In this document: positions 1 to 50,301 of the stretch, one piece after another | Numbering within the stretch: position 1 is the first letter of the stretch | Layout of the letters: each line of letters begins with the position of its first letter | IMG/VR virus record: IMGVR_UViG_3300032087_003955 | Span: 1 to 50,301 of that record | DNA: 50,301 bases | Strand: one strand, 5' to 3' | Source: a virus | The notes under the pieces: model-generated | Seen by the model: only the letters and a program-made list of their open reading frames with translations | Databases searched by the model: none | Told to the model about the DNA's origin: nothing | Made by a program: the position numbers and the translations under genes

Positions 1-2072
1 CACAAGGAAGATCTTCTGCAATTAGAGATTATCTTTCAAGAAATACAAGAACAAAACTTATTGAAAAGAGATATGGTAATGCTGCGGCAAGAATTTATCA
101 GAATGCTCTAAAGAATGGTAAGGGATCTCAGGCTGCTCAAGCAGCAGTTCAAAGGGCAATTGAAAGAGGACAAATTACACCAAGAGCAGCAGGTCCTGGA
201 TTAGGTGGTGGTGCTGGTGCAACCCGTGGTGGAATCTTTAGGAGAGGGGTTGGAAGATCTGTAAGTCGTTTACAAACACGTATTTTAGGACGTGGTACAA
301 GACTTGGATTGAATAGACTTGTTACTGGGGGTGCAAGTAGATTCCTAGGAAGAATACCAATTCTTGGTCCATTGATTGCTGGTATCTCCACTTATATGGA
401 GACAGGCAAACTTGACAAGGCACTATTCATTGCTGGTGGATCTGCACTTGGAGGTTTCTTAGGATCTTTTATTCCGATTCCAGTTCTTGGCACACTTCTT
501 GGAACCTTTGTTGGAGAATATGTTGGTGATTTATTCTACGAATTATTCAGAGGTGGTGGAATAACAGAGGTAGGAAATAAACTTAAGAGAGATATTCAAA
601 AAGTTCTTGATACTGGTAAATTAGTAGGAGACTGGATTTATAAGGGTATCCTTAATATTAAGAATGATAAAAGATATAAATTAAAAATTGGTCCACTCGA
701 TGTACAATCAATAGCTGAAAGAGCACTAAATTTTCAAATGGGTGCATGGCCAACTTTATTGAATCCCGCAGAATTTAATTTAATTAAAAAATTTAATATT
801 TTAAGAGATGCGTTTTTCTCAGAATCTGAAACTGCACAAGGGAAACAAAAAACTATATCTGGAGGAGGGGGAGGACAAGAATCACAACCTCATGCAGATG
901 ATCCTAAAAATAAAGAAGGAAAAACAAGATATGGAACTGGAACTAAAACCGCATTAGGATCATCACCTAGTGCATCTATTACACCAGTTAAACTTACTGC
1001 AGCACAAATTAAAGCAAATACTGGTAGTAAAACTGCAGGTTCTGGATTAACGAAAGATAAAAACAGTATGATTTATCTTCACTGGACTGGTGGTTTCCAT
1101 AATGGTGGTTCTAATAGGTATCATAGAGTTTTCCTAGGTGATGGAACGATGACTGGCAATCAAGATTATGGTGCTTATACACCTGATGGACATACAATGT
1201 ATAGAAATAGTAATGCTGTTGGATTAAGCATTGCTGCAATGGGGCATAAAGGTATGAGACCCGATTACTATGACAGTGCAAAAGGATTTGCTGAAAACCC
1301 ACCAACAAAACAACAATTAAATGCAATGGCAGCAGAAGCAGCAAGACTTGCTGTTGCATGGGGTTGGGATGAATCTACAATTAATTCCAATGTAATGACT
1401 CATTATGAAGCCGATGTGACGGATTTTAGTGCAGCCGAAGGTGGTGGATCTGCAAGATGGGACTTGAAATATTTGGCTCATGCAGATAGAGATAAAGGAA
1501 ATACTGGTGGACCTTTCATGCGTGGAATGATTCTTAAACATTTTAGAAGATTCAAACGTATTGCAGCAGGTGAAAATCCTGATGCACAACCTCATGCAGA
1601 TGATAAGTCTAAAAAAAATAATGGTAAAAAAACCAGGTTAGACAAATTCTTTGAGACCACTCCACCAGGACCTGGTGCAGAATTCCCTATTACTGGTGTT
1701 GGAAAAGTCGAGAGATCGCAGGGTGTATTTGGATTTGGTGCTGGAGACAAATTGTACTTATATGAAGGTGCTGCGGAATTTGAAGAAAGTGGTGGTGTGA
1801 TTGAGGGGAAAGATAAAATTAGACAATACTTGGAGAAAAATTATCCAGAGAGGTTAAATCAAGCATCTGCTGGTGGAGATACAAAAATTGCATCTACTGG
1901 TGATATTCTTCCAACATCTGCTGCTTCTAATCTAAATAGTGATATTTTAAGAACTAAAGCATCATATGAGGAGGGATCTTCTACACTAGTTGCTCTCCAA
2001 CCAATACTTGTAGAGAAACAGGTACAGTCTGATCCATTCGGTTCAATAATGCCAACACCTCAATTTACATAA
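1..2072 (+). CDS. Tail-tip structural protein with amidase domain, 5' truncated
   Basis: The frame is open from the window edge to a stop at 2072, so this is the C-terminal part of a larger protein. Early residues are basic and Ala/Gln/Arg-rich. A Gly-rich hydrophobic stretch follows at about nt 375-540, of the kind seen in tape-measure or tail-tip proteins. At nt 1065-1560 there is an Amidase_2/PGRP-like domain: the IYLHWTGG segment has its His codon at 1080, and a second zinc-ligand candidate lies in VMTHYEAD with its His codon at 1401. These domains cut the MurNAc-L-Ala bond of peptidoglycan. The linkers on each side repeat the motif QPHADD, at about nt 886 and 1587. The gene abuts the hub genes, so I infer a virion-associated wall hydrolase at the tail tip. 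The in-frame TTG at 309 is not a convincing start because the frame continues upstream. Confidence 0.75.
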   Translation, partial: QGRSSAIRDYLSRNTRTKLIEKRYGNAAARIYQNALKNGKGSQAAQAAVQRAIERGQITPRAAGPGLGGGAGATRGGIFRRGVGRSVSRLQTRILGRGTRLGLNRLVTGGASRFLGRIPILGPLIAGISTYMETGKLDKALFIAGGSALGGFLGSFIPIPVLGTLLGTFVGEYVGDLFYELFRGGGITEVGNKLKRDIQKVLDTGKLVGDWIYKGILNIKNDKRYKLKIGPLDVQSIAERALNFQMGAWPTLLNPAEFNLIKKFNILRDAFFSESETAQGKQKTISGGGGGQESQPHADDPKNKEGKTRYGTGTKTALGSSPSASITPVKLTAAQIKANTGSKTAGSGLTKDKNSMIYLHWTGGFHNGGSNRYHRVFLGDGTMTGNQDYGAYTPDGHTMYRNSNAVGLSIAAMGHKGMRPDYYDSAKGFAENPPTKQQLNAMAAEAARLAVAWGWDESTINSNVMTHYEADVTDFSAAEGGGSARWDLKYLAHADRDKGNTGGPFMRGMILKHFRRFKRIAAGENPDAQPHADDKSKKNNGKKTRLDKFFETTPPGPGAEFPITGVGKVERSQGVFGFGAGDKLYLYEGAAEFEESGGVIEGKDKIRQYLEKNYPERLNQASAGGDTKIASTGDILPTSAASNLNSDILRTKASYEEGSSTLVALQPILVEKQVQSDPFGSIMPTPQFT

Positions 2073-2073
2073 A

Positions 2074-3351
2074 ATGTCAGAAGAATTTAAAAATATAAAA
2101 GAATTTGTAATTTATTCTAACTATAACGGTGAGTTAAGACTGACTGGTAAGTCTGCCTTTACTCATGTTTTGTTCTATCAAAGTCTTCTTGATGATAGTG
2201 TTAGAGCCAGTTTTAGATTATTAGATACTGGTTATAGAGATAAGGGTGGTGAAAAAAATACAAGTTTAGATGAACCTGATGATATCAATCTTACTACGGG
2301 TGAGAAAGTTAAATTAACGATTGCGGATAATAATGGTGCAGAAATAAAAACACAATTGGCAATTGAGAATGTTAAGTATTCTAGTTCTGATACTATGTCA
2401 GAAATGGTGAATGTTAATTTGTGTTCTGATGATTATATCAAAATGCAATTCAATAGTTCTGCACCCAGTAAACATTTTGAAGGAAAAATACATGAGATTG
2501 TCAGAAAAGTCTTAACTGATCATCTCAAAACGGAACAAGATATTCATGTTCATTCAACTTTAAATAGACTTCCAATCAATGGATCTATTACAGATAATCC
2601 ATTAGATTTTTGCACATCTCTAGCACCAAAATCAATTCCAGAAGATTATCCAAGTAGTTCTGGTTTCTTTTTCTACAATACTGTAGAGGGATATCATTTT
2701 AAATCAATTGACAAACTCTTAACACAAGAACCTAAGAGAAAGATGGTATACAACAGTACCACACGTATACCTGAAGGATTTACTAACAAGATTCTTAATG
2801 TAAGTTTTAATCATAATATGAACATTACAAACATTATGCAATCATCTTCTCTAACGAAGTCTAAACTTGAAACTTTTGATAACTATACCAATCAGTATAC
2901 ACAGAATGAATTTGATAGTAATGATACTTATGGTGATACTAATACTGGGAAGGAAAAACCAAAGGTTGGAACTCACTTAAAAGTTGAAGAAGAACAAACA
3001 AAAGTTATCAATCAATTATTCAATACAGGTGTGTTGCCTCCAGGAAGTAGTCTTGAAAAGCAATTAGAATTTGCAAAAGAACCAACACTTGATATTAATG
3101 CAATCATTAGAAAATCTATTGCACGTTATAATCAAGCATTTTTATATCGTGCAGAGATTGTTATTTACGGTGACTTTGAAATCTATCCTGGTGATATGAT
3201 TCATTGTACATTTCCTGAAGTATCTGCTAAACTAAGTAAGTCCGTGTCTAAGAAAAAGACTGGAAAGTACTTAGTTTGTGATGTTTCTCACCTCATTAGT
3301 GCAGAACATTGCTATACTAGGCTAAATATTGTCAGAGATTCTATCTTGTAA
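2074..3351 (+). CDS. Baseplate hub protein, gp27-like
   Basis: A 425-aa protein, close to T4 gp27 (391 aa). The central segment GFFFYNTVEGYHFKSIDKLL and the C-terminal segment YGDFEIYPGDMIHCTFPE match the usual layout of phage hub proteins related to gp27 and gpD. Gp27 forms a trimeric ring linking the tail tube end to the gp5 spike. The neighbouring gp5-like gene supports this role. It starts one base after the upstream stop, so it is probably translated together with the amidase gene. The assignment rests on pattern and synteny, not on alignment. Confidence 0.6.
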   Translation: MSEEFKNIKEFVIYSNYNGELRLTGKSAFTHVLFYQSLLDDSVRASFRLLDTGYRDKGGEKNTSLDEPDDINLTTGEKVKLTIADNNGAEIKTQLAIENVKYSSSDTMSEMVNVNLCSDDYIKMQFNSSAPSKHFEGKIHEIVRKVLTDHLKTEQDIHVHSTLNRLPINGSITDNPLDFCTSLAPKSIPEDYPSSSGFFFYNTVEGYHFKSIDKLLTQEPKRKMVYNSTTRIPEGFTNKILNVSFNHNMNITNIMQSSSLTKSKLETFDNYTNQYTQNEFDSNDTYGDTNTGKEKPKVGTHLKVEEEQTKVINQLFNTGVLPPGSSLEKQLEFAKEPTLDINAIIRKSIARYNQAFLYRAEIVIYGDFEIYPGDMIHCTFPEVSAKLSKSVSKKKTGKYLVCDVSHLISAEHCYTRLNIVRDSIL

Positions 3352-3355
3352 GAAA

Positions 3356-3583
3356 ATGGAAAGTATAGAGAAGCATATTGAGAAGGATAGGGAGATCCTA
3401 GAAAATCCTACTATCTCACCACAACAACGTCGTCATATCGAATCTGAACTTGAAGAACTTGAAGCATATGCTGAAAATCACAAGGCAGATATTGAAGCAG
3501 GAGATCATCATGATCCAACTCCTTTAGAAATGTATTGTGATGCAAACCCAGACGCAGATGAGTGTAGGATTTACGAAGACTGA
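3356..3583 (+). CDS. Small acidic protein between hub genes
   Basis: A 75-aa protein starting at ATG 3356, four bases after the hub stop. The stop overlaps the next start as TGATG. Most of it is a charged, probably helical segment rich in Glu. It ends with a short Cys-containing motif, EMYCDANPDADECR (a C-x8-C pair), which could bind metal or form a disulfide. I do not recognise a family. Its place between gp27-like and gp5-like genes suggests a small baseplate component or hub assembly factor. Confidence 0.6.
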   Translation: MESIEKHIEKDREILENPTISPQQRRHIESELEELEAYAENHKADIEAGDHHDPTPLEMYCDANPDADECRIYED

Positions 3584-6018
3584 TGCTCCCAAATAACTTA
3601 ACACCAGGATTGTCTCCCGCATATAATCGGGATCCAATTCAAAAGAATTCTATGTATTGGTGGCTTGGACAAGTCGTCGATGAAGAACATTGGATTGGCA
3701 ATGAAAAATTAGAAAATCATAAAAGAGATGACATTCCTGGGTGGGGAAAAAGATATCGTGTGAGAATTTTTTCTAGAGATTCTCATATTAAAGATGCAAG
3801 TACTTCTACTCCTGATAATCTATTAAGGATGGCAGAAGTTATTGCGCCAGTTACTGCAGGTTCTGGACATGGTGGTTATGGTGAAACTGTTGCGTTAGAA
3901 CAAGGATCCTTTGTTATGGGATTCTATCTTGATGGTGAACAAGGTGATCATCCAATTATTATTGGATGTCTTCCAAATAATCCACAGACCAGATTGTTTG
4001 GTGGTGATCCTGCAGATGGATTTGCACCAAGAAGTGGTTTTTATGGGAACACTGGAAACAAAAGAATCGCAACAAAAGATTTACATACAGAACCATCATC
4101 TCAACCAGCAAGAGAATCAACTGGAGCAGATGGTGCAGTAAATGATGCTCGTAGAGAGTATCAAAAACAAGATGGTTCAGATGTAGGAGTAAGAAAAAAG
4201 AATATTGAATGTGAAGGTGGTGGTGGACCCGTAAAAGGAATTCAAGGGTTTATTCAAAGAGCTCTTGCAATGATCAAGAGAATTAAAGAAGAGACTCAAA
4301 GTTTTTTAGGTGCAGCATCAGATATTACAAGTAATATTAGTGAGATTGTAAATTCTGTTTCCTCTTTCATTGCTTCAATGATGAAGTTGATCATTGGAAA
4401 GATGAGAGGATTTGTCATGAATAAAATCAATGAAGGTATTAAAACTGTTGCAGATTTACTTCCTCCAAATGTAAGACAAACTCTCGCAGGAACTGCAGAA
4501 AAAGCAACAGATACTCTTGGTTGTATATTTCAAAAAATTATTTCCAATTTATTTAAATTAGTAAAAGGATTATTTAATGATCTAATTGAAAAATATATCA
4601 GTGCTCCAATGTGTGCTGCTGAAAAATTAGTTGGTGATGTTGTTGGAAGTGTTCTTGGAGATATTACATCTGGTATCAATAGTGCTTTAGGATCAATTAA
4701 TGGATTGATTGAATCTGTTGGTGATATTGCAGGACAAGCTTTTCAGGTCCTTGATATTGTAACTGGCATTCTTAATTTCTTAAAGTGTGATACAACACCA
4801 AATTGTGACTATACAGATAGATGGAGTTTCTGGAATGGAGATAAAGAAGCAGCAGCTGTTTCTGAAGGTTTAGGTAATCTTCTTAGAGATGCTTCTAACA
4901 ATATTCCAGGAACAATTCCACCTTGCAATACTGATCAACTTCCTTGTGGTCCACCATCAATTTCATTCAATGGTGGTGGAGGAACAGGACTTGCAGCAAA
5001 TCCAATCGTAAGTGTTACTGGTCAGTTAATGGGTCTAGACTTTAGTTCTTTTGGTAGTGGATACACGTCAACTCCTACACTTTCTATTGATGATCAATGC
5101 GGAAATGGTGGTGGATCAAATGTATTCCTGACTTCAAATGAAACTGATGATGGTGTAGAAATTACTGGTGCAGTTGTAAAAGAACCAGGATCTGGATACC
5201 TACCAACTACATCAAAAAATCAAACAACTATTAGTGAACCTGGTGATACCATCTACAAAGATCCTGATGGAAAATGGCAGGTTTACAAACCAGGATCAAA
5301 TATTACAATTCCATCAGTTGATGATGATCCTAATAGTGAGTTTCCAAATATTGCAGCACCATCTGGAACAGAAATTACTATTACAAACACAGATACTGGA
5401 GAGATTGTTGATACTGTCATAGGAAGAGGACCATTAACTCCTATTAGAGTTCCTACAGGTGTAACAATTACCGCACCACAACCACTTGATGGTGATGGTG
5501 ATGATGAACGTGACGACGATAGACCAATTAGTAATGGTCAGTCTGAAGATATTATTCTTGATGGTGTATTGATTGATGATCCTGGAGCAAACTATGAGAT
5601 AGGTGATCAAATTGTTATTAGTCCATCAAATGGTGCAGAGATGAGTCCTATTTTTGATGATATTGGTAGACTTGTTGATGTTGTGATTACAAATCCAGGC
5701 AACACATTTAATGAATATCCTCGTATCTTTATTAAGTCTGAACTTGGTGTTAATGCAAATATTATACCGATCTTTAGAGTTAGAAGACTTGATGAAGATC
5801 CAGATGGAGGAGTCAGAAAGATTCAAGGTGATAGAATTATCACTGTAGATGACTGTATTGCTAGACTCGTTTCAGGATACATCAACGGTAAACCATATTA
5901 TGGAGAGTATCATTTCTTCAGAGGTAAAAAAGTCGTAGGACCTAAGAAACCTAATCTAAAGAACAGAATGTATCTTTATGATACCCCTGAGGAAAGTTTA
6001 AGAAAACGCACTAAATAA
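3583..6018 (+). CDS. 5: Baseplate hub protein with gp5-type OB fold, no lysozyme
   Basis: An 811-aa protein. Residues about 23-135 match the N-terminal OB-fold domain of T4 gp5: MYWWLGQVVDEEHW, RYRVRIFSRD, MGFYLDGEQGDHPIIIG. Instead of the lysozyme domain there is a long helical region (about 215-400, rich in Ile/Lys/Ser). After that come Gly/Ser/Pro-rich beta repeats of the GSGY type, such as FGSGYTSTPTLSI and EPGSGYLP, then a globular C-terminus. In T4, gp5 forms the trimeric spike base on gp27. Here the beta-helical tip is encoded by the next gene and the wall hydrolase upstream. The OB domain and context are strong; the roles of the middle and C-terminus are not known. Confidence 0.75.
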   Translation: MLPNNLTPGLSPAYNRDPIQKNSMYWWLGQVVDEEHWIGNEKLENHKRDDIPGWGKRYRVRIFSRDSHIKDASTSTPDNLLRMAEVIAPVTAGSGHGGYGETVALEQGSFVMGFYLDGEQGDHPIIIGCLPNNPQTRLFGGDPADGFAPRSGFYGNTGNKRIATKDLHTEPSSQPARESTGADGAVNDARREYQKQDGSDVGVRKKNIECEGGGGPVKGIQGFIQRALAMIKRIKEETQSFLGAASDITSNISEIVNSVSSFIASMMKLIIGKMRGFVMNKINEGIKTVADLLPPNVRQTLAGTAEKATDTLGCIFQKIISNLFKLVKGLFNDLIEKYISAPMCAAEKLVGDVVGSVLGDITSGINSALGSINGLIESVGDIAGQAFQVLDIVTGILNFLKCDTTPNCDYTDRWSFWNGDKEAAAVSEGLGNLLRDASNNIPGTIPPCNTDQLPCGPPSISFNGGGGTGLAANPIVSVTGQLMGLDFSSFGSGYTSTPTLSIDDQCGNGGGSNVFLTSNETDDGVEITGAVVKEPGSGYLPTTSKNQTTISEPGDTIYKDPDGKWQVYKPGSNITIPSVDDDPNSEFPNIAAPSGTEITITNTDTGEIVDTVIGRGPLTPIRVPTGVTITAPQPLDGDGDDERDDDRPISNGQSEDIILDGVLIDDPGANYEIGDQIVISPSNGAEMSPIFDDIGRLVDVVITNPGNTFNEYPRIFIKSELGVNANIIPIFRVRRLDEDPDGGVRKIQGDRIITVDDCIARLVSGYINGKPYYGEYHFFRGKKVVGPKKPNLKNRMYLYDTPEESLRKRTK

Positions 6019-6030
6019 AAATAAAACTCT

Positions 6031-6615
6031 ATGACCACTCAAGTAGATCATGTACAAGTAAAAAAAGACCATCCATTTGGTGCTCTTGAAATTGGGCAGA
6101 TTTGTGCTGATGGTGTGGTGACTGGTGTCGGATTACAATCTCGTCATAGTTTACATTATATACATTTAGATTCTACTGGTAACAGAGCAGGATGGACTCT
6201 TATGAGAAATCCTGGTGTCTTTGAAATTAAATGTGGGGATAATGTAGATGGTAAAAGTATAGGTGTTGATATTGAATGTTTAAATGGAGATATAGTTTTA
6301 TCTGCACCAAATGGTAGGATAAGACTTTCTGCTAAAGACATTGACATCATGGCTAATGGTGAAGATGATAGTAGAGGTCATATTAAAATTGAAGCAAACC
6401 AAGATGTAAAAATAAAAGCAGATGGTGCATTTGATGTTGATGCAAAGGTTGGATATAGAATATATACTCCGAATGTTGGTAGGATCATAGCAAATACACA
6501 ACTACATACAATATCTAATTTCATAAGGGGATTAACTTGTGCATCTGCATCTCTCCCTGGAAAAACAGATTTAACAAACGTTCTCGATTTTACAACTAAT
6601 TCATTATACACTTAA
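6031..6615 (+). CDS. Spike-like beta-helix protein (gp5 C-terminal-like)
   Basis: A 194-aa protein. From about residue 70 it carries short alternating hydrophobic/polar repeats: VDIECLNGDIVLSAPNGRI, RLSAKDIDIMANGEDD, HIKIEANQDVKIKADG. This spacing is typical of the triple-stranded beta-helix that forms the T4 gp5 needle and VgrG tips. The N-terminal DHVQVKKDHPFGALEIGQIC may dock on the OB-fold partner. It follows the gp5-like gene after 12 bases, so together they may replace a single gp5. Cellular location would be the tip of the tail in the virion. Confidence 0.6.
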   Translation: MTTQVDHVQVKKDHPFGALEIGQICADGVVTGVGLQSRHSLHYIHLDSTGNRAGWTLMRNPGVFEIKCGDNVDGKSIGVDIECLNGDIVLSAPNGRIRLSAKDIDIMANGEDDSRGHIKIEANQDVKIKADGAFDVDAKVGYRIYTPNVGRIIANTQLHTISNFIRGLTCASASLPGKTDLTNVLDFTTNSLYT

Positions 6616-6619
6616 AATT

Positions 6620-7291
6620 ATGTCTTGCTCATACGATGATCTAACTATTCAGCATCAGTTATGGATTGGTGCAGGAACTGCTCCAATTTTTGGTGCAGGA
6701 AAATTAAAAGTACGTGGAACTTCATGGGTAGAAGGTCCCTCAATGATTGGACAGGGTACTCAGTTTGCAACACCATCTCCTACAGAACTTGGTAATTTGA
6801 TGGTTGGACAGTGTACCAACAGTGATATGAAGCCAACTCCATTCTATGCAATGTTTGTAAAAATATATGCTAGAATACAAGGTTTCTTAAAAACAGACAT
6901 ACTATTGACAGTAAAGTTAATTAAGTCTAAAATTATCTTTACGGAAGTTTTAATGGCAAAAGTTAAAAACTTTGTCATTGATCATCCAACAAAACCAGGT
7001 AAACAACTTGTCCATTCTTGTCTTGAAGGACCTGAGAATGCTGTTTATGTACGAGGAAGAACATCTGGAAAAGTGATTAAGTTACCAGAGTATTGGAAAA
7101 AATTAATCGATCCAGCAACAATCTCAGTGCATCTTCAGCCAATTGGAGCACATCAGAACGTTATAATTAAGAGATATAACACAGATGAGATTCATCTTCA
7201 AGCAAGTAATGGTCAACCAATTAATTGCTTTTATCATGTTTATGCAGAACGAATTGACGTACCACCACTACAAACGGAGATTGATAAATGA
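6620..7291 (+). CDS. Virion structural protein, paralogue A
   Basis: A 223-aa protein. The N-terminal 45 residues, with GAGTAPIFGAGKLKVRGTSW, resemble structural proteins of cyanomyoviruses as I recall them. The C-terminal half holds a domain with IDHPTKPGKQ, CLEGPENAVYVRGR and VIKLPEYWKKLIDPATISV. This domain recurs in the next gene and resembles C-terminal domains of phage fibres. The stop overlaps the next start as ATGA. A baseplate or fibre-attachment role is inferred from position only. Confidence 0.6.
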   Translation: MSCSYDDLTIQHQLWIGAGTAPIFGAGKLKVRGTSWVEGPSMIGQGTQFATPSPTELGNLMVGQCTNSDMKPTPFYAMFVKIYARIQGFLKTDILLTVKLIKSKIIFTEVLMAKVKNFVIDHPTKPGKQLVHSCLEGPENAVYVRGRTSGKVIKLPEYWKKLIDPATISVHLQPIGAHQNVIIKRYNTDEIHLQASNGQPINCFYHVYAERIDVPPLQTEIDK

Positions 7292-8112
7292 CGGCACCAT
7301 TTGATTTTAAGTGGTTTGGTACTTTTACTGGACCACAATCTACAGCAGGAGCATATAATTATGATTCCTTATCATTAGAAGGAACATGGCATACAACTCT
7401 ACCAACTGATTTGTCATTTAAACTGACTGATCTTGCCGCAGTTCTATATAATGTTCCTGGAGACTATGTTGGATTTTATTGTAATGGAGTTTCAACTCAG
7501 TTGATGACTCTTGCACATTCAACTGGTCAAATTCCGACATTGAATGTTCAAGCATTGACTTCAATTTTTAATGGAAATACGATTGTTAATGGTAGTGTTA
7601 TTGCAAATGGATTTATTTCTGCAAATGGAGCAGTAAATTTAGCAGGAATTGGTGATGTTGCAACATATTTGACAACATTAAATTCAACTAAGCTAGATAA
7701 ATCAAATAAGGGATTTGATATCTCACATCCAACTAAAGAAGGATATCGTCTTAGACATATTTGCGTAGAGGGTCCAGAAGATGGTCCGATTTATGTACGT
7801 GGAAAATTAGAAGAAGGAAATGTAATTAAACTTCCAGATTATTGGGATGGTCTTGTAGATAAAGAATCAATTTCTGTAAATCTTACTCCTATTGGAACTT
7901 ATCAAGAATTATTTGTTGAGAAAATTGAATGGGGTAAGAATGTTATTGTTAAAAATAATGCAGGTGGTCCTGTAAGATGTTATTATCAAATTTGGGCAGC
8001 AAGAAAATATGATGACAAGTTACATGTTGAATATAAAGGTGATACCCCAGCAGATTATCCAGGAGATAATACAAGATTCTCTATTGCTGGATATGATTAT
8101 GATAGGAGGTAA
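7288..8112 (+). CDS. Virion structural protein, paralogue B
   Basis: A 274-aa protein. Residues about 140-235 (ISHPTKEGYRLRHICVEGPE, PIYVRGKLEEGNVIKLPDYW, SISVNLTPIG) clearly match the C-terminal domain of the upstream gene. The N-terminal part differs: it has VFNGN/ANG-type repeats like those in fibre shafts (NTIVNGSVIANGFISANGAV). It adds a Tyr/Asp-rich tail of about 35 residues. The pair looks like an old duplication with exchanged N-termini. Probable baseplate or short-fibre component. Confidence 0.6.
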   Translation: MTAPFDFKWFGTFTGPQSTAGAYNYDSLSLEGTWHTTLPTDLSFKLTDLAAVLYNVPGDYVGFYCNGVSTQLMTLAHSTGQIPTLNVQALTSIFNGNTIVNGSVIANGFISANGAVNLAGIGDVATYLTTLNSTKLDKSNKGFDISHPTKEGYRLRHICVEGPEDGPIYVRGKLEEGNVIKLPDYWDGLVDKESISVNLTPIGTYQELFVEKIEWGKNVIVKNNAGGPVRCYYQIWAARKYDDKLHVEYKGDTPADYPGDNTRFSIAGYDYDRR

Positions 8113-8117
8113 TTAAA

Positions 8118-8894
8118 ATGGCAGGATATATTTCCACATCTCTAACTGCTAAAGAGATATTAGAGTTACAAAATACAAGTATTTCTTCAGGAACTGGTCA
8201 AAGAACTGTCATTGAGCAACAAGGTGTTGTGATTGATAGTATCAATAAATTTCTTCCCGATATTAAGGAAAGAGATGATCAAATTCTTGCAATTGTTGAT
8301 CAAATTAAGACAAAGCAAAATCAACTTGTTACAATTTCTCAAAGTGCAGCAGGTCTTGGATGTTCATTAGCACAGTCTGTTGCCTCACTATATTCTAATC
8401 ATGATGTATTAGCAGGTTTTAGTACTGAAATCGTAGGATATACAAGTATTACTGTTGGAATTGGAACTATCAAACTCGATGAACTTCAAGCATATACTTA
8501 TCCTAGGTTAGAAAATCTTGATGTTGCAACAGATAATCCAATTGGAAATGCTTCTGAAGTAAATCTTTCTTCATCAACGTCAGGAACTGGTTCTGATTCT
8601 GATTTTGTGAAAAATGTTGGAAGTTCTATTTCACCTGTGTATGCAATTAATTCAACATTACATCCACCAGGACAAGACACGGCTTGTAATAACTATAGAA
8701 CGCAAATCAATACACTTCTAAGTGAGATTGAAACTTTGAGGGCAACTGCTGGCATTCCAACATGGGAAGCTGAAGCAACGACTCTTAAGACTCATCGTAA
8801 AGGTTTGCAACTAGAGGCATGGTCTCTCGGTAAAGCACAGAACACCATGTCATCTAAATCGGCATCCAACGAAGACATCACAGGACTGCTCTAG
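8118..8894 (+). CDS. Putative virion structural protein
   Basis: A 258-aa protein with a strong ribosome binding site (TAGGAGGT, nt 8103-8110) before its ATG. N-terminal and C-terminal parts look helical (ERDDQILAIVDQIKTKQNQL; SEIETLRATAGIPTWEAEA), with a Ser/Thr/Gly-rich middle. I do not recognise a domain. It ends the baseplate run, just before a sigma70-type promoter that begins a different kind of gene cluster. A structural role is inferred from position and composition. Confidence 0.5.
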   Translation: MAGYISTSLTAKEILELQNTSISSGTGQRTVIEQQGVVIDSINKFLPDIKERDDQILAIVDQIKTKQNQLVTISQSAAGLGCSLAQSVASLYSNHDVLAGFSTEIVGYTSITVGIGTIKLDELQAYTYPRLENLDVATDNPIGNASEVNLSSSTSGTGSDSDFVKNVGSSISPVYAINSTLHPPGQDTACNNYRTQINTLLSEIETLRATAGIPTWEAEATTLKTHRKGLQLEAWSLGKAQNTMSSKSASNEDITGLL

Positions 8895-8896
8895 GG

Positions 8897-8925
8897 TTGA
8901 CACTCCCTCGTATGTGCCTTATAAT
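8897..8925 (+). promoter_or_regulatory. Perfect sigma70-type promoter
   Basis: TTGACA at 8897-8902 and TATAAT at 8920-8925 are separated by exactly 17 bases, which is full consensus for the vegetative sigma factor. It begins two bases after the stop of the last baseplate gene and about 25 bases before the start of the 62-aa ORF. It should fire without any phage factor, so the cpeT/tRNA island can be read early while the surrounding structural genes stay silent. Confidence 0.85.
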
Positions 8926-8949
8926 ACGGGGGTAATCAACCAAGGCACC

Positions 8950-9138
8950 ATGCAAGAGTTTCTAGAGTCAGTTCTGATCGACACCAACCGCAGGCAGTTC
9001 AAACTGTTCTCTAATATGGGTGATGAGAAGGTTGTTGACTGTGAAACCTACGACGAGTTCATGAATGTCTTTATCCACGTCCGTGACAATGTAGATGAGG
9101 ACATGATTTTTTACAAAAAGCCCCTTGTAGCATCATGA
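8950..9138 (+). CDS. Small protein upstream of cpeT
   Basis: A 62-aa protein starting at ATG 8950 behind AAGG. An in-frame ATG at 8914 lies between the promoter's -35 and -10 boxes, so it cannot be on the transcript from this promoter. The sequence is charged and compact (LFSNMGDEKVVDCETYDEF). I recognise no family. It overlaps the start of cpeT by four bases (ATGA), so the two are probably translationally coupled and co-expressed early. Confidence 0.65.
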   Translation: MQEFLESVLIDTNRRQFKLFSNMGDEKVVDCETYDEFMNVFIHVRDNVDEDMIFYKKPLVAS

Positions 9139-9590
9139 TCGAGGATTTCATCTCTAAACTTAAGGGTAAATATAATAACCTTAAGCAAGCACAAGAAAGT
9201 CCCAGAGATCATTCCCATGTACATATCATTTGGAAAGATCTAGGTGATGGTAAGATGACCATCAAACAATGGTATGATTATGAAGGAGAATCAAATCCTT
9301 ATCGTACTCGTTGTCATAAAGTTCTACAAAAAGATGACTACATCATTGTAGAAAACTGGGGAACTGATTGGACTCATAGTCCTGCATTTGATATGAGATT
9401 CACTCTTGTAGATACATTCTATAAAGGTGAATTGATTTATCCAGACCCAATCATTCGTGAAACAACTCTCAAAAGTTTCGTGGAGTTTGATGGGTACACC
9501 TATCGTAGTATGGATCAAGGATGGAAGGATGACAAACTTGTCTGGGGTTCGTTGTCAATCTATGAACTCCAAAAGGAAATTGGGTTTTAA
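9135..9590 (+). CDS. cpeT: CpeT-like phycobiliprotein bilin lyase
   Basis: A 151-aa protein with the hallmarks of the CpcT/CpeT family, including the phage versions: LKGKYNNLKQAQ (10-20), IKQWYD (43-48), NPYRTR (54-59) and a C-terminal WKDDKLVWGSLSIYEL. Family members bind bilins and attach them to phycobiliproteins or chaperone the process; phage CpeT is about this size. It is an auxiliary metabolic gene acting in the host cytoplasm on light-harvesting pigments, and suggests a phycobilin-containing host. It shares the sigma70-type promoter at 8897 with the small ORF upstream. Confidence 0.8.
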   Translation: MIEDFISKLKGKYNNLKQAQESPRDHSHVHIIWKDLGDGKMTIKQWYDYEGESNPYRTRCHKVLQKDDYIIVENWGTDWTHSPAFDMRFTLVDTFYKGELIYPDPIIRETTLKSFVEFDGYTYRSMDQGWKDDKLVWGSLSIYELQKEIGF

Positions 9591-9652
9591 ATCCAAAAAT
9601 CGGGCAGAAAAAATTCCCAGAAATTTTTCACGTGAGAGGTTTTTAAAAAAGT

Positions 9653-9808
9653 ATGCGACCAGAAACACGCAAATCAATGGAGATGCTGTTCTCCGCAAAG
9701 TGGAACTTGCCAAAAGCAGCAAAACATGCTAACCTTACTAATAAGGAAATGAAAATCACATTCAATGAATATTGTGCTTTTCATAAACCCACTTGGAAAT
9801 CCGAGTGA
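9653..9808 (+). CDS. Small protein, 51 aa
   Basis: ATG at 9653, stop at 9806-9808; GAGAGG lies about 13 bases upstream and is the only candidate binding site. The protein is basic and probably helical: MRPETRKSMEMLFSAKWNLP, KAAKHANLTNKEMKITF. The second part could be a short helix-turn-helix (KAAKHANLTNKEMKITFNEY), but it is too short to be sure. It lies between cpeT and tRNA-Leu on the same likely transcript. Confidence 0.55.
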   Translation: MRPETRKSMEMLFSAKWNLPKAAKHANLTNKEMKITFNEYCAFHKPTWKSE

Positions 9809-9908
9809 TCCTTTCTGCAGGTGAGACTAGGTAGTCAGAGATGTTTTATAAACATTTTGCACCAGATTAGTGCCTTTGAGATGGTTCAATTCCATCCACC
9901 TGTACCTT

Positions 9909-9990
9909 GGGAGTGTGATGAAACTGGTAAACATACGACACTTAAAATGTCGCGGCATCGTGCCTTGCGGGTTCAAGTCCCGCCACTCCC
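9909..9990 (+). tRNA. trnL-UAA: tRNA-Leu (anticodon UAA)
   Basis: An 82-nt tRNA. The acceptor stem pairs GGGAGTG (9909-9915) with CACTCCC (9984-9990). The anticodon stem is CGACA/TGTCG around loop CTTAAAA, with anticodon TAA at 9943-9945. A class II variable arm (GGCA-TCG-TGCC, 9954-9964) and T arm GCGGG-TTCAAGT-CCCGC (9967-9983) are complete. CCA is not encoded. It reads UUA and UUG-type leucine codons, common in this AT-rich genome and rarer in most host genes. Confidence 0.95.
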
Positions 9991-10003
9991 ATATAAAAAC
10001 AAT

Positions 10004-10011
10004 GATAAATA
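10004..10011 (+). promoter_or_regulatory. Late promoter box (GATAAATA)
   Basis: GATAAATA fits the NATAAATA late element described in T4-like cyanophages. It sits 13 bases after the tRNA and about 30 before the 1852-aa gene, so it would restart late structural transcription after the early-type island. Confidence 0.55.
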
Positions 10012-10040
10012 GACCTATAGGAATTTAACGCGTTAATACA

Positions 10041-13000
10041 ATGGGTCTTAGTCGTCTGGATAATTTTCTAAAGAGTACCAAAGGTGAGATTCTTTATGTA
10101 GATCCTTCAAGTTTGGATTCTACTGATAGTATCGAGAATAAAGGTAATTCTTTAGCAAGACCATTTAAAACCATTCAAAGGGCACTGCTAGAGGCAGCAC
10201 GTTTCTCCTACCAAGCAGGAGAAAACAATGATAGGTTTGGTAAAACAACTATTCTACTCTATCCTGGTGAACACGTTGTAGATAATAGGCCAGGGTGGAT
10301 ACCAATTCATGATCAAGTGGCAAACACGTACAGACTTAGGTCTGGTACTACTTCTGATGACTTTCCACCACTTGATGTCAATAGCAACTTTGACCTAGAC
10401 AGTCCTAATAACGCATTATATAAACTTAACAGTATTCATGGTGGTGTTATTATTCCTAGAGGTACATCACTTGTAGGTCTTGACCTTAGAAAGACCAAGA
10501 TTATTCCTAAGTATGTTCCTAATCCAGAAAACGATCAAATTGAAAAATCTGCTATTTTCCGTGTAACTGGTGCTTGTTACTTCTGGCAGTTTTCTATCTT
10601 TGATGGAGATCAGACTGGAACTGTATACAAAGACTATACTGATAACGCATTTGTTCCCAATTTCTCACACCATAAACTTACTTGTTTTGAGTATGCTGAT
10701 GGTGTAAATCCAGTATCTATCAATGATGACTTCCTAGTCTATGATGACACAAACACTGACCTTGAAATGTATTATCAAAAGGTTGGTTTTGCATATGGTA
10801 CTCCATCTGGAAGAGAAGTTTCTCCTGACTATCCTTCTGATAGCCTAGACATTCAACCAAAGGTTGATGAGTACCGTATTGTTGGTTCTACTGGTGCTGA
10901 AGTAGGAATTACTAGTATTAAATCTGGTGATGGATTGATTTCTTCAACAGAAATTACAGTTACCCTAGAGAATGAAGTCCCTGGTCTAGATGTAAATACT
11001 CCAATTCGTATTGAAGGTATTGCTGATGCTGGTTATGACGGTCAGTATGCAGTATTTGAAGTTATTTCTTCTACAGAGATTAAGTATCAGGTTTCTGTTC
11101 CACCAGTTAATGCATTACCATCAACAACTTCTGGTGCAACACTGAATATTTCAGTTGATACTGTTACATCTGCATCACCATATATCTTTAACATCTCTCT
11201 GAGATCTGTTTTTGGTATGAATGGACTTCATGCTGATGGATCTAAGGCAACTGGATTCAAGTCTATGGTTCTTGCCCAATTTACGGGTATTGGTCTTCAA
11301 AAAGATGATAATGCATTTGTTAAGTATAATCCAACAAATGGTCTTTATGAAGGTGATCAAGCATCAGGTAATGAAAATATTCATACTGACTCAAGAGCAA
11401 GATATAGACCAGATTGGGAAAACCACCACATTAAGTGTAGCAATAATGCACTTCTACAGATCGTTTCTGTTTTCGCAATTGGTTTTGCCAATCACTTCCT
11501 ATTAGAATCTGGTGGTGACGCATCTATCACAAACTCTAACTCTAACTTTGGTGCAAGATCTCTAGTTTCTAAAGGATTCCGTCCAGAGGCATTCCCAAGA
11601 GATGATGTTGGATACATTACTCATATTATTAACCCCAAAGAGATTGAATCTGAAGAAGTTGGTATTGAGTTCTTAGGTATTGACGTTGGAGTTTCTACTT
11701 CTGTTGGTATTGCAACTACAAGTAAACTTTTCCTATATGAGGAAACCAACGTAGATATTCCTCCAGCAACTGTAATTGATGGATATAGAATTGGTTCAAA
11801 GAAAGATGAGGCACTAAAAGTTCTTCTTGCATCAGGTAATGAGATTGAGACATACCATTCCAAAGTTGTAATGCCCAATACTGAGGGTACTGCAAGTGAA
11901 GCAATCTCTGAAAAAATTCATAAAGTATCTCAAACCAATGGTATAAATGATATCGCATCAAATACACTTACATTAACCGAAGGTCATACATTCCTAAATG
12001 GTGAAACTATTAGAATTATTAGTGAGAATGGTCATCTTCCAGATGGACTAACAGAAAATAAAATTTATTATGCTATCACCACAGCTATTTCACCAAATCC
12101 TGCTCTAAATGGTGATGAAATTAAGATTGCAGCAACACTAAATGATGCTAACAACGATATTCCAATTACTATCAATAATACTGGGGGTATTTTAAGTGTT
12201 GTTAGTAGAGTATCTGATAAGTCTGCTGGTGATCTTGGACACCCAGTTCAGTTTGATGCTGCACAAGGTCAATGGTATATTAATGTCTCTACAGGAAATA
12301 CTGATGTAAGCATCTATAATCAATTATGGACAAGAGGTGTTGCAGAACTTGGTGAAACAACTCCAAGAACATTTGTTCTTAGAAAGCCAAGTGATAGAAA
12401 TGTTGAAGGAAGTCTTTATAAGTTAAGATATGTTCTTCCAAAAGATTCTGCTACTCTGGCAAGACCTCCTGTAGATGGATTCATACTTCAAGAATCTAAT
12501 AACATTGATGGTGCATCTGATGAAGAAGTCGGAAGATATCTAAGTTTTGAGAGTGAAACTTTATCAAACTCTACAGAGTTTAGAAACTTTAAGTTTGTTG
12601 CAGATGCAGAATGGAGTGCTATTACTGAAAAAGCAACAATTAGAACAGAACTTCCACATAATTTAACTGTTGGATCACAAGTAGAAATCACCAATATAAT
12701 CAGTGGACTTAATACTACTGGTCTTGCAAATAAAGGATATAATGGGACATTTATTGTAGATTCCATTGACAATAGAAAAGAGTTTAAGGTTTCTATTCCT
12801 ACAAATCCTGGTGATTTTACAAGTGATACATCCATTCGCAATCAAAATCTTCCAAAACTTAAGAAGAAAAAGCATGGTGGAACATATCTTGTTTATAAAT
12901 CAGAAGAAATTAAACCATATGTACAAAATGAGCAAGATGGAATTTATCATCTAACAGTTCTTAATTCTTCCAATTCACCAAATGTCTCTCCATTTACTGG

Positions 13001-15599
13001 AGTAAACCTACTTCAACCAGTTGGCAATCTTTATCCAGAATATGATAGGGACAATCCAACTTCTGATCCTAATGCTGCAAGATGTTTTGCAGTTCCTGAT
13101 CCAATCGGTAAAGTTGTAATTAATGATCCTGAAAAGAGCATTACTAAAGAAACTGTAATTCAAAATCTAATTGATCATGGTGTTGGTATTGCAATTACAG
13201 ATATTTCATCAGATAGTGCGTCTGATGAAGTAAACCATACTATCTTTACAAAAGAAGATCATGGATTGAATAGAATTATTGAAGTTGAAATTGTTGATGG
13301 TGGAACAAATTATGGTACTGGTATTGGTATTACTGAGAATCTCTATAATGCACAGCTAGTTGGATATGCTGGATCCAATACTGGTGCTCATGCAACAGCA
13401 AGAGTTCAAGTTTCTTCTGCTGGAACACTTGCATCACTTGAAATTATGGATGGTGGTTCTGCATATGGTGTAGGTAACACACTTTCTGTTGTAGGTATTG
13501 CAACATCTGCTTCTGGTCATGTTCCAGGTACAGTAAGAGTAACTAGAATTTATAATAATATTGGAGATTCATTGACTGTTGAAAGAGTTAGTGAACTATA
13601 TGATGATTATAATCAAACATATAAAATTGATAATGTAATTCCTGGAGAGACAAACAAATTTACTGTTGTATCTTCAAGTGCAATTTCAGTAGCAAATACC
13701 ACAGGTATTGGAGCAGATAATGCAGAATTATCTCATGCGATTCTAACTGGCAAATCTTTCTCAATTCTATCTGCAGACTTTACTCAAGCAACTGGTATTG
13801 CAACATTTACTCTTGATGAAAATCATGGTATTCAAGTAAATGATAAAGTCATTGTCGGTGGTTGTACTGGAGAAAGTGCAATCTTCAATAACAATCATAT
13901 TGTTAATAAAATTAATTCCTTAGATCAATTAACTTTAAATGTTGGTATTGGAACCACATCTGTTCTACTAGGTGGTTCACCAACTCTTTATAAGACTACA
14001 TTAACATCAAAAGGTGGTGATATTACCAAAGGCAATGAAAGTTTCAGCAGCAGAATTTCTATCCAGTATGGAAATGCTTCAGGAACTCTTGCAGCATCAA
14101 TGTCTAAGGTTGACACCAATATGAACATTACTGATCTAGACGATCTAGATCTTCAGATTGGGGATTACTTACTAATTGATGATGAGATTGTAAGAATTAA
14201 GCAATCAGTAACTGGAAATCCTGTAAAAGTATTCAGGGCACTACTAGGAACTGAAGCAAGTTCACATCTCAATGGTGCAAGATTCCAGAGAATTATTGCA
14301 AAACCAATCGAACTAAGAAGACACTCTATTATCCGTGCTTCTGGTCATACGTTTGAATATCTAGGTTATGGTCCTGGTAACTACTCTACTGCATTCCCAG
14401 ATCGTCATGATCGTCAACTAAGTGCAGCAGAAGAAGTTCTTTCACAATCCTTTACTGAAGAAGGTGGATTTGTAGTTTACACTGGCATGAATAGTGATGG
14501 TGACTTCTATATCTCTAACAAGAGAGTTATCACTACTGCTGGTGATGAAGAAGTATTCTCCACTCCACGTCCAAGATTTAGAGGAGAATCAAAAGAAGTA
14601 CCAGATAATAAACTTGGTTTCAATGTTATTAAGGCATCTGAAATTAATGTTACCGATGCAGTAAGAATTGAAGGTGGTGAAAGTAAAACTACCGTCTCTT
14701 CCTTTGATGGTCCAGTAATTCTTAATAATAAACTTACTGTCACATCAAATAAAGGAATTGAATCACCAAATCTATTCTTACAAGGTGAAGAAACTGTTTC
14801 TAGACAATACACTGTAGGTATCACTCAACCAGCATCTGCAATTCTTTTAGTCGGTCAAGGTGCAGGAAACCCAGGTGACGTTATCTTCAACGGCAACCCA
14901 TTCAAGGGCAATAATGCTGGTTGGATCTACACTACTGATAATGATTGGTATCCATGGGGTGTTATTTCAAATCAAAAGGATATTTTTGAGATTAATGGAT
15001 ACTTTATCGGAACATTCACTGGTGATGGTTCTGGTCTAACAAACGTATCCGATATTTGGGCTGTTGATTCTATCGGTATTCACACTAGTGTAAACGTTGG
15101 TTTTGGTACTACTAATAGTGCAAAAGCAAATGTAGCAATGTATTGTCAAGGCAATGCAGAAATCACTGGTACAATGAAAGTGTTTGAAATTATTGAAAAT
15201 ACTACAATTGACAATACTACTTCAATTGGTGGTATTGGAGCAACAACACTTGAATTGGATCTTGATACGTCTTCAATCTACTACTATACACTAGATGCTG
15301 CAGACAATTGGGCAGTTAACTTTACTGCTTCTGCTGGTGTTGCTCTCACCAGTTTCTTGAATGTTGGTGATTCTCTAACAGTTGCGATTACAACTAAGCA
15401 AGGTCCAACACCATATTACAATAATCAAGTTTATATTGATAGCATACTGATGTCTCCAAGATACTATGGTTCACTTGCAATAAATAGTGGAAATGCAAAT
15501 AGTATAGACTTGTATACATATGTGTTGGTCAGAAAGAATGATTCTGGTGATCCAGTTTCTGATTTTGACGTTCTATACTCTCAGTCACAATATCAATAA
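10041..15599 (+). CDS. Giant tail-fibre/baseplate structural protein, 1852 aa
   Basis: The largest gene here. The N-terminal about 300 residues (GEILYVDPSSLDSTDS, RPFKTIQRALLEAARFSYQ, HGGVIIPRGTSLVGLDLRKT) look like a pectin-lyase-type right-handed beta-helix, a common fold in phage tailspikes. The rest is Thr/Ser/Gly/Asn-rich beta repeats, including GSGY-type units (VDGGTNYGTGIGI; MDGGSAYGVGNTLSV) at nt 13290-13500 and a fibre-shaft signature FTGDGSGLTNV near nt 15020. A short globular C-terminus follows. No catalytic motif is visible. It probably forms a fibre or an extended baseplate arm, expressed late. Confidence 0.7.
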   Translation: MGLSRLDNFLKSTKGEILYVDPSSLDSTDSIENKGNSLARPFKTIQRALLEAARFSYQAGENNDRFGKTTILLYPGEHVVDNRPGWIPIHDQVANTYRLRSGTTSDDFPPLDVNSNFDLDSPNNALYKLNSIHGGVIIPRGTSLVGLDLRKTKIIPKYVPNPENDQIEKSAIFRVTGACYFWQFSIFDGDQTGTVYKDYTDNAFVPNFSHHKLTCFEYADGVNPVSINDDFLVYDDTNTDLEMYYQKVGFAYGTPSGREVSPDYPSDSLDIQPKVDEYRIVGSTGAEVGITSIKSGDGLISSTEITVTLENEVPGLDVNTPIRIEGIADAGYDGQYAVFEVISSTEIKYQVSVPPVNALPSTTSGATLNISVDTVTSASPYIFNISLRSVFGMNGLHADGSKATGFKSMVLAQFTGIGLQKDDNAFVKYNPTNGLYEGDQASGNENIHTDSRARYRPDWENHHIKCSNNALLQIVSVFAIGFANHFLLESGGDASITNSNSNFGARSLVSKGFRPEAFPRDDVGYITHIINPKEIESEEVGIEFLGIDVGVSTSVGIATTSKLFLYEETNVDIPPATVIDGYRIGSKKDEALKVLLASGNEIETYHSKVVMPNTEGTASEAISEKIHKVSQTNGINDIASNTLTLTEGHTFLNGETIRIISENGHLPDGLTENKIYYAITTAISPNPALNGDEIKIAATLNDANNDIPITINNTGGILSVVSRVSDKSAGDLGHPVQFDAAQGQWYINVSTGNTDVSIYNQLWTRGVAELGETTPRTFVLRKPSDRNVEGSLYKLRYVLPKDSATLARPPVDGFILQESNNIDGASDEEVGRYLSFESETLSNSTEFRNFKFVADAEWSAITEKATIRTELPHNLTVGSQVEITNIISGLNTTGLANKGYNGTFIVDSIDNRKEFKVSIPTNPGDFTSDTSIRNQNLPKLKKKKHGGTYLVYKSEEIKPYVQNEQDGIYHLTVLNSSNSPNVSPFTGVNLLQPVGNLYPEYDRDNPTSDPNAARCFAVPDPIGKVVINDPEKSITKETVIQNLIDHGVGIAITDISSDSASDEVNHTIFTKEDHGLNRIIEVEIVDGGTNYGTGIGITENLYNAQLVGYAGSNTGAHATARVQVSSAGTLASLEIMDGGSAYGVGNTLSVVGIATSASGHVPGTVRVTRIYNNIGDSLTVERVSELYDDYNQTYKIDNVIPGETNKFTVVSSSAISVANTTGIGADNAELSHAILTGKSFSILSADFTQATGIATFTLDENHGIQVNDKVIVGGCTGESAIFNNNHIVNKINSLDQLTLNVGIGTTSVLLGGSPTLYKTTLTSKGGDITKGNESFSSRISIQYGNASGTLAASMSKVDTNMNITDLDDLDLQIGDYLLIDDEIVRIKQSVTGNPVKVFRALLGTEASSHLNGARFQRIIAKPIELRRHSIIRASGHTFEYLGYGPGNYSTAFPDRHDRQLSAAEEVLSQSFTEEGGFVVYTGMNSDGDFYISNKRVITTAGDEEVFSTPRPRFRGESKEVPDNKLGFNVIKASEINVTDAVRIEGGESKTTVSSFDGPVILNNKLTVTSNKGIESPNLFLQGEETVSRQYTVGITQPASAILLVGQGAGNPGDVIFNGNPFKGNNAGWIYTTDNDWYPWGVISNQKDIFEINGYFIGTFTGDGSGLTNVSDIWAVDSIGIHTSVNVGFGTTNSAKANVAMYCQGNAEITGTMKVFEIIENTTIDNTTSIGGIGATTLELDLDTSSIYYYTLDAADNWAVNFTASAGVALTSFLNVGDSLTVAITTKQGPTPYYNNQVYIDSILMSPRYYGSLAINSGNANSIDLYTYVLVRKNDSGDPVSDFDVLYSQSQYQ

Positions 15600-15612
15600 G
15601 GAGTAGGATAAA

Positions 15613-18600
15613 ATGCCTTTAATTGGTGCTCAGGGTCCTGGATCTAATATATCATGGAGAGGTAATCTTGATGAGTATCCAGATGAGTTTAATTTCCCAG
15701 AAGTTATAGATGTTTTACCAGGAGATCCTGGTATTTCAACTTCTCAGACAATTACAGGCATTAACTACAAAGCTGGAGTTACTGCTGTTGGATCAGCATG
15801 TTCTGTCAGAGTAACTCCATATAATGATGAGACTCAAACATATGGTACACCTACTGATTTTTTACCTGCCACTGTAGACAATCCAGTTATTATTAGAAAT
15901 AATGATAAAGTAGAATTGCAAATTCTTACTGAGGAAGCATCTGGTAGAAATGACTATAATAGAGTCTATCCAACAACTATAACCATTGGAACAAGACCTT
16001 CAGTTGAATGGTCTGTTACAACATATCCTCTTGATGATATTCCAGATCCATTTTCTTTCAATGGATTAACAAACTTAGAAACTAATACTCTCACTGTTAG
16101 TAATACAGTCACTGTAACAGGTATTGATGACGTTATTGGTGTAGATATTTTTATAGTCTCAACGACTGGTGAACTAAGTATTAATGGTGGTCCATTTGGA
16201 AGTACTGGTAAGATATTTGATGGTGATACTTTACAACTTAGAAATACAACTACCAACACATACTCAACTTCACTAGTCACAACGGTTCAGTTAGGCAATA
16301 CTACAGAAGATTTTATTATTGTAACAAGAGCAGCTGATACTACTGTTAATGATTTTAGTTTTACTTCAGTTACTGATGTTGACGTTAATACTTTCCACGA
16401 ATCAAATACAATAACAATTAGTGGTGCTGACGAAAACGTCAATGGAAATAATCCACTACCAATTTCTATCACTGGTGGTCAATATAGAATTGTAAGAGAC
16501 GGTCAAGTAATTCAAGACTATACAGATCAATCTGGTGAAACTCAAAACGGTGATGAGATCACACTAAAGGTACAAGCACCTAGTTCATATACAAGCACTC
16601 AAACAGCATCAGTAACTATTTCTCAATTAACTAGGAATTTTTCTGCAACGACTAGAGAAAGACCTATTGACACAATTCCAGATCAATTTACTTTTACTGA
16701 TCAAATTGATGTAAATAGAAATAAGACAATTACAAGTAATACAATCACATTATCAGGAATGACTGATTTTGGTGATGAAGGAACTGCAACAATTAGTAGT
16801 GCATCTGATGTTAATGCCAAGTTTAAAGTTGTTAGAGGTGATACAACTGTAAGAGATTATAGTAGTGCATCATTTGGTGTTAGAAATGGTGATCAAATTA
16901 CTTTACAACTTACATCATCACCAAATTCTTTAGGAGCAGTATCCGCAACGTTTACAATTGCTGGTTTAAATACATTCAATGTATTAAGTGGTGTTAATGG
17001 ATCTACATCCGATACTTGGAATGTTACTTCCGCACAAAGATTTTGTACTATAACTGATTTCAATCTTACGAATAGAACTGGAGATTCTGGAGAATTGAAT
17101 CCTGGTCAATTGGCATCAACATCATTTATTGCTACTGGATTTGATGAAGACTGTGGTATGACAGTATCTACATCAAATGCAAACTCATATCTAAAAATTG
17201 GTTCTCGTCAAGGAACTTCTTTAAGTAACGTTCAAATTGATGATGTTGTCGAAGTTTATATGACAACACCATACTATGATCAAACAAGAACGACTACTGT
17301 TACATTAACTTCATCTTTTGGAACGAGTAGAAGTAAAAACTGGACTATTGGACCTGTATCACCTCCACCACCAGAAATAACTTTAGATGCACAGGCAAGA
17401 AGTGTTCCATTCGTTTTCCCAGATGGTGGTACTGCTGTTCTTACATATACTTATAACTATGTAACACAATCTTCTGTTACTGCAACTGGTCCAGGATTTA
17501 ATCTTAGTAGCATTTCCCCGAATACCTTAAGTAGTGGTGCAAAGAGTGGAACTTATGTTGTAGGAAACTTGCAAAATGGATCAAATGACTTCTCCTTGAG
17601 AGTTTCTAACTCTAGTGGAAGTGTTACTGATAATGTTACGGTTCTTGTTGGAACTCCACCACCACCAACTGTAACACTTTGTCCTTCAAATACTTCTACT
17701 TGCTCAAGCACTTCCACAAAAAATAAAGGAGATAACATTAGGCTTTATTGGAAGACTACAAATACAGTTACGACAGAATCTCCAGATTTTAATACTGGAG
17801 GAAATCAAAATGGAAATGTTTTGATTAGTAATTTGCAGCAGGATAATAAAACGTTTACTGTTAGAGCAACTGGTGCTGGAACAAATCCAGTTACAGTTCA
17901 AGCACAACATACGGTTGACTTAAGACCTGCGGTTAGTATATCTGCAAGTAGTACTAATATTAATACAGGACAATCTATTACTCTTACATGGTCATCAGAT
18001 TTTGCTACAAGTGTTGTAAATACTAGTGGACAAGGATTTAGTACAAATCAATTAAATGGATCAACTACAGTAACTCCACCAAAAGGAAATGTTACTTATG
18101 GAATTACAGTAAGAGACTCCATTGGACTTGAAAGTTCTGCTTCAGTTACAATTACAGTTACTGATGACGTGACTGTTGATAGCTTCTCAATGAGCCCATC
18201 ATCAGTTAATAATGTAAACAGAAGTTCAAATCATGAATCTGAACCAAGATGGGGTGGTTCTGGAACAACTGTTAGAGGTTTATCACCTGGTGTAAGTGTA
18301 ACTGCAAGGGTTACTAATGGTGTATTTACAAGTGGAGGAACAACAAAAACAGTATCAAATGGGACATCATCTTCAAGTTTAAGAATTAGAGTAACTGCTT
18401 CTAGTAGCTATTCTACAGCAAAAACTGCTACATTGAACATTAATGGAGTATCTGCAACATTTAAAGTAACTACCGAATCATGTGTCGTATTTAATAGTAC
18501 AGATAGTCATGATGGATTATCATTCAATACTAGAAGATGCTATGCTTCTGGTGGGTTTAATCAAGTATGTTTCCGCAATATAAGAAGTGGTTCTGGAAAC

Positions 18601-19500
18601 ATTGGTAGGGCAGGTAATGGACAATCTGGGTCTCAAACATGGGCACCTGGAAGTCATAGTTGGTCTGTTCCTGCAGGTGTTTATTCAGTTACTGGTTCTG
18701 TAATTGGTGGAGGTGGAGCAGGTGGTTGGCATAGAAGTCAAGCTGGTGCTGGAGGTGGGGGTGGTGGTGCCCATAGAAAATCATGGAATTGTTCACCAGG
18801 TCAAGGATTTAGTATCAGAGTAGGTAGTGGTGGAAGTGGTGGTAGAGATAATAGAACTGATGGGCAAGGTAGTGATATTCGTGGAGCAGGAAATAGTGTC
18901 TCTGCTGGAGGAGGTGAAAGAGGTGGTGGTGATGCTGGTGGTGCTGGAGGATCAGGTGGCACTGCCAACGGGGCAAGAGGTGGTAATAGACGTGGTGAAG
19001 GATCAAGTTCAGAAGGTGGACATGGTGGAGGTGCTGGTCGTGTGACTGGCGGCACATGTCAATCTGGAAGTACTTGTGGTGGAGAAGGTGGAAATGGTGG
19101 CCCTGGGCAAGGATCCAATTTGGGTGGTTCTTGCACTGGCAATAATTGCAGAAAGGGTGCTCAAGAAGGTGCAAATGGCAATGCTTATGGTGGTGCTGGA
19201 TCTGGTGGTGCTCAAGGCAATGGTGGAGGATCTGGTGGACAAGGAAGAGCTAGACTCCAATGGACCATTTCTTATCCTAACTACAGTAAGCAATCAGTTG
19301 TAAAGAAAATTGCAGATGCTTATTGGTCTAAAGGTAGACCACCAACAGTCGGAGAAATTAGAAGTTGGTATAATGCATTTAGAGATAGACCAGCAAGTTA
19401 TCCAACACTTGATAATCTATATTCTTCAATCCGTGGTTCCATTGGATCATGGTCAGGAGCAACCGATAACTGCGGTAATGCATTCCCACAGAGTTACTAA
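15613..19500 (+). CDS. Adhesin-like structural protein: Ig-like repeats plus Gly-rich domain
   Basis: A 1295-aa protein with an AGGAG site before its ATG. Residues about 20-470 contain four or five diverged beta-sandwich repeats of about 100 residues, each opening with a pattern like DQFTFTDQIDVNRNKTITSN and closing with NGDQITLQLTSS. Two to three more Ig/PKD-like repeats follow Pro-rich hinges (SPPPPEITL; PPPPTVTLCP). Nt 18660-19250 encode a glycine-rich domain with the SWSVPAGVYSVTGSVIGGGG signature of the phage Gly-rich tail domain and four Cys in CQSGSTC and CTGNNC. A helical 70-residue tail ends it. Such architectures bind host surfaces; the exact receptor is unknown. Confidence 0.7.
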   Translation: MPLIGAQGPGSNISWRGNLDEYPDEFNFPEVIDVLPGDPGISTSQTITGINYKAGVTAVGSACSVRVTPYNDETQTYGTPTDFLPATVDNPVIIRNNDKVELQILTEEASGRNDYNRVYPTTITIGTRPSVEWSVTTYPLDDIPDPFSFNGLTNLETNTLTVSNTVTVTGIDDVIGVDIFIVSTTGELSINGGPFGSTGKIFDGDTLQLRNTTTNTYSTSLVTTVQLGNTTEDFIIVTRAADTTVNDFSFTSVTDVDVNTFHESNTITISGADENVNGNNPLPISITGGQYRIVRDGQVIQDYTDQSGETQNGDEITLKVQAPSSYTSTQTASVTISQLTRNFSATTRERPIDTIPDQFTFTDQIDVNRNKTITSNTITLSGMTDFGDEGTATISSASDVNAKFKVVRGDTTVRDYSSASFGVRNGDQITLQLTSSPNSLGAVSATFTIAGLNTFNVLSGVNGSTSDTWNVTSAQRFCTITDFNLTNRTGDSGELNPGQLASTSFIATGFDEDCGMTVSTSNANSYLKIGSRQGTSLSNVQIDDVVEVYMTTPYYDQTRTTTVTLTSSFGTSRSKNWTIGPVSPPPPEITLDAQARSVPFVFPDGGTAVLTYTYNYVTQSSVTATGPGFNLSSISPNTLSSGAKSGTYVVGNLQNGSNDFSLRVSNSSGSVTDNVTVLVGTPPPPTVTLCPSNTSTCSSTSTKNKGDNIRLYWKTTNTVTTESPDFNTGGNQNGNVLISNLQQDNKTFTVRATGAGTNPVTVQAQHTVDLRPAVSISASSTNINTGQSITLTWSSDFATSVVNTSGQGFSTNQLNGSTTVTPPKGNVTYGITVRDSIGLESSASVTITVTDDVTVDSFSMSPSSVNNVNRSSNHESEPRWGGSGTTVRGLSPGVSVTARVTNGVFTSGGTTKTVSNGTSSSSLRIRVTASSSYSTAKTATLNINGVSATFKVTTESCVVFNSTDSHDGLSFNTRRCYASGGFNQVCFRNIRSGSGNIGRAGNGQSGSQTWAPGSHSWSVPAGVYSVTGSVIGGGGAGGWHRSQAGAGGGGGGAHRKSWNCSPGQGFSIRVGSGGSGGRDNRTDGQGSDIRGAGNSVSAGGGERGGGDAGGAGGSGGTANGARGGNRRGEGSSSEGGHGGGAGRVTGGTCQSGSTCGGEGGNGGPGQGSNLGGSCTGNNCRKGAQEGANGNAYGGAGSGGAQGNGGGSGGQGRARLQWTISYPNYSKQSVVKKIADAYWSKGRPPTVGEIRSWYNAFRDRPASYPTLDNLYSSIRGSIGSWSGATDNCGNAFPQSY

Positions 19501-19507
19501 ATAAATA
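19500..19507 (+). promoter_or_regulatory. Late promoter box (AATAAATA)
   Basis: An NATAAATA match that overlaps the TAA stop of the upstream adhesin gene and lies about 45 bases before the next fibre start. A short GGGG/CCCC stem-loop (about 19525-19542) lies between the box and the AGGAG site. Confidence 0.55.
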
Positions 19508-19552
19508 TAATACAATCTTATATCGGGGGGATAGTGAACCCCAGGAGTATCA

Positions 19553-22500
19553 ATGGGAATTAACAAGAATTTCGTTGTTCGTAATGGTTTAGAAGTTGCA
19601 AATAACCTTCTATATGCGAGTGATGAAACTAACCGTGTTGGTATCAATACGGCAATTCCTGAATATGAATTAGAAGTAATTGGTGATACACGTTTAGATG
19701 GTGCCATTGTATCTACAGCAGATACAGCAGGTGTTTCTGGTCAATATATAAAATCAACTGGAACTGGATGGGAGTGGGACACATTTCCTAGAAATAGACA
19801 AGCTGAAAAATATACACTTGTCGCATCACAAACAAGAATTCCTGCAACTGGACAATTTCCATCATTCACACTTGTAGAATATGAGTTAACAAGTGTATAT
19901 CTTGATGGTGTAAAACTTACTAGTGGAGATTATGCAATTAATCCTGGAGGGGATTCAATCACACTGTTTGCTGCAGCATTTGGTGGAGAAGAGATTGAAA
20001 TCATTGCTCATGGAGCAACTTCTGTAGGAACAGGAAACACTGGTATTCTTGGTATTTCCGTTAGAGAATCTGGCATTTCTACTGGAGATCCTGGAAGAAT
20101 TCAAATCCTAGACTTTGTTGGTCTTGGTGTAACACTTTCTGGAAGAACAGGTCTTGTTACTGCATACATTGACTCTGGTGGTTTATCAGATGTACAAAGT
20201 GACCCATCACCACTACTTGGTGGTTACTTAGGTCTAAACAATAAAGGAATTTATGGTACAGGTATTGTAACTGCTACTGGTTTTGTTGGTGATGGTTCTG
20301 AACTTACGGGAATCACAACACTTATCAAAGCAGGAACTGGTATCTATATTGATACTTTTAGTGGTATTACTACAATTAATGCATCTGCATCTGGTGGATC
20401 TGGTACTGGTTACTTTGATAATGATCAAACTAATCCTGGTATTCATACAACATCAACTCATGTTGGTCTTGGTACAACAAATCCAAGATTCCAAACAGAA
20501 ATTGGTCCTGTAGGTGCAGCTGGAACTCAACTTTGGGTCAATGGTGATGCAAGAGTTACTGGTATTTTAACAGTAGGAACTGCAAGTATTACAATTGATG
20601 GAATTAATGATGAAATTAGAATTGGAACATCATTAACTTTAACTTCTAGTGGTTCTGCACAATATACGGGAATTGTTACTGCATCTGGATTTGATGGTGA
20701 CTTAGTTGGACAGCATAGAGTATTCACTGCAGGTGTAAGTGATAATAATGATTATGATCTCGCAGTTTTCCTCGATCCTACTCAAGGTGGACATAGTTAT
20801 AATAGGTTCGATTTAGGACATAAGTTACAATATAATCCATCTACTGGTCAACTTTCAAACTTAGGTGTTACAAGTACCCGTGGTGTATTAGTTACTGCTG
20901 CTTCAACGTTCACTAATGATGTTCAGTTCCAAGGCAACATTGAACTTGGAAATAATGACCAAGCAATCTTTGGTGCTGGAAATGATCTAAGAATTTATCA
21001 TGACGGATCAAATAGTTATATTCAAGATCAAGGTACTGGTGGTATCAACATTGATGCAAACCCATCTGTCACGATTGGTCAATATGGAACGACTGAAGAG
21101 ATGGCATCCTTTAGAGTGGGTGCTGGTGTAAGTCTCAACTACAACAACTCTAAGAAGTTTGAAACAATTAGTACTGGTGCTACCGTAACTGGAACACTAT
21201 TCGCTACAGATATCAATACTGGAATCGGAACACTTTCAGAAGTCCATACTGGATCAATTGCTGCTCAAGATCTTGATAATCTAGTTCTTTCTGCAGATAA
21301 TATTAACAGATTTGTTCAGGTTGAAGGTATTGTATTTAATAAAGCAAATCAAATTTATGGAAGTGGTGGTGACATAAGAATTCTTGGTGGTGGTGGTCAA
21401 ACATCAAGACCAAACTTATATCTTGGAAATGGTAATGGATGTATTCTTGATGCTGGATCTACTGCTTCATCTGGTCTTTCATTGAAAGGTGGTGGTTCTA
21501 ATGGTACTGTAAGAGTTGATGAAGGTGACTTCATAGTTGGTAGTAATATTACACTTGCACGTTCTACTGGTATTATTACTGCAACATCATTTGTTGGTGA
21601 TGGTTCTGGTTTAACTGGTGTAACTGGAACTGGTAGTGGTGTTGAAATTAAAGATAATGATTCTGCTGTTGGAACTGCAGCTACAATTAACTTTGGCACT
21701 GGTCTTTCTGTAAGTGCAGTATCTGCTGGTCTTGTCACAATTACCGCAAGTGGAGGTGGTGGAATCACCGAAGTTTTAAATGATACTTCACCCCAACTTG
21801 GTGGTAACTTAGATCTCAATGGTAGAACTATTACTGGTAATGGTAGTATTAATATTACTGGACATGCTCGTTTTGTTGGTGTTTCAACTTTCACAAGCAA
21901 TGTCAAACTAGAAGATGATGATAGAATTATCTTCGGTGTTGGTGAAGACTTGCAGATTCATCATAATGGAACTGATAGTTATATTGAAAACAATACTGGA
22001 AATCTGTATCTCAGAGCAAAGTCTACTGAAAATTCAATTGTAACAATTCCAGATGGTTCTGTAGAACTCTATCATGATAACTCCAAGAAGTTTGAAACTA
22101 CTGCATCTGGTATTACAGTTACTGGTGGAGTAAATGTCTCTAGTGCTTCTACATTTAGTGGAGACATAAGTTTTGATACTGCTATTGCAAATGCTGGAAT
22201 CTTCCTTGATCAAAGTGCTTCAACATTAAGATTCAAAGATAGTAATTCAATTGTATTTGGAACAACTGATACTAATTTAGCAATTTTTAGTGGTACTTTT
22301 CTGGGTGACTCAGGTGTTCATTTTAGAGGAATTAGTGGCAATAGAGATTTATATCGTCACGGTAACTTTATTATTAACTCAACCACTGTACAAAATGCCA
22401 GACTTGCAGTATTCAAACAGGAAGGGACTGATGCATTGGAGTCAAATGGTGTAGTAGAACTTTATTATCAAGATGGCATCACTGGAAATAGTGCTAAAAG

Positions 22501-22915
22501 ATTTGAAACCACAGTATCTGGTGTAACTATTACTGGTGGTGTAAATGCTTCTGGAGTTGTCACCGCAACTTCATTAAATGTTGGAACTGCCCATAGTGTT
22601 TTTTCTGATTTAGGAACTTTCACTGCTAGTGCTGGTGTTGCATATACTGCAAATACATATAATTCATCTGACTTTGTAACAGCAGAGTATACACTATTCT
22701 TCCAACATTCAAGTGGTATTCAATCACAAAAAGTTCTAGTTATGGACAATGGAACAACTGCATATGCTCAAGAATATGCAATTATGTATGATAATGACCT
22801 TTTAGTTTCTGTCGGTGCAACTGTTAGATCAGGTAATGTAGAACTTGAATGGACACCAGAAACAGGAGTAAGTGGTATTGTTACCTATAGATACACTAGG
22901 GAGACGATGATCTAA
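19553..22915 (+). CDS. Tail fibre protein, 1120 aa
   Basis: Starts MGINKNFVVRNGLEVANNLL with AGGAG nine bases upstream. It then shows fibre-shaft motifs: NRVGINTAIPEYELEVIGDT, FVGDGSELTGI and FVGDGSGLTGV. Internal repeats are visible: DLRIYHDGSNSYI against DLQIHHNGTDSYI, and three copies of N(S/A)KKFET-type units ending in VTGG/VTGT. These belong to the collagen-free fibre repeats widespread in marine myoviruses. The C-terminal 120 residues look globular and may be the tip. It overlaps the protease gene by one base (TAATG), so the two are coupled. Confidence 0.75.
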   Translation: MGINKNFVVRNGLEVANNLLYASDETNRVGINTAIPEYELEVIGDTRLDGAIVSTADTAGVSGQYIKSTGTGWEWDTFPRNRQAEKYTLVASQTRIPATGQFPSFTLVEYELTSVYLDGVKLTSGDYAINPGGDSITLFAAAFGGEEIEIIAHGATSVGTGNTGILGISVRESGISTGDPGRIQILDFVGLGVTLSGRTGLVTAYIDSGGLSDVQSDPSPLLGGYLGLNNKGIYGTGIVTATGFVGDGSELTGITTLIKAGTGIYIDTFSGITTINASASGGSGTGYFDNDQTNPGIHTTSTHVGLGTTNPRFQTEIGPVGAAGTQLWVNGDARVTGILTVGTASITIDGINDEIRIGTSLTLTSSGSAQYTGIVTASGFDGDLVGQHRVFTAGVSDNNDYDLAVFLDPTQGGHSYNRFDLGHKLQYNPSTGQLSNLGVTSTRGVLVTAASTFTNDVQFQGNIELGNNDQAIFGAGNDLRIYHDGSNSYIQDQGTGGINIDANPSVTIGQYGTTEEMASFRVGAGVSLNYNNSKKFETISTGATVTGTLFATDINTGIGTLSEVHTGSIAAQDLDNLVLSADNINRFVQVEGIVFNKANQIYGSGGDIRILGGGGQTSRPNLYLGNGNGCILDAGSTASSGLSLKGGGSNGTVRVDEGDFIVGSNITLARSTGIITATSFVGDGSGLTGVTGTGSGVEIKDNDSAVGTAATINFGTGLSVSAVSAGLVTITASGGGGITEVLNDTSPQLGGNLDLNGRTITGNGSINITGHARFVGVSTFTSNVKLEDDDRIIFGVGEDLQIHHNGTDSYIENNTGNLYLRAKSTENSIVTIPDGSVELYHDNSKKFETTASGITVTGGVNVSSASTFSGDISFDTAIANAGIFLDQSASTLRFKDSNSIVFGTTDTNLAIFSGTFLGDSGVHFRGISGNRDLYRHGNFIINSTTVQNARLAVFKQEGTDALESNGVVELYYQDGITGNSAKRFETTVSGVTITGGVNASGVVTATSLNVGTAHSVFSDLGTFTASAGVAYTANTYNSSDFVTAEYTLFFQHSSGIQSQKVLVMDNGTTAYAQEYAIMYDNDLLVSVGATVRSGNVELEWTPETGVSGIVTYRYTRETMI

Positions 22916-24738
22916 TGCATACAGAAGTACATTCCGAAACAGGTAGGGTAATCGTTATCAGTGATATTCCTGATAACGAGCCTCAAGCATTTACTGTTGC
23001 AATCAAAGATCCTGCGGATTGGCAGGAAATGCATGATTATATTATTAATGAAAATGAGATTGATGGAATACCAAATAGAAGAATAGATTGTAAGGCAGAG
23101 ATGCCTTTTTCAACAAAGAGAGCAGTGTATCAGATTTCTGCAGAAGAAGCAGAAGTTTTAAGACAGCACCCTAAAGTTGAATGGGTTGAAGAGTCTTCTA
23201 CTCATAATCCAATTTGTTTAGAACAAAGAAAATTTGATGAGGAGTTTGATCGACATATTGATACTAATAGATTTAAAGATAGTAATATTAGACATAAAAG
23301 AGCAGGTGGAGATCCAACACCAATTGATAACTCTCTTTTAGATTTTACTCAATGGGGTTTACATCGTCATGGATACAAAGATGATCCTTTTGGATCAGAA
23401 ATTGATGTGAATGCTGATATACGATATGCTTTAACTGGTAAGAATGTTGATGTTGTAATTATGGATACTGGAATTCGTTGGGATCACCCAGAATTCTTAA
23501 AACCAGGAGTTGCAACTTTTGTTGATAAGAATAGCACTAGAGTTAGAGATATTCTAATCCATGGAGCATCTGAATATGGAATTGATTGGGAAGCAGAAGG
23601 GTTGATTTCTCCAGGATCGTCTCCATATACAAATTATACTGTAGCAAATGTTTTAGAATCGAGTTCTTTTAATGGATCTTGGCACGGATCTCATGTTGGA
23701 GGAACTGCTGCTGGTAATCAATTTGGTGCAGCATTTGAAGCAAATATTTGGTCTATTGCTTGCGTAGATCGTTCTGATGTTGGTTGGGCAGAACCATCTG
23801 ATGGATTTGATTACATTAAAGTATGGCATAAAAACAAACCAATCAATCCTGAAACTGGAAGAAGAAACCCAACGATTGTAAATTGTAGTTGGGGACACAG
23901 ACAATTCGTAAGAGACGACTTATCTTCAAGTGCAACATTTAGAGGAACTACCTATACTGATGGTGGTGATGAGTATCTTGGTGAAGCATATGATTCGATT
24001 TACTTTTTAGATAGAAATTCTGTCTACTTTGAATTTACAACTAGAAGAGTAAGTGGTCAAACCACAATGGATGAACTTCTAGATGATCCAGATTGTCAAG
24101 ATATAATTTTTATATGTTCTGCTGGCAATTCAAAATCTAAGCAAGATACCATAGGTGGTATTGATTATGATAACGAGTTTATATCTGGCACATTTTATTA
24201 TTCTACATCTGAGTATGATAGTTATTGGTGTAGAGGTGGAACTCCAGCAGTTGGTCACGAAGGAAAACCAGATGCAGTAATTAGTGTTGCTTCTCTATCA
24301 GAATATTATAGTATAAGTCAAGAAACATTAGATGATTACACAAGCAGAGGACCAAGAACTGACATAATTGCTGCTGGTGGTGATATTCTTTGTCCTTGGA
24401 GTAGTGGATATACTGATCCAAGAAATTCTAGTTATTTTATTAATTACTTACAAGGAACAAGTATGGCAGCACCAAATGTAACTGGTGTTGTTGCTTTATA
24501 TTTGGAATCATATCCAGATGCAACAAGAGTTGATGCCAGAAACTGGTTATTAGAGCATGGATCAGTATTAGCACCATTGAGAGATTCTGAATCAGACTTC
24601 ACACAACGTAATTACTGGGGAAGTCCAACTGCACTGAGGGATACAATTCCAAGAGTTCTTTTCAATCCATTTGCAAACAATGAAAGAGTTTCTATTGAAG
24701 GTGTAACTCTTGAAGGAATAAACTTATCATACGAATAA
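22915..24738 (+). CDS. Subtilisin-family (S8) serine protease with propeptide
   Basis: A 607-aa protein with a complete S8 catalytic set: Asp184 in VIMDTGIRWDHPEF, His257 in WHGSHVGGTAAG, oxyanion Asn405 in CSAGNS and Ser516 in GTSMAAPNVTG. Residues about 60-95 (YQISAEEAEVLRQHPKVEWV) resemble the end of an I9-type inhibitory propeptide, so it is probably made as a zymogen. No signal peptide or membrane segment is visible. The domain spans about 145-555, and the last 30 residues (ERVSIEGVTLEG) look like a beta tail. Its start overlaps the fibre stop, implying similar amounts of both. It may mature fibre or other surface proteins, or act as a virion protease on host surface proteins. Confidence 0.85.
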   Translation: MHTEVHSETGRVIVISDIPDNEPQAFTVAIKDPADWQEMHDYIINENEIDGIPNRRIDCKAEMPFSTKRAVYQISAEEAEVLRQHPKVEWVEESSTHNPICLEQRKFDEEFDRHIDTNRFKDSNIRHKRAGGDPTPIDNSLLDFTQWGLHRHGYKDDPFGSEIDVNADIRYALTGKNVDVVIMDTGIRWDHPEFLKPGVATFVDKNSTRVRDILIHGASEYGIDWEAEGLISPGSSPYTNYTVANVLESSSFNGSWHGSHVGGTAAGNQFGAAFEANIWSIACVDRSDVGWAEPSDGFDYIKVWHKNKPINPETGRRNPTIVNCSWGHRQFVRDDLSSSATFRGTTYTDGGDEYLGEAYDSIYFLDRNSVYFEFTTRRVSGQTTMDELLDDPDCQDIIFICSAGNSKSKQDTIGGIDYDNEFISGTFYYSTSEYDSYWCRGGTPAVGHEGKPDAVISVASLSEYYSISQETLDDYTSRGPRTDIIAAGGDILCPWSSGYTDPRNSSYFINYLQGTSMAAPNVTGVVALYLESYPDATRVDARNWLLEHGSVLAPLRDSESDFTQRNYWGSPTALRDTIPRVLFNPFANNERVSIEGVTLEGINLSYE

Positions 24739-24741
24739 ATA
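24734..24741 (+). promoter_or_regulatory. Late promoter box (AATAAATA)
   Basis: NATAAATA match overlapping the TAA stop (24736-24738) of the protease gene and 18 bases before the start of the LamG protein. Confidence 0.55.
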
Positions 24742-24758
24742 ACTAAAAAAAGAGTCTC

Positions 24759-27626
24759 ATGGCAGATAAGAACTTTGGTGCAAAGAAGATAGAACTAATT
24801 GGTTCTTCTGGAGTACCGAATATAACTAGTCCTACTAATTTAAATCTTAATGCTAATACTGTTGCCATTAGCACGGATGTTACTATTGGTGGTAAAATTC
24901 AGTCTGATGTCATTGTAGGGACTGGTTATTCTGTAGGTATTGGTTCTACTCAACCAACAGAATCTTTAGATGTTCTAGAGAATCTTGCTGTAAAAGGTTC
25001 TGTAAGATTAGTTGGTGTTAATACTAGTCTTGCAGGAACAGCAGGAACAACTGGTGACATTAAGATGTTCCATGGTGCTCCATTTATTCATGATGGAACT
25101 GCTTGGAGAGAGTTCTATCTTAAAGAAGGTGTACCAGTAACTGAATCTGCTGATACTGAATGGGATAATGTTGTCTATAGAAACACTTTTGACGAAGGAT
25201 TTACTGATTTAAAATTTAATGCTGCAACTGATGCATCTAGTTCTGCTGATACTGTAGCAGCACCACGTAAATTTGGTGAAAAGGCATTACGATTACAAGA
25301 TGGTTATATCAGATATCCACATAGAAGTGAATATGTTTTTGAGAGTGATTGGACCATTGAAGGTTGGATGTATTTTGATACAATGCCTGTTGGTGGTGGA
25401 TCTGCAGGCTTTGGTGATGCATTAGTATCAAAATACGATTCTGCGGTTAGTAGTCGAGTTTGGGCACTTCAGGCTGATCTTCAGAATTCTGGATATACTG
25501 ATTTTAATTGGTATAACTATGATAAGCATGGCAATAGTTATGGTGGTACAGGAATTGGATCTGTTGCTAATTCAACTCTTCGTTATAATTGGAATCATTT
25601 TGCTTTAGTTAGAGAAAGTAGTAATGGTTCGATACATTTCTATTTTAATGGTGAAGAAAGTGATTTTACTAGCAGCAATCAAGTTATAGATAACAATATC
25701 AATGATTACTCTGGTGCAGAACTCTATTTTGGCAGAACTCGTTATCAGAATGACTGGGACGGACTTTTTGACGATATAAGAATTTCTACTGTTGCAAGAT
25801 ATATTAGTACTGAAGGAAGTTTTACTCCACCTACAGAACCATATCCAACCACAGGAACTTTAAGTGGTCCAGTTGATCCACCATATTTTGGTTCAGTATT
25901 GGAAGAAGTGATTGCCGACACAGAAATTTCAAGTCTTTCTAATGTCAGTAGTACTACTCCATCTTCAGGACAAGTTCTTAAGTGGAATGGAACTCAATGG
26001 GCGCCTGCAACTGATTTAGTTGGTGTTGGAACAATTGGTATTGAGCTTGCCGATCTATCCGTATCAACAAATGCAGTTGGAACAAATGCACTATCATATG
26101 ATAATACGACAGGAACCTTTACATTTACACCAACATCTTTAGTTGGATATGCTACTGAGGGATATGTTGATAATGCTGTATTGGGAATTGTAACTACTGG
26201 GCAAATTTCAGGATTTATTACTGCTGGTGCCTCAGGTGCAGGGTTCACTGCATTAACAGGTGCTGCTGCTGGTACATATGGTGATTTTGATAAATCAGCA
26301 CGAATAACAGTTGACAGTAATGGAAGAATTACTGGTATTACTGAAGTTGGAATAACAACAGATGGTGCTGGAATTGATGTCACTGGCATTTCTACATTTA
26401 ACGACAATGTTTCATTTGCTTCAACCATATTAGTTGATGGTGCTGTAAATCTTGCAGTTAATAATGCAACAATCACAGGCACTGCTGGTTCAACTGGTGA
26501 TATTAAGATGATTGGTGGTGCTCCATTCTTCTATGATGGATCTTCTTGGAGAGAGTTTGCTCTTGCAACTGGCACACCAGTTACTGTTTCTGAAGACACT
26601 GAGTGGGATAATGTTATCTTTAGAAACACTTTTGATTCATCATACACAGAAGTATCACAATATGCTAACTCTCAGGATTCCTTTGCTAATCAATCTTTAG
26701 TCACATCTCCTGTTAAGTATGGTGATAAAGCATTAAGACTTTCATCTGGGTATCTTAGATATCCTCATATTAGTGCTTATAGTTTTGAAGGAGAATGGAC
26801 TATAGAAGGTTGGGTATATATTGATTCATTGCCACCTGGTATTGGTGGAAATGCTGAGGCATTAGTATCAAAATATAATGGTTCAGTTAGTACTCAGGTT
26901 TGGGCAATCCTTGCAGAAAGAATAAATACTGGATATACTGATCTTAGATGGTATAACCATGATAAGCATAACAATTCTTATAGTGGTGTAGGTATTGCTT
27001 CTGTTAGTAATTCTGACATTTATCAAACTTGGTGTCATTTTGCTGTAGTCAGAGAACCTGATAATGGTTCAATTCATTGCTATATTAATGGTATAGAAAG
27101 TGAATTCACAACAAATGATCAAGTTATAGATAACAATATCAATGATTACTCTGGTGCAGAACTCTATTTTGGTCGTAGTTATTATCAAGGTACTGATTTT
27201 GATGGACTTTTTGATGATATAAGAATTTCCAATGTTGCAAGATATACTTCTGTTGGTATTTCTACCACAACAACATTTACTCCACCAACTCAGGCATATG
27301 CAACTTCAGGAACACTTACAGTTGCAACTGATCCACCAGGAGATAAGTATGGTGAGATTGGACTTGGAACTTCTCCAACTTGGACAGGAACATCTGGTGT
27401 TACTGTTACACAACAAGACCAAGGAGAGTATCGTCTAACATTTACATCTTCTTATACTAATGCTGATGATTATTTTGTTCTAACTCAACCAATGGATCAA
27501 GGATTTGCTGCATATGTTGGTGCTGCAAGATCTACTACACACGTAGACTTTACAATTAACAGACAAAGTAATAATGCAGGAGTAGATACTGGATCACTTG
27601 CAGTTCAAGTTACCAACCATCCATAA
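24759..27626 (+). CDS. Surface protein with two LamG/ConA-like domains
   Basis: A 955-aa protein starting MADKNFGAKKIELIGSSGVP. It contains two LamG-like jelly-roll domains, at nt about 25150-25800 and 26595-27245, each with DGYIRYPH/SGYLRYPH, WTIEGWMYFD/WTIEGWVYID and LFDDIRIS-VARY. These folds typically bind glycans. Between them lies a fibre-type segment (AGFTALTGAAAGTYGDF). Each lectin is preceded by the same module, GDIKM--GAPF--DG--WREF, so the whole unit was duplicated. Likely virion surface adhesin, expressed late. Confidence 0.75.
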   Translation: MADKNFGAKKIELIGSSGVPNITSPTNLNLNANTVAISTDVTIGGKIQSDVIVGTGYSVGIGSTQPTESLDVLENLAVKGSVRLVGVNTSLAGTAGTTGDIKMFHGAPFIHDGTAWREFYLKEGVPVTESADTEWDNVVYRNTFDEGFTDLKFNAATDASSSADTVAAPRKFGEKALRLQDGYIRYPHRSEYVFESDWTIEGWMYFDTMPVGGGSAGFGDALVSKYDSAVSSRVWALQADLQNSGYTDFNWYNYDKHGNSYGGTGIGSVANSTLRYNWNHFALVRESSNGSIHFYFNGEESDFTSSNQVIDNNINDYSGAELYFGRTRYQNDWDGLFDDIRISTVARYISTEGSFTPPTEPYPTTGTLSGPVDPPYFGSVLEEVIADTEISSLSNVSSTTPSSGQVLKWNGTQWAPATDLVGVGTIGIELADLSVSTNAVGTNALSYDNTTGTFTFTPTSLVGYATEGYVDNAVLGIVTTGQISGFITAGASGAGFTALTGAAAGTYGDFDKSARITVDSNGRITGITEVGITTDGAGIDVTGISTFNDNVSFASTILVDGAVNLAVNNATITGTAGSTGDIKMIGGAPFFYDGSSWREFALATGTPVTVSEDTEWDNVIFRNTFDSSYTEVSQYANSQDSFANQSLVTSPVKYGDKALRLSSGYLRYPHISAYSFEGEWTIEGWVYIDSLPPGIGGNAEALVSKYNGSVSTQVWAILAERINTGYTDLRWYNHDKHNNSYSGVGIASVSNSDIYQTWCHFAVVREPDNGSIHCYINGIESEFTTNDQVIDNNINDYSGAELYFGRSYYQGTDFDGLFDDIRISNVARYTSVGISTTTTFTPPTQAYATSGTLTVATDPPGDKYGEIGLGTSPTWTGTSGVTVTQQDQGEYRLTFTSSYTNADDYFVLTQPMDQGFAAYVGAARSTTHVDFTINRQSNNAGVDTGSLAVQVTNHP
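25040..27310 (+). repeat. Internal duplication of a LamG module
   Basis: Two copies of a roughly 830-base unit (about 25040-25860 and 26475-27310). The copies share 55 identical consecutive bases, 25678-25732 and 27118-27172, exactly 1440 bases apart. The rest is diverged at codon third positions and by small indels. Confidence 0.8.
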
Positions 27627-27634
27627 AATAAATA
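27627..27634 (+). promoter_or_regulatory. Late promoter box (AATAAATA)
   Basis: NATAAATA match one base after the stop of the LamG gene and about 57 bases before the next fibre start. AGGAGA follows directly but is far from an ATG. Confidence 0.5.
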
Positions 27635-27690
27635 GGAGATTGTGAGAAACTAAATACTCTTAAGAGATCCACCTAGCTAGGGAATATTAG

Positions 27691-30600
27691 ATGACTAGGA
27701 ATAGCAGAGAACTATCTCAATTTGCATCTTTTATTGACATTAAAGATGCCAATCAAAATATCGGTGTAATCACCTCAATGGTGATGAATCCTGGTGGTAT
27801 TGGGATTGGCAGTCCTGTAAGTGATTATCTAAGTGAAGCATCATCGAGAGGTGCTATTGACCCGTTAATTAACTGGAATAAATCATATCTACTAAACGAC
27901 GTTTATATTGAAGGAAACTTAAACGTTGATGGAGGTACTTCTGGTGCTGTAACTGGTGCTGGTGCAACATTCCCTAAGTTAAATGTAGGTGGACTAACAA
28001 CAACTAGGGATCTCGTAGTAGTTGGTGTCACAACACTTTCCCGTGACACTGGTATGGGAACGGTATATATTGGACAATCTGATGTTAATGTATCTGGAGC
28101 ACAAGGAACGAGTGTACAATCTAACGCAAACTTAGGTATTGCAGTTACTGGTCCTGGTGGTGGTGCTTTTGTATCTGGAGATGAAGATCTTGTACATGGT
28201 TTAGTTGTCATCGACAATGTTGGTGCAGCAGAAAATAATGAAGTAGCACTTTGGGTTTCTGGTAGAGTTCACTTTAATGGTGGTGATCCACTTATTACAG
28301 ATCCAATCAATGGTGGTGAAACTGGTCTTGGAACAGAATTTGTTGTTGTTCCAAAGGCACTTTACTACGATAAGGTTACTTTCTTAGAAGGCATTAATGT
28401 TGTAAAACAAGATTCTACTGAGCAGCAACCTGAAGGTGGGTCACTTGAAGCAGCTATTAAAGTTTTCAATGCAGAACGTGGAATGAATCCAGGTGTTGCA
28501 GAAACTGAAGCTCCTGCACAACCTGCAATCTGGACTAATGGTGGTATTGAAGCACTTCAATACGGAAGAATTGGTTATGGACTTAGTATTGGTGAATACA
28601 TGATGGTTGGTAATCAAGCACCAACCGCAAATACAGATTGGCAAGGAGATACTATTAGATCAGAGTTCCTGACTGATATTGAGATTAAAACTGCAAATGT
28701 TACTGTTGGTCTTTCAACTGGTGATAAGAGATATAATGATTCTCTAAACAATAGAACACTAATCGATTTACAAACTTCTCAGGTAACTCAACTATATCCA
28801 TATGTTCCTGGAGGTGGTGAAGCAAACGCAGGTATTGGTACAGAAGAAGGTCGTTTTAGTATTGCATACTTTCATGACTTAGAAGTTGGTCCTGATTTAT
28901 CAGACAGTCAGGCAAACATGGTTAACTTAAATGTTAGCCTTGGTTCCACAATGGCATTCTTAGACATTGGTGGTACTGGTGGAACTGAAGAGGATGAAAT
29001 CTACTTAGATGTCGGTCCTGGTAAAGCAAGATTTGCAAATATTGAAGGTAATGGTAACTTCTACCATACAGGTATTGCAACAATTTTAGGATCACTTAAT
29101 GTCATTAGTGATGGATATAATAATGCTTATGTTGCTACTGCTTTCCAAGCAAATAATGTTGATGTTTACAAGCAAGATGTAAATAATAGCACAAGTCCTG
29201 AGTTCTTCTACCCAGCAATGGCAAATGCTGGTATCTCTCAGACTGATGCTGGAGCACAAATGTTTGTGAATCCAGGTTTCTATCTAGATGCCTTTAGTAC
29301 AAGTCTCTTTGTTCATAACAACCTAAGTGTTCTTGGTACAGCAATTAATGCATCATTAGAAAATCCAGAATTAAGATTTGATTTATTAAACTATGGTGTT
29401 ACTGAACTTAATCTTGCAAGTCAAGCAAGATATATTGATATTGGTGAACCAGAATCTGCTGAGGGTGGTATTACATCTATCAGAAGTGAAGTTACTGAAT
29501 TAGTAAGACTTAGATTAAGACAAAATGATATTCAAGCATCTACTGGTGATACAGCAATTACTCTTAATGAAGATATTAACGTAAATATTGCTGGTTGGGT
29601 ACAAATTGGTGGTACTTATATTAAGTGTGATCAGAACGATATTAACATTGCAGATACATCATTAAGAGCTGATCTATTTAAGTCTGCAACTGATGTTGTT
29701 ATCGGTGCAGAAGATCTTGGTATTGCATCTATTAGAAACAATATAACTGAAGTTGAATTCTTAAGACTCAACAAAAATACTGTTCAAGCATCTGATGAAG
29801 CAACAGCATTTACCGTTGGTTTAGGTGGAACTCATGTATCTATTACTGGTGATATAATCGTTGGTGGCAATGATATCCAGACTGGATTTGGTATTACTAA
29901 CATTGAGATGGTTGGTGACACTAAAACCATTTTCTATGGTGACATTGAGATTCGTGGAAACGAGATCCTATCTTCTGATGGATCCGTCAACATGTTGATG
30001 TTTGATGGTCAAGAACTAACAAGTTTCACTGGTGCAATTAGAGTTGAAGGTGACGAAATTCGTGCTGGTACTGGTGATACCAACATGACTATGATTGGTG
30101 ATCAAGTCACTATATTTGCTGGAGCAATTGAAATTGATGGTGATGTTATCCGTGCAAGTAATGGTCAAGATAACATTACAATGGATAGTGACCTATTAAC
30201 AGCAGTTGCTGGTGATTTACGAGTAGGTACAGGCACTATGCGTGCTGGTGATGGAACTATTGCTATTACGATGGAAGGTGGTACTGGTAATGTTGCAATT
30301 TCAAGTGATGTAACTGCTAACAGTGCATTCTTCAATGGTCTTGAGGCAAGACTAAATGTTCAAGATGTTGACATTAGAGACAACCTCCTAACAATTGGTC
30401 TCATCGAAGATCCAACAAATGAAGGAACTTTGATTCCCCCAAATGTAAGTATTGGTAATAGTGGTGATGTTGGTCTTGTAATGGCAAGATATGATGTTGG
30501 ACTTTCAACTCATAAGTATGCTGCAATTTACTATGATAACTCTGCTGGAAGAGTTGCTATTCGTACTGATGTAGAAGATGCTGGTGTTGGTGCTGGAAGA

Positions 30601-30780
30601 GATCGTTATCTACTAGCAAATGGATTACCCTCCGAATTAGAAGTACAAAATCTGTACGTTAATTATAACACAACTCTTGGTATAAAGACAATCTTTGAAG
30701 CAGGAAATATTGACACAGGTGAAGAAGTAATTGATGTACTAAATGTTGTCAATGTAGAAATTGATGCGGGTACATTCTAG
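27691..30780 (+). CDS. Tail fibre protein with beta-repeat shaft, 1029 aa
   Basis: N-terminus MTRNSRELSQFASFIDIKDA is followed by fibre-shaft motifs such as VYIEGNLNVDGG. Nt about 29850-30330 hold about five short repeats of roughly 30 residues that alternate an IEI-G-EI strand with an I-M-GD strand: GDIEIRGNEILSSDG, GAIRVEGDEIRAGTG, GAIEIDGDVIRASNG. This looks like a beta-helix or triple-beta shaft. The C-terminal 150 residues (PPNVSIGNSGDVGLVMARYD) resemble the conserved end of cyanophage fibre proteins. A sigma70-type promoter starts two bases after its stop. Confidence 0.7.
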   Translation: MTRNSRELSQFASFIDIKDANQNIGVITSMVMNPGGIGIGSPVSDYLSEASSRGAIDPLINWNKSYLLNDVYIEGNLNVDGGTSGAVTGAGATFPKLNVGGLTTTRDLVVVGVTTLSRDTGMGTVYIGQSDVNVSGAQGTSVQSNANLGIAVTGPGGGAFVSGDEDLVHGLVVIDNVGAAENNEVALWVSGRVHFNGGDPLITDPINGGETGLGTEFVVVPKALYYDKVTFLEGINVVKQDSTEQQPEGGSLEAAIKVFNAERGMNPGVAETEAPAQPAIWTNGGIEALQYGRIGYGLSIGEYMMVGNQAPTANTDWQGDTIRSEFLTDIEIKTANVTVGLSTGDKRYNDSLNNRTLIDLQTSQVTQLYPYVPGGGEANAGIGTEEGRFSIAYFHDLEVGPDLSDSQANMVNLNVSLGSTMAFLDIGGTGGTEEDEIYLDVGPGKARFANIEGNGNFYHTGIATILGSLNVISDGYNNAYVATAFQANNVDVYKQDVNNSTSPEFFYPAMANAGISQTDAGAQMFVNPGFYLDAFSTSLFVHNNLSVLGTAINASLENPELRFDLLNYGVTELNLASQARYIDIGEPESAEGGITSIRSEVTELVRLRLRQNDIQASTGDTAITLNEDINVNIAGWVQIGGTYIKCDQNDINIADTSLRADLFKSATDVVIGAEDLGIASIRNNITEVEFLRLNKNTVQASDEATAFTVGLGGTHVSITGDIIVGGNDIQTGFGITNIEMVGDTKTIFYGDIEIRGNEILSSDGSVNMLMFDGQELTSFTGAIRVEGDEIRAGTGDTNMTMIGDQVTIFAGAIEIDGDVIRASNGQDNITMDSDLLTAVAGDLRVGTGTMRAGDGTIAITMEGGTGNVAISSDVTANSAFFNGLEARLNVQDVDIRDNLLTIGLIEDPTNEGTLIPPNVSIGNSGDVGLVMARYDVGLSTHKYAAIYYDNSAGRVAIRTDVEDAGVGAGRDRYLLANGLPSELEVQNLYVNYNTTLGIKTIFEAGNIDTGEEVIDVLNVVNVEIDAGTF

Positions 30781-30782
30781 GC

Positions 30783-30811
30783 TTGACAAGACCCTTAATT
30801 ATGAGTAGAAT
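30783..30811 (+). promoter_or_regulatory. Sigma70-type promoter
   Basis: TTGACA (30783-30788), 17-base spacer, TAGAAT (30806-30811). One mismatch to consensus. It begins two bases after the fibre stop and lies about 55 bases before the 573-aa gene, giving that gene an early or constitutive start. Confidence 0.75.
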
Positions 30812-30831
30812 ACCTTTGTTAGGGTTGAGAA

Positions 30832-30839
30832 AATAAATA
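30832..30839 (+). promoter_or_regulatory. Late promoter box (AATAAATA)
   Basis: NATAAATA match 21 bases downstream of the sigma70-type -10 box and 27 bases before the 573-aa gene, so that gene may have both early and late promoters. Confidence 0.45.
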
Positions 30840-30865
30840 TATCTTAGAAATTTATAGAGTAACTA

Positions 30866-32587
30866 ATGGCAAAAGGAAATACTGGTAATACTAAAGAGTA
30901 TGTTCAATGCCTAGCATTTGCTCATTTTGCCAATAATAAATATCCAAATAAAAAAGAAGATCAAGAAGAACATAAAAATTCTTTTTATAATCTTTTTGTT
31001 ACTTCTGCAGATCGAAAAAAATATGATATTGAAAAGTTAAATCTCAGAGAATATAAACAATATGTGGGGAAAAAATTTCCTTTCATGAGGTGTTTGAGAG
31101 ATTTTAAAACAAAAGTTGGTGGAAGAGGTAAATCTAAAGGAAATATTACTGCGGATACTACAGTACAAAAAGTATATGATGTTGCATTAGAACTTTATAA
31201 ATCCAAAGTCATTGGTCAAAACTGGGAAAATTATGAATTTCTAGATCAAACTGATACTTTTACTCAAACTGTAAAAGATGCTGCATTAGAAAAAATTAAA
31301 AATGTTTTAGGAATAAAATTTAAACTTGACATGCTTGCAAGTTTTGATATGTTTATTGTTCATAAACAAAAAAAGCAGCAAATATTAGATGAAATAAACA
31401 CTCATATGATAAATGCAGATGAGGCAACTATATTGAGAAACTATTCGTTAAATCAGCACACTTATAGAACTATATTAAATCGACATTTTAAATCGTCTTC
31501 AAATACAAGATCTTTAGTTGCCGTTTCACTTAAATTGCCAGGAACTATTGAACAAAAAAAATATATAAACATAATTGGAACAGAAAATGTAAAGAAAGAA
31601 CTATCTGAATATATTGATCCATATACTAAGTTTTTAACTCTAGCAATATCATCTAAACCAAATGAGTTAAAGTCATTGATAGAGAATTTAATAAAAATAG
31701 AATATGGGCAATTTAGAACTAATTCTAATGTATTAACTTGGGAATTGCCAGTAACTTTTAGGTATAAAGTAGCAGCACAAAAGGTATTTGGTAGAGATAT
31801 CGAACCATTAAGTGATATGAATTATAAAATAGTTTTTCTTGCTCAAGGATATGGTGCTGGATGGAATGGATTTGTGAAGGTTGGAAAACAAGGTCCACCT
31901 TGGACTGGTGGAGGTGCAGCATCAACATTTGAATTTTTCTATGAACAATATCCAGAATACTCTAAGGTTATACAGAAATTAGTTCAATTAAGAGCAAAAG
32001 CTTTTAATTATGTTTTAACTGGTAAAGAAAATGGAAAAATAGATACTTCTACTTTTTCAAATAAGTTGAAATCACTATATCAAGCAGCATTAAGAGAAAT
32101 AACAACTAGAAAAATACTAGTTAATACTGTTGGTGTAAAATATAATAATGTTGAGAAATTTTTTAATCTTTATGATGAGGAAAATAAAAGTAAAGATAGT
32201 ATGACAATGTATCAAGTTGCCGTTATTAATTTAGTTAAGGGAAAAATAAATCCTTCAATTAAAATAACAAACAAATACGCAAGTTTTAATATGAATGTTG
32301 GTAAAAAATCAGAAAGAAAAGCAACATCTTCTGAAACTCAAGAAAGAATAAAAGCACATTATGCACATGCACAACTTGCGTGGTTTACTTTTATTGGTGG
32401 AAAAAATTACCAAACATTCCTTAAACAAAGAATGTTTTTGACCATATATGGAGTTATCAGTAAAAAAGGATATAAGATATTTGATTACAATAAAAACATT
32501 GCCACAGTTAAAAGTGCAATTACTGCATCAATGAAAGGTATGCCTAAAGCAGCATTTGATTCTGCTCCTCACCTGTTACTGTCATGA
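30866..32587 (+). CDS. Unrecognised Lys-rich protein, possibly nuclease-like
   Basis: A 573-aa protein, conspicuously AT-rich and Lys/Asn-rich compared with the fibre genes before it and the helicase after it. I cannot name a family with confidence. One region resembles a PD-(D/E)xK-type core: hydrophobic strand SFDMFIVHK (Asp161), then RSLVAVSLKLP (Lys223), with a Gly-rich stretch later (KQGPPWTGGGAASTFEFF). Some phage nuclease-like proteins pair an acidic ADI-F strand with a SLK strand in this way. It has its own sigma70-type promoter. A role in host DNA attack or defence is possible but unproven. Confidence 0.6.
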   Translation: MAKGNTGNTKEYVQCLAFAHFANNKYPNKKEDQEEHKNSFYNLFVTSADRKKYDIEKLNLREYKQYVGKKFPFMRCLRDFKTKVGGRGKSKGNITADTTVQKVYDVALELYKSKVIGQNWENYEFLDQTDTFTQTVKDAALEKIKNVLGIKFKLDMLASFDMFIVHKQKKQQILDEINTHMINADEATILRNYSLNQHTYRTILNRHFKSSSNTRSLVAVSLKLPGTIEQKKYINIIGTENVKKELSEYIDPYTKFLTLAISSKPNELKSLIENLIKIEYGQFRTNSNVLTWELPVTFRYKVAAQKVFGRDIEPLSDMNYKIVFLAQGYGAGWNGFVKVGKQGPPWTGGGAASTFEFFYEQYPEYSKVIQKLVQLRAKAFNYVLTGKENGKIDTSTFSNKLKSLYQAALREITTRKILVNTVGVKYNNVEKFFNLYDEENKSKDSMTMYQVAVINLVKGKINPSIKITNKYASFNMNVGKKSERKATSSETQERIKAHYAHAQLAWFTFIGGKNYQTFLKQRMFLTIYGVISKKGYKIFDYNKNIATVKSAITASMKGMPKAAFDSAPHLLLS

Positions 32588-32597
32588 AACTGGCACA

Positions 32598-32626
32598 TTG
32601 ATGATCTCACTGCAAGTTGGTATGCT
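32598..32626 (+). promoter_or_regulatory. Sigma70-like promoter
   Basis: TTGATG (32598-32603), 17-base spacer, TATGCT (32621-32626), directly followed by a second possible -10, TATACT (32626-32631). It drives the 60-aa ORF, whose AAGGAG lies just downstream. Confidence 0.5.
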
Positions 32627-32652
32627 ATACTAGAATTGTCTTAAGGAGATCA

Positions 32653-32835
32653 ATGAAGTTTAATTTTTCTGATTTTGCGGATAGAGAAGAAGCAATTTCT
32701 TCAATAGAAAATTCTATTGAATTGATTGTTGATTGCTATTCTAAAGATTCTTTATTAGATAACTATCTTGATCAAGAAACGATTGACAAGTTGAGATTTA
32801 TCCTTAACGATATTTCGGAAGGAATTATTAAATAG
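32653..32835 (+). CDS. Small acidic protein, 60 aa
   Basis: ATG at 32653 follows AAGGAG by five bases, a strong reason to prefer it over an in-frame upstream start at 32617 that lies in the promoter. The protein is acidic and helical (SDFADREEAISSIENSIELI; YLDQETIDKLRFILNDI). No family recognised. It is a single-gene unit between a promoter and a terminator, as is usual for early phage host-takeover proteins. Confidence 0.65.
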   Translation: MKFNFSDFADREEAISSIENSIELIVDCYSKDSLLDNYLDQETIDKLRFILNDISEGIIK

Positions 32836-32864
32836 CAAAGGTGACACCCTATAAACCGTCACAT

Positions 32865-32894
32865 GCACCTTGACTTCCTGGTCAAGGTGCTTTA
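32865..32894 (+). terminator. Rho-independent terminator
   Basis: Perfect 10-bp stem, GCACCTTGAC paired with GTCAAGGTGC, six-base loop TTCCTG, then TTTA. It closes the 60-aa gene unit. Its stem also contains the -35 box of the next promoter. Confidence 0.75.
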
Positions 32895-32898
32895 TATT
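32870..32898 (+). promoter_or_regulatory. Sigma70-like promoter inside the terminator
   Basis: TTGACT (32870-32875), 17-base spacer, TATATT (32893-32898). The -35 box lies in the left arm of the terminator stem and the -10 in its T-rich tail. It would drive the helicase gene. Confidence 0.6.
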
Positions 32899-32924
32899 AT
32901 GTTCATCAATCGCACAGCACTCAC

Positions 32925-34172
32925 TTGACCATCACTCTTCGTCCTCACCAGAAACGTGCAGTCAATGCGATGTGGGATAACAACAAAGGTCAGGTTATCA
33001 TCCCTACGGGTGGTGGCAAGACTATTTGCATGATTGAAGATGCAATCACCAACATGGAACTGTCCAAACAAGGTCAGACCTTTGTTGTGGTTGCTCCCCG
33101 CATCCTGCTTGCTGAACAACTGTGTTCTGAGTTCCTTGAGCTGATTGACACCAAGAATGTTCATGTGATGCACGTTCACAGTGGTGAGACTCAGCATTTC
33201 AGCAGCACTAAATCAGATCAGATTCATCTGTTTGCTAATGTTGCTCGCACTGCTGGTGATTCCTGCATTATCTTCACCACTTACCATTCTCTGCACAAAG
33301 TTCAGCAGGCAGATATTGAAGTCAATACCATTTACTTTGATGAATCTCACAATTCCGTCACTCGCAACTTCTTTCCTGCTACTGAGTTTTTCTCTCACGA
33401 TGCTGATCGTTGCTATTTCTTTACTGCGACTCCGAAACACTCTGCTACGGTAATGAAACCTGGCATGAATGATCGGGAAGTCTATGGTGATGTGATCTGT
33501 CAGGTTCCTGCTCCTGAACTGATTGAAGGTGGTTTTATCATTCCTCCTAAGGTTATTGTCAATGAACTGGACAATGCAGATCTGTTTTCTGATGTTCCTG
33601 TTCGGGATGCAACTCACCTGATCAAGACTATTGATGAGACTGGTGCTGACAAAGCACTGATCTGCTCCAAGTCCACTAAGAACATTGTCAACCTGATTGG
33701 TCAGTCTGACTTCTGCTTCCAACTGGAGATCCGCGGTTATTCTTACATGTATATCACTGCCAAGACTGGTGCTGTGATTGATGGTCGCAAGGTCAACCGT
33801 GAGAAGTTCTTTGAGACTCTGAGTGCTTGGGGTAAGGATGATGAGAAGAAGTTTGTTGTGCTCCATCACAGCATCCTCTCAGAGGGCATCAACGTCTCTG
33901 GTCTCAATGCTGTGATCTTTATGCGGTCCATGGACTACATTGGTATCAGTCAGACCATTGGACGTGTGATCCGTCTGCACAAGGATGATGCTGCTGGTCT
34001 TCGCAATGGCACCATCACTCCTGGTAAACTTGATCAGTACACCAAATCTTTCGGTCTGGTTTGCATCCCTACCTACAACAAAGTGGGTATCCAGACTGCT
34101 CAAAAGATTCAGAATGTCGTTGACATTGTGTTTGAGCAAGGTGATGCTGCTGTTTCTGTAATCAAGAGGTGA
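32925..34172 (+). CDS. SF2 DNA/RNA helicase
   Basis: A 415-aa protein with superfamily 2 motifs: Walker A PTGGGKT (27-33), motif II DESH (139-142), motif III TAT (167-169) and motif VI QTIGRVIRLH (343-352) with both arginines. The N-terminal ITLRPHQKRAV is the Q-tip-like region of UvsW/RecG-type helicases. It is shorter than T4 UvsW (587 aa) but could do the same branch migration or R-loop work. The start appears to be TTG at 32925, because the nearest ATG upstream (32899) is out of frame and soon stops. No ribosome binding site is clear. The gene is visibly more GC-rich than the 573-aa gene. Confidence 0.8.
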   Translation: MTITLRPHQKRAVNAMWDNNKGQVIIPTGGGKTICMIEDAITNMELSKQGQTFVVVAPRILLAEQLCSEFLELIDTKNVHVMHVHSGETQHFSSTKSDQIHLFANVARTAGDSCIIFTTYHSLHKVQQADIEVNTIYFDESHNSVTRNFFPATEFFSHDADRCYFFTATPKHSATVMKPGMNDREVYGDVICQVPAPELIEGGFIIPPKVIVNELDNADLFSDVPVRDATHLIKTIDETGADKALICSKSTKNIVNLIGQSDFCFQLEIRGYSYMYITAKTGAVIDGRKVNREKFFETLSAWGKDDEKKFVVLHHSILSEGINVSGLNAVIFMRSMDYIGISQTIGRVIRLHKDDAAGLRNGTITPGKLDQYTKSFGLVCIPTYNKVGIQTAQKIQNVVDIVFEQGDAAVSVIKR

Positions 34173-34175
34173 TCT

Positions 34176-34403
34176 ATGAAGTATACATATACTAACTCAT
34201 CACTATTAGAACCTATTGCATACAAGCAATATTGTTCAGATGATGGAAACTTTGTTGTGATTCCAATGGTAGGTAAGAGTAGTAAATTTACTATCATTGC
34301 TGAAGGAAAACCAACAGGTAAAATTTATCGCAAATTTGACACAGCAATGAAAGATGTGTTAAAATTGCAAAACCGATATAATAAAAAATCTAAGAAGAAG
34401 TAG
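34176..34403 (+). CDS. Small basic protein, 75 aa
   Basis: ATG at 34176, three bases after the helicase stop, with AGAGG overlapping the helicase end. The N-terminal half looks like a small beta-sheet unit (NFVVIPMVGKSSKFTIIAEG) and the C-terminus is strongly basic, ending NRYNKKSKKK. A nucleic-acid-binding partner of the helicase is possible. I recognise no family. Confidence 0.6.
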   Translation: MKYTYTNSSLLEPIAYKQYCSDDGNFVVIPMVGKSSKFTIIAEGKPTGKIYRKFDTAMKDVLKLQNRYNKKSKKK

Positions 34404-34404
34404 T

Positions 34405-35082
34405 ATGTCAAACTATTCATTATATTGTGATGTTCCAGAAGAAAGTGATGATTATCTAATTCCATTGTTTTCTACACCTTTGCTGCATTTAAAAGTTTCT
34501 GATTGGGAAGAAAAAAAGAAAGAACTATTAGAAATCTTTGAAAAAAGAAAATCTGATCCTGAAGCATGGCAAGTTGGGGCAAGAAGAGATAGTGCTTTAG
34601 ATGTAGAAACTGATTATCACCATAATTACGATAATAATCTTGATTACAGTGAAGATATTACTGAAATTTTTCAAGATGAACTAGAGATTCTTGCAGATAC
34701 TTTTCAATGTAGTGTAGAAGTTTGCACTACATGGTTTGAAAAGGCAAAAAAAGGTAAAATGCATCAAGTACATAATCATGGTATAAGTGGTTTTAGTGCT
34801 GTATGCTTCATTCAATTCGATCATAAAAAACATACACCAACTGTATTTTTAAATCCTAATCTTGCAGATGTTGAAATTGCTAATGCGCTTCCACCTAGGA
34901 TTAGAGAAGGATCATTGATATTTTTCCCTTCTTATCTTCTTCACTATACTGCTCCAAATGAGAGTGATACTGATAGGATAATTCTTTCATTTAACACAAT
35001 TGTAGAGTATGAGCACTTTACATATGAGGAAGAAAGAAAGATGAATGCTCAGGATGGAGAATATTTTACTGAAGATGTCTAA
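34405..35082 (+). CDS. 2OG-Fe(II) oxygenase-like protein 1
   Basis: A 225-aa protein with the layout of the 2OG-FeII_Oxy_5 type common in cyanophages: His123/His125 in QVHNHGISGF, distal His180 in FFPSYLLHYTAP, and Arg191 in DTDRIILSFN for the 2-oxoglutarate carboxylate. The first metal motif is HxH rather than the usual HxD. Such enzymes use Fe(II), O2 and 2-oxoglutarate to hydroxylate a substrate; the substrate is unknown. It begins the oxygenase cluster and overlaps the next oxygenase by eight bases. Confidence 0.7.
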   Translation: MSNYSLYCDVPEESDDYLIPLFSTPLLHLKVSDWEEKKKELLEIFEKRKSDPEAWQVGARRDSALDVETDYHHNYDNNLDYSEDITEIFQDELEILADTFQCSVEVCTTWFEKAKKGKMHQVHNHGISGFSAVCFIQFDHKKHTPTVFLNPNLADVEIANALPPRIREGSLIFFPSYLLHYTAPNESDTDRIILSFNTIVEYEHFTYEEERKMNAQDGEYFTEDV

Positions 35083-35638
35083 ATCATTTATTCTCCGTAA
35101 TTTTTTGTTTGAAGATAATGTAAAAGATCTTAATCAATGGACTCTTGAGAATTGTCAACAAAAGTTCTTTGAAGATGCTGGGATGGATCCTGATAACCCT
35201 GGCACAAGATTTACAACGAGATTTCCAAATGAATCTGTTGCCCCAAATATAGATTATCCTCTATCTGCTTTTGCTGTTAAGCAAAGAATTATTGATTACT
35301 TTGATCTAAAACACTATAAAAATCCACCATCATATAGTCATGGAATAGTAAATGGTATTGGATATGAAGGTGGTAGAATAGAGCAGCATATTGATCCTAC
35401 ATATTATCCAAATACAAAAACTGTTCACTTTAATGCTATTACGCAGCAAGCAGATAGGGGTGGACATACTATAATTGATGGTGTAGAATATAATGACATT
35501 CAATCAACAGATCTTTTGATTTATCAAGTATCTGAAGTTTACCATGAAGTTACTCCAACACACGGTAAAACTCCAAGAATTTTATGGGTATTTGGATTTT
35601 GTTTAGATGATAAAAAAATAAGGGAAATATTCTTATGA
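35075..35638 (+). CDS. 2OG-Fe(II) oxygenase-like protein 2
   Basis: A 187-aa protein starting at ATG 35075 inside the end of the previous gene; an in-frame ATG at 35045 overlaps further and is less likely. Residues fit the prolyl-hydroxylase-like core: His105-x-Asp107 in EQHIDPTYY, distal His157 in YHEVTP, Arg168 in TPRILWVFGF. All key residues are present, so it may be active. It ends with an ATGA overlap into the next oxygenase. Confidence 0.7.
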   Translation: MSKSFILRNFLFEDNVKDLNQWTLENCQQKFFEDAGMDPDNPGTRFTTRFPNESVAPNIDYPLSAFAVKQRIIDYFDLKHYKNPPSYSHGIVNGIGYEGGRIEQHIDPTYYPNTKTVHFNAITQQADRGGHTIIDGVEYNDIQSTDLLIYQVSEVYHEVTPTHGKTPRILWVFGFCLDDKKIREIFL

Positions 35639-36387
35639 AAGTAAACTCAAAACTTTTTGAAACCAATGATCTGTCAAACATGAACATCATTGAGTTTGTT
35701 GATGGTGATAAAGTATCCAATCTTTTTTGGATGGATAACTTTTATAAAAATCCAGATGATGTTTATGATTATCTTCTATCGATAGAACCTCCATTATGGA
35801 AAGTTGGTCCAGAATGGAATTTGGGCAGAGGAACACTTAACACAAAGTATTTTGAAGATCGTAGACATCAACTAGATGTTGATGAAATTCTCCCTGTAAT
35901 CAATTCTCTATCCAAACTTTGTGGACAGGAAGCATTGGATGAGCAAATTATCACAAATTTCTCTAGATTCAGTAAAATAAAAGAAAATCCATATCATGAT
36001 CATTATTGGTGGCCTCATCATGATGGTGGATATAATGGTATTTGTTATTTCTCAAAACATGATGAGATTGGAACAAATTTGTATAAACCATTGATTACTA
36101 ATGATCCTGAGTTACTTCCATTGGATGAAAATGGTGGTGTAAGAGATGAACATGCTCTTCCATGGACACCTAAAAAATATTGGGAAAAGGTAGTTAGTTT
36201 TAGATCAAAATTCAATCGTTTTGTTATGTTTGAAGGATCATACTATTATCATAGTATGGACTTAACAGGAAAGAATTATTTTGCTAATCATTGGAGTAAT
36301 GCAGAATATAGAATTAACCAAGTATTCTTCTTTGGCGATTTCTTTAAATATCAAGGTTGGTATAGAGATCAATGCAAAGAAACTTGA
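35635..36387 (+). CDS. 2OG-Fe(II) oxygenase-like protein 3
   Basis: A 250-aa protein. Metal and cosubstrate residues are visible as His128-x-Asp130 in WWPHHDGGYNG, distal His206 in GSYYYHSMD and Arg226 in EYRINQVFFFGD. The region before it is Trp/Tyr-rich. It resembles the phage family often annotated as DUF6445, which is predicted to be a 2OG-Fe(II) oxygenase; this name is from memory. Starts by ATGA overlap with the previous gene. Confidence 0.65.
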   Translation: MKVNSKLFETNDLSNMNIIEFVDGDKVSNLFWMDNFYKNPDDVYDYLLSIEPPLWKVGPEWNLGRGTLNTKYFEDRRHQLDVDEILPVINSLSKLCGQEALDEQIITNFSRFSKIKENPYHDHYWWPHHDGGYNGICYFSKHDEIGTNLYKPLITNDPELLPLDENGGVRDEHALPWTPKKYWEKVVSFRSKFNRFVMFEGSYYYHSMDLTGKNYFANHWSNAEYRINQVFFFGDFFKYQGWYRDQCKET

Positions 36388-36399
36388 TAGGAGATAATA

Positions 36400-37062
36400 A
36401 TGACTGAACATAGATTTAGACCAGAAATAAGTCCAAATGATGATGATTTTGAAGAAATTACAATATCAAACATCACCCAGAAAGATTTATTTGTCACACC
36501 ATTTTTTGATTTTGAGTTAGATTTTGATAACAATGAAGTTGTTGAAGAATGTTTAAACTTGAAAGAAAAATATCCTAATGGAGTTAAAAAATCTAATTGG
36601 GGTGGTGGATGGCAAAGTCAGGTATATGAACTTCATAATATAAGGAGAACAACAACACCTGTAATTCAAAATCTGGCAAGAAATGTTATTGATCTAACTA
36701 ACCATATGCTAGAACAATGCAATGCTCAACAGAGAGTTAGTGATAATGATATTGGTTGGTGGATTAACATCAATAAAGGTATGGGATATAATGTTCATCA
36801 TACTCATCCTGGATGCAGTGTAATTGGAATATATTATCCAAAAATACCAAAAAATATGCAAGAGACTGAAGGAATGTTTTCATTGATTAGAACTGATGCA
36901 ATGAATCATAATAGTGCATTTGCTGATATTCCAGATAATTGTGAATATTTTATCAGACCAGAAGAAAAGCATTTGTATCTCATGCCATCAACAGTTGCAC
37001 ATTATGTGACACCACACTTTAGTGATGAAGAAAGAATATCCATCGCATTTAATATTGGATAA
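36400..37062 (+). CDS. 2OG-Fe(II) oxygenase-like protein 4
   Basis: A 220-aa protein, 12 bases after the previous gene with AGGAGA upstream. It shows His134-x-His136 in YNVHHTHPGCSVIG, distal His201 in MPSTVAHYVTPH and Arg212 in EERISIAFNIG. This is the HxH variant, as in protein 1, and the two look like members of one subfamily (2OG-FeII_Oxy_5). A late promoter box overlaps its stop, separating it from the fibre-tip genes. Confidence 0.7.
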   Translation: MTEHRFRPEISPNDDDFEEITISNITQKDLFVTPFFDFELDFDNNEVVEECLNLKEKYPNGVKKSNWGGGWQSQVYELHNIRRTTTPVIQNLARNVIDLTNHMLEQCNAQQRVSDNDIGWWININKGMGYNVHHTHPGCSVIGIYYPKIPKNMQETEGMFSLIRTDAMNHNSAFADIPDNCEYFIRPEEKHLYLMPSTVAHYVTPHFSDEERISIAFNIG

Positions 37063-37065
37063 ATA
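37058..37065 (+). promoter_or_regulatory. Late promoter box (GATAAATA)
   Basis: NATAAATA match overlapping the TAA stop of the fourth oxygenase gene, 34 bases before the first fibre-tip gene. Confidence 0.55.
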
Positions 37066-37099
37066 ATACACGTTATCTGTTGTTAGTTATTGGTATAAT

Positions 37100-37636
37100 A
37101 TGTCTATTTTACAAACGAGTGGTATTCAATTTGGTTCCGATAATACTATTCTAAATTCTAAGTATGGCATTATTCCCCAAAATAGTGTCGCAGTGTTTTA
37201 TCAAGCAGCAGCACCTGGGGGATGGGTTCAAGTAACGACACATAATAATAAAGCACTTAGAGTTGTATCTGGAACTGGTGGAGGATTTGGTTCTGGTGGA
37301 ACTGATGGTCCTGGTGGGCAACCATTTTCTACAATTTTCCCAACATCAACCCGTCCAATTACTGGAACTGTAACTGCTGCTGGTACTGTTGGTGATACAA
37401 CACTTACAATTCAGCAGATTCCTGGACATACACATAATGCAGGTTCTTCAGTTAATGTCAGTCCTGGATCTCCTGGTATTGGTGGTCGTGCTGTAAATGC
37501 TGATGCACCAGCAACATCACCAACTGGTGGAGGTGGAGCTCATACTCACCCATTTAGTGGCACTGCATCACCATATAGTGGAAGTATTGATATGAGAGTT
37601 CAATATATTGATGTTATTCTTTGCCGTTTCCAGTGA
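37100..37636 (+). CDS. Fibre-tip protein with tail-collar/HxH motifs, short paralogue
   Basis: A 178-aa protein of the tail-collar type. It begins MSILQTSGIQFGSDNTILNS, followed by VAVFYQAAAPGGWVQV. Two HxH motifs, PGHTHNAG and AHTHPFSG, are of the kind that bind metal ions along the axis of T4 gp12 and gp37 tips. The end IDMRVQYIDVILCRFQ matches the next gene. In T4-like phages this unit forms the receptor-contacting end of a fibre. Expressed late. Confidence 0.7.
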   Translation: MSILQTSGIQFGSDNTILNSKYGIIPQNSVAVFYQAAAPGGWVQVTTHNNKALRVVSGTGGGFGSGGTDGPGGQPFSTIFPTSTRPITGTVTAAGTVGDTTLTIQQIPGHTHNAGSSVNVSPGSPGIGGRAVNADAPATSPTGGGGAHTHPFSGTASPYSGSIDMRVQYIDVILCRFQ

Positions 37637-37644
37637 GGTTATAA

Positions 37645-38922
37645 ATGTCAATTTTACAAGCAGATGGTATTGAATTTGGTAATGGTACTGTATTAAATAC
37701 ATTTTACGGTATTATTCCACAAAGCACTACAATGGTGTTTTATCAGGCATCAGCACCTACTGGGTGGACACAAGATGCGACTGAAAATAATAAAGGACTA
37801 CGAGTTGTAGATGGTAGTAGTGGATTTCAAGGAGGAAGTTCTGGTGGTTTAATTGCTTTTACAGATTTATTCAATGACAGCACAGGTGCAGAAGCAAATT
37901 GTACTTCAACAATTACTGGTTCTGTAGATGATACAACCTTAACAGAAGCACAAATACCAGGACACACACATAATACTGGAAGCAATCCTAACTCATACAG
38001 AAGTTCGGCATCATCATCACCATTCAGATCTGATAATAGGCAACCAAGAGGTTATGCAATTAGAGGTGAGACTAGAGTTGTCTTTGAGAATAGAGTTATC
38101 GTTAATTTTAGACAACCAATTAACGTAAGACAACCTCGTAACTATAGACAAGAGCAAAGACAGAGAGTTCCATTAAGAAATCGTCAACCAAGAAACTTTA
38201 GGGTTAGATACCCTGCACGTTCTAGAAGACCAGTACCTTTTCGTGCTCCTGTTCCTTTCCGTGTTCCTCTAAGATGGAGGAATCCAATTAACTATCGTCG
38301 TGATGATGGAAGATGGAGAAGACCCATTCAGCAACAATTCCGTTCTTCTTGGAGAAATAATGATAGATTCCCTAGAAGAAGAGGTGGAAGACGTAGAAGG
38401 AATGATAGAGAACCAAGAAGAAGAGATAGAAGGGGTACTAACTGGTGGAACTGGAGACAAAGACGGCAAATTAGAAGACCTAGATCTTATAGACAGAGAA
38501 GATCATTCCGTCAACCAAGAAACTTTAGACAACCTCGTAACTTTAGACAGAGGAGATCATTTAGAAATAGACAACCTAGAACATTTAGAGTGAGGTATGC
38601 GTTCAGACAAAGAAACGCTTTCCGTGTCAATATTCCATTTAGGGTAACAGTTCCACAAAGAAATCCTGCATCTTATAGACAACCAAGAACATATCGTGTT
38701 GTACAAAGATATCCTTTAGTTTCTAACGTTAGGGTATCACAAAGAACACTATCTCCTGGTGGTACTATTAGAGCAAATAATACTCAAGCACCAGCAACAT
38801 CATCAACTGGTGGTGGTCAAGCACATACTCATCCATTTACTGGAAGTGAAGTTAGTTTTGTTGCCTCTCTATCTCCATTGAGAGTACAATACATTGACGT
38901 TATCCTTTGCAGTTTGGATTGA
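37645..38922 (+). CDS. Fibre-tip protein with long Arg-rich insertion
   Basis: A 425-aa paralogue of the previous protein. Residues 1-115 and 382-425 align with it, including PGHTHNTG (His107, His109) and AHTHPFTG (His394, His396) and the same C-terminal YIDVILC. Between the two HxH sites lies a 266-residue insertion (116-381) made of Arg-rich repeats such as RQPRNFRQPRNFRQRRSF and VPFRAPVPFRVP. I count about 79 Arg, about 10 acidic residues and no Lys in it. The insertion occupies the place where gp37/gp12-type tips carry receptor-binding loops, so it is probably the host-contact surface. Confidence 0.75.
   Translation: MSILQADGIEFGNGTVLNTFYGIIPQSTTMVFYQASAPTGWTQDATENNKGLRVVDGSSGFQGGSSGGLIAFTDLFNDSTGAEANCTSTITGSVDDTTLTEAQIPGHTHNTGSNPNSYRSSASSSPFRSDNRQPRGYAIRGETRVVFENRVIVNFRQPINVRQPRNYRQEQRQRVPLRNRQPRNFRVRYPARSRRPVPFRAPVPFRVPLRWRNPINYRRDDGRWRRPIQQQFRSSWRNNDRFPRRRGGRRRRNDREPRRRDRRGTNWWNWRQRRQIRRPRSYRQRRSFRQPRNFRQPRNFRQRRSFRNRQPRTFRVRYAFRQRNAFRVNIPFRVTVPQRNPASYRQPRTYRVVQRYPLVSNVRVSQRTLSPGGTIRANNTQAPATSSTGGGQAHTHPFTGSEVSFVASLSPLRVQYIDVILCSLD
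37990..38787 (+). repeat. Arg-rich degenerate tandem repeat
   Basis: Encodes residues 116-381 of the long fibre-tip protein. Units are variations on R-Q-P-R-(N/T/S)-(F/Y)-R and on (V/A)-P-F-R. At DNA level, copies such as 38511-38546 repeat the pattern caaccaagaaactttagac / caacctcgtaactttagac with synonymous changes. Confidence 0.8.
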
Positions 38923-38931
38923 TCATGCTAT

Positions 38932-38939
38932 AATAAATA
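38932..38939 (+). promoter_or_regulatory. Late promoter box (AATAAATA) overlapped by TATAAT
   Basis: NATAAATA match 10 bases after the fibre-tip stop and 20 before the Cys-motif gene. TATAAT at 38929-38934, with TTGCAG 16 bases upstream (38907-38912), could add a sigma70-type start at nearly the same place. Confidence 0.5.
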
Positions 38940-38958
38940 ATACACTGAATTTCGTTTT

Positions 38959-39345
38959 ATGACTAAGGCAACTGGCAAGTGGTGTCCACTTATTAAAAAA
39001 GATTGTGTTGAGCATAAGTGTTCTTGGTATACACATATTGCTGGACAAGATCCGAATACTGGTAATCAAGTAGATCATTGGTCTTGTGCAATTCAATGGA
39101 TGCCAATGCTGATGATTGAAAACAGTCAGCAGCAACGATCTACAAGTGCTGCTGTTGAATCATTCCGTAATGAAATGGTCAAAGCAAATGAGAGTAATCA
39201 GCAAATGTTAGATGCTGTTGGTAACATGTATCTAGACATGTGTGAAGCACAGGGTGTTAATGTATCAGAATACTTTGAACCCTTGGAAGGTATAGATAAT
39301 GAAGAAGAAAACTTACTACCCGAGTCTGACGAGGAGAAACAATGA
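38959..39345 (+). CDS. Cys-motif protein, 128 aa
   Basis: N-terminal 45 residues hold four conserved-looking cysteines: WCPLIKKDCVEHKCSWY and then DHWSCAIQW, i.e. C-x6-C-x4-C and a fourth about 22 residues on. This could bind zinc or an iron-sulfur cluster. The rest is helical with an acidic C-terminus (NEEENLLPESDEEK). It overlaps the coiled-coil gene as ATGA. Function not recognised. If it carries Fe-S it might connect with the iron-dependent oxygenases nearby, but that is only a guess. Confidence 0.6.
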   Translation: MTKATGKWCPLIKKDCVEHKCSWYTHIAGQDPNTGNQVDHWSCAIQWMPMLMIENSQQQRSTSAAVESFRNEMVKANESNQQMLDAVGNMYLDMCEAQGVNVSEYFEPLEGIDNEEENLLPESDEEKQ

Positions 39346-40688
39346 GAATTTCTATTATTCCTGAAGATAAAAAAATTATTGTTGATAAAAAAACGGTAGA
39401 TCTTGAGGATGATGCACCTTGGGATTTTGATGATGAGCATATTCATGCTATTCAGTGGAAAGATGGTAGAGGTTCTTTAGAATATGAAGATGTTCCTGGT
39501 GAAAGTCCTGTACCAAATAAAATCTTTGGTGAAGATGAATTTGAAACCATTGTTCAACCATATCTCGATTATTACAATACCTTCTTAAACCTTTATGAGC
39601 AGAAAGAGCTTGCTGCTGCTATTGCAGAAGAGGAGAATCTTGCTGCTCAGATTGAAGAACTAAATCTTGATAAACTAGAGAAAGAAGCACAACTTGTCAT
39701 CATTGAAGATCTTCAAAGACAAAATAAAGAACTTCGTCAGGAAAAGGATGTTCTTGCTGATGAAAAGTCTAGATTAGAGCAAGCAGAATTTTTCGATAAA
39801 CAAACTGCTGTTATTCAACTGGAAAGAGAGAAAGCAGCAAGAGAAAGTGAATATAGTGCTCTAGAACAGCAGAAAGCAGATGAATTTTTTCAAAAGAAAT
39901 CTCTAGAACTTGCTAAAAAGTATGATAATCTTCTAGAAGATTTTGAAAAAGAAAAAGAAGCATTTATTGAAGAGAGAAAACAGTATCAAGAACTTCTTGC
40001 ACAGGAACGTGAGAAGATGGAAAGAGAATCAGAACTTCTTGAGAAGCAGATTCTTGAAGATGAGCAAGAAGCAATGCTCAAGAGAGCACAAGAAGATAAA
40101 GTTCGTGAACTTGAAAATGAGCAACTTGAACTTATCCGAGCAGAACTTGAGATGCAAAGAGAAAGTTTAGAAATTCAAACTCTAGAAAATCAAGAGTTTA
40201 TCAATGAATTTAAAGATAAACTTACAGATCATGCTTCAAAACTTGAGATGGGTCAAGAATTTGTAGAGCAAGAGTTGGAAGAAAAACGTCGTTATCTCTT
40301 GAAGACTTCTGAAGAAATTGATCGTAAGATGGAAGAGGAGCAAGCATACGATGAAATGGATCTTGCTCTTGAATTAGAATATGAAAGACTTGAAGAAGAG
40401 TATAGAGAAAAGCAAAAGCAAGAAATTCTTGATTCAAAACTATTTGATCCTGAAGCACTACAGAAAGAAACTCAAGAAATCTTTGAACAAAATATTCAAA
40501 GACAAAAAGTTGAATCTGGTGCAGAATATGATGTTAATGATGTCCTAAATCTCATTGATCAAATTGATCCACAACAACTTTATACTACTCTCACAAATGA
40601 TGAAAGAGAGGATAATGAGTTCCCTGTAGATAAAGCAGTTAAGTGGTTTGCAGAACTTAAGAAAGTTATTGACGAAAACCAATCCTGA
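39342..40688 (+). CDS. Coiled-coil protein with fibre-chaperone-like N-terminus
   Basis: A 448-aa protein. The first 60 residues (MRISIIPEDKKIIVDKKTVD, EHIHAIQWKDGRGSLEYEDV) match a small beta domain found in phage proteins encoded beside fibre genes and thought to assist fibre assembly. Residues about 80-375 are an almost continuous Glu/Lys/Gln/Leu-rich coiled coil, far longer than in usual members. The C-terminus (YDVNDVLNLIDQIDPQQLYT) looks globular. With two fibre-tip genes just upstream, a fibre trimerisation chaperone is the best inference. Confidence 0.55.
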   Translation: MRISIIPEDKKIIVDKKTVDLEDDAPWDFDDEHIHAIQWKDGRGSLEYEDVPGESPVPNKIFGEDEFETIVQPYLDYYNTFLNLYEQKELAAAIAEEENLAAQIEELNLDKLEKEAQLVIIEDLQRQNKELRQEKDVLADEKSRLEQAEFFDKQTAVIQLEREKAARESEYSALEQQKADEFFQKKSLELAKKYDNLLEDFEKEKEAFIEERKQYQELLAQEREKMERESELLEKQILEDEQEAMLKRAQEDKVRELENEQLELIRAELEMQRESLEIQTLENQEFINEFKDKLTDHASKLEMGQEFVEQELEEKRRYLLKTSEEIDRKMEEEQAYDEMDLALELEYERLEEEYREKQKQEILDSKLFDPEALQKETQEIFEQNIQRQKVESGAEYDVNDVLNLIDQIDPQQLYTTLTNDEREDNEFPVDKAVKWFAELKKVIDENQS

Positions 40689-40698
40689 TTAAACAACA

Positions 40699-42105
40699 AT
40701 GAATAGTGATTTGCTCAGGAACAACTATCTGGTTGTTCCTAATTTTATTACTCCAGAACATGCCGAAAAATTAAGAACAGAGTTTCATTTAACTGACTCA
40801 AAGTTTAAGTTTAGCGGAGACCCACAAGCACCAAATTCTGCTGCTGTCTGGAATTATCTTCCTGCATTAGAATTGCTTGCCAATAAAACATCTCATGTTT
40901 CTGAGATTGTTGGTGAGACTGTTCTCCCTACTTACGTTTATTCTAGAATTTATCGTAACGGAAGTGTATTAACAAAGCACACAGATCGTCCTGCATGTGA
41001 AGTTTCTATGACTTTACATTTGGGTGGTGATAAACCTTGGGCAATCTGGATTGAAACGCCAGAAAGAGAAAAAAGATGTGTCTCTTTGAATCCTGGTGAT
41101 GCTATGCTATACTTGGGATGTATTGCTCCACATTGGAGAGATAAATTTGATGGTGAACACTATACTCAATTCTTTTTACATTATGTAAGAAGTCGTGGAT
41201 ATTGTGGTGAAGCATATTTTGATAGAGAACGTGATCTTGATGAAGATTTTGACATTTTAAGAGAGGAGTATGAAGAAATGAAAAACAGATTTACAGGTTC
41301 ATCTAATAATGTAATTCTTCCTAAAAAGTATAGAGAGGAGAAAGAAAATAGATTCAAACGTCGTGAATTAAGATCTAGAGAGAAAGAAAACCTTGAGATC
41401 GTAGAACTTCAAGATGATGATAAAGAATTCGTCGATTTTGATGAAGTTATTGTTGCCAATAAAAAGTATGAAAAGTTTCTAACAAAGAAAGATTCTCCTG
41501 AACTTATTGCAAAACCAGAAAAGAAGGGTGGTTTGTCTCAAAAGACTTTAGAAGATTTTGTTGTGCATCTTGAGGAAGCAATTGATCCTGATTTTTGCGA
41601 TCAAATTCTAGAGCAATATGTGTATACAAATTACTGGGAACCAACATTAACTGGTAATGGTCATGATCCTGGAGCAAGAAAATGTGCATTTATTCCTATT
41701 TCTGATCCAGCAGTTCTTCAAGAAGATAATCAAGAAGAACGTAAAGAAATCGACAATAAGTTATTTGAAATTGTCCAAGATTTGATTAAGCAATATCAGG
41801 ACATGCACCCCGACTTTGATTTGGAAATTCAAGAAGATTCTGGTTATGAACTTCTACGTTACGAGGAAGGTGATTTTTACGTTCAACATACAGATTCATT
41901 CAAAGAACAACCCAGAGCATTGACTATTATTATGTCAATGAATAACGGATTTGAAGGTGGTCAAGTTGCACTATTTGATAGAGAACTTATGTATAGTCTT
42001 GATTGTGGTGATGTTCTTATGTTCCCTTCAAACTTCATGTATCCTCATGAAATTCTTCCAGTTAAATCTGGAGTTAGATTTTCAATCATTACTTGGGTTG
42101 TATGA
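40699..42105 (+). CDS. Two-domain 2OG-Fe(II) oxygenase-like protein
   Basis: A 468-aa protein with two oxygenase units. The N-terminal unit has His94-x-Asp96 in LTKHTDRPACEV and a distal His145 in APHWRDKF. The C-terminal unit is a prolyl-4-hydroxylase-like core with His397-x-Asp399 in YVQHTDSF, FEGGQVALFD, distal His450 in YPHEILPV and Arg460. A charged Lys/Glu/Arg linker (about 195-270) joins them. Two fused units could act on two sites or one could be structural. Its stop overlaps the next oxygenase start (ATGA). Confidence 0.75.
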   Translation: MNSDLLRNNYLVVPNFITPEHAEKLRTEFHLTDSKFKFSGDPQAPNSAAVWNYLPALELLANKTSHVSEIVGETVLPTYVYSRIYRNGSVLTKHTDRPACEVSMTLHLGGDKPWAIWIETPEREKRCVSLNPGDAMLYLGCIAPHWRDKFDGEHYTQFFLHYVRSRGYCGEAYFDRERDLDEDFDILREEYEEMKNRFTGSSNNVILPKKYREEKENRFKRRELRSREKENLEIVELQDDDKEFVDFDEVIVANKKYEKFLTKKDSPELIAKPEKKGGLSQKTLEDFVVHLEEAIDPDFCDQILEQYVYTNYWEPTLTGNGHDPGARKCAFIPISDPAVLQEDNQEERKEIDNKLFEIVQDLIKQYQDMHPDFDLEIQEDSGYELLRYEEGDFYVQHTDSFKEQPRALTIIMSMNNGFEGGQVALFDRELMYSLDCGDVLMFPSNFMYPHEILPVKSGVRFSIITWVV

Positions 42106-42764
42106 ACTTAAATGATAGTGACTTCATTGGGGTTTATGATAATGTATTGTCTCAAAATGTTTGTGAAAAAATTACAAAATATTTTGATAAAACATACATA
42201 GATCCTGATGATGTGCCAGAAGATTCAAAGTTAAGAACATCTAAGGGTTTTAATGAAACTCCAAATGGTGGATTAACTAGGCATGATTATCAAATATTTG
42301 TAAATTCAGATGAACCTGTATTTGAGATCATAAACATGTGCGTCAATAAATGCTGGGAATTGTATAGAAAAAAATACTGGGTTATTGATGCTATTGACAT
42401 GGAGTTTGAGGAAGTTAAACTTCAGAAAACACCACCAAGAGGTGGATTTCATGATTGGCATTGTGAGATAAATGATCTTGCTGTTGTTGACAGATGTATG
42501 GTTTGGATGTTATATTTGAATGACATTCCCGAAGGTGAGGGTGAGACTGAATTTCTATGGCAAGGTCTTAGAGTTCAACCAAAAGCAGGCAGAATGGTAA
42601 TTTGGCCAGCATTTTTTACTCACACTCATAGAGGTAATGCAGTTTATTCAATGAATAAGTATATCGCAACTGGTTGGGGTCACTATTATTGTGATAATAG
42701 CAAAGTAGAAGATTACTATGAATTGGATAAAGATTCAAAAAATTACACCAGAAGATATTACTAA
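42102..42764 (+). CDS. 2OG-Fe(II) oxygenase-like protein 6
   Basis: A 220-aa protein starting at ATG 42102 in the ATGA overlap; an in-frame TTG at 42093 is less likely. The metal motif is His120-x-Glu122 in FHDWHCEIND, an accepted HxE variant. Distal His174 or His176 lies in FFTHTHRGNAVYS, and Lys186 may replace the usual Arg. EGEGETEFLWQ is the typical strand before the distal His. Its stop overlaps the next ATG (TAATG). Confidence 0.7.
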   Translation: MNLNDSDFIGVYDNVLSQNVCEKITKYFDKTYIDPDDVPEDSKLRTSKGFNETPNGGLTRHDYQIFVNSDEPVFEIINMCVNKCWELYRKKYWVIDAIDMEFEEVKLQKTPPRGGFHDWHCEINDLAVVDRCMVWMLYLNDIPEGEGETEFLWQGLRVQPKAGRMVIWPAFFTHTHRGNAVYSMNKYIATGWGHYYCDNSKVEDYYELDKDSKNYTRRYY

Positions 42765-42973
42765 TGGCATTATCTGATCAAGTAAGAGATTCTTTAGACT
42801 CAGCATCACATCATTTGCGAGAAGCACTAGCATTTGCTGCTAGGAATGAAAAACCATTCATTCTTAAAGAAATTGGTAACATGATTCATAGTATTGATGT
42901 AATTCAGGATGCTGATGAGTTATTAGATAATGTTGATGATATTCTAAAACGTTATGATGAAGATAAAGAATGA
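42764..42973 (+). CDS. Small helical protein, 69 aa
   Basis: ATG overlaps the previous stop by one base, and its own end overlaps the next oxygenase gene by about 17 bases. The protein is predicted helical by eye (SLDSASHHLREALAFAARNE; ADELLDNVDDILKRYDEDKE). No motif recognised. Being translationally coupled on both sides, it may be a partner of the flanking oxygenases. Confidence 0.6.
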   Translation: MALSDQVRDSLDSASHHLREALAFAARNEKPFILKEIGNMIHSIDVIQDADELLDNVDDILKRYDEDKE

Positions 42974-43538
42974 CCCTTTTCCTCATATTATTATAGAGGA
43001 TTACTTTACAGATGTAGAATATAAACTAATTTGGAGAGAAATTGATTTTCTTTCAAGTAAATTGAAGACACCTGATGATTTTTCTGCTGCACAAAATGAC
43101 GATGGTGAATATCTAACAGATTCTAGTGGTTTATCACTGGATAGCACATATTTTGATCGTTCAGTGTCTGATATTCTTAGGATATTGGATGAGAAACTAT
43201 TTTCTCAAGAGTTTTATGATTCTATCATTGATGAAAATGAGTATTGGGAATACTTTCTAAGAGCAAATAAAGATTTTACTAAACTTCGTAAGTATACAAG
43301 TGAGCAGCATTATCAACCACACCAAGATATGTGGGTTAATGTATTAGTTTCTACAACATTGCAGAAAGATGATGTTGAAGGTGGTGATTTATTCTTTCCC
43401 AATCATGCTTACATGATTCCTACTAAAGATAACCAAACCATTATCTTCCCTGGTTGGGTGAAACATGGTGTGACTTCTGTGATGAGCAATGATAGGTATG
43501 CCATCACCAAGTTTATCCACTCTGCTGTGCCAGAATGA
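42957..43538 (+). CDS. 2OG-Fe(II) oxygenase-like protein 7
   Basis: A 193-aa protein from ATG 42957 (an adjacent in-frame ATG at 42954 is equally possible). It opens FPHIIIEDYFT, usual for this family, and has His122-x-Asp124 in YQPHQDMWVNVL, GGDLFFPNH, distal His170 in FPGWVKHGVTSV and Arg180 in NDRYAITKFI. All catalytic positions are filled. Its stop lies in the loop of a stem-loop (43526-43549), so this gene closes the oxygenase run. Confidence 0.75.
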   Translation: MKIKNDPFPHIIIEDYFTDVEYKLIWREIDFLSSKLKTPDDFSAAQNDDGEYLTDSSGLSLDSTYFDRSVSDILRILDEKLFSQEFYDSIIDENEYWEYFLRANKDFTKLRKYTSEQHYQPHQDMWVNVLVSTTLQKDDVEGGDLFFPNHAYMIPTKDNQTIIFPGWVKHGVTSVMSNDRYAITKFIHSAVPE

Positions 43539-43557
43539 GAACTGGCACATCCAGTTC
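43526..43557 (+). promoter_or_regulatory. Alternative stem-loops over a stop codon
   Basis: TGTGCCAG (43526-43533) pairs with CTGGCACA (43542-43549) with the TGA stop in the loop. An exclusive alternative pairs GAACTGG (43539-43545) with CCAGTTC (43551-43557). No long T run follows, so it is an imperfect terminator or an mRNA end-protecting structure. Confidence 0.5.
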
Positions 43558-43585
43558 TGACCCTTCTTCATCTTGCCCTTATACT
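43557..43585 (+). promoter_or_regulatory. Sigma70-like promoter
   Basis: CTGACC (43557-43562), 17-base spacer, TATACT (43580-43585). The -10 is good and the -35 weak, so it may need an activator. It lies between the stem-loop and the ParB-like gene. Confidence 0.5.
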
Positions 43586-43660
43586 TAGTTCAACGACGTG
43601 GCAAATGCGTTTTTAATCGCAATGTAAGACCACGTTGTTTTGTTCACCTATTTCGTTGCT

Positions 43661-44650
43661 ATGAGCACTATTTTTAAGATTGATCAAAAGGGAGTTCCTT
43701 CTAAACTCCGTAAAGAAATTGAAGATCTCCTTCCAAAACCACTTGTTGTTGATGGTTGGAAGTTCAGTGGATATGTTTGGAGGAAGTTGTCACAAATAAA
43801 CACAAAGGATGAGTGGGGGAACACTGATAACACCGTTAGGGTTAAAGGCACTGGTGATAGTGAATCCTTGAAAGTTTCTCTTTCAAATGGACTGGATGCC
43901 TCTGAGCAAACTCCTTCCATTTTTCCCGATAATAATCTTATGAATGGTTTTAATCGGGTAAAAAATCTTACACTTCTAGGATATACTGAGTGGGTTTTTG
44001 CTCTTTATGAGTATGATGAATCTAGTTCTAATGAATTTCAAACTTGCATGAAAGATGCTCTAGATGACTTTCGTGCAACTGCCAATAAGGGTAAAGGTCA
44101 GAAAGTTATTTCTGATGCAGATGTTCTTGAAATTGCTCGTAAAAGGTTTGAAAATCGAGAAGATCGAGAAAAAAATGTAGTTGCAAAGTATATCCGCACA
44201 CTTAATCTTAACTGGAGTGGACAAAAAATTGATGCCATTGCTAAGAAAGTTGTAAGGAACTTTATTCGTCAGGGAAATATTGAAGCTTTCAGCAGAGATG
44301 AGGCAGAAGAAAAAATAAAGGAACTGGGAATTGGTGCCGATCTTCTTAATACAAAGGACTCCACCCGAGTATTGCGTCTTTTCCCTCAAATCATGCGTAA
44401 TTTTGTTGAAAATCAATCTACCATGAATTTGGCACTATTTGATAGTGATGCTTGTACTCATGCGGAATTGGATCAACGTCAACTAGAAACTATTGCCGAA
44501 CTGAAAGAGTTGGATGAACTTGTTATGAAATATGCTGCATGTCGTATTTCAAACATGAACATTAAGTCTTATGAAATTATTGGTGCTTTGAGTCAGAAAA
44601 TTGTAGAGGGTAAAACCTCAGGTATGTTGGTTGAGGTTGGGACAGTCTGA
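43661..44650 (+). CDS. ParB/nuclease-fold-like protein, 329 aa
   Basis: ATG at 43661 is chosen over an in-frame ATG at 43640. The N-terminal 110 residues suggest a ParB/Srx-type fold: SGYVWRKLSQI, VSLSNGLDASEQTPSI and NGFNRVKNLTLLGYTEW, the last resembling the family's ING-HR---A---LG motif. The remainder is helical and charged. ParB-like phage proteins can be nucleases or nucleotide-dependent DNA binders. The match is by eye and not decisive. Its stop also lies in a stem-loop. Confidence 0.5.
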   Translation: MSTIFKIDQKGVPSKLRKEIEDLLPKPLVVDGWKFSGYVWRKLSQINTKDEWGNTDNTVRVKGTGDSESLKVSLSNGLDASEQTPSIFPDNNLMNGFNRVKNLTLLGYTEWVFALYEYDESSSNEFQTCMKDALDDFRATANKGKGQKVISDADVLEIARKRFENREDREKNVVAKYIRTLNLNWSGQKIDAIAKKVVRNFIRQGNIEAFSRDEAEEKIKELGIGADLLNTKDSTRVLRLFPQIMRNFVENQSTMNLALFDSDACTHAELDQRQLETIAELKELDELVMKYAACRISNMNIKSYEIIGALSQKIVEGKTSGMLVEVGTV

Positions 44651-44659
44651 GAACTGTCC
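44640..44659 (+). promoter_or_regulatory. Stem-loop over a stop codon
   Basis: GGACAGT (44640-44646) pairs with ACTGTCC (44653-44659); the TGA stop is in the loop. It shares TGAGAACTG with the structure at 43526. Confidence 0.5.
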
Positions 44660-44668
44660 ACTCTGCTC

Positions 44669-44696
44669 CTGATAGACCCCACTTCTACCCTATACT
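44669..44696 (+). promoter_or_regulatory. Possible promoter with good -10 (TATACT)
   Basis: TATACT at 44691-44696 with a weak CTGATA 16 bases upstream. The following TTCAGTTCAA resembles the sequence after the promoter at 43557, so the two look like copies of one regulatory unit. Confidence 0.4.
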
Positions 44697-44718
44697 AACT
44701 TCAGTTCAAACAAAGCAC

Positions 44719-45093
44719 ATGACTACCGAATTTGCTGATTTCGTTGCCACCCAAGACGCACGGAATGAGATTCAACTCAACATCCGCAAATACACTTTGA
44801 TGCTGTGTGATGCTTTGCTTGATAACTTCAAACGTCGCAACAATGGTGGGACAAGTGATTACAAGTTCTACATTGAAGAAGGTGGACGTAAGTATCATCG
44901 TCTCATGATGGAGACTGGTGGTGGTTCTCGTTCTATCCATGCCTTCATTGATAAGAAAACGGGTGATGTCTACAAACCCGCTAGCATCAAAGCACCTGCA
45001 AAAGGTATTCGTTACAATCTTCTCCTGATCAAAGATCGTGAGTGGTTGCTGGAGAATGCTGATTGGGCAGGTGGTTATCTCTACATGAAATGA
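44719..45093 (+). CDS. Conserved-type small phage protein, 124 aa
   Basis: The central segment RSIHAFIDKKTGDVYKPASI followed by KAPAKGIRYNLLLIKDREWL is a pattern I associate with small proteins of T4-like cyanophages, with no known function. Composition is more GC-rich than the structural genes. It starts a chain of five short genes joined by four- to fourteen-base overlaps. Confidence 0.65.
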   Translation: MTTEFADFVATQDARNEIQLNIRKYTLMLCDALLDNFKRRNNGGTSDYKFYIEEGGRKYHRLMMETGGGSRSIHAFIDKKTGDVYKPASIKAPAKGIRYNLLLIKDREWLLENADWAGGYLYMK

Positions 45094-45245
45094 TAATGGA
45101 TCGCACAGAAATTTTTGCATATGGTGCCCTGGTCCTTCTATTGACTGGGGTAACTATTCACACTATAAATGTTGAGAAAGAAAGACCTGAACTTCGTCAA
45201 CATGTTTGCTCAACATTACCCAAACCTCACCCAGATTGTCCATGA
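45090..45245 (+). CDS. Small membrane protein
   Basis: ATG at 45090 (ATGA overlap); ATG at 45096 is also possible. Residues about 8-26 (IFAYGALVLLLTGVTIHTI) form a single membrane-spanning helix, followed by a soluble tail with two Cys and several Pro. It could insert in the host inner membrane. No family recognised. Confidence 0.55.
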   Translation: MIMDRTEIFAYGALVLLLTGVTIHTINVEKERPELRQHVCSTLPKPHPDCP

Positions 45246-45430
45246 AACTTGATCATCATCAATGGAAACTTGTCTTCGATGCTGTTCGTGCTAAGCAAGT
45301 GAACAGTATCGTTGATGGGGAAACTTACAAAGAATATGATGCAATTCTTAATGAATTGTGGGATTTGGCATACTCTGAAACATATGCTAACATTCAAATG
45401 GTAGAAGATCTTGCCAATGAAAACTCCTGA
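45242..45430 (+). CDS. Small acidic protein, 62 aa
   Basis: Starts at ATG 45242 by ATGA overlap. It begins MKLDHHQWKLVFDAVRAKQV and continues as mostly helix. I recall similar short proteins in cyanophages but no function. It overlaps the next gene by 14 bases. Confidence 0.6.
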   Translation: MKLDHHQWKLVFDAVRAKQVNSIVDGETYKEYDAILNELWDLAYSETYANIQMVEDLANENS

Positions 45431-45638
45431 TAAAGTTAAGAAAGATTACGAAACATGGTTCACGGAATCACTTTGTGAACTGTGTGAATATGATGATGGA
45501 GTCGAGGTTCTTCAGCACTGTATGAACTATGCTATCGCAAACCTTTCCTCCTGGCATCTCAAGGAACTACAATCCCTGGGTAACATGCAGTCTTTCATCG
45601 ACAAAACCCTTCCTATTCAAAACAATGCACCTGATTGA
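45417..45638 (+). CDS. Small protein, 73 aa
   Basis: Starts at ATG 45417 inside the previous gene. Contains a Cys-rich patch, ESLCELCEYDDGVEVLQHC, that might bind metal. The remainder is helical. It overlaps the next start by 14 bases. Function unknown. Confidence 0.55.
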   Translation: MKTPDKVKKDYETWFTESLCELCEYDDGVEVLQHCMNYAIANLSSWHLKELQSLGNMQSFIDKTLPIQNNAPD

Positions 45639-46176
45639 TCACCTGGAAACTCAAGTCAACTGGAGCAAAGTCTTCGGTGTAGTTGACTCTCTCTACAATG
45701 ATCCTGGTTTCAGTTCTAATGCTGATAACTTTGCCCGTGCAACTGCTGTTGAGAAAGCACTTGCAAAGTATTCTGGTCTCGTCCGTGTAGATCAGACTGG
45801 TTACGATTTTGTTTATGGCGATGACAAGATCGAGATGAAGATGGGCAAGAATTTGTTCTACAAACGTAAGGACATTCATGCCACTAAAAAGTTCAAGGTC
45901 AAATCTTTTCTCAGTGAGAAGAAAACTGTTGAAGACTTCAAGCAACTGAAGACCTTTGATTACATGCTGGTGGTAGATCTTACTGCTCGTCGTGTAGTTG
46001 TTGTTGAAGATGAGAAAGCACGATCTCTCTACACTGATGGTGCTGATGGTGCCATGATTGAACTTAAACTCGGTGACTACTACGAGTGTGATTTAGGTGA
46101 AATTACGACTATCGAACCACCCACATCTTTGTCTAAGGCTATCAACAAAGCAATCGAATCTTACCTGGAGTTCTAA
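45625..46176 (+). CDS. PD-(D/E)xK nuclease-like protein
   Basis: A 183-aa protein from ATG 45625; longer in-frame starts run through the previous gene and are unlikely. GYDFVYGDDKIEMKMGK has Asp61 and Glu70-x-Lys72 on adjacent strands, as in PD-(D/E)xK nuclease cores, with Glu43 on a preceding helix. VKSFLSEKKTVEDF and YMLVVDLTARRVVVVED fit the later strands of that fold. Phage enzymes of this fold can degrade host DNA or process recombination intermediates. Motif-level support only. Confidence 0.5.
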   Translation: MHLIDHLETQVNWSKVFGVVDSLYNDPGFSSNADNFARATAVEKALAKYSGLVRVDQTGYDFVYGDDKIEMKMGKNLFYKRKDIHATKKFKVKSFLSEKKTVEDFKQLKTFDYMLVVDLTARRVVVVEDEKARSLYTDGADGAMIELKLGDYYECDLGEITTIEPPTSLSKAINKAIESYLEF

Positions 46177-46179
46177 ACA

Positions 46180-46464
46180 ATGAAAAAACTACTTCCTCTT
46201 GCTACTGCCGCACTGATGCTTCTTCCTGCATCTGTCGAAGCAAAACCACGTTACAAACAATTCAAAGTTATGACCAGAAGTACGTTTGGTTATGCTTATT
46301 GCGGATGGGATTCTTCCATCAAAGATATTAAAAGGCATCTTGCAAATGGATGGGAATTTGTAAGTGAAACTCCAATGCAATTCCAAACAAGAGGTTTTGG
46401 TAATGGAGGATCGCAAGTTATCAATTGTGTTGGTTCTTCTGTTGTTCTTGTAAAGCATGAGTGA
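46180..46464 (+). CDS. Exported small protein with Sec signal peptide
   Basis: A 94-aa protein with a clear signal peptide: Lys-Lys, hydrophobic core LLPLATAALMLLPA and cleavage site VEA/KP after residue 21. The mature about 73 residues contain two Cys (41 and 83), which could form a disulfide in the periplasm. There is no lysis-protein signature. It is unusual for this cytoplasmic gene chain. It starts four bases after the nuclease-like gene and overlaps the next oxygenase. Confidence 0.7.
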   Translation: MKKLLPLATAALMLLPASVEAKPRYKQFKVMTRSTFGYAYCGWDSSIKDIKRHLANGWEFVSETPMQFQTRGFGNGGSQVINCVGSSVVLVKHE

Positions 46465-47069
46465 TGGAAGTTCAGTATTTCAATGATCAAATCCCATATA
46501 TTATCATTGATGACTTCTATACTGTAGAAGAACAAAATGAAATGATGATGGAGTTAGATTATCTCACAGAACCGAGAAGGTTAATTCCACCATTTGAAGA
46601 TAATTCTTCTGCTGGTAGCATGGATGAACAATTAAAAAATGTTCCATGTCAATATCTGGACACCTTCTATGCTAACAGAGCACATTCTAGTATTCTACAA
46701 ATTACTGAAAAGTTGTTCATGAACGATGGGCAACTTATCAACGATCATCCACACTGGGCGTTTAATATATCAGAAATCAATTTACACTGGACTCACATTC
46801 TGTATTACGAAGAAGAACAAGAATATAAACCACATTGGGATAGTGCAAGATTTACTGCACTCACATATTTTTACAATGAACCTAAACAATTTTCTGGTGG
46901 TGATCTAAGATTCGACGATTATGGCATAGAAATTGAATGTATTAACAATCGTGTCATCATCTTCCCATCGGTCTTGCGACATGCCTCAACACCTGTTATG
47001 ATGGTTGAGCACTCACCAGGAAAGCATGGCAAGTTCTGCATCACACAATTCCTTGATCATCGAGAATGA
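46464..47069 (+). CDS. 2OG-Fe(II) oxygenase-like protein 8
   Basis: A 201-aa protein starting at ATG 46464 (TGATG overlap; a GTG at 46461 is possible). It opens IPYIIIDDFYTVEE like protein 7 and has His124-x-Asp126 in YKPHWDSARF, SGGDLRF, distal His173 in FPSVLRHASTPV and Lys190 where Arg is usual. It is separated from the main oxygenase cluster by about 2.9 kb, yet is most like the seventh member, suggesting dispersal after duplication. Confidence 0.75.
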   Translation: MEVQYFNDQIPYIIIDDFYTVEEQNEMMMELDYLTEPRRLIPPFEDNSSAGSMDEQLKNVPCQYLDTFYANRAHSSILQITEKLFMNDGQLINDHPHWAFNISEINLHWTHILYYEEEQEYKPHWDSARFTALTYFYNEPKQFSGGDLRFDDYGIEIECINNRVIIFPSVLRHASTPVMMVEHSPGKHGKFCITQFLDHRE

Positions 47070-47127
47070 CTTCTAAAGAAAAACTTATTTTTGTTTCATC
47101 ATTCATCTGGTTTCTACATTGGGGCAC

Positions 47128-47607
47128 ATGTCTAGCATCTACCATTCTGGATACGGTTATTCTAAAATCCTCTGTCAGGATGTTACCTCTTGGTTTTTGA
47201 GTGAGTTCTTTCCACGTCACAAAATTGACGTGGATATTGTTCACAGAGGTCTAAAACGTGAATGTGTTGTTGGTTACTGCGATGTTGCAGGTGAGACTTA
47301 TCGCCCACGACACTTTCTGATTGAACTTCAGTGCTACATGAGCAAGGAAGATTATATTAAAACACTTTTGCATGAACTGACCCACATGGCACAGTGGGTA
47401 CGAGGTTCCCTCAAATTAAAAAGTGGAAAATTGTGTTATTCACAAGAACCCGTGGAAAATTACGATTATGAGCATCAACCTCATGAAATTGAGGCACGGG
47501 AAGAAGAAGAAAGACTATATCTTTGGTACTTAACTGATAGAAAGGGTGTGCCAGCAGGACAAGTGTCACACGGTTTTGGGAATCGACTCTGTTCTTCTGT
47601 ATCTTAG
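47128..47607 (+). CDS. SprT-like zinc metalloprotease
   Basis: A 159-aa protein from ATG 47128. The zinc site is HELTHMAQW (His82, Glu83, His86), with a downstream PHEIEAREEE (119-128) that supplies the third ligand as in SprT-like and related phage peptidases. SprT/Spartan relatives cleave DNA-bound proteins, so a role in clearing host proteins or crosslinks from phage DNA is plausible. Expected length for the minimal domain. Confidence 0.75.
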   Translation: MSSIYHSGYGYSKILCQDVTSWFLSEFFPRHKIDVDIVHRGLKRECVVGYCDVAGETYRPRHFLIELQCYMSKEDYIKTLLHELTHMAQWVRGSLKLKSGKLCYSQEPVENYDYEHQPHEIEAREEEERLYLWYLTDRKGVPAGQVSHGFGNRLCSSVS

Positions 47608-47631
47608 AAGAGTCAAAGGGATTCGCACCAA

Positions 47632-47883
47632 ATGCAACTCACCTCCAAAGACGGCAACATGGTTGTTGACTTCTACTCCGTCAAATTTGCTGACGGCACT
47701 GAGCACAACCGTCTCGCACTTAAAGTTGTTACTTTCATGGGTGCAACTCAGTCTAAACGTTACATCAACATCAACGATGTGAAGAAAGAGGTTGAGTCTC
47801 GCATTGAGGGTTACGGTTATCGTCAAACCCGAATCAACAAGGAAGCACAACTTTTCAACTCTGCTCTCGCAATCTGCTGCTGA
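47632..47883 (+). CDS. Small beta-rich protein, 83 aa
   Basis: Short protein starting MQLTSKDGNMVVDFYSVKFA and ending NSALAICC. It probably forms a small beta-sheet with one helix. Its leader (47606-47631) contains TCAAAGGGA and CACC before the ATG, shared with the leader at 48821. No family recognised. Confidence 0.6.
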   Translation: MQLTSKDGNMVVDFYSVKFADGTEHNRLALKVVTFMGATQSKRYININDVKKEVESRIEGYGYRQTRINKEAQLFNSALAICC

Positions 47884-47885
47884 TT

Positions 47886-48770
47886 ATGCAAAACAAACAT
47901 CAGGAACATCCCGAAGACACCATTCTTACTGGTGATCTTTCTGCCATTGATCTTCTCTACAATTTCACACATGCCAGTGTGAAGATGGATGGCATTGCGA
48001 TTGTGTGGGGTAAAGATCCCGCCAATGGACAATTCTTTGTTGGAAACAAAGCAGTATTCAACAAGAAAAAGATTCGTATTGCTCACTCTCATGATGAGAT
48101 TGACCAGCATTATGAAGGTGAGATGGCAGAGATTCTGCATCTTGCTTACAACTTCCTGCCACGCACTGATAGAATCTTCCAAGGTGATTTTATTGGTTGG
48201 GGTAATGAACGTTGGTTCACTCAGAATACTATCACATACGAATTTCCAGAAGTTGTAACTCAAAAGTTTATTGTTGCACCTCACACTGAGTATTGTGCAG
48301 CATGTGATCTTCGGGATGCTATTGCATATCCACTGAAAGAACATTTTGTTGACAATCCAAAGGTCAAGTGGGTGCAACCTTGTGTTGATTGGATGAAAGG
48401 TCCAGATACACCACAAATTGACACATCTGACATTAAGTTTTTAGACAAACGTACAGCAGATTGTTGTAAGAAAATCATCAATGCTTTCATCCGTGAGGGT
48501 AAAGATCTCACTCATGAATTGCTGACTTTGGTATTCGATTGTCCTAAACTTGCAAGTCTATATCTCACTGTGATTGAGATGAAAGAGGATCTGATGGATA
48601 GTTTCAAGGTGACAGATTGTCCACAAGCATACATCGGATCGTATCCAGTTAAGCAGGAAGGATTCACTATTGCTGCGGCAGATGGTCGCACTGTTAAACT
48701 CGTAGATCGTGAAGTTTTCTCCATGCACAACTTTAATCTTCCAAAACGATGGGATACACCTGGACGGTGA
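47886..48770 (+). CDS. Ligase-like nucleotidyltransferase
   Basis: A 294-aa protein with covalent nucleotidyltransferase motifs: motif I Lys33-Met-Asp-Gly36 in HASVKMDGIAIVWG, a motif IIIa-like IFQGDFIGWG (97-106), motif IV EGFTI (258-262) and motif V TVKLVDR (269-275, Lys271). These are the adenylation-core motifs of DNA/RNA ligases. It lacks the long C-terminal part of T4 DNA ligase and seems closest in size to RNA-ligase-type enzymes or to phage proteins of unknown function with this core. Catalysis is inferred. Confidence 0.6.
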   Translation: MQNKHQEHPEDTILTGDLSAIDLLYNFTHASVKMDGIAIVWGKDPANGQFFVGNKAVFNKKKIRIAHSHDEIDQHYEGEMAEILHLAYNFLPRTDRIFQGDFIGWGNERWFTQNTITYEFPEVVTQKFIVAPHTEYCAACDLRDAIAYPLKEHFVDNPKVKWVQPCVDWMKGPDTPQIDTSDIKFLDKRTADCCKKIINAFIREGKDLTHELLTLVFDCPKLASLYLTVIEMKEDLMDSFKVTDCPQAYIGSYPVKQEGFTIAAADGRTVKLVDREVFSMHNFNLPKRWDTPGR

Positions 48771-48790
48771 AACAAGTGGCACACAGACCC

Positions 48791-48818
48791 TTGTAGGTGC
48801 CTCTCAGTGATGTATTCT
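48791..48818 (+). promoter_or_regulatory. Sigma70-like promoter
   Basis: TTGTAG (48791-48796), 16-base spacer, TATTCT (48813-48818), upstream of the 63-aa gene. Moderate match. Confidence 0.45.
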
Positions 48819-48841
48819 ATAGAAGTCAAAGGGACACACCA

Positions 48842-49033
48842 ATGATCTTTTCCTCAGCATCCTGCCTCAAGACACGTCAACGTATGTGGGTCGGTCGGAA
48901 GACTGATAACGGTCCACAAGTTGGATACGGTGATCAACCGACACAACTAGAAACTGAGTGGATTGCTGGTGTTTATGCTGAAAAGTATGCAGCAGAAGCA
49001 CTTGCAAAGATCCCAACTTTTGACTGGGACTGA
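48842..49033 (+). CDS. Small protein, 63 aa
   Basis: ATG at 48842 follows the AAAGGGA leader; an in-frame ATG at 48797 lies between the promoter boxes and is rejected. The sequence (MWVGRKTDNGPQVGYGD; EWIAGVYAEKYAAEALAKI) shows no known domain. A terminator follows about 43 bases after its stop. Confidence 0.6.
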   Translation: MIFSSASCLKTRQRMWVGRKTDNGPQVGYGDQPTQLETEWIAGVYAEKYAAEALAKIPTFDWD

Positions 49034-49075
49034 CAACAACCTCGTTCATCTTTTCACCTAATTCTTCTTCATTAT

Positions 49076-49098
49076 GGGGTCCATTGTGACCCCTTTTT
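49076..49098 (+). terminator. Rho-independent terminator
   Basis: GGGGTC (49076-49081) pairs with GACCCC (49088-49093) around loop CATTGT, followed by TTTTT. It ends the early-type transcript. Confidence 0.8.
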
Positions 49099-49106
49099 AA
49101 TAAATA
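49099..49106 (+). promoter_or_regulatory. Late promoter box (AATAAATA)
   Basis: Directly abuts the terminator's T run and lies 18 bases before the start of the 85-aa gene. Confidence 0.6.
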
Positions 49107-49123
49107 AAAATAAAACGAGTAAG

Positions 49124-49381
49124 ATGAAAACATTTTCCCAATTCTTTGAAGAATTAAGTCCTGCAACTGAAAAGAGATTGAGTAATCTACAGAAAACGAA
49201 AGATAGGATGAAACAAACTTCTGATAATAATAGGGAAAGACAGAATGCCCGAAAGGCAGAAGTAGAACAAGATACGGAGAACCGTAGAGCAGAAGGTAGA
49301 GCAAGAATTAAAGCACAGATTGATAGAGATAGAGCAAGATATAATCCACATGCAAGAGACTATAGACCTGATGCAATCTAA
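49124..49381 (+). CDS. Small basic protein with capsid-targeting-like N-terminus
   Basis: An 85-aa protein opening MKTFSQFFEEL, strikingly like the T4 capsid-targeting sequence MKTYQEFIAEA, which sends internal head proteins into the prohead and is removed by the gp21 protease after a Glu. The remainder is Arg/Lys/Glu/Gln-rich and helical, ending RYNPHARDYRPDAI, with a plausible DNA-binding surface. It is a single-gene late unit, with a late promoter box before it and a terminator after it. An internal head protein injected with the DNA is the best inference. Confidence 0.6.
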   Translation: MKTFSQFFEELSPATEKRLSNLQKTKDRMKQTSDNNRERQNARKAEVEQDTENRRAEGRARIKAQIDRDRARYNPHARDYRPDAI

Positions 49382-49422
49382 ATAATAATGCTTTTGTTTG
49401 TGGTTATTCAGGAGCACAATAA

Positions 49423-49445
49423 AGGGGTCGCAAGACCTCTTTTTT
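49423..49445 (+). terminator. Rho-independent terminator
   Basis: AGGGGTC (49423-49429) pairs with GACCTCT (49434-49440) with one G-T pair around loop GCAA, then a T run. It closes the 85-aa gene unit. Confidence 0.7.
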
Positions 49446-49453
49446 AATAAATA
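49446..49453 (+). promoter_or_regulatory. Late promoter box (AATAAATA)
   Basis: Directly follows the terminator T run, inside the inverted repeat and about 25 bases before the GIY-YIG start. Confidence 0.55.
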
Positions 49454-49477
49454 ATAATAACCACAAACAAAAAGCAG

Positions 49478-50062
49478 ATGGAATACTACACTTACGCATA
49501 TTTGCGCGAGGATGGATCACCCTACTACATTGGTAAGGGTAAAGGAAATAGAATGTTTGAAAAAAGTGGGAGAGCAGCAGGTCCACCAAAAGATAGAAGT
49601 AGAATAATCAAATTAAAGCAAAACCTCACCGAAGAAGAGGCATTTGCTCACGAAATGTATATGATTGCTGTGTTTGGTAGAAAAGACATAGGAACTGGTA
49701 TTTTACGAAACAAAAGTGATGGTGGTGAAGGAAATAGTGGATATATTATTTCTGATGAAAATAGAGAAAAGGCAAGAAAGAGAATGAAAGAAAATAACAT
49801 TATGAACACTCACAGGAAAAATTATCTTGAAGGTATTAAAAGAAGGGCAGAAAGTGAAAAGTGGTTAGAGAGTAGAAAGAAACTGAGAAAAACATATAAA
49901 ATCACTTTGAAAACTGGTGAAATAATTGTAACTAATAATCTCCCACAAGTTTGTAAAGAACGAAACTATAATGCTGCTAAAATACGCGGTATTATTGCAG
50001 GAGATAGAAAAACACATAAAGATATTGTGGCAGTTGAGAAAGTGGCACAGGGAGCATCCTAG
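49478..50062 (+). CDS. GIY-YIG homing-type endonuclease
   Basis: A 194-aa protein. The GIY-YIG core is at 3-25 (YYTYAYLRED, PYYIGKGKGNR, with YIG at 17-19 and catalytic Arg25) and catalytic Glu59 lies in FAHEMYMIAVFG. LRNKSDGGEGNSG is typical of free-standing phage members. The C-terminus (TGEIIVTNNLPQVCKERNYN, IRGIIAG) resembles NUMOD-type DNA-binding repeats. No intron or interrupted gene is visible, so it is free-standing, like T4 Seg enzymes, and is a mobile gene that spreads by cutting related phage DNA. Confidence 0.85.
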   Translation: MEYYTYAYLREDGSPYYIGKGKGNRMFEKSGRAAGPPKDRSRIIKLKQNLTEEEAFAHEMYMIAVFGRKDIGTGILRNKSDGGEGNSGYIISDENREKARKRMKENNIMNTHRKNYLEGIKRRAESEKWLESRKKLRKTYKITLKTGEIIVTNNLPQVCKERNYNAAKIRGIIAGDRKTHKDIVAVEKVAQGAS

Positions 50063-50111
50063 AGTGCTCTGGTGTGCCTTACAATAACTTTGTTGATTTG
50101 AGGCACCTCCC

Positions 50112-50301
50112 ATCGCAACTCGCAGCAGAATTGGTTTGCAACTGTCTGATGGATCTATCCTTTCGATCTATCAACATTGGGATGGATTTCCCGAATACAC
50201 TGGTCGTATTCTCCGCACCCACTATAATACCCGTGAAAAGGTTGAGGCATTGATTGATGGTGGTGATTGTTCATCTATCTGGACAAAAGATCGTTGGACT
50301 G
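50112..50301 (+). CDS. Conserved phage protein, truncated by window, unusual start
   Basis: Open frame to the window end. It reads ATRSRIGLQLSDGSIL then YQHWDGFPEYTGRIL, HYNTREKVEALIDGGD, a pattern I recall from small T4-like cyanophage proteins. The expected start is occupied by ATC (50112-50114), and an in-frame TGA (about 50094) blocks any upstream start. The first standard start in frame is TTG at 50136. TACAAT at about 50080 may be a -10 box. Only the N-terminal part is present, so function cannot be judged. Confidence 0.6.
   Translation, partial: MATRSRIGLQLSDGSILSIYQHWDGFPEYTGRILRTHYNTREKVEALIDGGDCSSIWTKDRWT

Follow-up and report, generated by a model that had tools for sequence, protein, structure and literature searches.

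To our knowledge, nearly all of the enzymes known from phage fibres cut sugars, and the phage receptors of Synechococcus and Prochlorococcus, the ocean's most abundant photosynthetic cells, are poorly known. Among described systems, phage T4 attaches its long tail fibres coaxially to the C-terminal domain of gp9 (PMC3004832), and the gp37-gp38 arrangement combines a fibre with a separately encoded, exchangeable tip adhesin (PMC12892980). We analysed a 50.3-kb (50,301 nt) virus fragment from IMG/VR (record IMGVR_UViG_3300032087_003955; this whole stretch is called the window here) in which a tail fibre gene is followed by a gene for a subtilisin-like (S8) protease and then by a gene for a lectin-like fibre (Table 1). 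Fibre and protease genes form an almost obligatory two-gene unit in which the C-terminal domain of the fibre is matched in class to the protease. We infer that the S8 protein is probably an active protease displayed on the virion fibre, where it would act on the host surface.

Table 1. Features of the fibre-protease locus, with their positions in the window
Feature	Position	Strand	Evidence
Slot 1: 1120-aa tail fibre protein, relative of S-SCSM1_227	19553..22915	+	PHROG tail fiber / unknown matches, BLAST
CTD-A, C-terminal fibre domain common to S8-linked fibres	22592..22912	+	alignment, HMM, AF2, structure match
Slot 2: S8 (subtilisin-like) protease zymogen, 607 aa	22915..24738	+	PF00082, fold, phage relatives
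I9-like N-terminal prodomain, residues 24-95	22984..23199	+	conservation by eye, model topology, sub-threshold PF05922/PF16470
Catalytic Asp184	23464..23466	+	invariant in 142 non-redundant relatives
Catalytic His257	23683..23685	+	invariant in 142 non-redundant relatives
Oxyanion Asn405	24127..24129	+	invariant in 142 non-redundant relatives
Catalytic Ser516 (GTSMAAP)	24460..24462	+	invariant in 142 non-redundant relatives
S8 C-terminal tail ERVSIEGVTLEGINLSYE, residues 590-607, candidate docking tag	24682..24735	+	class A conservation
Slot 3: 955-aa lectin-like fibre	24759..27626	+	likeness to S-SCSM1_229 / S-SCSM1_230
Slot-3 conserved N-terminus MADKNFGAKKIELIGSSG... ('plug' motif)	24759..24893	+	start of the gene after S8 in class-A cassettes

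For the fibre region of the window the closest match is Synechococcus phage S-SCSM1, with 82% nucleotide identity across 68% of positions 10041-34000. By BLAST the 1120-aa fibre matches S-SCSM1_227, which bears a virion protein tag, at 56% over 871 aa and at 62% over the final 118 aa. At the fibre/S8 junction (..ATGATCTAATGCAT..) the stop codon of the fibre ORF and the ATG of the S8 gene overlap by one base, so that the protease gene starts inside the stop codon of the fibre gene, just as the original prediction had it. The slot-3 ORF is a mosaic: residues 1-83 resemble S-SCSM1_229 (75%) and the rest resembles S-SCSM1_230 (73%). Both of these relatives are tagged as virion proteins, and S-SCSM1_230 is annotated as 'concanavalin A-like lectin/glucanase', which upholds the earlier claim that a lectin-like protein follows the protease; Pfam gave no match for the slot-3 protein. 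A second copy of CTD-A, found at the end of gene 229 in S-SCSM1, is missing from the window. Elsewhere in the window, the N-terminal half of ORF 40699-42105 has a PHROG ferrochelatase-type match (8e-65) and its C-terminal half has a 2OG-Fe(II) oxygenase match.

The S8 ORF has no internal stops and matches Pfam Peptidase_S8 (PF00082) with an E-value of 7.9e-28 and 98 bits (cut-off 21.8). The catalytic triad and the oxyanion Asn (D184, H257, N405 and S516) are all there and in order. The AlphaFold2 model (pLDDT 88.5, pTM 0.79) has a subtilisin fold, with a catalytic domain equal to that of aqualysin/proteinase K; against aqualysin I (4dzt) it gives Z 33.5 and an rmsd of 2.3 over 272 aa. A complete S8 protease had been predicted at 22915-24738, and these results bear that out to the base. 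The propeptide claimed for it takes the form, in the model, of a prodomain of six elements (beta-alpha-beta-beta-alpha-beta, residues 24-93), conserved by eye in 21 of 21 phage relatives. Because the Pfam Inhibitor_I9 (PF05922) matches on this prodomain are all below the cut-off (best 13.3-17.5 bits against 21.2, always to the C-terminal part of I9), the label 'I9-like' rests on topology, motif and position. By a hydropathy proxy, used in place of a signal-peptide predictor, the window protein and 141 of its 142 relatives have no hydrophobic N-terminal stretch, in agreement with the predicted lack of a signal peptide. Nor did the S8 protein, which is a subtilase, contain a poly-Gly region or a gp38-type polyglycine adhesin fold. 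The active-site Asp, His, Asn and Ser are kept in 142/142 non-redundant relatives, the set of fibre-S8 pairs left after 90% de-replication, so S8 activity is likely, judging from the sequences, to be under selection. With its S8 fold the protein does not belong to the prohead (head maturation) protease family, and S-SCSM1 has a separate prohead protease gene (SSCSM1_40), which is consistent with the premise of the original prediction that the head is where proteases of phage maturation usually work.

A protein search recovered S8 relatives in 43 of 50,697 phage records, all of them from cyanomyoviruses or marine single-cell viruses, and a second S8 query from the other subgroup recovered essentially the same set. 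Relatives are also encoded in at least 574 IMG/VR stretches. The family is large and recurs far beyond chance, and every member seen belongs to a cyanomyovirus or a related uncultured virus. No bacterial source was found for it, one scan of genome contigs having given 6 weak or MAG-bound matches. Public genomes list its members as an unknown PHROG (phrog_9158) or under the names 'hypothetical protein' and 'baseplate wedge subunit'; the name 'baseplate wedge subunit' for the S8-LamG protein S-SCSM1_228 (L001:16001-20236) is likely to be a mislabel. Other public labels that look wrong are 'FhaB' and 'flagellar hook-length control protein' for fibre genes and 'PetE' for a slot-3 protein (loci include L006:7044-12751 and L003:6121-9993). 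Tandem S8 gene pairs occur at L119:5298-10017, where the pair sits between a CTD-A fibre and a slot-3 gene, and at L089:2963-6578. Giant S8 proteins of ~1650-1790 aa with no upstream CTD fibre are encoded at L064:4983-9920, L071:4983-9923 and L081:1742-7108, adjoining carbohydrate-modification and carbamoyltransferase-like genes. The S8 frame is broken near the catalytic Ser motif in L066/L109 (one contig) and in L063, through either assembly error or real loss.

When the genes preceding S8 were compared in 21 relatives, the encoded proteins ranged from 142 to 1290 aa and had variable bodies. Their last 100-120 residues were the sole strongly common feature in 20 of the 21 and formed two classes by sequence, CTD-A and CTD-B; for homology between these classes the hhalign probability was 0.1%, and they were treated as unrelated in sequence. 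The exception was S-TIM54, with no CTD fibre upstream of S8. The complete genome of S-SCSM1 has just two copies of CTD-A, one in gene 227 and one in gene 229, with the S8 gene 228 between them. As raw counts with near-copies included, the S8 gene was directly next in 71 of 80 IMG/VR loci fetched with CTD-A (a 72nd, L109, has the broken S8 frame) and in 78 of 85 fetched with CTD-B, while a CTD lay directly upstream in 65 of 79 loci fetched independently with S8. The junction spacing is typically -4 to +4 nt. Chance neighbourhood of the fibre and S8 genes was rejected on these IMG/VR counts. The pair does vary in position, being located beside baseplate and fibre genes in S-SCSM1 and after the talC/tRNA region in S-RSM4, and it forms a strand-inverted cassette in S-SCSM2R and Sf-FS3.

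The two CTD classes separate on the tree of S8 proteins from the 142 non-redundant pairs: 1 change is enough, compared with 42.7 on average after shuffling, and hence the classes have not been swapped. Among the fibre bodies, 36% of pairs in class A and 68% in class B have no BLAST similarity. Class-matched pairing with diverged fibre bodies is the trace expected from a physical partnership or from an enzyme-substrate pair. Distance matrices for S8 correlate with those for the CTD (r 0.25 in class A, 0.64 in class B) only modestly better than with those for the body (0.15 and 0.56), and this excess is not used as proof of co-evolution. The coupling of protease and fibre put forward in the original prediction is strongly supported by the pairing counts and the tree, and extends far beyond the window.

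For structure prediction the alignments drew on IMG/VR loci. The CTD-A of the window is predicted by AF2 to be all-beta (pLDDT about 91-97, mostly above 90). Its best match among solved structures is the C-terminal domain of T4 gp9 (1qex_A; Z 13.7, rmsd 1.8 A over 104 aa), followed by the C-terminal domains of Acinetobacter phage tailspikes. Reasoning from the fold that it has in common with gp9, CTD-A may be a socket for the next component. By the same analogy the conserved N-terminus of the slot-3 fibre could equally enter that socket.

Class-A cassettes have the order CTD-A fibre, S8, and then a fibre starting MADKxFGVKxInLIG, a start that was counted by eye on the gene after S8 in 48 of 52 cassettes. 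Occasionally the middle slot is held by something else, by LamG lectins in L130/L131 and L165 (PF13385, 2.5e-30 and 2e-17) and by an SBBP beta-propeller in L125 (3.3e-12), and it is empty in L152, L166, L179 and L186. No other S8 was found on the contigs with a LamG, propeller or empty slot, these contigs being fragments of at most 40.6 kb. Fusions of S8 also occur: S-SCSM1 and L107 join it to LamG, S-MbCM7 and L211 to cupredoxin, and S-TIM54 to an alpha/beta hydrolase plus Ig domains. The S8 protein of P-SSM2 (611 aa) is unfused. The S-TIM54 protein (L005:7995-14417) is a 2140-aa virion structural protein whose alpha/beta hydrolase lies between the prodomain and the S8 domain, with the Ig domains after it. 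Many class-B S8 proteins, such as that at L018:7995-10043, have a cupredoxin-like C-terminal domain (YYYICQFHGGM), although a virion protease that carries copper would be out of the ordinary. Class B also includes a non-S8 family that follows CTD-B fibres (C-terminus PCPYYLPDDF...ARTT; L017:3172-5502, L024:4500-6803, L026:1522-4077 and L001:27133-29103), and the member of that family in S-SCSM1 bears the virion protein tag.

At their C-terminus, class-A S8 proteins share a conserved tail (type PSISGVNISGISF). Extra domains precede this tail in L107, L118 and L124, and the LamG-only protein of L165 bears it too (17.3 bits). In the isolated model of the window protein the tail is of low confidence (pLDDT 44-55), as would be expected of a segment that becomes ordered on binding. 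An HMM of the tail scores 42 of 43 standard class-A proteins, which are the proteins that trained it; in the held-out set it scores 4 of 9 extended proteins, L165 and 0 of 90 class-B proteins. These findings are suggestive only, and make the tail a candidate docking tag. The tail also occurs on S8 proteins with no upstream CTD-A (L050, L053 and L052), so its partner may not be CTD-A.

The nearest relative of the window protease, SSCSM1_228, is 90% identical over 594 aa and is tagged in GenBank as a virion protein. Mass spectrometry of CsCl-purified S-SCSM1 virions detected 45 proteins (PMC9602691) and the tag is on 48 CDS, counted over the whole record, so it is not a perfect record of detection. 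The structural genes 17, 211, 215, 218 and 245 are untagged; thus the tag appears to track detection and not annotation, though imperfectly. S-SCSM1_228 is a LamG fusion about 800 aa longer than the S8 protein of the window, and for this reason its peptides could map to the LamG part only.

The original prediction had left a choice between maturation of fibres or adhesins and a protease carried on the virion to open the host surface. The second option is the one favoured here, because the S-SCSM1 relative with 90% identity bears the virion protein tag, because S8 occurs in fusions with LamG, an esterase, Ig domains or a cupredoxin, and because lectins or a beta-propeller without a protease can fill the slot. 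The S8 protein would be synthesised in the cytoplasm with no signal peptide, kept inactive by its I9-like prodomain, and attached to the fibre, most likely through the conserved C-terminal tail and/or the body at the gp9-like CTD-A. It would then mature by self-cleavage, perhaps aided by sea-water calcium; maturation by calcium-aided self-cleavage is known in other subtilases. At adsorption it would cut a surface protein of the cyanobacterial host, and fused LamG, esterase or Ig modules may bind or cut neighbouring glycans. Maturation is the main rival and is ranked lower. According to that explanation S8 trims the fibre during intracellular assembly (CTD-A and the slot-3 N-terminus are possible cut sites), and afterwards stays bound or does not. 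It accounts for the pairing equally well, since a dedicated enzyme-substrate pair would also give tight class-matched gene pairing, and the CTD is at the end of the fibre, where other phage fibres have removable folding domains, the S74-type chaperone domains. What makes it unlikely is that class-A slots can be empty, or filled by LamG or a beta-propeller, on contigs that have no S8 at any other place (fragments of up to 40.6 kb), that CTD-B also pairs with a non-protease family, that lectin, esterase and Ig fusions are odd for a processing enzyme, and that CTD-A, as modelled, looks like a stable gp9-type domain.

Exchange of S8 for lectins or a propeller in the same slot would also suit a protein whose fold serves mainly as a scaffold or adhesin at the fibre, with catalysis secondary. 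Scaffolds usually lose their active-site residues, however, and here all four of them and the prodomain are kept in every member, so this role is very improbable. Least probable of all is an intracellular protease for host takeover or defence that lies beside fibre genes by chance: the lack of a signal peptide, by the hydropathy proxy, would fit such an enzyme, but the fibre-S8 pair stays together across different genomic places and orientations, and the S-SCSM1 protein has its virion tag. Building on a protease displayed on the virion, we tentatively propose, at somewhat less than an even chance, a two-component fibre display in cyanophages. A gp9-like socket would pair with a plug-in protein that is encoded downstream and bears a C-terminal docking tail; the usual plug-in would be a zymogen protease, in class A exchangeable for or fused with lectins, propellers or esterases, and the phage would shave the surface proteins of its host.

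No description of a fibre-coupled phage subtilase was found in the literature searched, where most subscription journals were out of reach. The parts are known in kind (a subtilase, the gp9 fold, a fibre with a tip protein), and that literature yielded no account of them combined in a standing, class-matched module. If our reading is correct, so widespread a fibre-coupled protease would suggest that surface proteins form a barrier or serve as a receptor in Synechococcus and Prochlorococcus. Small recombinant pieces and phages that are in culture would allow a direct test of the socket-plus-tail idea.

The phage S8 proteins have the catalytic fold, triad, oxyanion Asn and N-terminal prodomain of secreted S8A subtilases such as aqualysin I, proteinase K and subtilisin, but they differ from these in having no signal peptide, in belonging to a structural cassette, and in possessing an extra C-terminal tail and large inserts between the motifs. 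CTD-A has a predicted fold like that of the C-terminal domain of T4 gp9, the socket of the long tail fibre; unlike gp9, to which it has ~10% sequence identity, it ends long variable fibres and has the S8 gene next to it. The likeness to gp37-gp38 of T2, S16 and PP01 is one of outline: in those phages the distal end of the fibre bears a separately encoded, exchangeable host-contact protein, but gp38 is a polyglycine adhesin bound by its N-terminus, whereas S8 is a protease that would dock by a candidate tail at its C-terminus. The polysaccharide depolymerases of tailspikes also place an enzyme at the point of host contact, and some tailspike C-terminal domains have the CTD-A fold. Those enzymes are glycosidases or lyases, while S8 is a protease encoded as a separate partner protein, and its display on the fibre would be the protein-cutting counterpart of the tailspike depolymerases.

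What the first reader, a model, noticed from the sequence alone, without database searches (positions are those of the whole stretch)
37100..42105. Possible virion-modification unit: Arg/Pro-rich tip, chaperone, hydroxylases
The Arg/Pro-rich repeat tip, a coiled-coil protein with a fibre-chaperone-like start, and a two-domain prolyl-hydroxylase-like protein lie next to each other, with more oxygenases on both sides. Arg, Pro and Asn residues are known substrates of protein-acting 2OG oxygenases. The insertion is built of Pro, Arg, Asn and aromatic residues. I infer a system that modifies the receptor-binding repeats after synthesis.
Basis: inference. Interest (0 to 1): 0.7.

Follow-up and report, generated by a model that had tools for sequence, protein, structure and literature searches.

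The report
Phage tail-tip cassette with hydroxylase-like enzymes
A marine cyanobacterial virus carries a receptor tip with an unusual lysine-free, arginine/proline six-residue repeat, and in related viruses this repeat is inherited together with a row of hydroxylase-like enzymes and an enlarged fibre chaperone, which suggests, but does not prove, that the virus chemically modifies its own tail tip.

Summary
[quoted passage not shown] Gene 37645 is a second copy of tip gene 37100, with 284 residues inserted between its two HxH motifs. The insertion repeats every six residues, lacks Lys and Cys, carries about +70 charge, and is under purifying selection.

The 40699 two-domain oxygenase is not tied to the repeats: its family also follows tips without the insertion (32 of 51 loci). 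The three oxygenases upstream (35045, 35635, 36400) are tied: they precede insertion-bearing tips in 14, 15 and 15 of 15 loci, and simple tips in 0 of 40. The coiled-coil protein is longest beside insertion tips, and a homologue links its start to tail-fibre-assembly proteins.

Insertion tips form one clade on the 40699-type tree, so this is one shared origin, not repeated evidence. The upstream enzymes persist, however, in deep members that have lost most outer neighbours.

Best reading: a tail-tip cassette with dedicated 2OG oxygenases, probably hydroxylating the hexad insertion. Modification itself is untested; confidence about 0.4.

The parts
34405..35082 (+). 2OG oxygenase, PF13759 type (upstream enzyme 1)
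   Evidence: PF13759 3.5e-13, phrog_81; conserved HxH...H...R (H123/H125/H180/R191); upstream of 12 of 15 insertion tips, 1 of 40 simple tips
35045..35638 (+). 2OG oxygenase with no family of its own (upstream enzyme 2; true start probably near 35075, as the S-SCSM1 homologue begins there)
   Evidence: AF2 model pLDDT 93.5; prolyl-hydroxylase-type fold; H115/D117/H167/R178 invariant in 19 of 19; upstream of 14 of 15 insertion tips, 0 of 40 simple tips
35635..36387 (+). 2OG oxygenase (upstream enzyme 3; PHROG label 'minor coat protein' looks wrong)
   Evidence: phrog_1644; H128/D130/H206/R226 conserved; annotated as 2OG oxygenase in MK867354.2; upstream of 15 of 15 insertion tips, 0 of 40 simple tips
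36400..37062 (+). 2OG oxygenase, PF13759 type (upstream enzyme 4, adjacent to the tips)
   Evidence: PF13759 1.1e-15; conserved H134/H136/H201/R212; upstream of 15 of 15 insertion tips, 0 of 40 simple tips
37100..37636 (+). Tail tip 1, no insertion; two HxH motifs
   Evidence: HxH pairs invariant in 9 of 9; profile hits solved tail fibres 9qgo (4e-9) and 9nxk (6.9e-6); S-SCSM1 homologue noted as virion protein
37645..38922 (+). Tail tip 2, with the hexad insertion (protein residues about 110-393) between its HxH motifs
   Evidence: alignment with tip 1; periodicity; length and composition across relatives; dN/dS
38959..39345 (+). Small conserved protein between tip and chaperone, function unknown
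   Evidence: present at 115 non-redundant tip loci (it was the anchor of the search); no family match above noise
39342..40688 (+). Probable tail-fibre-assembly chaperone with a long coiled coil
   Evidence: IHAIQW N-terminal domain linked through L201 to phrog_4912; 432-493 aa beside insertion tips, 79-351 aa beside 73 of 75 simple tips
40699..42105 (+). Two-domain 2OG oxygenase (N half carries the PHROG label 'ferrochelatase'; C half prolyl-4-hydroxylase-like)
   Evidence: PF13640 2e-13 on the C half; P4H hits in PDB such as 5hv0 4.8e-6; both ligand sets invariant in 10 of 10; also beside simple tips
42093..42764 (+). 2OG oxygenase, PF13640 type, downstream
   Evidence: PF13640 8e-9; kept in 15 of 16 deep insertion contigs
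42954..43538 (+). 2OG oxygenase, PF13640 type, downstream; probably not part of the core cassette
   Evidence: PF13640 1.1e-7; kept in only 1 of 8 deep insertion contigs

Best explanation
This is a tail-tip cassette. It makes two HxH-type tail-fibre tips, one with a long hexad-repeat insertion that probably extends the needle between its HxH motifs into a strongly positive, receptor-contacting shaft (inferred). The 39342 protein is a tail-fibre-assembly chaperone whose coiled coil has lengthened with the insertion (length difference shown; chaperone role inferred through a homologue). The upstream 2OG oxygenases 35045, 35635 and 36400 are dedicated partners of the insertion (linkage shown) and most likely hydroxylate its side chains, Pro first, Arg or Asn as alternatives, before or during trimer assembly (inferred, untested). 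The 40699 enzyme belongs to an older block (tip, small protein, chaperone, oxygenase) that also occurs with plain tips, so its substrate is probably not the insertion.
For: Strict linkage: 35635 and 36400 precede 15 of 15 insertion tips and 35045 precedes 14 of 15, against 0 of 40 simple tips; any 2OG oxygenase upstream 15 of 15 against 3 of 40. Reverse test: 32 of 41 loci with a 35045 relative and 34 of 42 with a 35635 relative show the insertion tip; all the rest but two each end too soon. Retention in deep members while outer genes are lost. All enzymes keep their metal ligands. The 35045 fold matches peptidyl prolyl hydroxylases, including PBCV-1 vCPH (Z 15.5) and the P. putida enzyme solved with EF-Tu. 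Chaperone link and length. Insertion period 6, Lys-poor, strongly positive in all 29 sequences.
Against: Insertion tips are one clade on the two-domain oxygenase tree, so the linkage is one origin. The 35045 fold ties with small-molecule enzymes WelO5 and SnoN. Relatives of 35635 and 36400 occur in 83 and 141 phage records, while the repeat tip itself hit only 4 records. The S-SCSM1 record does not note the insertion tip as a virion protein, though it would give 7 usable tryptic peptides against 5 for tip 1. Genes with no obvious part in it, 42764 and 44719, are retained as well. One insertion locus, L031, lacks recognisable 34405 and 35045 in its 4.4 kb upstream. No modification has been seen by anyone.
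Confidence: 0.4

Rival explanations
1. Hitchhiking. The oxygenases are ordinary cyanophage auxiliary genes that act on metabolites, 2OG levels or nucleic acids. They sit beside the tips because one successful ancestor had them there and gene order has been kept.
For: One clade on the two-domain oxygenase tree; such oxygenases are common in cyanophages, 24 in S-SCSM1 (PMC9602691, passages); nitrogen/2OG signalling and DNA repair are the published ideas (PMC3037559, passages); 42764 and 44719 are retained too.
Against: In deep members the upstream enzymes stay in fixed order beside the tips while fibre 27691 (2 of 9), 34176 (2 of 18) and 42954 (1 of 8) are lost; sister loci with plain tips lack the enzymes (0 of 40).
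Confidence: 0.35
2. The oxygenases modify another structural protein, such as the neighbouring long fibre 27691 or the chaperone, rather than the insertion.
For: They lie between the long-fibre genes and the tips; the coiled-coil protein also changes with the insertion.
Against: Fibre 27691 is recognisable in only 2 of 9 deep members that still keep the enzymes; the coiled coil is divergent (22-46% identity in deep members) with no repeat noted.
Confidence: 0.12
3. The enzymes make a small molecule or sugar that is attached to the virion or the host surface, and the link with the tip is indirect.
For: The 35045 fold also fits small-molecule enzymes; in S-SCSM2R the two-domain oxygenase lies beside glycosyltransferases.
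Against: No transferase or ligase gene was recognised among the window genes 34405-43538 that were scanned; the S-SCSM2R tips have no insertion and lie elsewhere in its genome.
Confidence: 0.1

Closest known systems
T4 gp37/gp12-type HxH receptor-binding tips (marine versions discussed in PMC11705849, passages)
   Same: Paired HxH motifs, position at the end of a fibre module, sequence match to solved tail fibres 9qgo and 9nxk
   Different: A roughly 284-residue (or 353-381-residue) Lys-poor hexad insertion between the HxH motifs; metal binding untested
Peptidyl prolyl hydroxylases (P. putida P4H on EF-Tu, PHD2, PBCV-1 viral collagen prolyl hydroxylase)
   Same: Fold and conserved HxD...H...R of 35045; sequence match of the C half of 40699
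   Different: Only 8-16% identity for 35045; substrate unknown; equally close to a halogenase and an epimerase
Cyanophage 2OG oxygenase sets (S-SCSM1, 24 genes)
   Same: Same gene families; the whole region is syntenic with S-SCSM1
   Different: Here three families are shown to be tied to one tip insertion; the S-SCSM1 passages read give no such link
Phage tail-fibre-assembly proteins (phrog_4912, PF16778)
   Same: Homologue L201 shares the IHAIQW domain and matches both; gene follows the tips
   Different: The window protein matches neither itself and carries a much longer coiled coil

Membership tests
HxH-type phage tail-fibre tip | Two HxH motifs in the C-terminal domain | tested here: met
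   Invariant in 9 of 9 tips and, for the insertion tip, 14 of 14 (H107/H109, H394/H396)
HxH-type phage tail-fibre tip | Sequence homology to solved tail fibres | tested here: met
   9qgo 4e-9 and 9nxk 6.9e-6 with the tip profile A4
HxH-type phage tail-fibre tip | Trimer with metal ions on the axis | not testable with these tools
   Monomer model of tip 2 failed, pLDDT 38
HxH-type phage tail-fibre tip | Present in the virion | tested here: inconclusive
   S-SCSM1 record notes tip 1 but not the insertion tip as virion protein
Fe(II)/2OG oxygenase superfamily (35045, 35635, 36400, 34405, 40699) | Conserved metal ligands and distal basic residue | tested here: met
   Conserved in all family alignments made here; in 34405 and 36400 the first pair reads HxH rather than HxD
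Fe(II)/2OG oxygenase superfamily (35045) | Double-stranded beta-helix fold | tested here: met
   Model pLDDT 93.5; 844 of 999 chains at Z 8 or more, top rows all 2OG enzymes
Peptidyl prolyl hydroxylase (35045) | Hydroxylates proline in a protein | not testable with these tools
   Fold ties with non-protein enzymes; no assay
Phage tail assembly chaperone PF16778 (39342) | PF16778 domain | tested here: not met
   No match of the whole protein at E 0.1 nor of its N-terminal 98 aa at E 10; so it is said to work like a fibre chaperone, not to be a PF16778 member
Tail-fibre-assembly proteins phrog_4912 (39342) | Homology over the N-terminal domain | tested here: inconclusive
   Only through the intermediate L201, matched over residues 4-134; direct search of the window protein found nothing

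The most novel reading that the evidence does not exclude
The cassette is a dedicated virion post-translational modification system: several phage 2OG oxygenases hydroxylate a purpose-built, Lys-poor hexad needle in the receptor tip while an enlarged coiled-coil chaperone holds it. Insertion, chaperone length and enzymes arose together and are inherited as one unit.
Probability: 0.35. Interest if true: 0.82.

Novelty: new variant of a known kind. Interest (0 to 1): 0.6.

Why it matters
[quoted passage not shown] A strict partnership with one receptor-tip insertion gives three of these families a concrete candidate substrate in a cultured phage. Hydroxylation of a phage adhesion protein would add an oxygen- and iron-dependent layer to host recognition.

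Tried and rejected
Rejected: that 40699 is the repeat-specific enzyme. Its family occurs beside simple tips (32 of 51 loci; any single domain 42 of 51), in S-SCSM2R and in S-T4, a phage that gave no tip match.

Rejected: that the insertion is a frameshift or junk. dN/dS is 0.19-0.39 and four Arg codons are used; the length is 283-284 aa in most relatives of the close group.

Not usable: the structure of the insertion tip (pLDDT 38). The model drew two mirror-placed long strands, 139-180 and 317-358, which would fit an out-and-back needle, but at that confidence it is only a hint.

Led nowhere: the late-promoter pattern HATAAATA is not enriched (10 found, 14.0 expected) and sigma-70-like sites are at chance (42 found, 44.7 expected). 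A scan for 35045 relatives in the bacterial and archaeal genome collection confirmed none. PDB sequence searches with the 35045 and 35635 profiles gave nothing significant; the coiled-coil profile hit only weak matches, mostly coiled coils.

Hexad pattern scan of viral contigs: 26 stretches matched. In one search, 10 contain an in-frame QPxx[YF]RQPxx[YF]R: 8 in this tip family (4 of them on contigs already held), one low-complexity ORF at a contig end (L218) and one unrelated ORF (L226); 16 have none in frame. The pattern fixes some codon letters, so repeats with other codons are missed.

Limits of the counts: one search kept only loci with a 38959-type gene next to a tip, and merged identical ones; 3 of 115 had a cut or unclear tip. 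The 23 coiled-coil lengths for insertion tips include L240, whose ORF is cut by the contig end, so 22 are complete; a few simple-tip lengths may be cut too. One search counts overlapping and near-identical loci. One search used 37 contigs typed from the tool listings, one of which (3300008113_007676) had no tip 1 and was not counted. On the tree of the 38959-type protein (122 columns, poorly resolved) the insertion label needs 3 changes, not 1. No p-values are given because the loci share descent.

Literature: searches listed no paper that I recognised as reporting hydroxylation of a phage tail tip or this repeat; the library is open-licence PMC only and listings were mostly judged by title and abstract start. 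Seen as passages: PMC9602691 (also its section on virion-associated proteins), PMC3037559, PMC9599517, PMC11561400, PMC12774648, PMC11705849. All other papers were seen only in listings.
Full report
WHAT THE WINDOW IS. The window is a 50,301-base virus record of IMG/VR type. Its nearest named relative is Synechococcus phage S-SCSM1 (Kyanoviridae, Zhoulongquanvirus), with the genes from 34405 to 43538 in the same order.

THE OBSERVATION. Tip 37645 aligns with tip 37100 at both ends and differs by an insertion between the two HxH motifs. The insertion has 284 residues, 79 of them Arg, 28 Pro, 26 Asn and 24 Gln, and a period of six in Arg, aromatics and Pro. In its near-identical twin L005 it has no Lys or Cys and a net charge of +69; across 29 insertion sequences Lys is 0-3% and the net charge +36 to +83. 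Substitutions are mostly synonymous. This is a real, constrained protein domain, not chance.

THE ENZYMES. 34405 and 36400 match PF13759; 42093, 42954, 46461 and the C half of 40699 match PF13640. 35045 reaches no family cut-off, but its model (pLDDT 93.5) has the 2OG oxygenase fold; the best matches are prolyl hydroxylases, tied with the halogenase WelO5 and the epimerase SnoN. 35635, labelled 'minor coat protein' by PHROG, has conserved HxD...H...R and is annotated as a 2OG oxygenase in MK867354.2. The N half of 40699 falls in PHROGs named 'ferrochelatase', yet it carries HxD...H in 10 of 10 sequences, and the S-SCSM1 authors assign that gene two oxygenase domains, pfam13640 and pfam05721 (PMC9602691, passages).

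THE CHAPERONE. The 39342 protein itself matches no informative family. Its N-terminal domain recurs after tips in many phages, in proteins as short as 79 aa. One of these, in L201, matches the tail-fibre-assembly family phrog_4912 over residues 4-134 and carries PF16778. These proteins are 432-493 aa beside insertion tips (23 listed, one of them cut) and 79-351 aa beside 73 of 75 simple tips, the two exceptions being 573 aa. Within insertion loci, insertion length and protein length correlate (r 0.81, n 23, the cut L240 included); among simple tips the HxH spacing does not (r -0.09, n 75).

CO-OCCURRENCE. Relatives of tip, chaperone and oxygenase from IMG/VR and phage records were reduced to 115 non-redundant tip loci: 23 insertion, 89 simple, 3 unclear. 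With at least 4 kb downstream, the two-domain oxygenase follows 17 of 17 insertion tips and 32 of 51 simple tips. With at least 5.5 kb upstream, 35635 and 36400 precede 15 of 15 insertion tips, 35045 precedes 14 and 34405 precedes 12; simple tips have the first three in 0 of 40 and 34405 in 1 of 40. A permissive search for any of eight 2OG profiles upstream gave 15 of 15 against 3 of 40; a bare sequence motif also flagged unassigned ORFs at 14 of 40 simple loci, so remote oxygenases there are not excluded. In reverse, 32 of 41 loci with a 35045 relative show the insertion tip, 7 end too soon and 2 distant ones (36% identity) lack it; for 35635 the figures are 34, 6 and 2 of 42 (my tally of its listing, near-identical loci kept). 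Among 50,697 phage records only the two S-SCSM1 records match 35045.

HOW MUCH THIS PROVES. On the tree of the two-domain oxygenase the insertion tips are one clade (21 of 64 rows, support 100/99). On the short 38959-type protein the label needs three changes on a poorly resolved tree. Insertion, long coiled coil and upstream enzymes therefore map to about the same branch, one event. What adds weight is retention. In contigs whose tip 1 is under 80% identical to the window's, 36400 is kept in 22 of 22, 35635 in 21 of 21, 35045 in 19 of 21 and 34405 in 18 of 20, while fibre 27691 is kept in 2 of 9, 34176 in 2 of 18, helicase 32925 in 8 of 17 and 42954 in 1 of 8. Retention is not limited to the cassette: 42764 (15 of 15) and 44719 (12 of 12) persist too.

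MECHANISM. Shown: the tip, its insertion, the conserved enzyme ligands, the linkage and the coiled-coil length difference. Inferred: the insertion lengthens the HxH needle, the coiled-coil protein holds it during folding, and the upstream enzymes hydroxylate it. Pro content is the steadiest of the four residues compared (mean 0.111, CV 0.15) while Arg ranges from 0.11 to 0.30, which makes Pro my first choice of target, but this is weak. The S-SCSM1 record notes tip 1 but not the insertion tip as a virion protein; I take these notes to reflect the published mass spectrometry (45 proteins), whose figure and tables I could not see. Trypsin alone does not explain the absence (7 usable peptides against 5). 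Low abundance, modification or true absence would all fit.

AGAINST KNOWN SYSTEMS. HxH tips, 2OG oxygenases and fibre chaperones are all known kinds. In the searches named under Tried and rejected I found no report of a phage tail tip hydroxylated by the phage's own oxygenases. Published ideas for cyanophage oxygenases are 2OG/nitrogen signalling and DNA repair (PMC3037559, passages) and host reprogramming (PMC9602691, passages). The Phold paper reports phage proteins resembling human prolyl hydroxylase EGLN3 to be widespread in phages of marine bacteria (PMC12774648, passages). I rate this a new variant of a known kind, interest 0.6, with the full modification reading at 0.35.

Noticed in passing
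window 40699-41235 (N half of the two-domain protein): PHROGs 3531 and 2954, labelled 'ferrochelatase', match a domain with conserved HxD...H that looks like a 2OG oxygenase. Papers that read phrog_2954 as ferrochelatase co-occurring with 2OG oxygenases (PMC9599517, PMC11561400; passages) may be counting two oxygenases.
   Followed up: partly
window 37060-37071 and 38934-38945: The 12-mer TAAATAATACAC occurs exactly twice in the window, directly before tip 1 and directly before the 38959 gene; it resembles a T4-type late promoter (recalled). A late-promoter-like site precedes the 38959-type gene in 12 of 20 insertion loci examined and 6 of 89 simple loci.
   Followed up: partly
L013 1433-1894, L293 7057-7512, L031 2160-2516: Deep members carry extra genes between the oxygenases, among them a cysteine-rich protein with a CxxCxxCC start; resemblance to YkgJ/FliB-type proteins is recalled, not tested.
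   Followed up: no
window 30866-32587: A 573-aa protein without a clear family match sits where S-SCSM1 has the phycobilisome degradation gene nblA: a variable spot between fibre and helicase.
   Followed up: no
L069 3097-3672 and L083 8557-9132, with their neighbours: Two loci with simple tips have a 573-aa coiled-coil protein, the exceptions to the length rule.
   Followed up: no
L278 8001-8588 (and L277): A distant 35045 relative (36%) lies with other 2OG oxygenases near tail-fibre-like genes but with no tip of this family in the stretch held.
   Followed up: partly
window 49478-50062: This ORF begins with a sequence that looks like a GIY-YIG endonuclease (read by eye; motif recalled).
   Followed up: no
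window 32865-32890: Strong terminator-like hairpin of 11 pairs followed by T-rich sequence, directly upstream of the helicase gene.
   Followed up: no

Follow-up and report, generated by a model that had tools for sequence, protein, structure and literature searches.

The long tip protein encoded in the window (the whole stretch of 50,301 nucleotides analyzed, IMG/VR virus record IMGVR_UViG_3300032087_003955, a marine cyanobacterial virus) carries an Arg-saturated, Lys-free insert between two HxH motifs, and within this insert Pro and the aromatic residues keep to alternate positions, which in homologues separates a face occupied by Arg without Lys from a face that accepts both. We consider it about evenly poised whether the insert folds as a long domain of the stem-tip-stem type, resembling D11 of T4 gp37, which would form a trimeric, receptor-probing structure binding anionic glycans; our confidence in the stem-tip-stem fold is moderate, and in the function as a receptor-probing glycan binder it is low. 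The coordinates of the features are collected in Table 1.

Table 1. Features of the tip gene region within the window.
Feature	Position	Strand	Remarks
Long tip protein, 425 aa	37645..38922	+	ORF, synteny, homologues
Long tip protein, layout	37645..38922	+	N-terminal collar-like head, HTH, Arg-saturated insert, HTH, C-terminal return strand
HxH motif 1 (H107-T108-H109)	37963..37971	+	predicted axial metal site; nearly invariant across family
HxH motif 2 (H394-T395-H396)	38824..38832	+	nearly invariant across family
Arm A, aa 126-217	38020..38295	+	Pro even 13/13, aromatics odd 11/11
Central tip, aa 218-263	38296..38433	+	DDGR flip, RRRGGRRRRNDREPRRRDRR
Arm B, aa 264-357	38434..38715	+	Pro odd, aromatics even except W267
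Short paralogue, 178 aa	37100..37636	+	head and tail as in long tip, HTH to HTH ~35-38 aa; profile match 9qgo, 9nxk
Upstream gene run, order conserved	34405..37062	+	2OG-Fe(II) oxygenases at 34405 and 36400 (Pfam PF13759)
Conserved downstream pair	38959..40688	+	Cys-rich CPLIKKDC protein (128 aa), acidic coiled-coil protein (448 aa, 127 D/E)

Positions 37990-38787 (aa 116-381, 266 residues) encode 79 Arg, 10 Asp or Glu, 26 Pro, 32 Phe, Tyr or Trp and not a single Lys, which agrees exactly with the Arg, acidic and Lys counts of the first-pass annotation. The same annotation described 266 extra residues lying exactly between the two HxH motifs; this was correct as to the position, but not the length, as from HTH to HTH (inclusive) the long protein has 290 aa vs. 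41 aa in the short paralogue, which gives a net gain of 249 aa, and the remainder of the insert takes the place of linker. The net charge of the insert is about +69 per chain, i.e., about +207 per assumed trimer. Within the remaining ORFs of the window, Lys constitutes 56% of the sum of Lys and Arg (773/1373), and compared with them the absence of Lys beside 79 Arg has a p value of ~10−28; when compared with the large structural ORFs only (15613-30780; 98 Lys and 192 Arg), this value is ~10−14. All of these large fibre/virion ORFs contain more Arg than Lys, while in most other ORFs of the window Lys exceeds Arg, and this preference is a milder form of the bias of the insert.

In an AT-rich genome AAA (Lys) is a cheap codon, and Arg contains four nitrogens, compared with two in Lys. 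The Arg residues of aa 116-381 are encoded by AGA (56), CGT (13), AGG (9), and CGG (1), and tandem repetition of the insert DNA is weak (TRF indicated 18-mers in ~2 copies). Over the Arg-rich insert, in another frame, there is also a 97-codon acidic ORF (38300-38593), open in several homologues, which is probably a by-product of the AGA-rich codons.

The closest cultured relative of the virus is Synechococcus phage S-SCSM1 (Kyanoviridae); in the 22-46 kb region, 71% can be aligned with it, at 82% DNA identity. Its protein QFG06509.1, annotated as 'short tail fiber protein', is the direct orthologue of the long tip protein, with shared neighbours and an insert of equal length (77 Arg, no Lys), and differs in its second motif, which is HNH; the S-SCSM1 short paralogue bears the note 'virion protein'. 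In the available part of the report on S-SCSM1, which lists 45 virion proteins identified via mass spectrometry, no remark on the Arg-rich tip was found (PMC9602691). Further homologues of the long tip protein were drawn from IMG/VR.

The insert is free of Lys in each of the 11 close homologues aligned, which together contain 816 Arg. Within the 76 Arg-majority columns of the close-homologue alignment, 38 cells are occupied by a residue other than Arg, and in none of them is it Lys. Moreover, amongst 51 columns composed exclusively of Arg (ten sequences), 39 make use of more than one codon and 19 of both AGR and CGN codons, whilst dN of the insert is mostly lower than dS across homologue pairs (dN/dS ~0.2-0.4). 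As judged from these substitutions, the insert is a real translated protein under purifying selection, and the earlier claims that Arg itself is selected and that the bias is not a codon artefact are supported. The low dN relative to dS, the mixed Arg codons, and the lack of Lys among the replacements remove the reading of this region as a frameshifted or untranslated stretch, as well as a codon artefact. The insert would represent a clean natural case of selection that keeps guanidinium and not positive charge, in an AT-rich genome.

The same alignments bear on the proposal, also put forward in the first-pass annotation, of a hypervariable tandem-repeat array altering the host range via recombination. 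The sequence is indeed repeat-like, and arms A and B are direct partial duplicates (47% similarity over 92 aa). However, in nearly all close homologues the HTH motifs are 284 aa apart (283 aa in L012), indels of close homologues are confined to aa 230 and 261-262, i.e., to the tip, and in several pairs dN of the insert is lower than dN of the N-terminal head (e.g., 0.12 vs. 0.36 for L008/L032). With constant length and no indels in the arms, the close homologues show neither variation of the repeat copy number nor the features of an expandable tandem-repeat adhesin, and the proposal is largely refuted and very improbable. The partial duplication that connects the arms is an old one. Mirror duplication of the arms was also considered and rejected, as the mirror symmetry of the sequence is weak and the similarity is direct instead.

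The distribution of Pro in the window protein is strictly ordered: all 13 Pro residues at aa 126-214 occupy even positions and all 14 at aa 227-383 odd ones, the aromatic residues are found at the opposite parity (with one exception, W267), and the parity flips at RRDDGR (aa 218-223). The Pro parity score is 0.755, compared with a maximum of 0.485 among 2000 shuffles. This pattern recurs in all homologues, where the number of main flips varies from zero to two, and parity is kept for ~100-340 residues (~340 aa in L015); in ten proteins, an even spacing was found for 369 of the 419 Pro-Pro pairs, and many of the spacings are not divisible by 6. Parity breaks between the first HxH motif and arm A, and within the other fibre ORFs of the window it is mostly near-random. 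Such an unbroken, long-range alternation implies long two-faced structures, predicted to be extended β-strands, one face of which is turned inward and the other outward, and argues against both disorder and a hexapeptide solenoid. In the latter respect, the window protein does not fit a hexapeptide left-handed β-helix: only 11 of its 32 Pro spacings are divisible by 6, and spacings of 2, 4, 8, 10, and 14 are common. As regards disorder, a protamine- or RGG-like polycation binding nucleic acid or polyphosphate would be in line with the RRRGGRRRR centre, the strong net charge, and the AlphaFold2 (AF2) prediction of no structure, but it leaves the even-only spacing of Pro and aromatics over hundreds of residues, the fixed length, and the midpoint symmetry unexplained, and the insert sits within a tip protein; we hold it to be distinctly improbable.

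The hypothesis that the two faces differ was formed on the window protein and then tested on four divergent homologues (L015, L067, L068, and L016), three of which contain Lys. Their Pro-faces together hold 126 Arg and no Lys, vs. 67 Arg and 15 Lys on the other face (Fisher p 4 × 10−7, the sequences being related), so the selection for Arg is specific to one face. As many as 11 of the 15 Lys residues come from L015, and in this protein alone, applying plain parity, the R:K ratios are 31:0 vs. 16:11 (p 6 × 10−5). Free replacement of Arg by Lys in homologues, named in the first-pass annotation as contradicting the selection for Arg, is borne out in part only: the distant L015, L067, and L068 carry these 15 Lys, but on the non-proline face alone. 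Judging from these proteins, Lys is compatible with the structure, though not with the Arg positions of the Pro-face; a single Lys at Pro-face parity, in L057, is localized near the insert end, outside the arms. The alphabet of the Pro-face is narrow (Arg, Pro, Asn, and Ser constitute ~86%; in arm A, Arg 43%, Pro 25%, and Asn 13%), and in arm A it is also the better conserved of the two faces (entropy 0.43 vs. 0.76, p 0.006); for arm B the contrast between the faces is not significant (p 0.22). The Pro-face is polar, the opposite face is richer in Phe, Tyr, and Val, and we infer the former to be the outer side. The Lys, Asn, and Thr residues of the L015 Y-face look exposed, which may suggest that the Y-face is not fully buried and that the inner and outer sides could be reversed.

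The central tip is the densest Arg and Gly stretch, midway between both HxH motifs in all homologues; in each of the 11 homologues measured, whose inserts range from 275 to 381 aa, the densest 25-mer falls at a relative insert position of 0.47-0.53. The arms of the window protein are 92 and 94 aa long and the tip ~46 aa. In T4 gp37, domain D11 (stem 882-931, tip 932-959, stem 960-1009) is inserted in the collar domain D10, its tip touches LPS and OmpC, and F970 lies in the trimer core (PMC6957217). As predicted from its sequence, the long tip protein resembles it in the collar-like head, the HxH sites, the stem-tip-stem insertion with near-equal arms, and the distal tip flanked by the HxH motifs. 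The differences concern the length of the arms (~92 residues here vs. 50 in T4), the number of metal sites (two HxH motifs vs. seven sites), and the arms themselves, here built of R/P versus aromatic repeats; also, a sequence search of the PDB with a threshold as loose as E 10 did not retrieve T4 gp37. Homology to solved tail-fibre heads was found with the profile of the paralogue, which matched 9qgo and 9nxk over the head and the HxH flanks (E 5 × 10−12, covering three chains of 9qgo, and 2 × 10−5, respectively). Neither of them carries the Arg-rich insert, and the corresponding tip of 9qgo has a few dozen residues. The search of the long tip protein against Pfam (E ≤ 1, tail-collar families included) gave no relevant match, and its monomer AF2 models, based on 13-row alignments, reached pLDDT of 34 and 38, with no usable fold.

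In the favoured T4 gp37-like arrangement, the chain would leave the collar-like head, pass the first HxH motif, run for ~92 residues as an alternating β-strand, turn in the Arg/Gly-dense tip and come back on a strand of equal length, reaching the second HxH motif and the collar. Three chains, as assumed here, would wrap into a needle bearing two metal sites, the stem of which would measure roughly 25-30 nm. The F/Y/V/Q face would pack inward, and the outward face (Arg ~43%, Pro ~25%, and Asn/Ser ~18%) would display a guanidinium array. This array, together with the Arg tip, could make many weak, reversible contacts with anionic glycans (uronate, sulfate, or other carboxylate polysaccharides) at adsorption. 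Lys would be barred from the Pro-face because bidentate contacts with anions and the packing of Arg against Pro would require guanidinium and not charge alone. Given the favoured fold, polyvalent contact with anionic surface glycans seems plausible, although it falls somewhat short of an even prospect. Binding of anionic glycans or LPS had been considered in the first-pass annotation, and its LPS part is weakened here: the LPS described for marine Synechococcus (WH8102 and CC9311) lacks phosphate, KDO, and heptose and is largely neutral (PMC4515613), which makes LPS phosphate an unlikely ligand for a picocyanobacterial host, while other anionic glycans are possible.

The main rival to glycan contact is a purely structural Arg/Pro face. 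The needle would be retained and Arg kept for folding, with Arg-Pro-Asn ladders holding the stem (Arg stacked on Pro and from strand to strand, with sulfate or chloride as possible pins), the Pro-face possibly turned inward, and the central tip alone binding the receptor. This is in agreement with the very narrow alphabet of the Pro-face and its higher conservation in arm A, with the tolerance of Lys on the other face only, with the largely neutral LPS of the described Synechococcus hosts, and with the occurrence of the parity law and Lys scarcity also in repeat proteins lacking HxH motifs (see below). An inward surface with 43% Arg, however, would need stoichiometric anions, it is the other face that bears the aromatics and Val, and the T4 core holds F970. 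We regard such a folding role as rather unlikely, though deserving serious attention.

Runs of 2OG-Fe(II) oxygenase-like genes are localized on both sides of the tip genes (34405-37062 and 40699-43538). In the upstream run, ORF 35045 has no Pfam match and ORF 35635 matches phrog_1644, and all four S-SCSM1 counterparts of this run are annotated as 2OG-Fe(II) oxygenases; in ORF 40699, a part named 'ferrochelatase' in PHROGs is joined to a 2OG-oxygenase domain. The insert could be a substrate of these enzymes, with Pro, Arg or Asn of the R-x-P repeats hydroxylated, as in collagen, which would rigidify or diversify the fibre. In the window as well as in close homologues, the tip genes have such genes on either side, S-SCSM1 has 24 of them (PMC9602691), and Pro and Asn sit on the conserved face. 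Nevertheless, the L017 tip, devoid of the Arg insert, also adjoins a 2OG-like gene, and 2OG genes are common elsewhere in cyanophages, where other roles were suggested by the authors (PMC3037559). We hold the substrate reading to be improbable, and treat hydroxylation of Pro, Arg or Asn by the flanking oxygenases as a testable extra.

A gene for the Cys-rich protein (CPLIKKDCxxxxC...) is found directly 3' of the HxH tips (38959-39345 in the window, ~3458 in L003, and 5120 in L017) of marine phages that are unrelated, podovirus CRP-361 among them; it is possibly a tip assembly or metal-loading factor. The acidic coiled-coil protein (39342-40688) has a conserved N-terminal domain (HAIQW) and resembles, in position and start, CRP-361 gp41, annotated as a tail assembly chaperone. 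The idea that it pairs specifically with the Arg insert was dropped, since in L017 an acidic coil occurs although the insert is absent. Upstream, ORF 30866-32587 encodes a Lys-rich protein of 573 aa, is AT-rich (28% GC), and has no confident family; S-SCSM1 has nblA at the corresponding place.

Similar repeats had been mentioned in the first-pass annotation for tips of other marine phages. With a DNA pattern for Y-Q-A-R-x-P, used to find repeat proteins, 13 viral contigs (L038-L050) were identified, encoding repeat proteins that follow the parity law and have few or no Lys in their repeats. The repeats themselves are thus confirmed, but not their identity as tips, as these proteins have no HxH motifs. 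They share with the window insert the even spacing of Pro, the placement of Pro and aromatics on opposite faces, and the preference for Arg over Lys, and differ in having periods of 8/10 residues, lower charge, and no HxH flanks. Throughout this wider marine set, the Pro-face is composed of Q/T/R/N and the other face of Y/A/F/G, a contrast clearer than in the window protein. The Y-R-x-P triple DNA pattern gave chance matches only, tblastn with consensus repeats gave composition noise or nothing, and Pfam and PHROGs, run on the window protein only, do not name this class. Tentatively, it is possible that marine phages share an undescribed class of long alternating β-strands, with an Arg/Pro/Asn face opposed to an aromatic face and Lys barred from the Arg/Pro face, which would provide a stiff stem and guanidinium tip in fibre tips and stand-alone fibre proteins, and a polyvalent anion/glycan surface at seawater ionic strength. 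Even spacing, fixed faces, and Arg without Lys would constitute a rule for marine phage fibres that the libraries used do not recognise; such a parity rule would predict the fibre fold and its orientation, and split fixed stems from variable tips. The proteins of L038, L039, L041, L047, and L048 are stand-alone, have 400-446 aa with ~40 Arg, no Lys and almost no acidic residues, and are built of repeats, YQARxP / QGQTPFTY, in which the distances between Pro residues are even.
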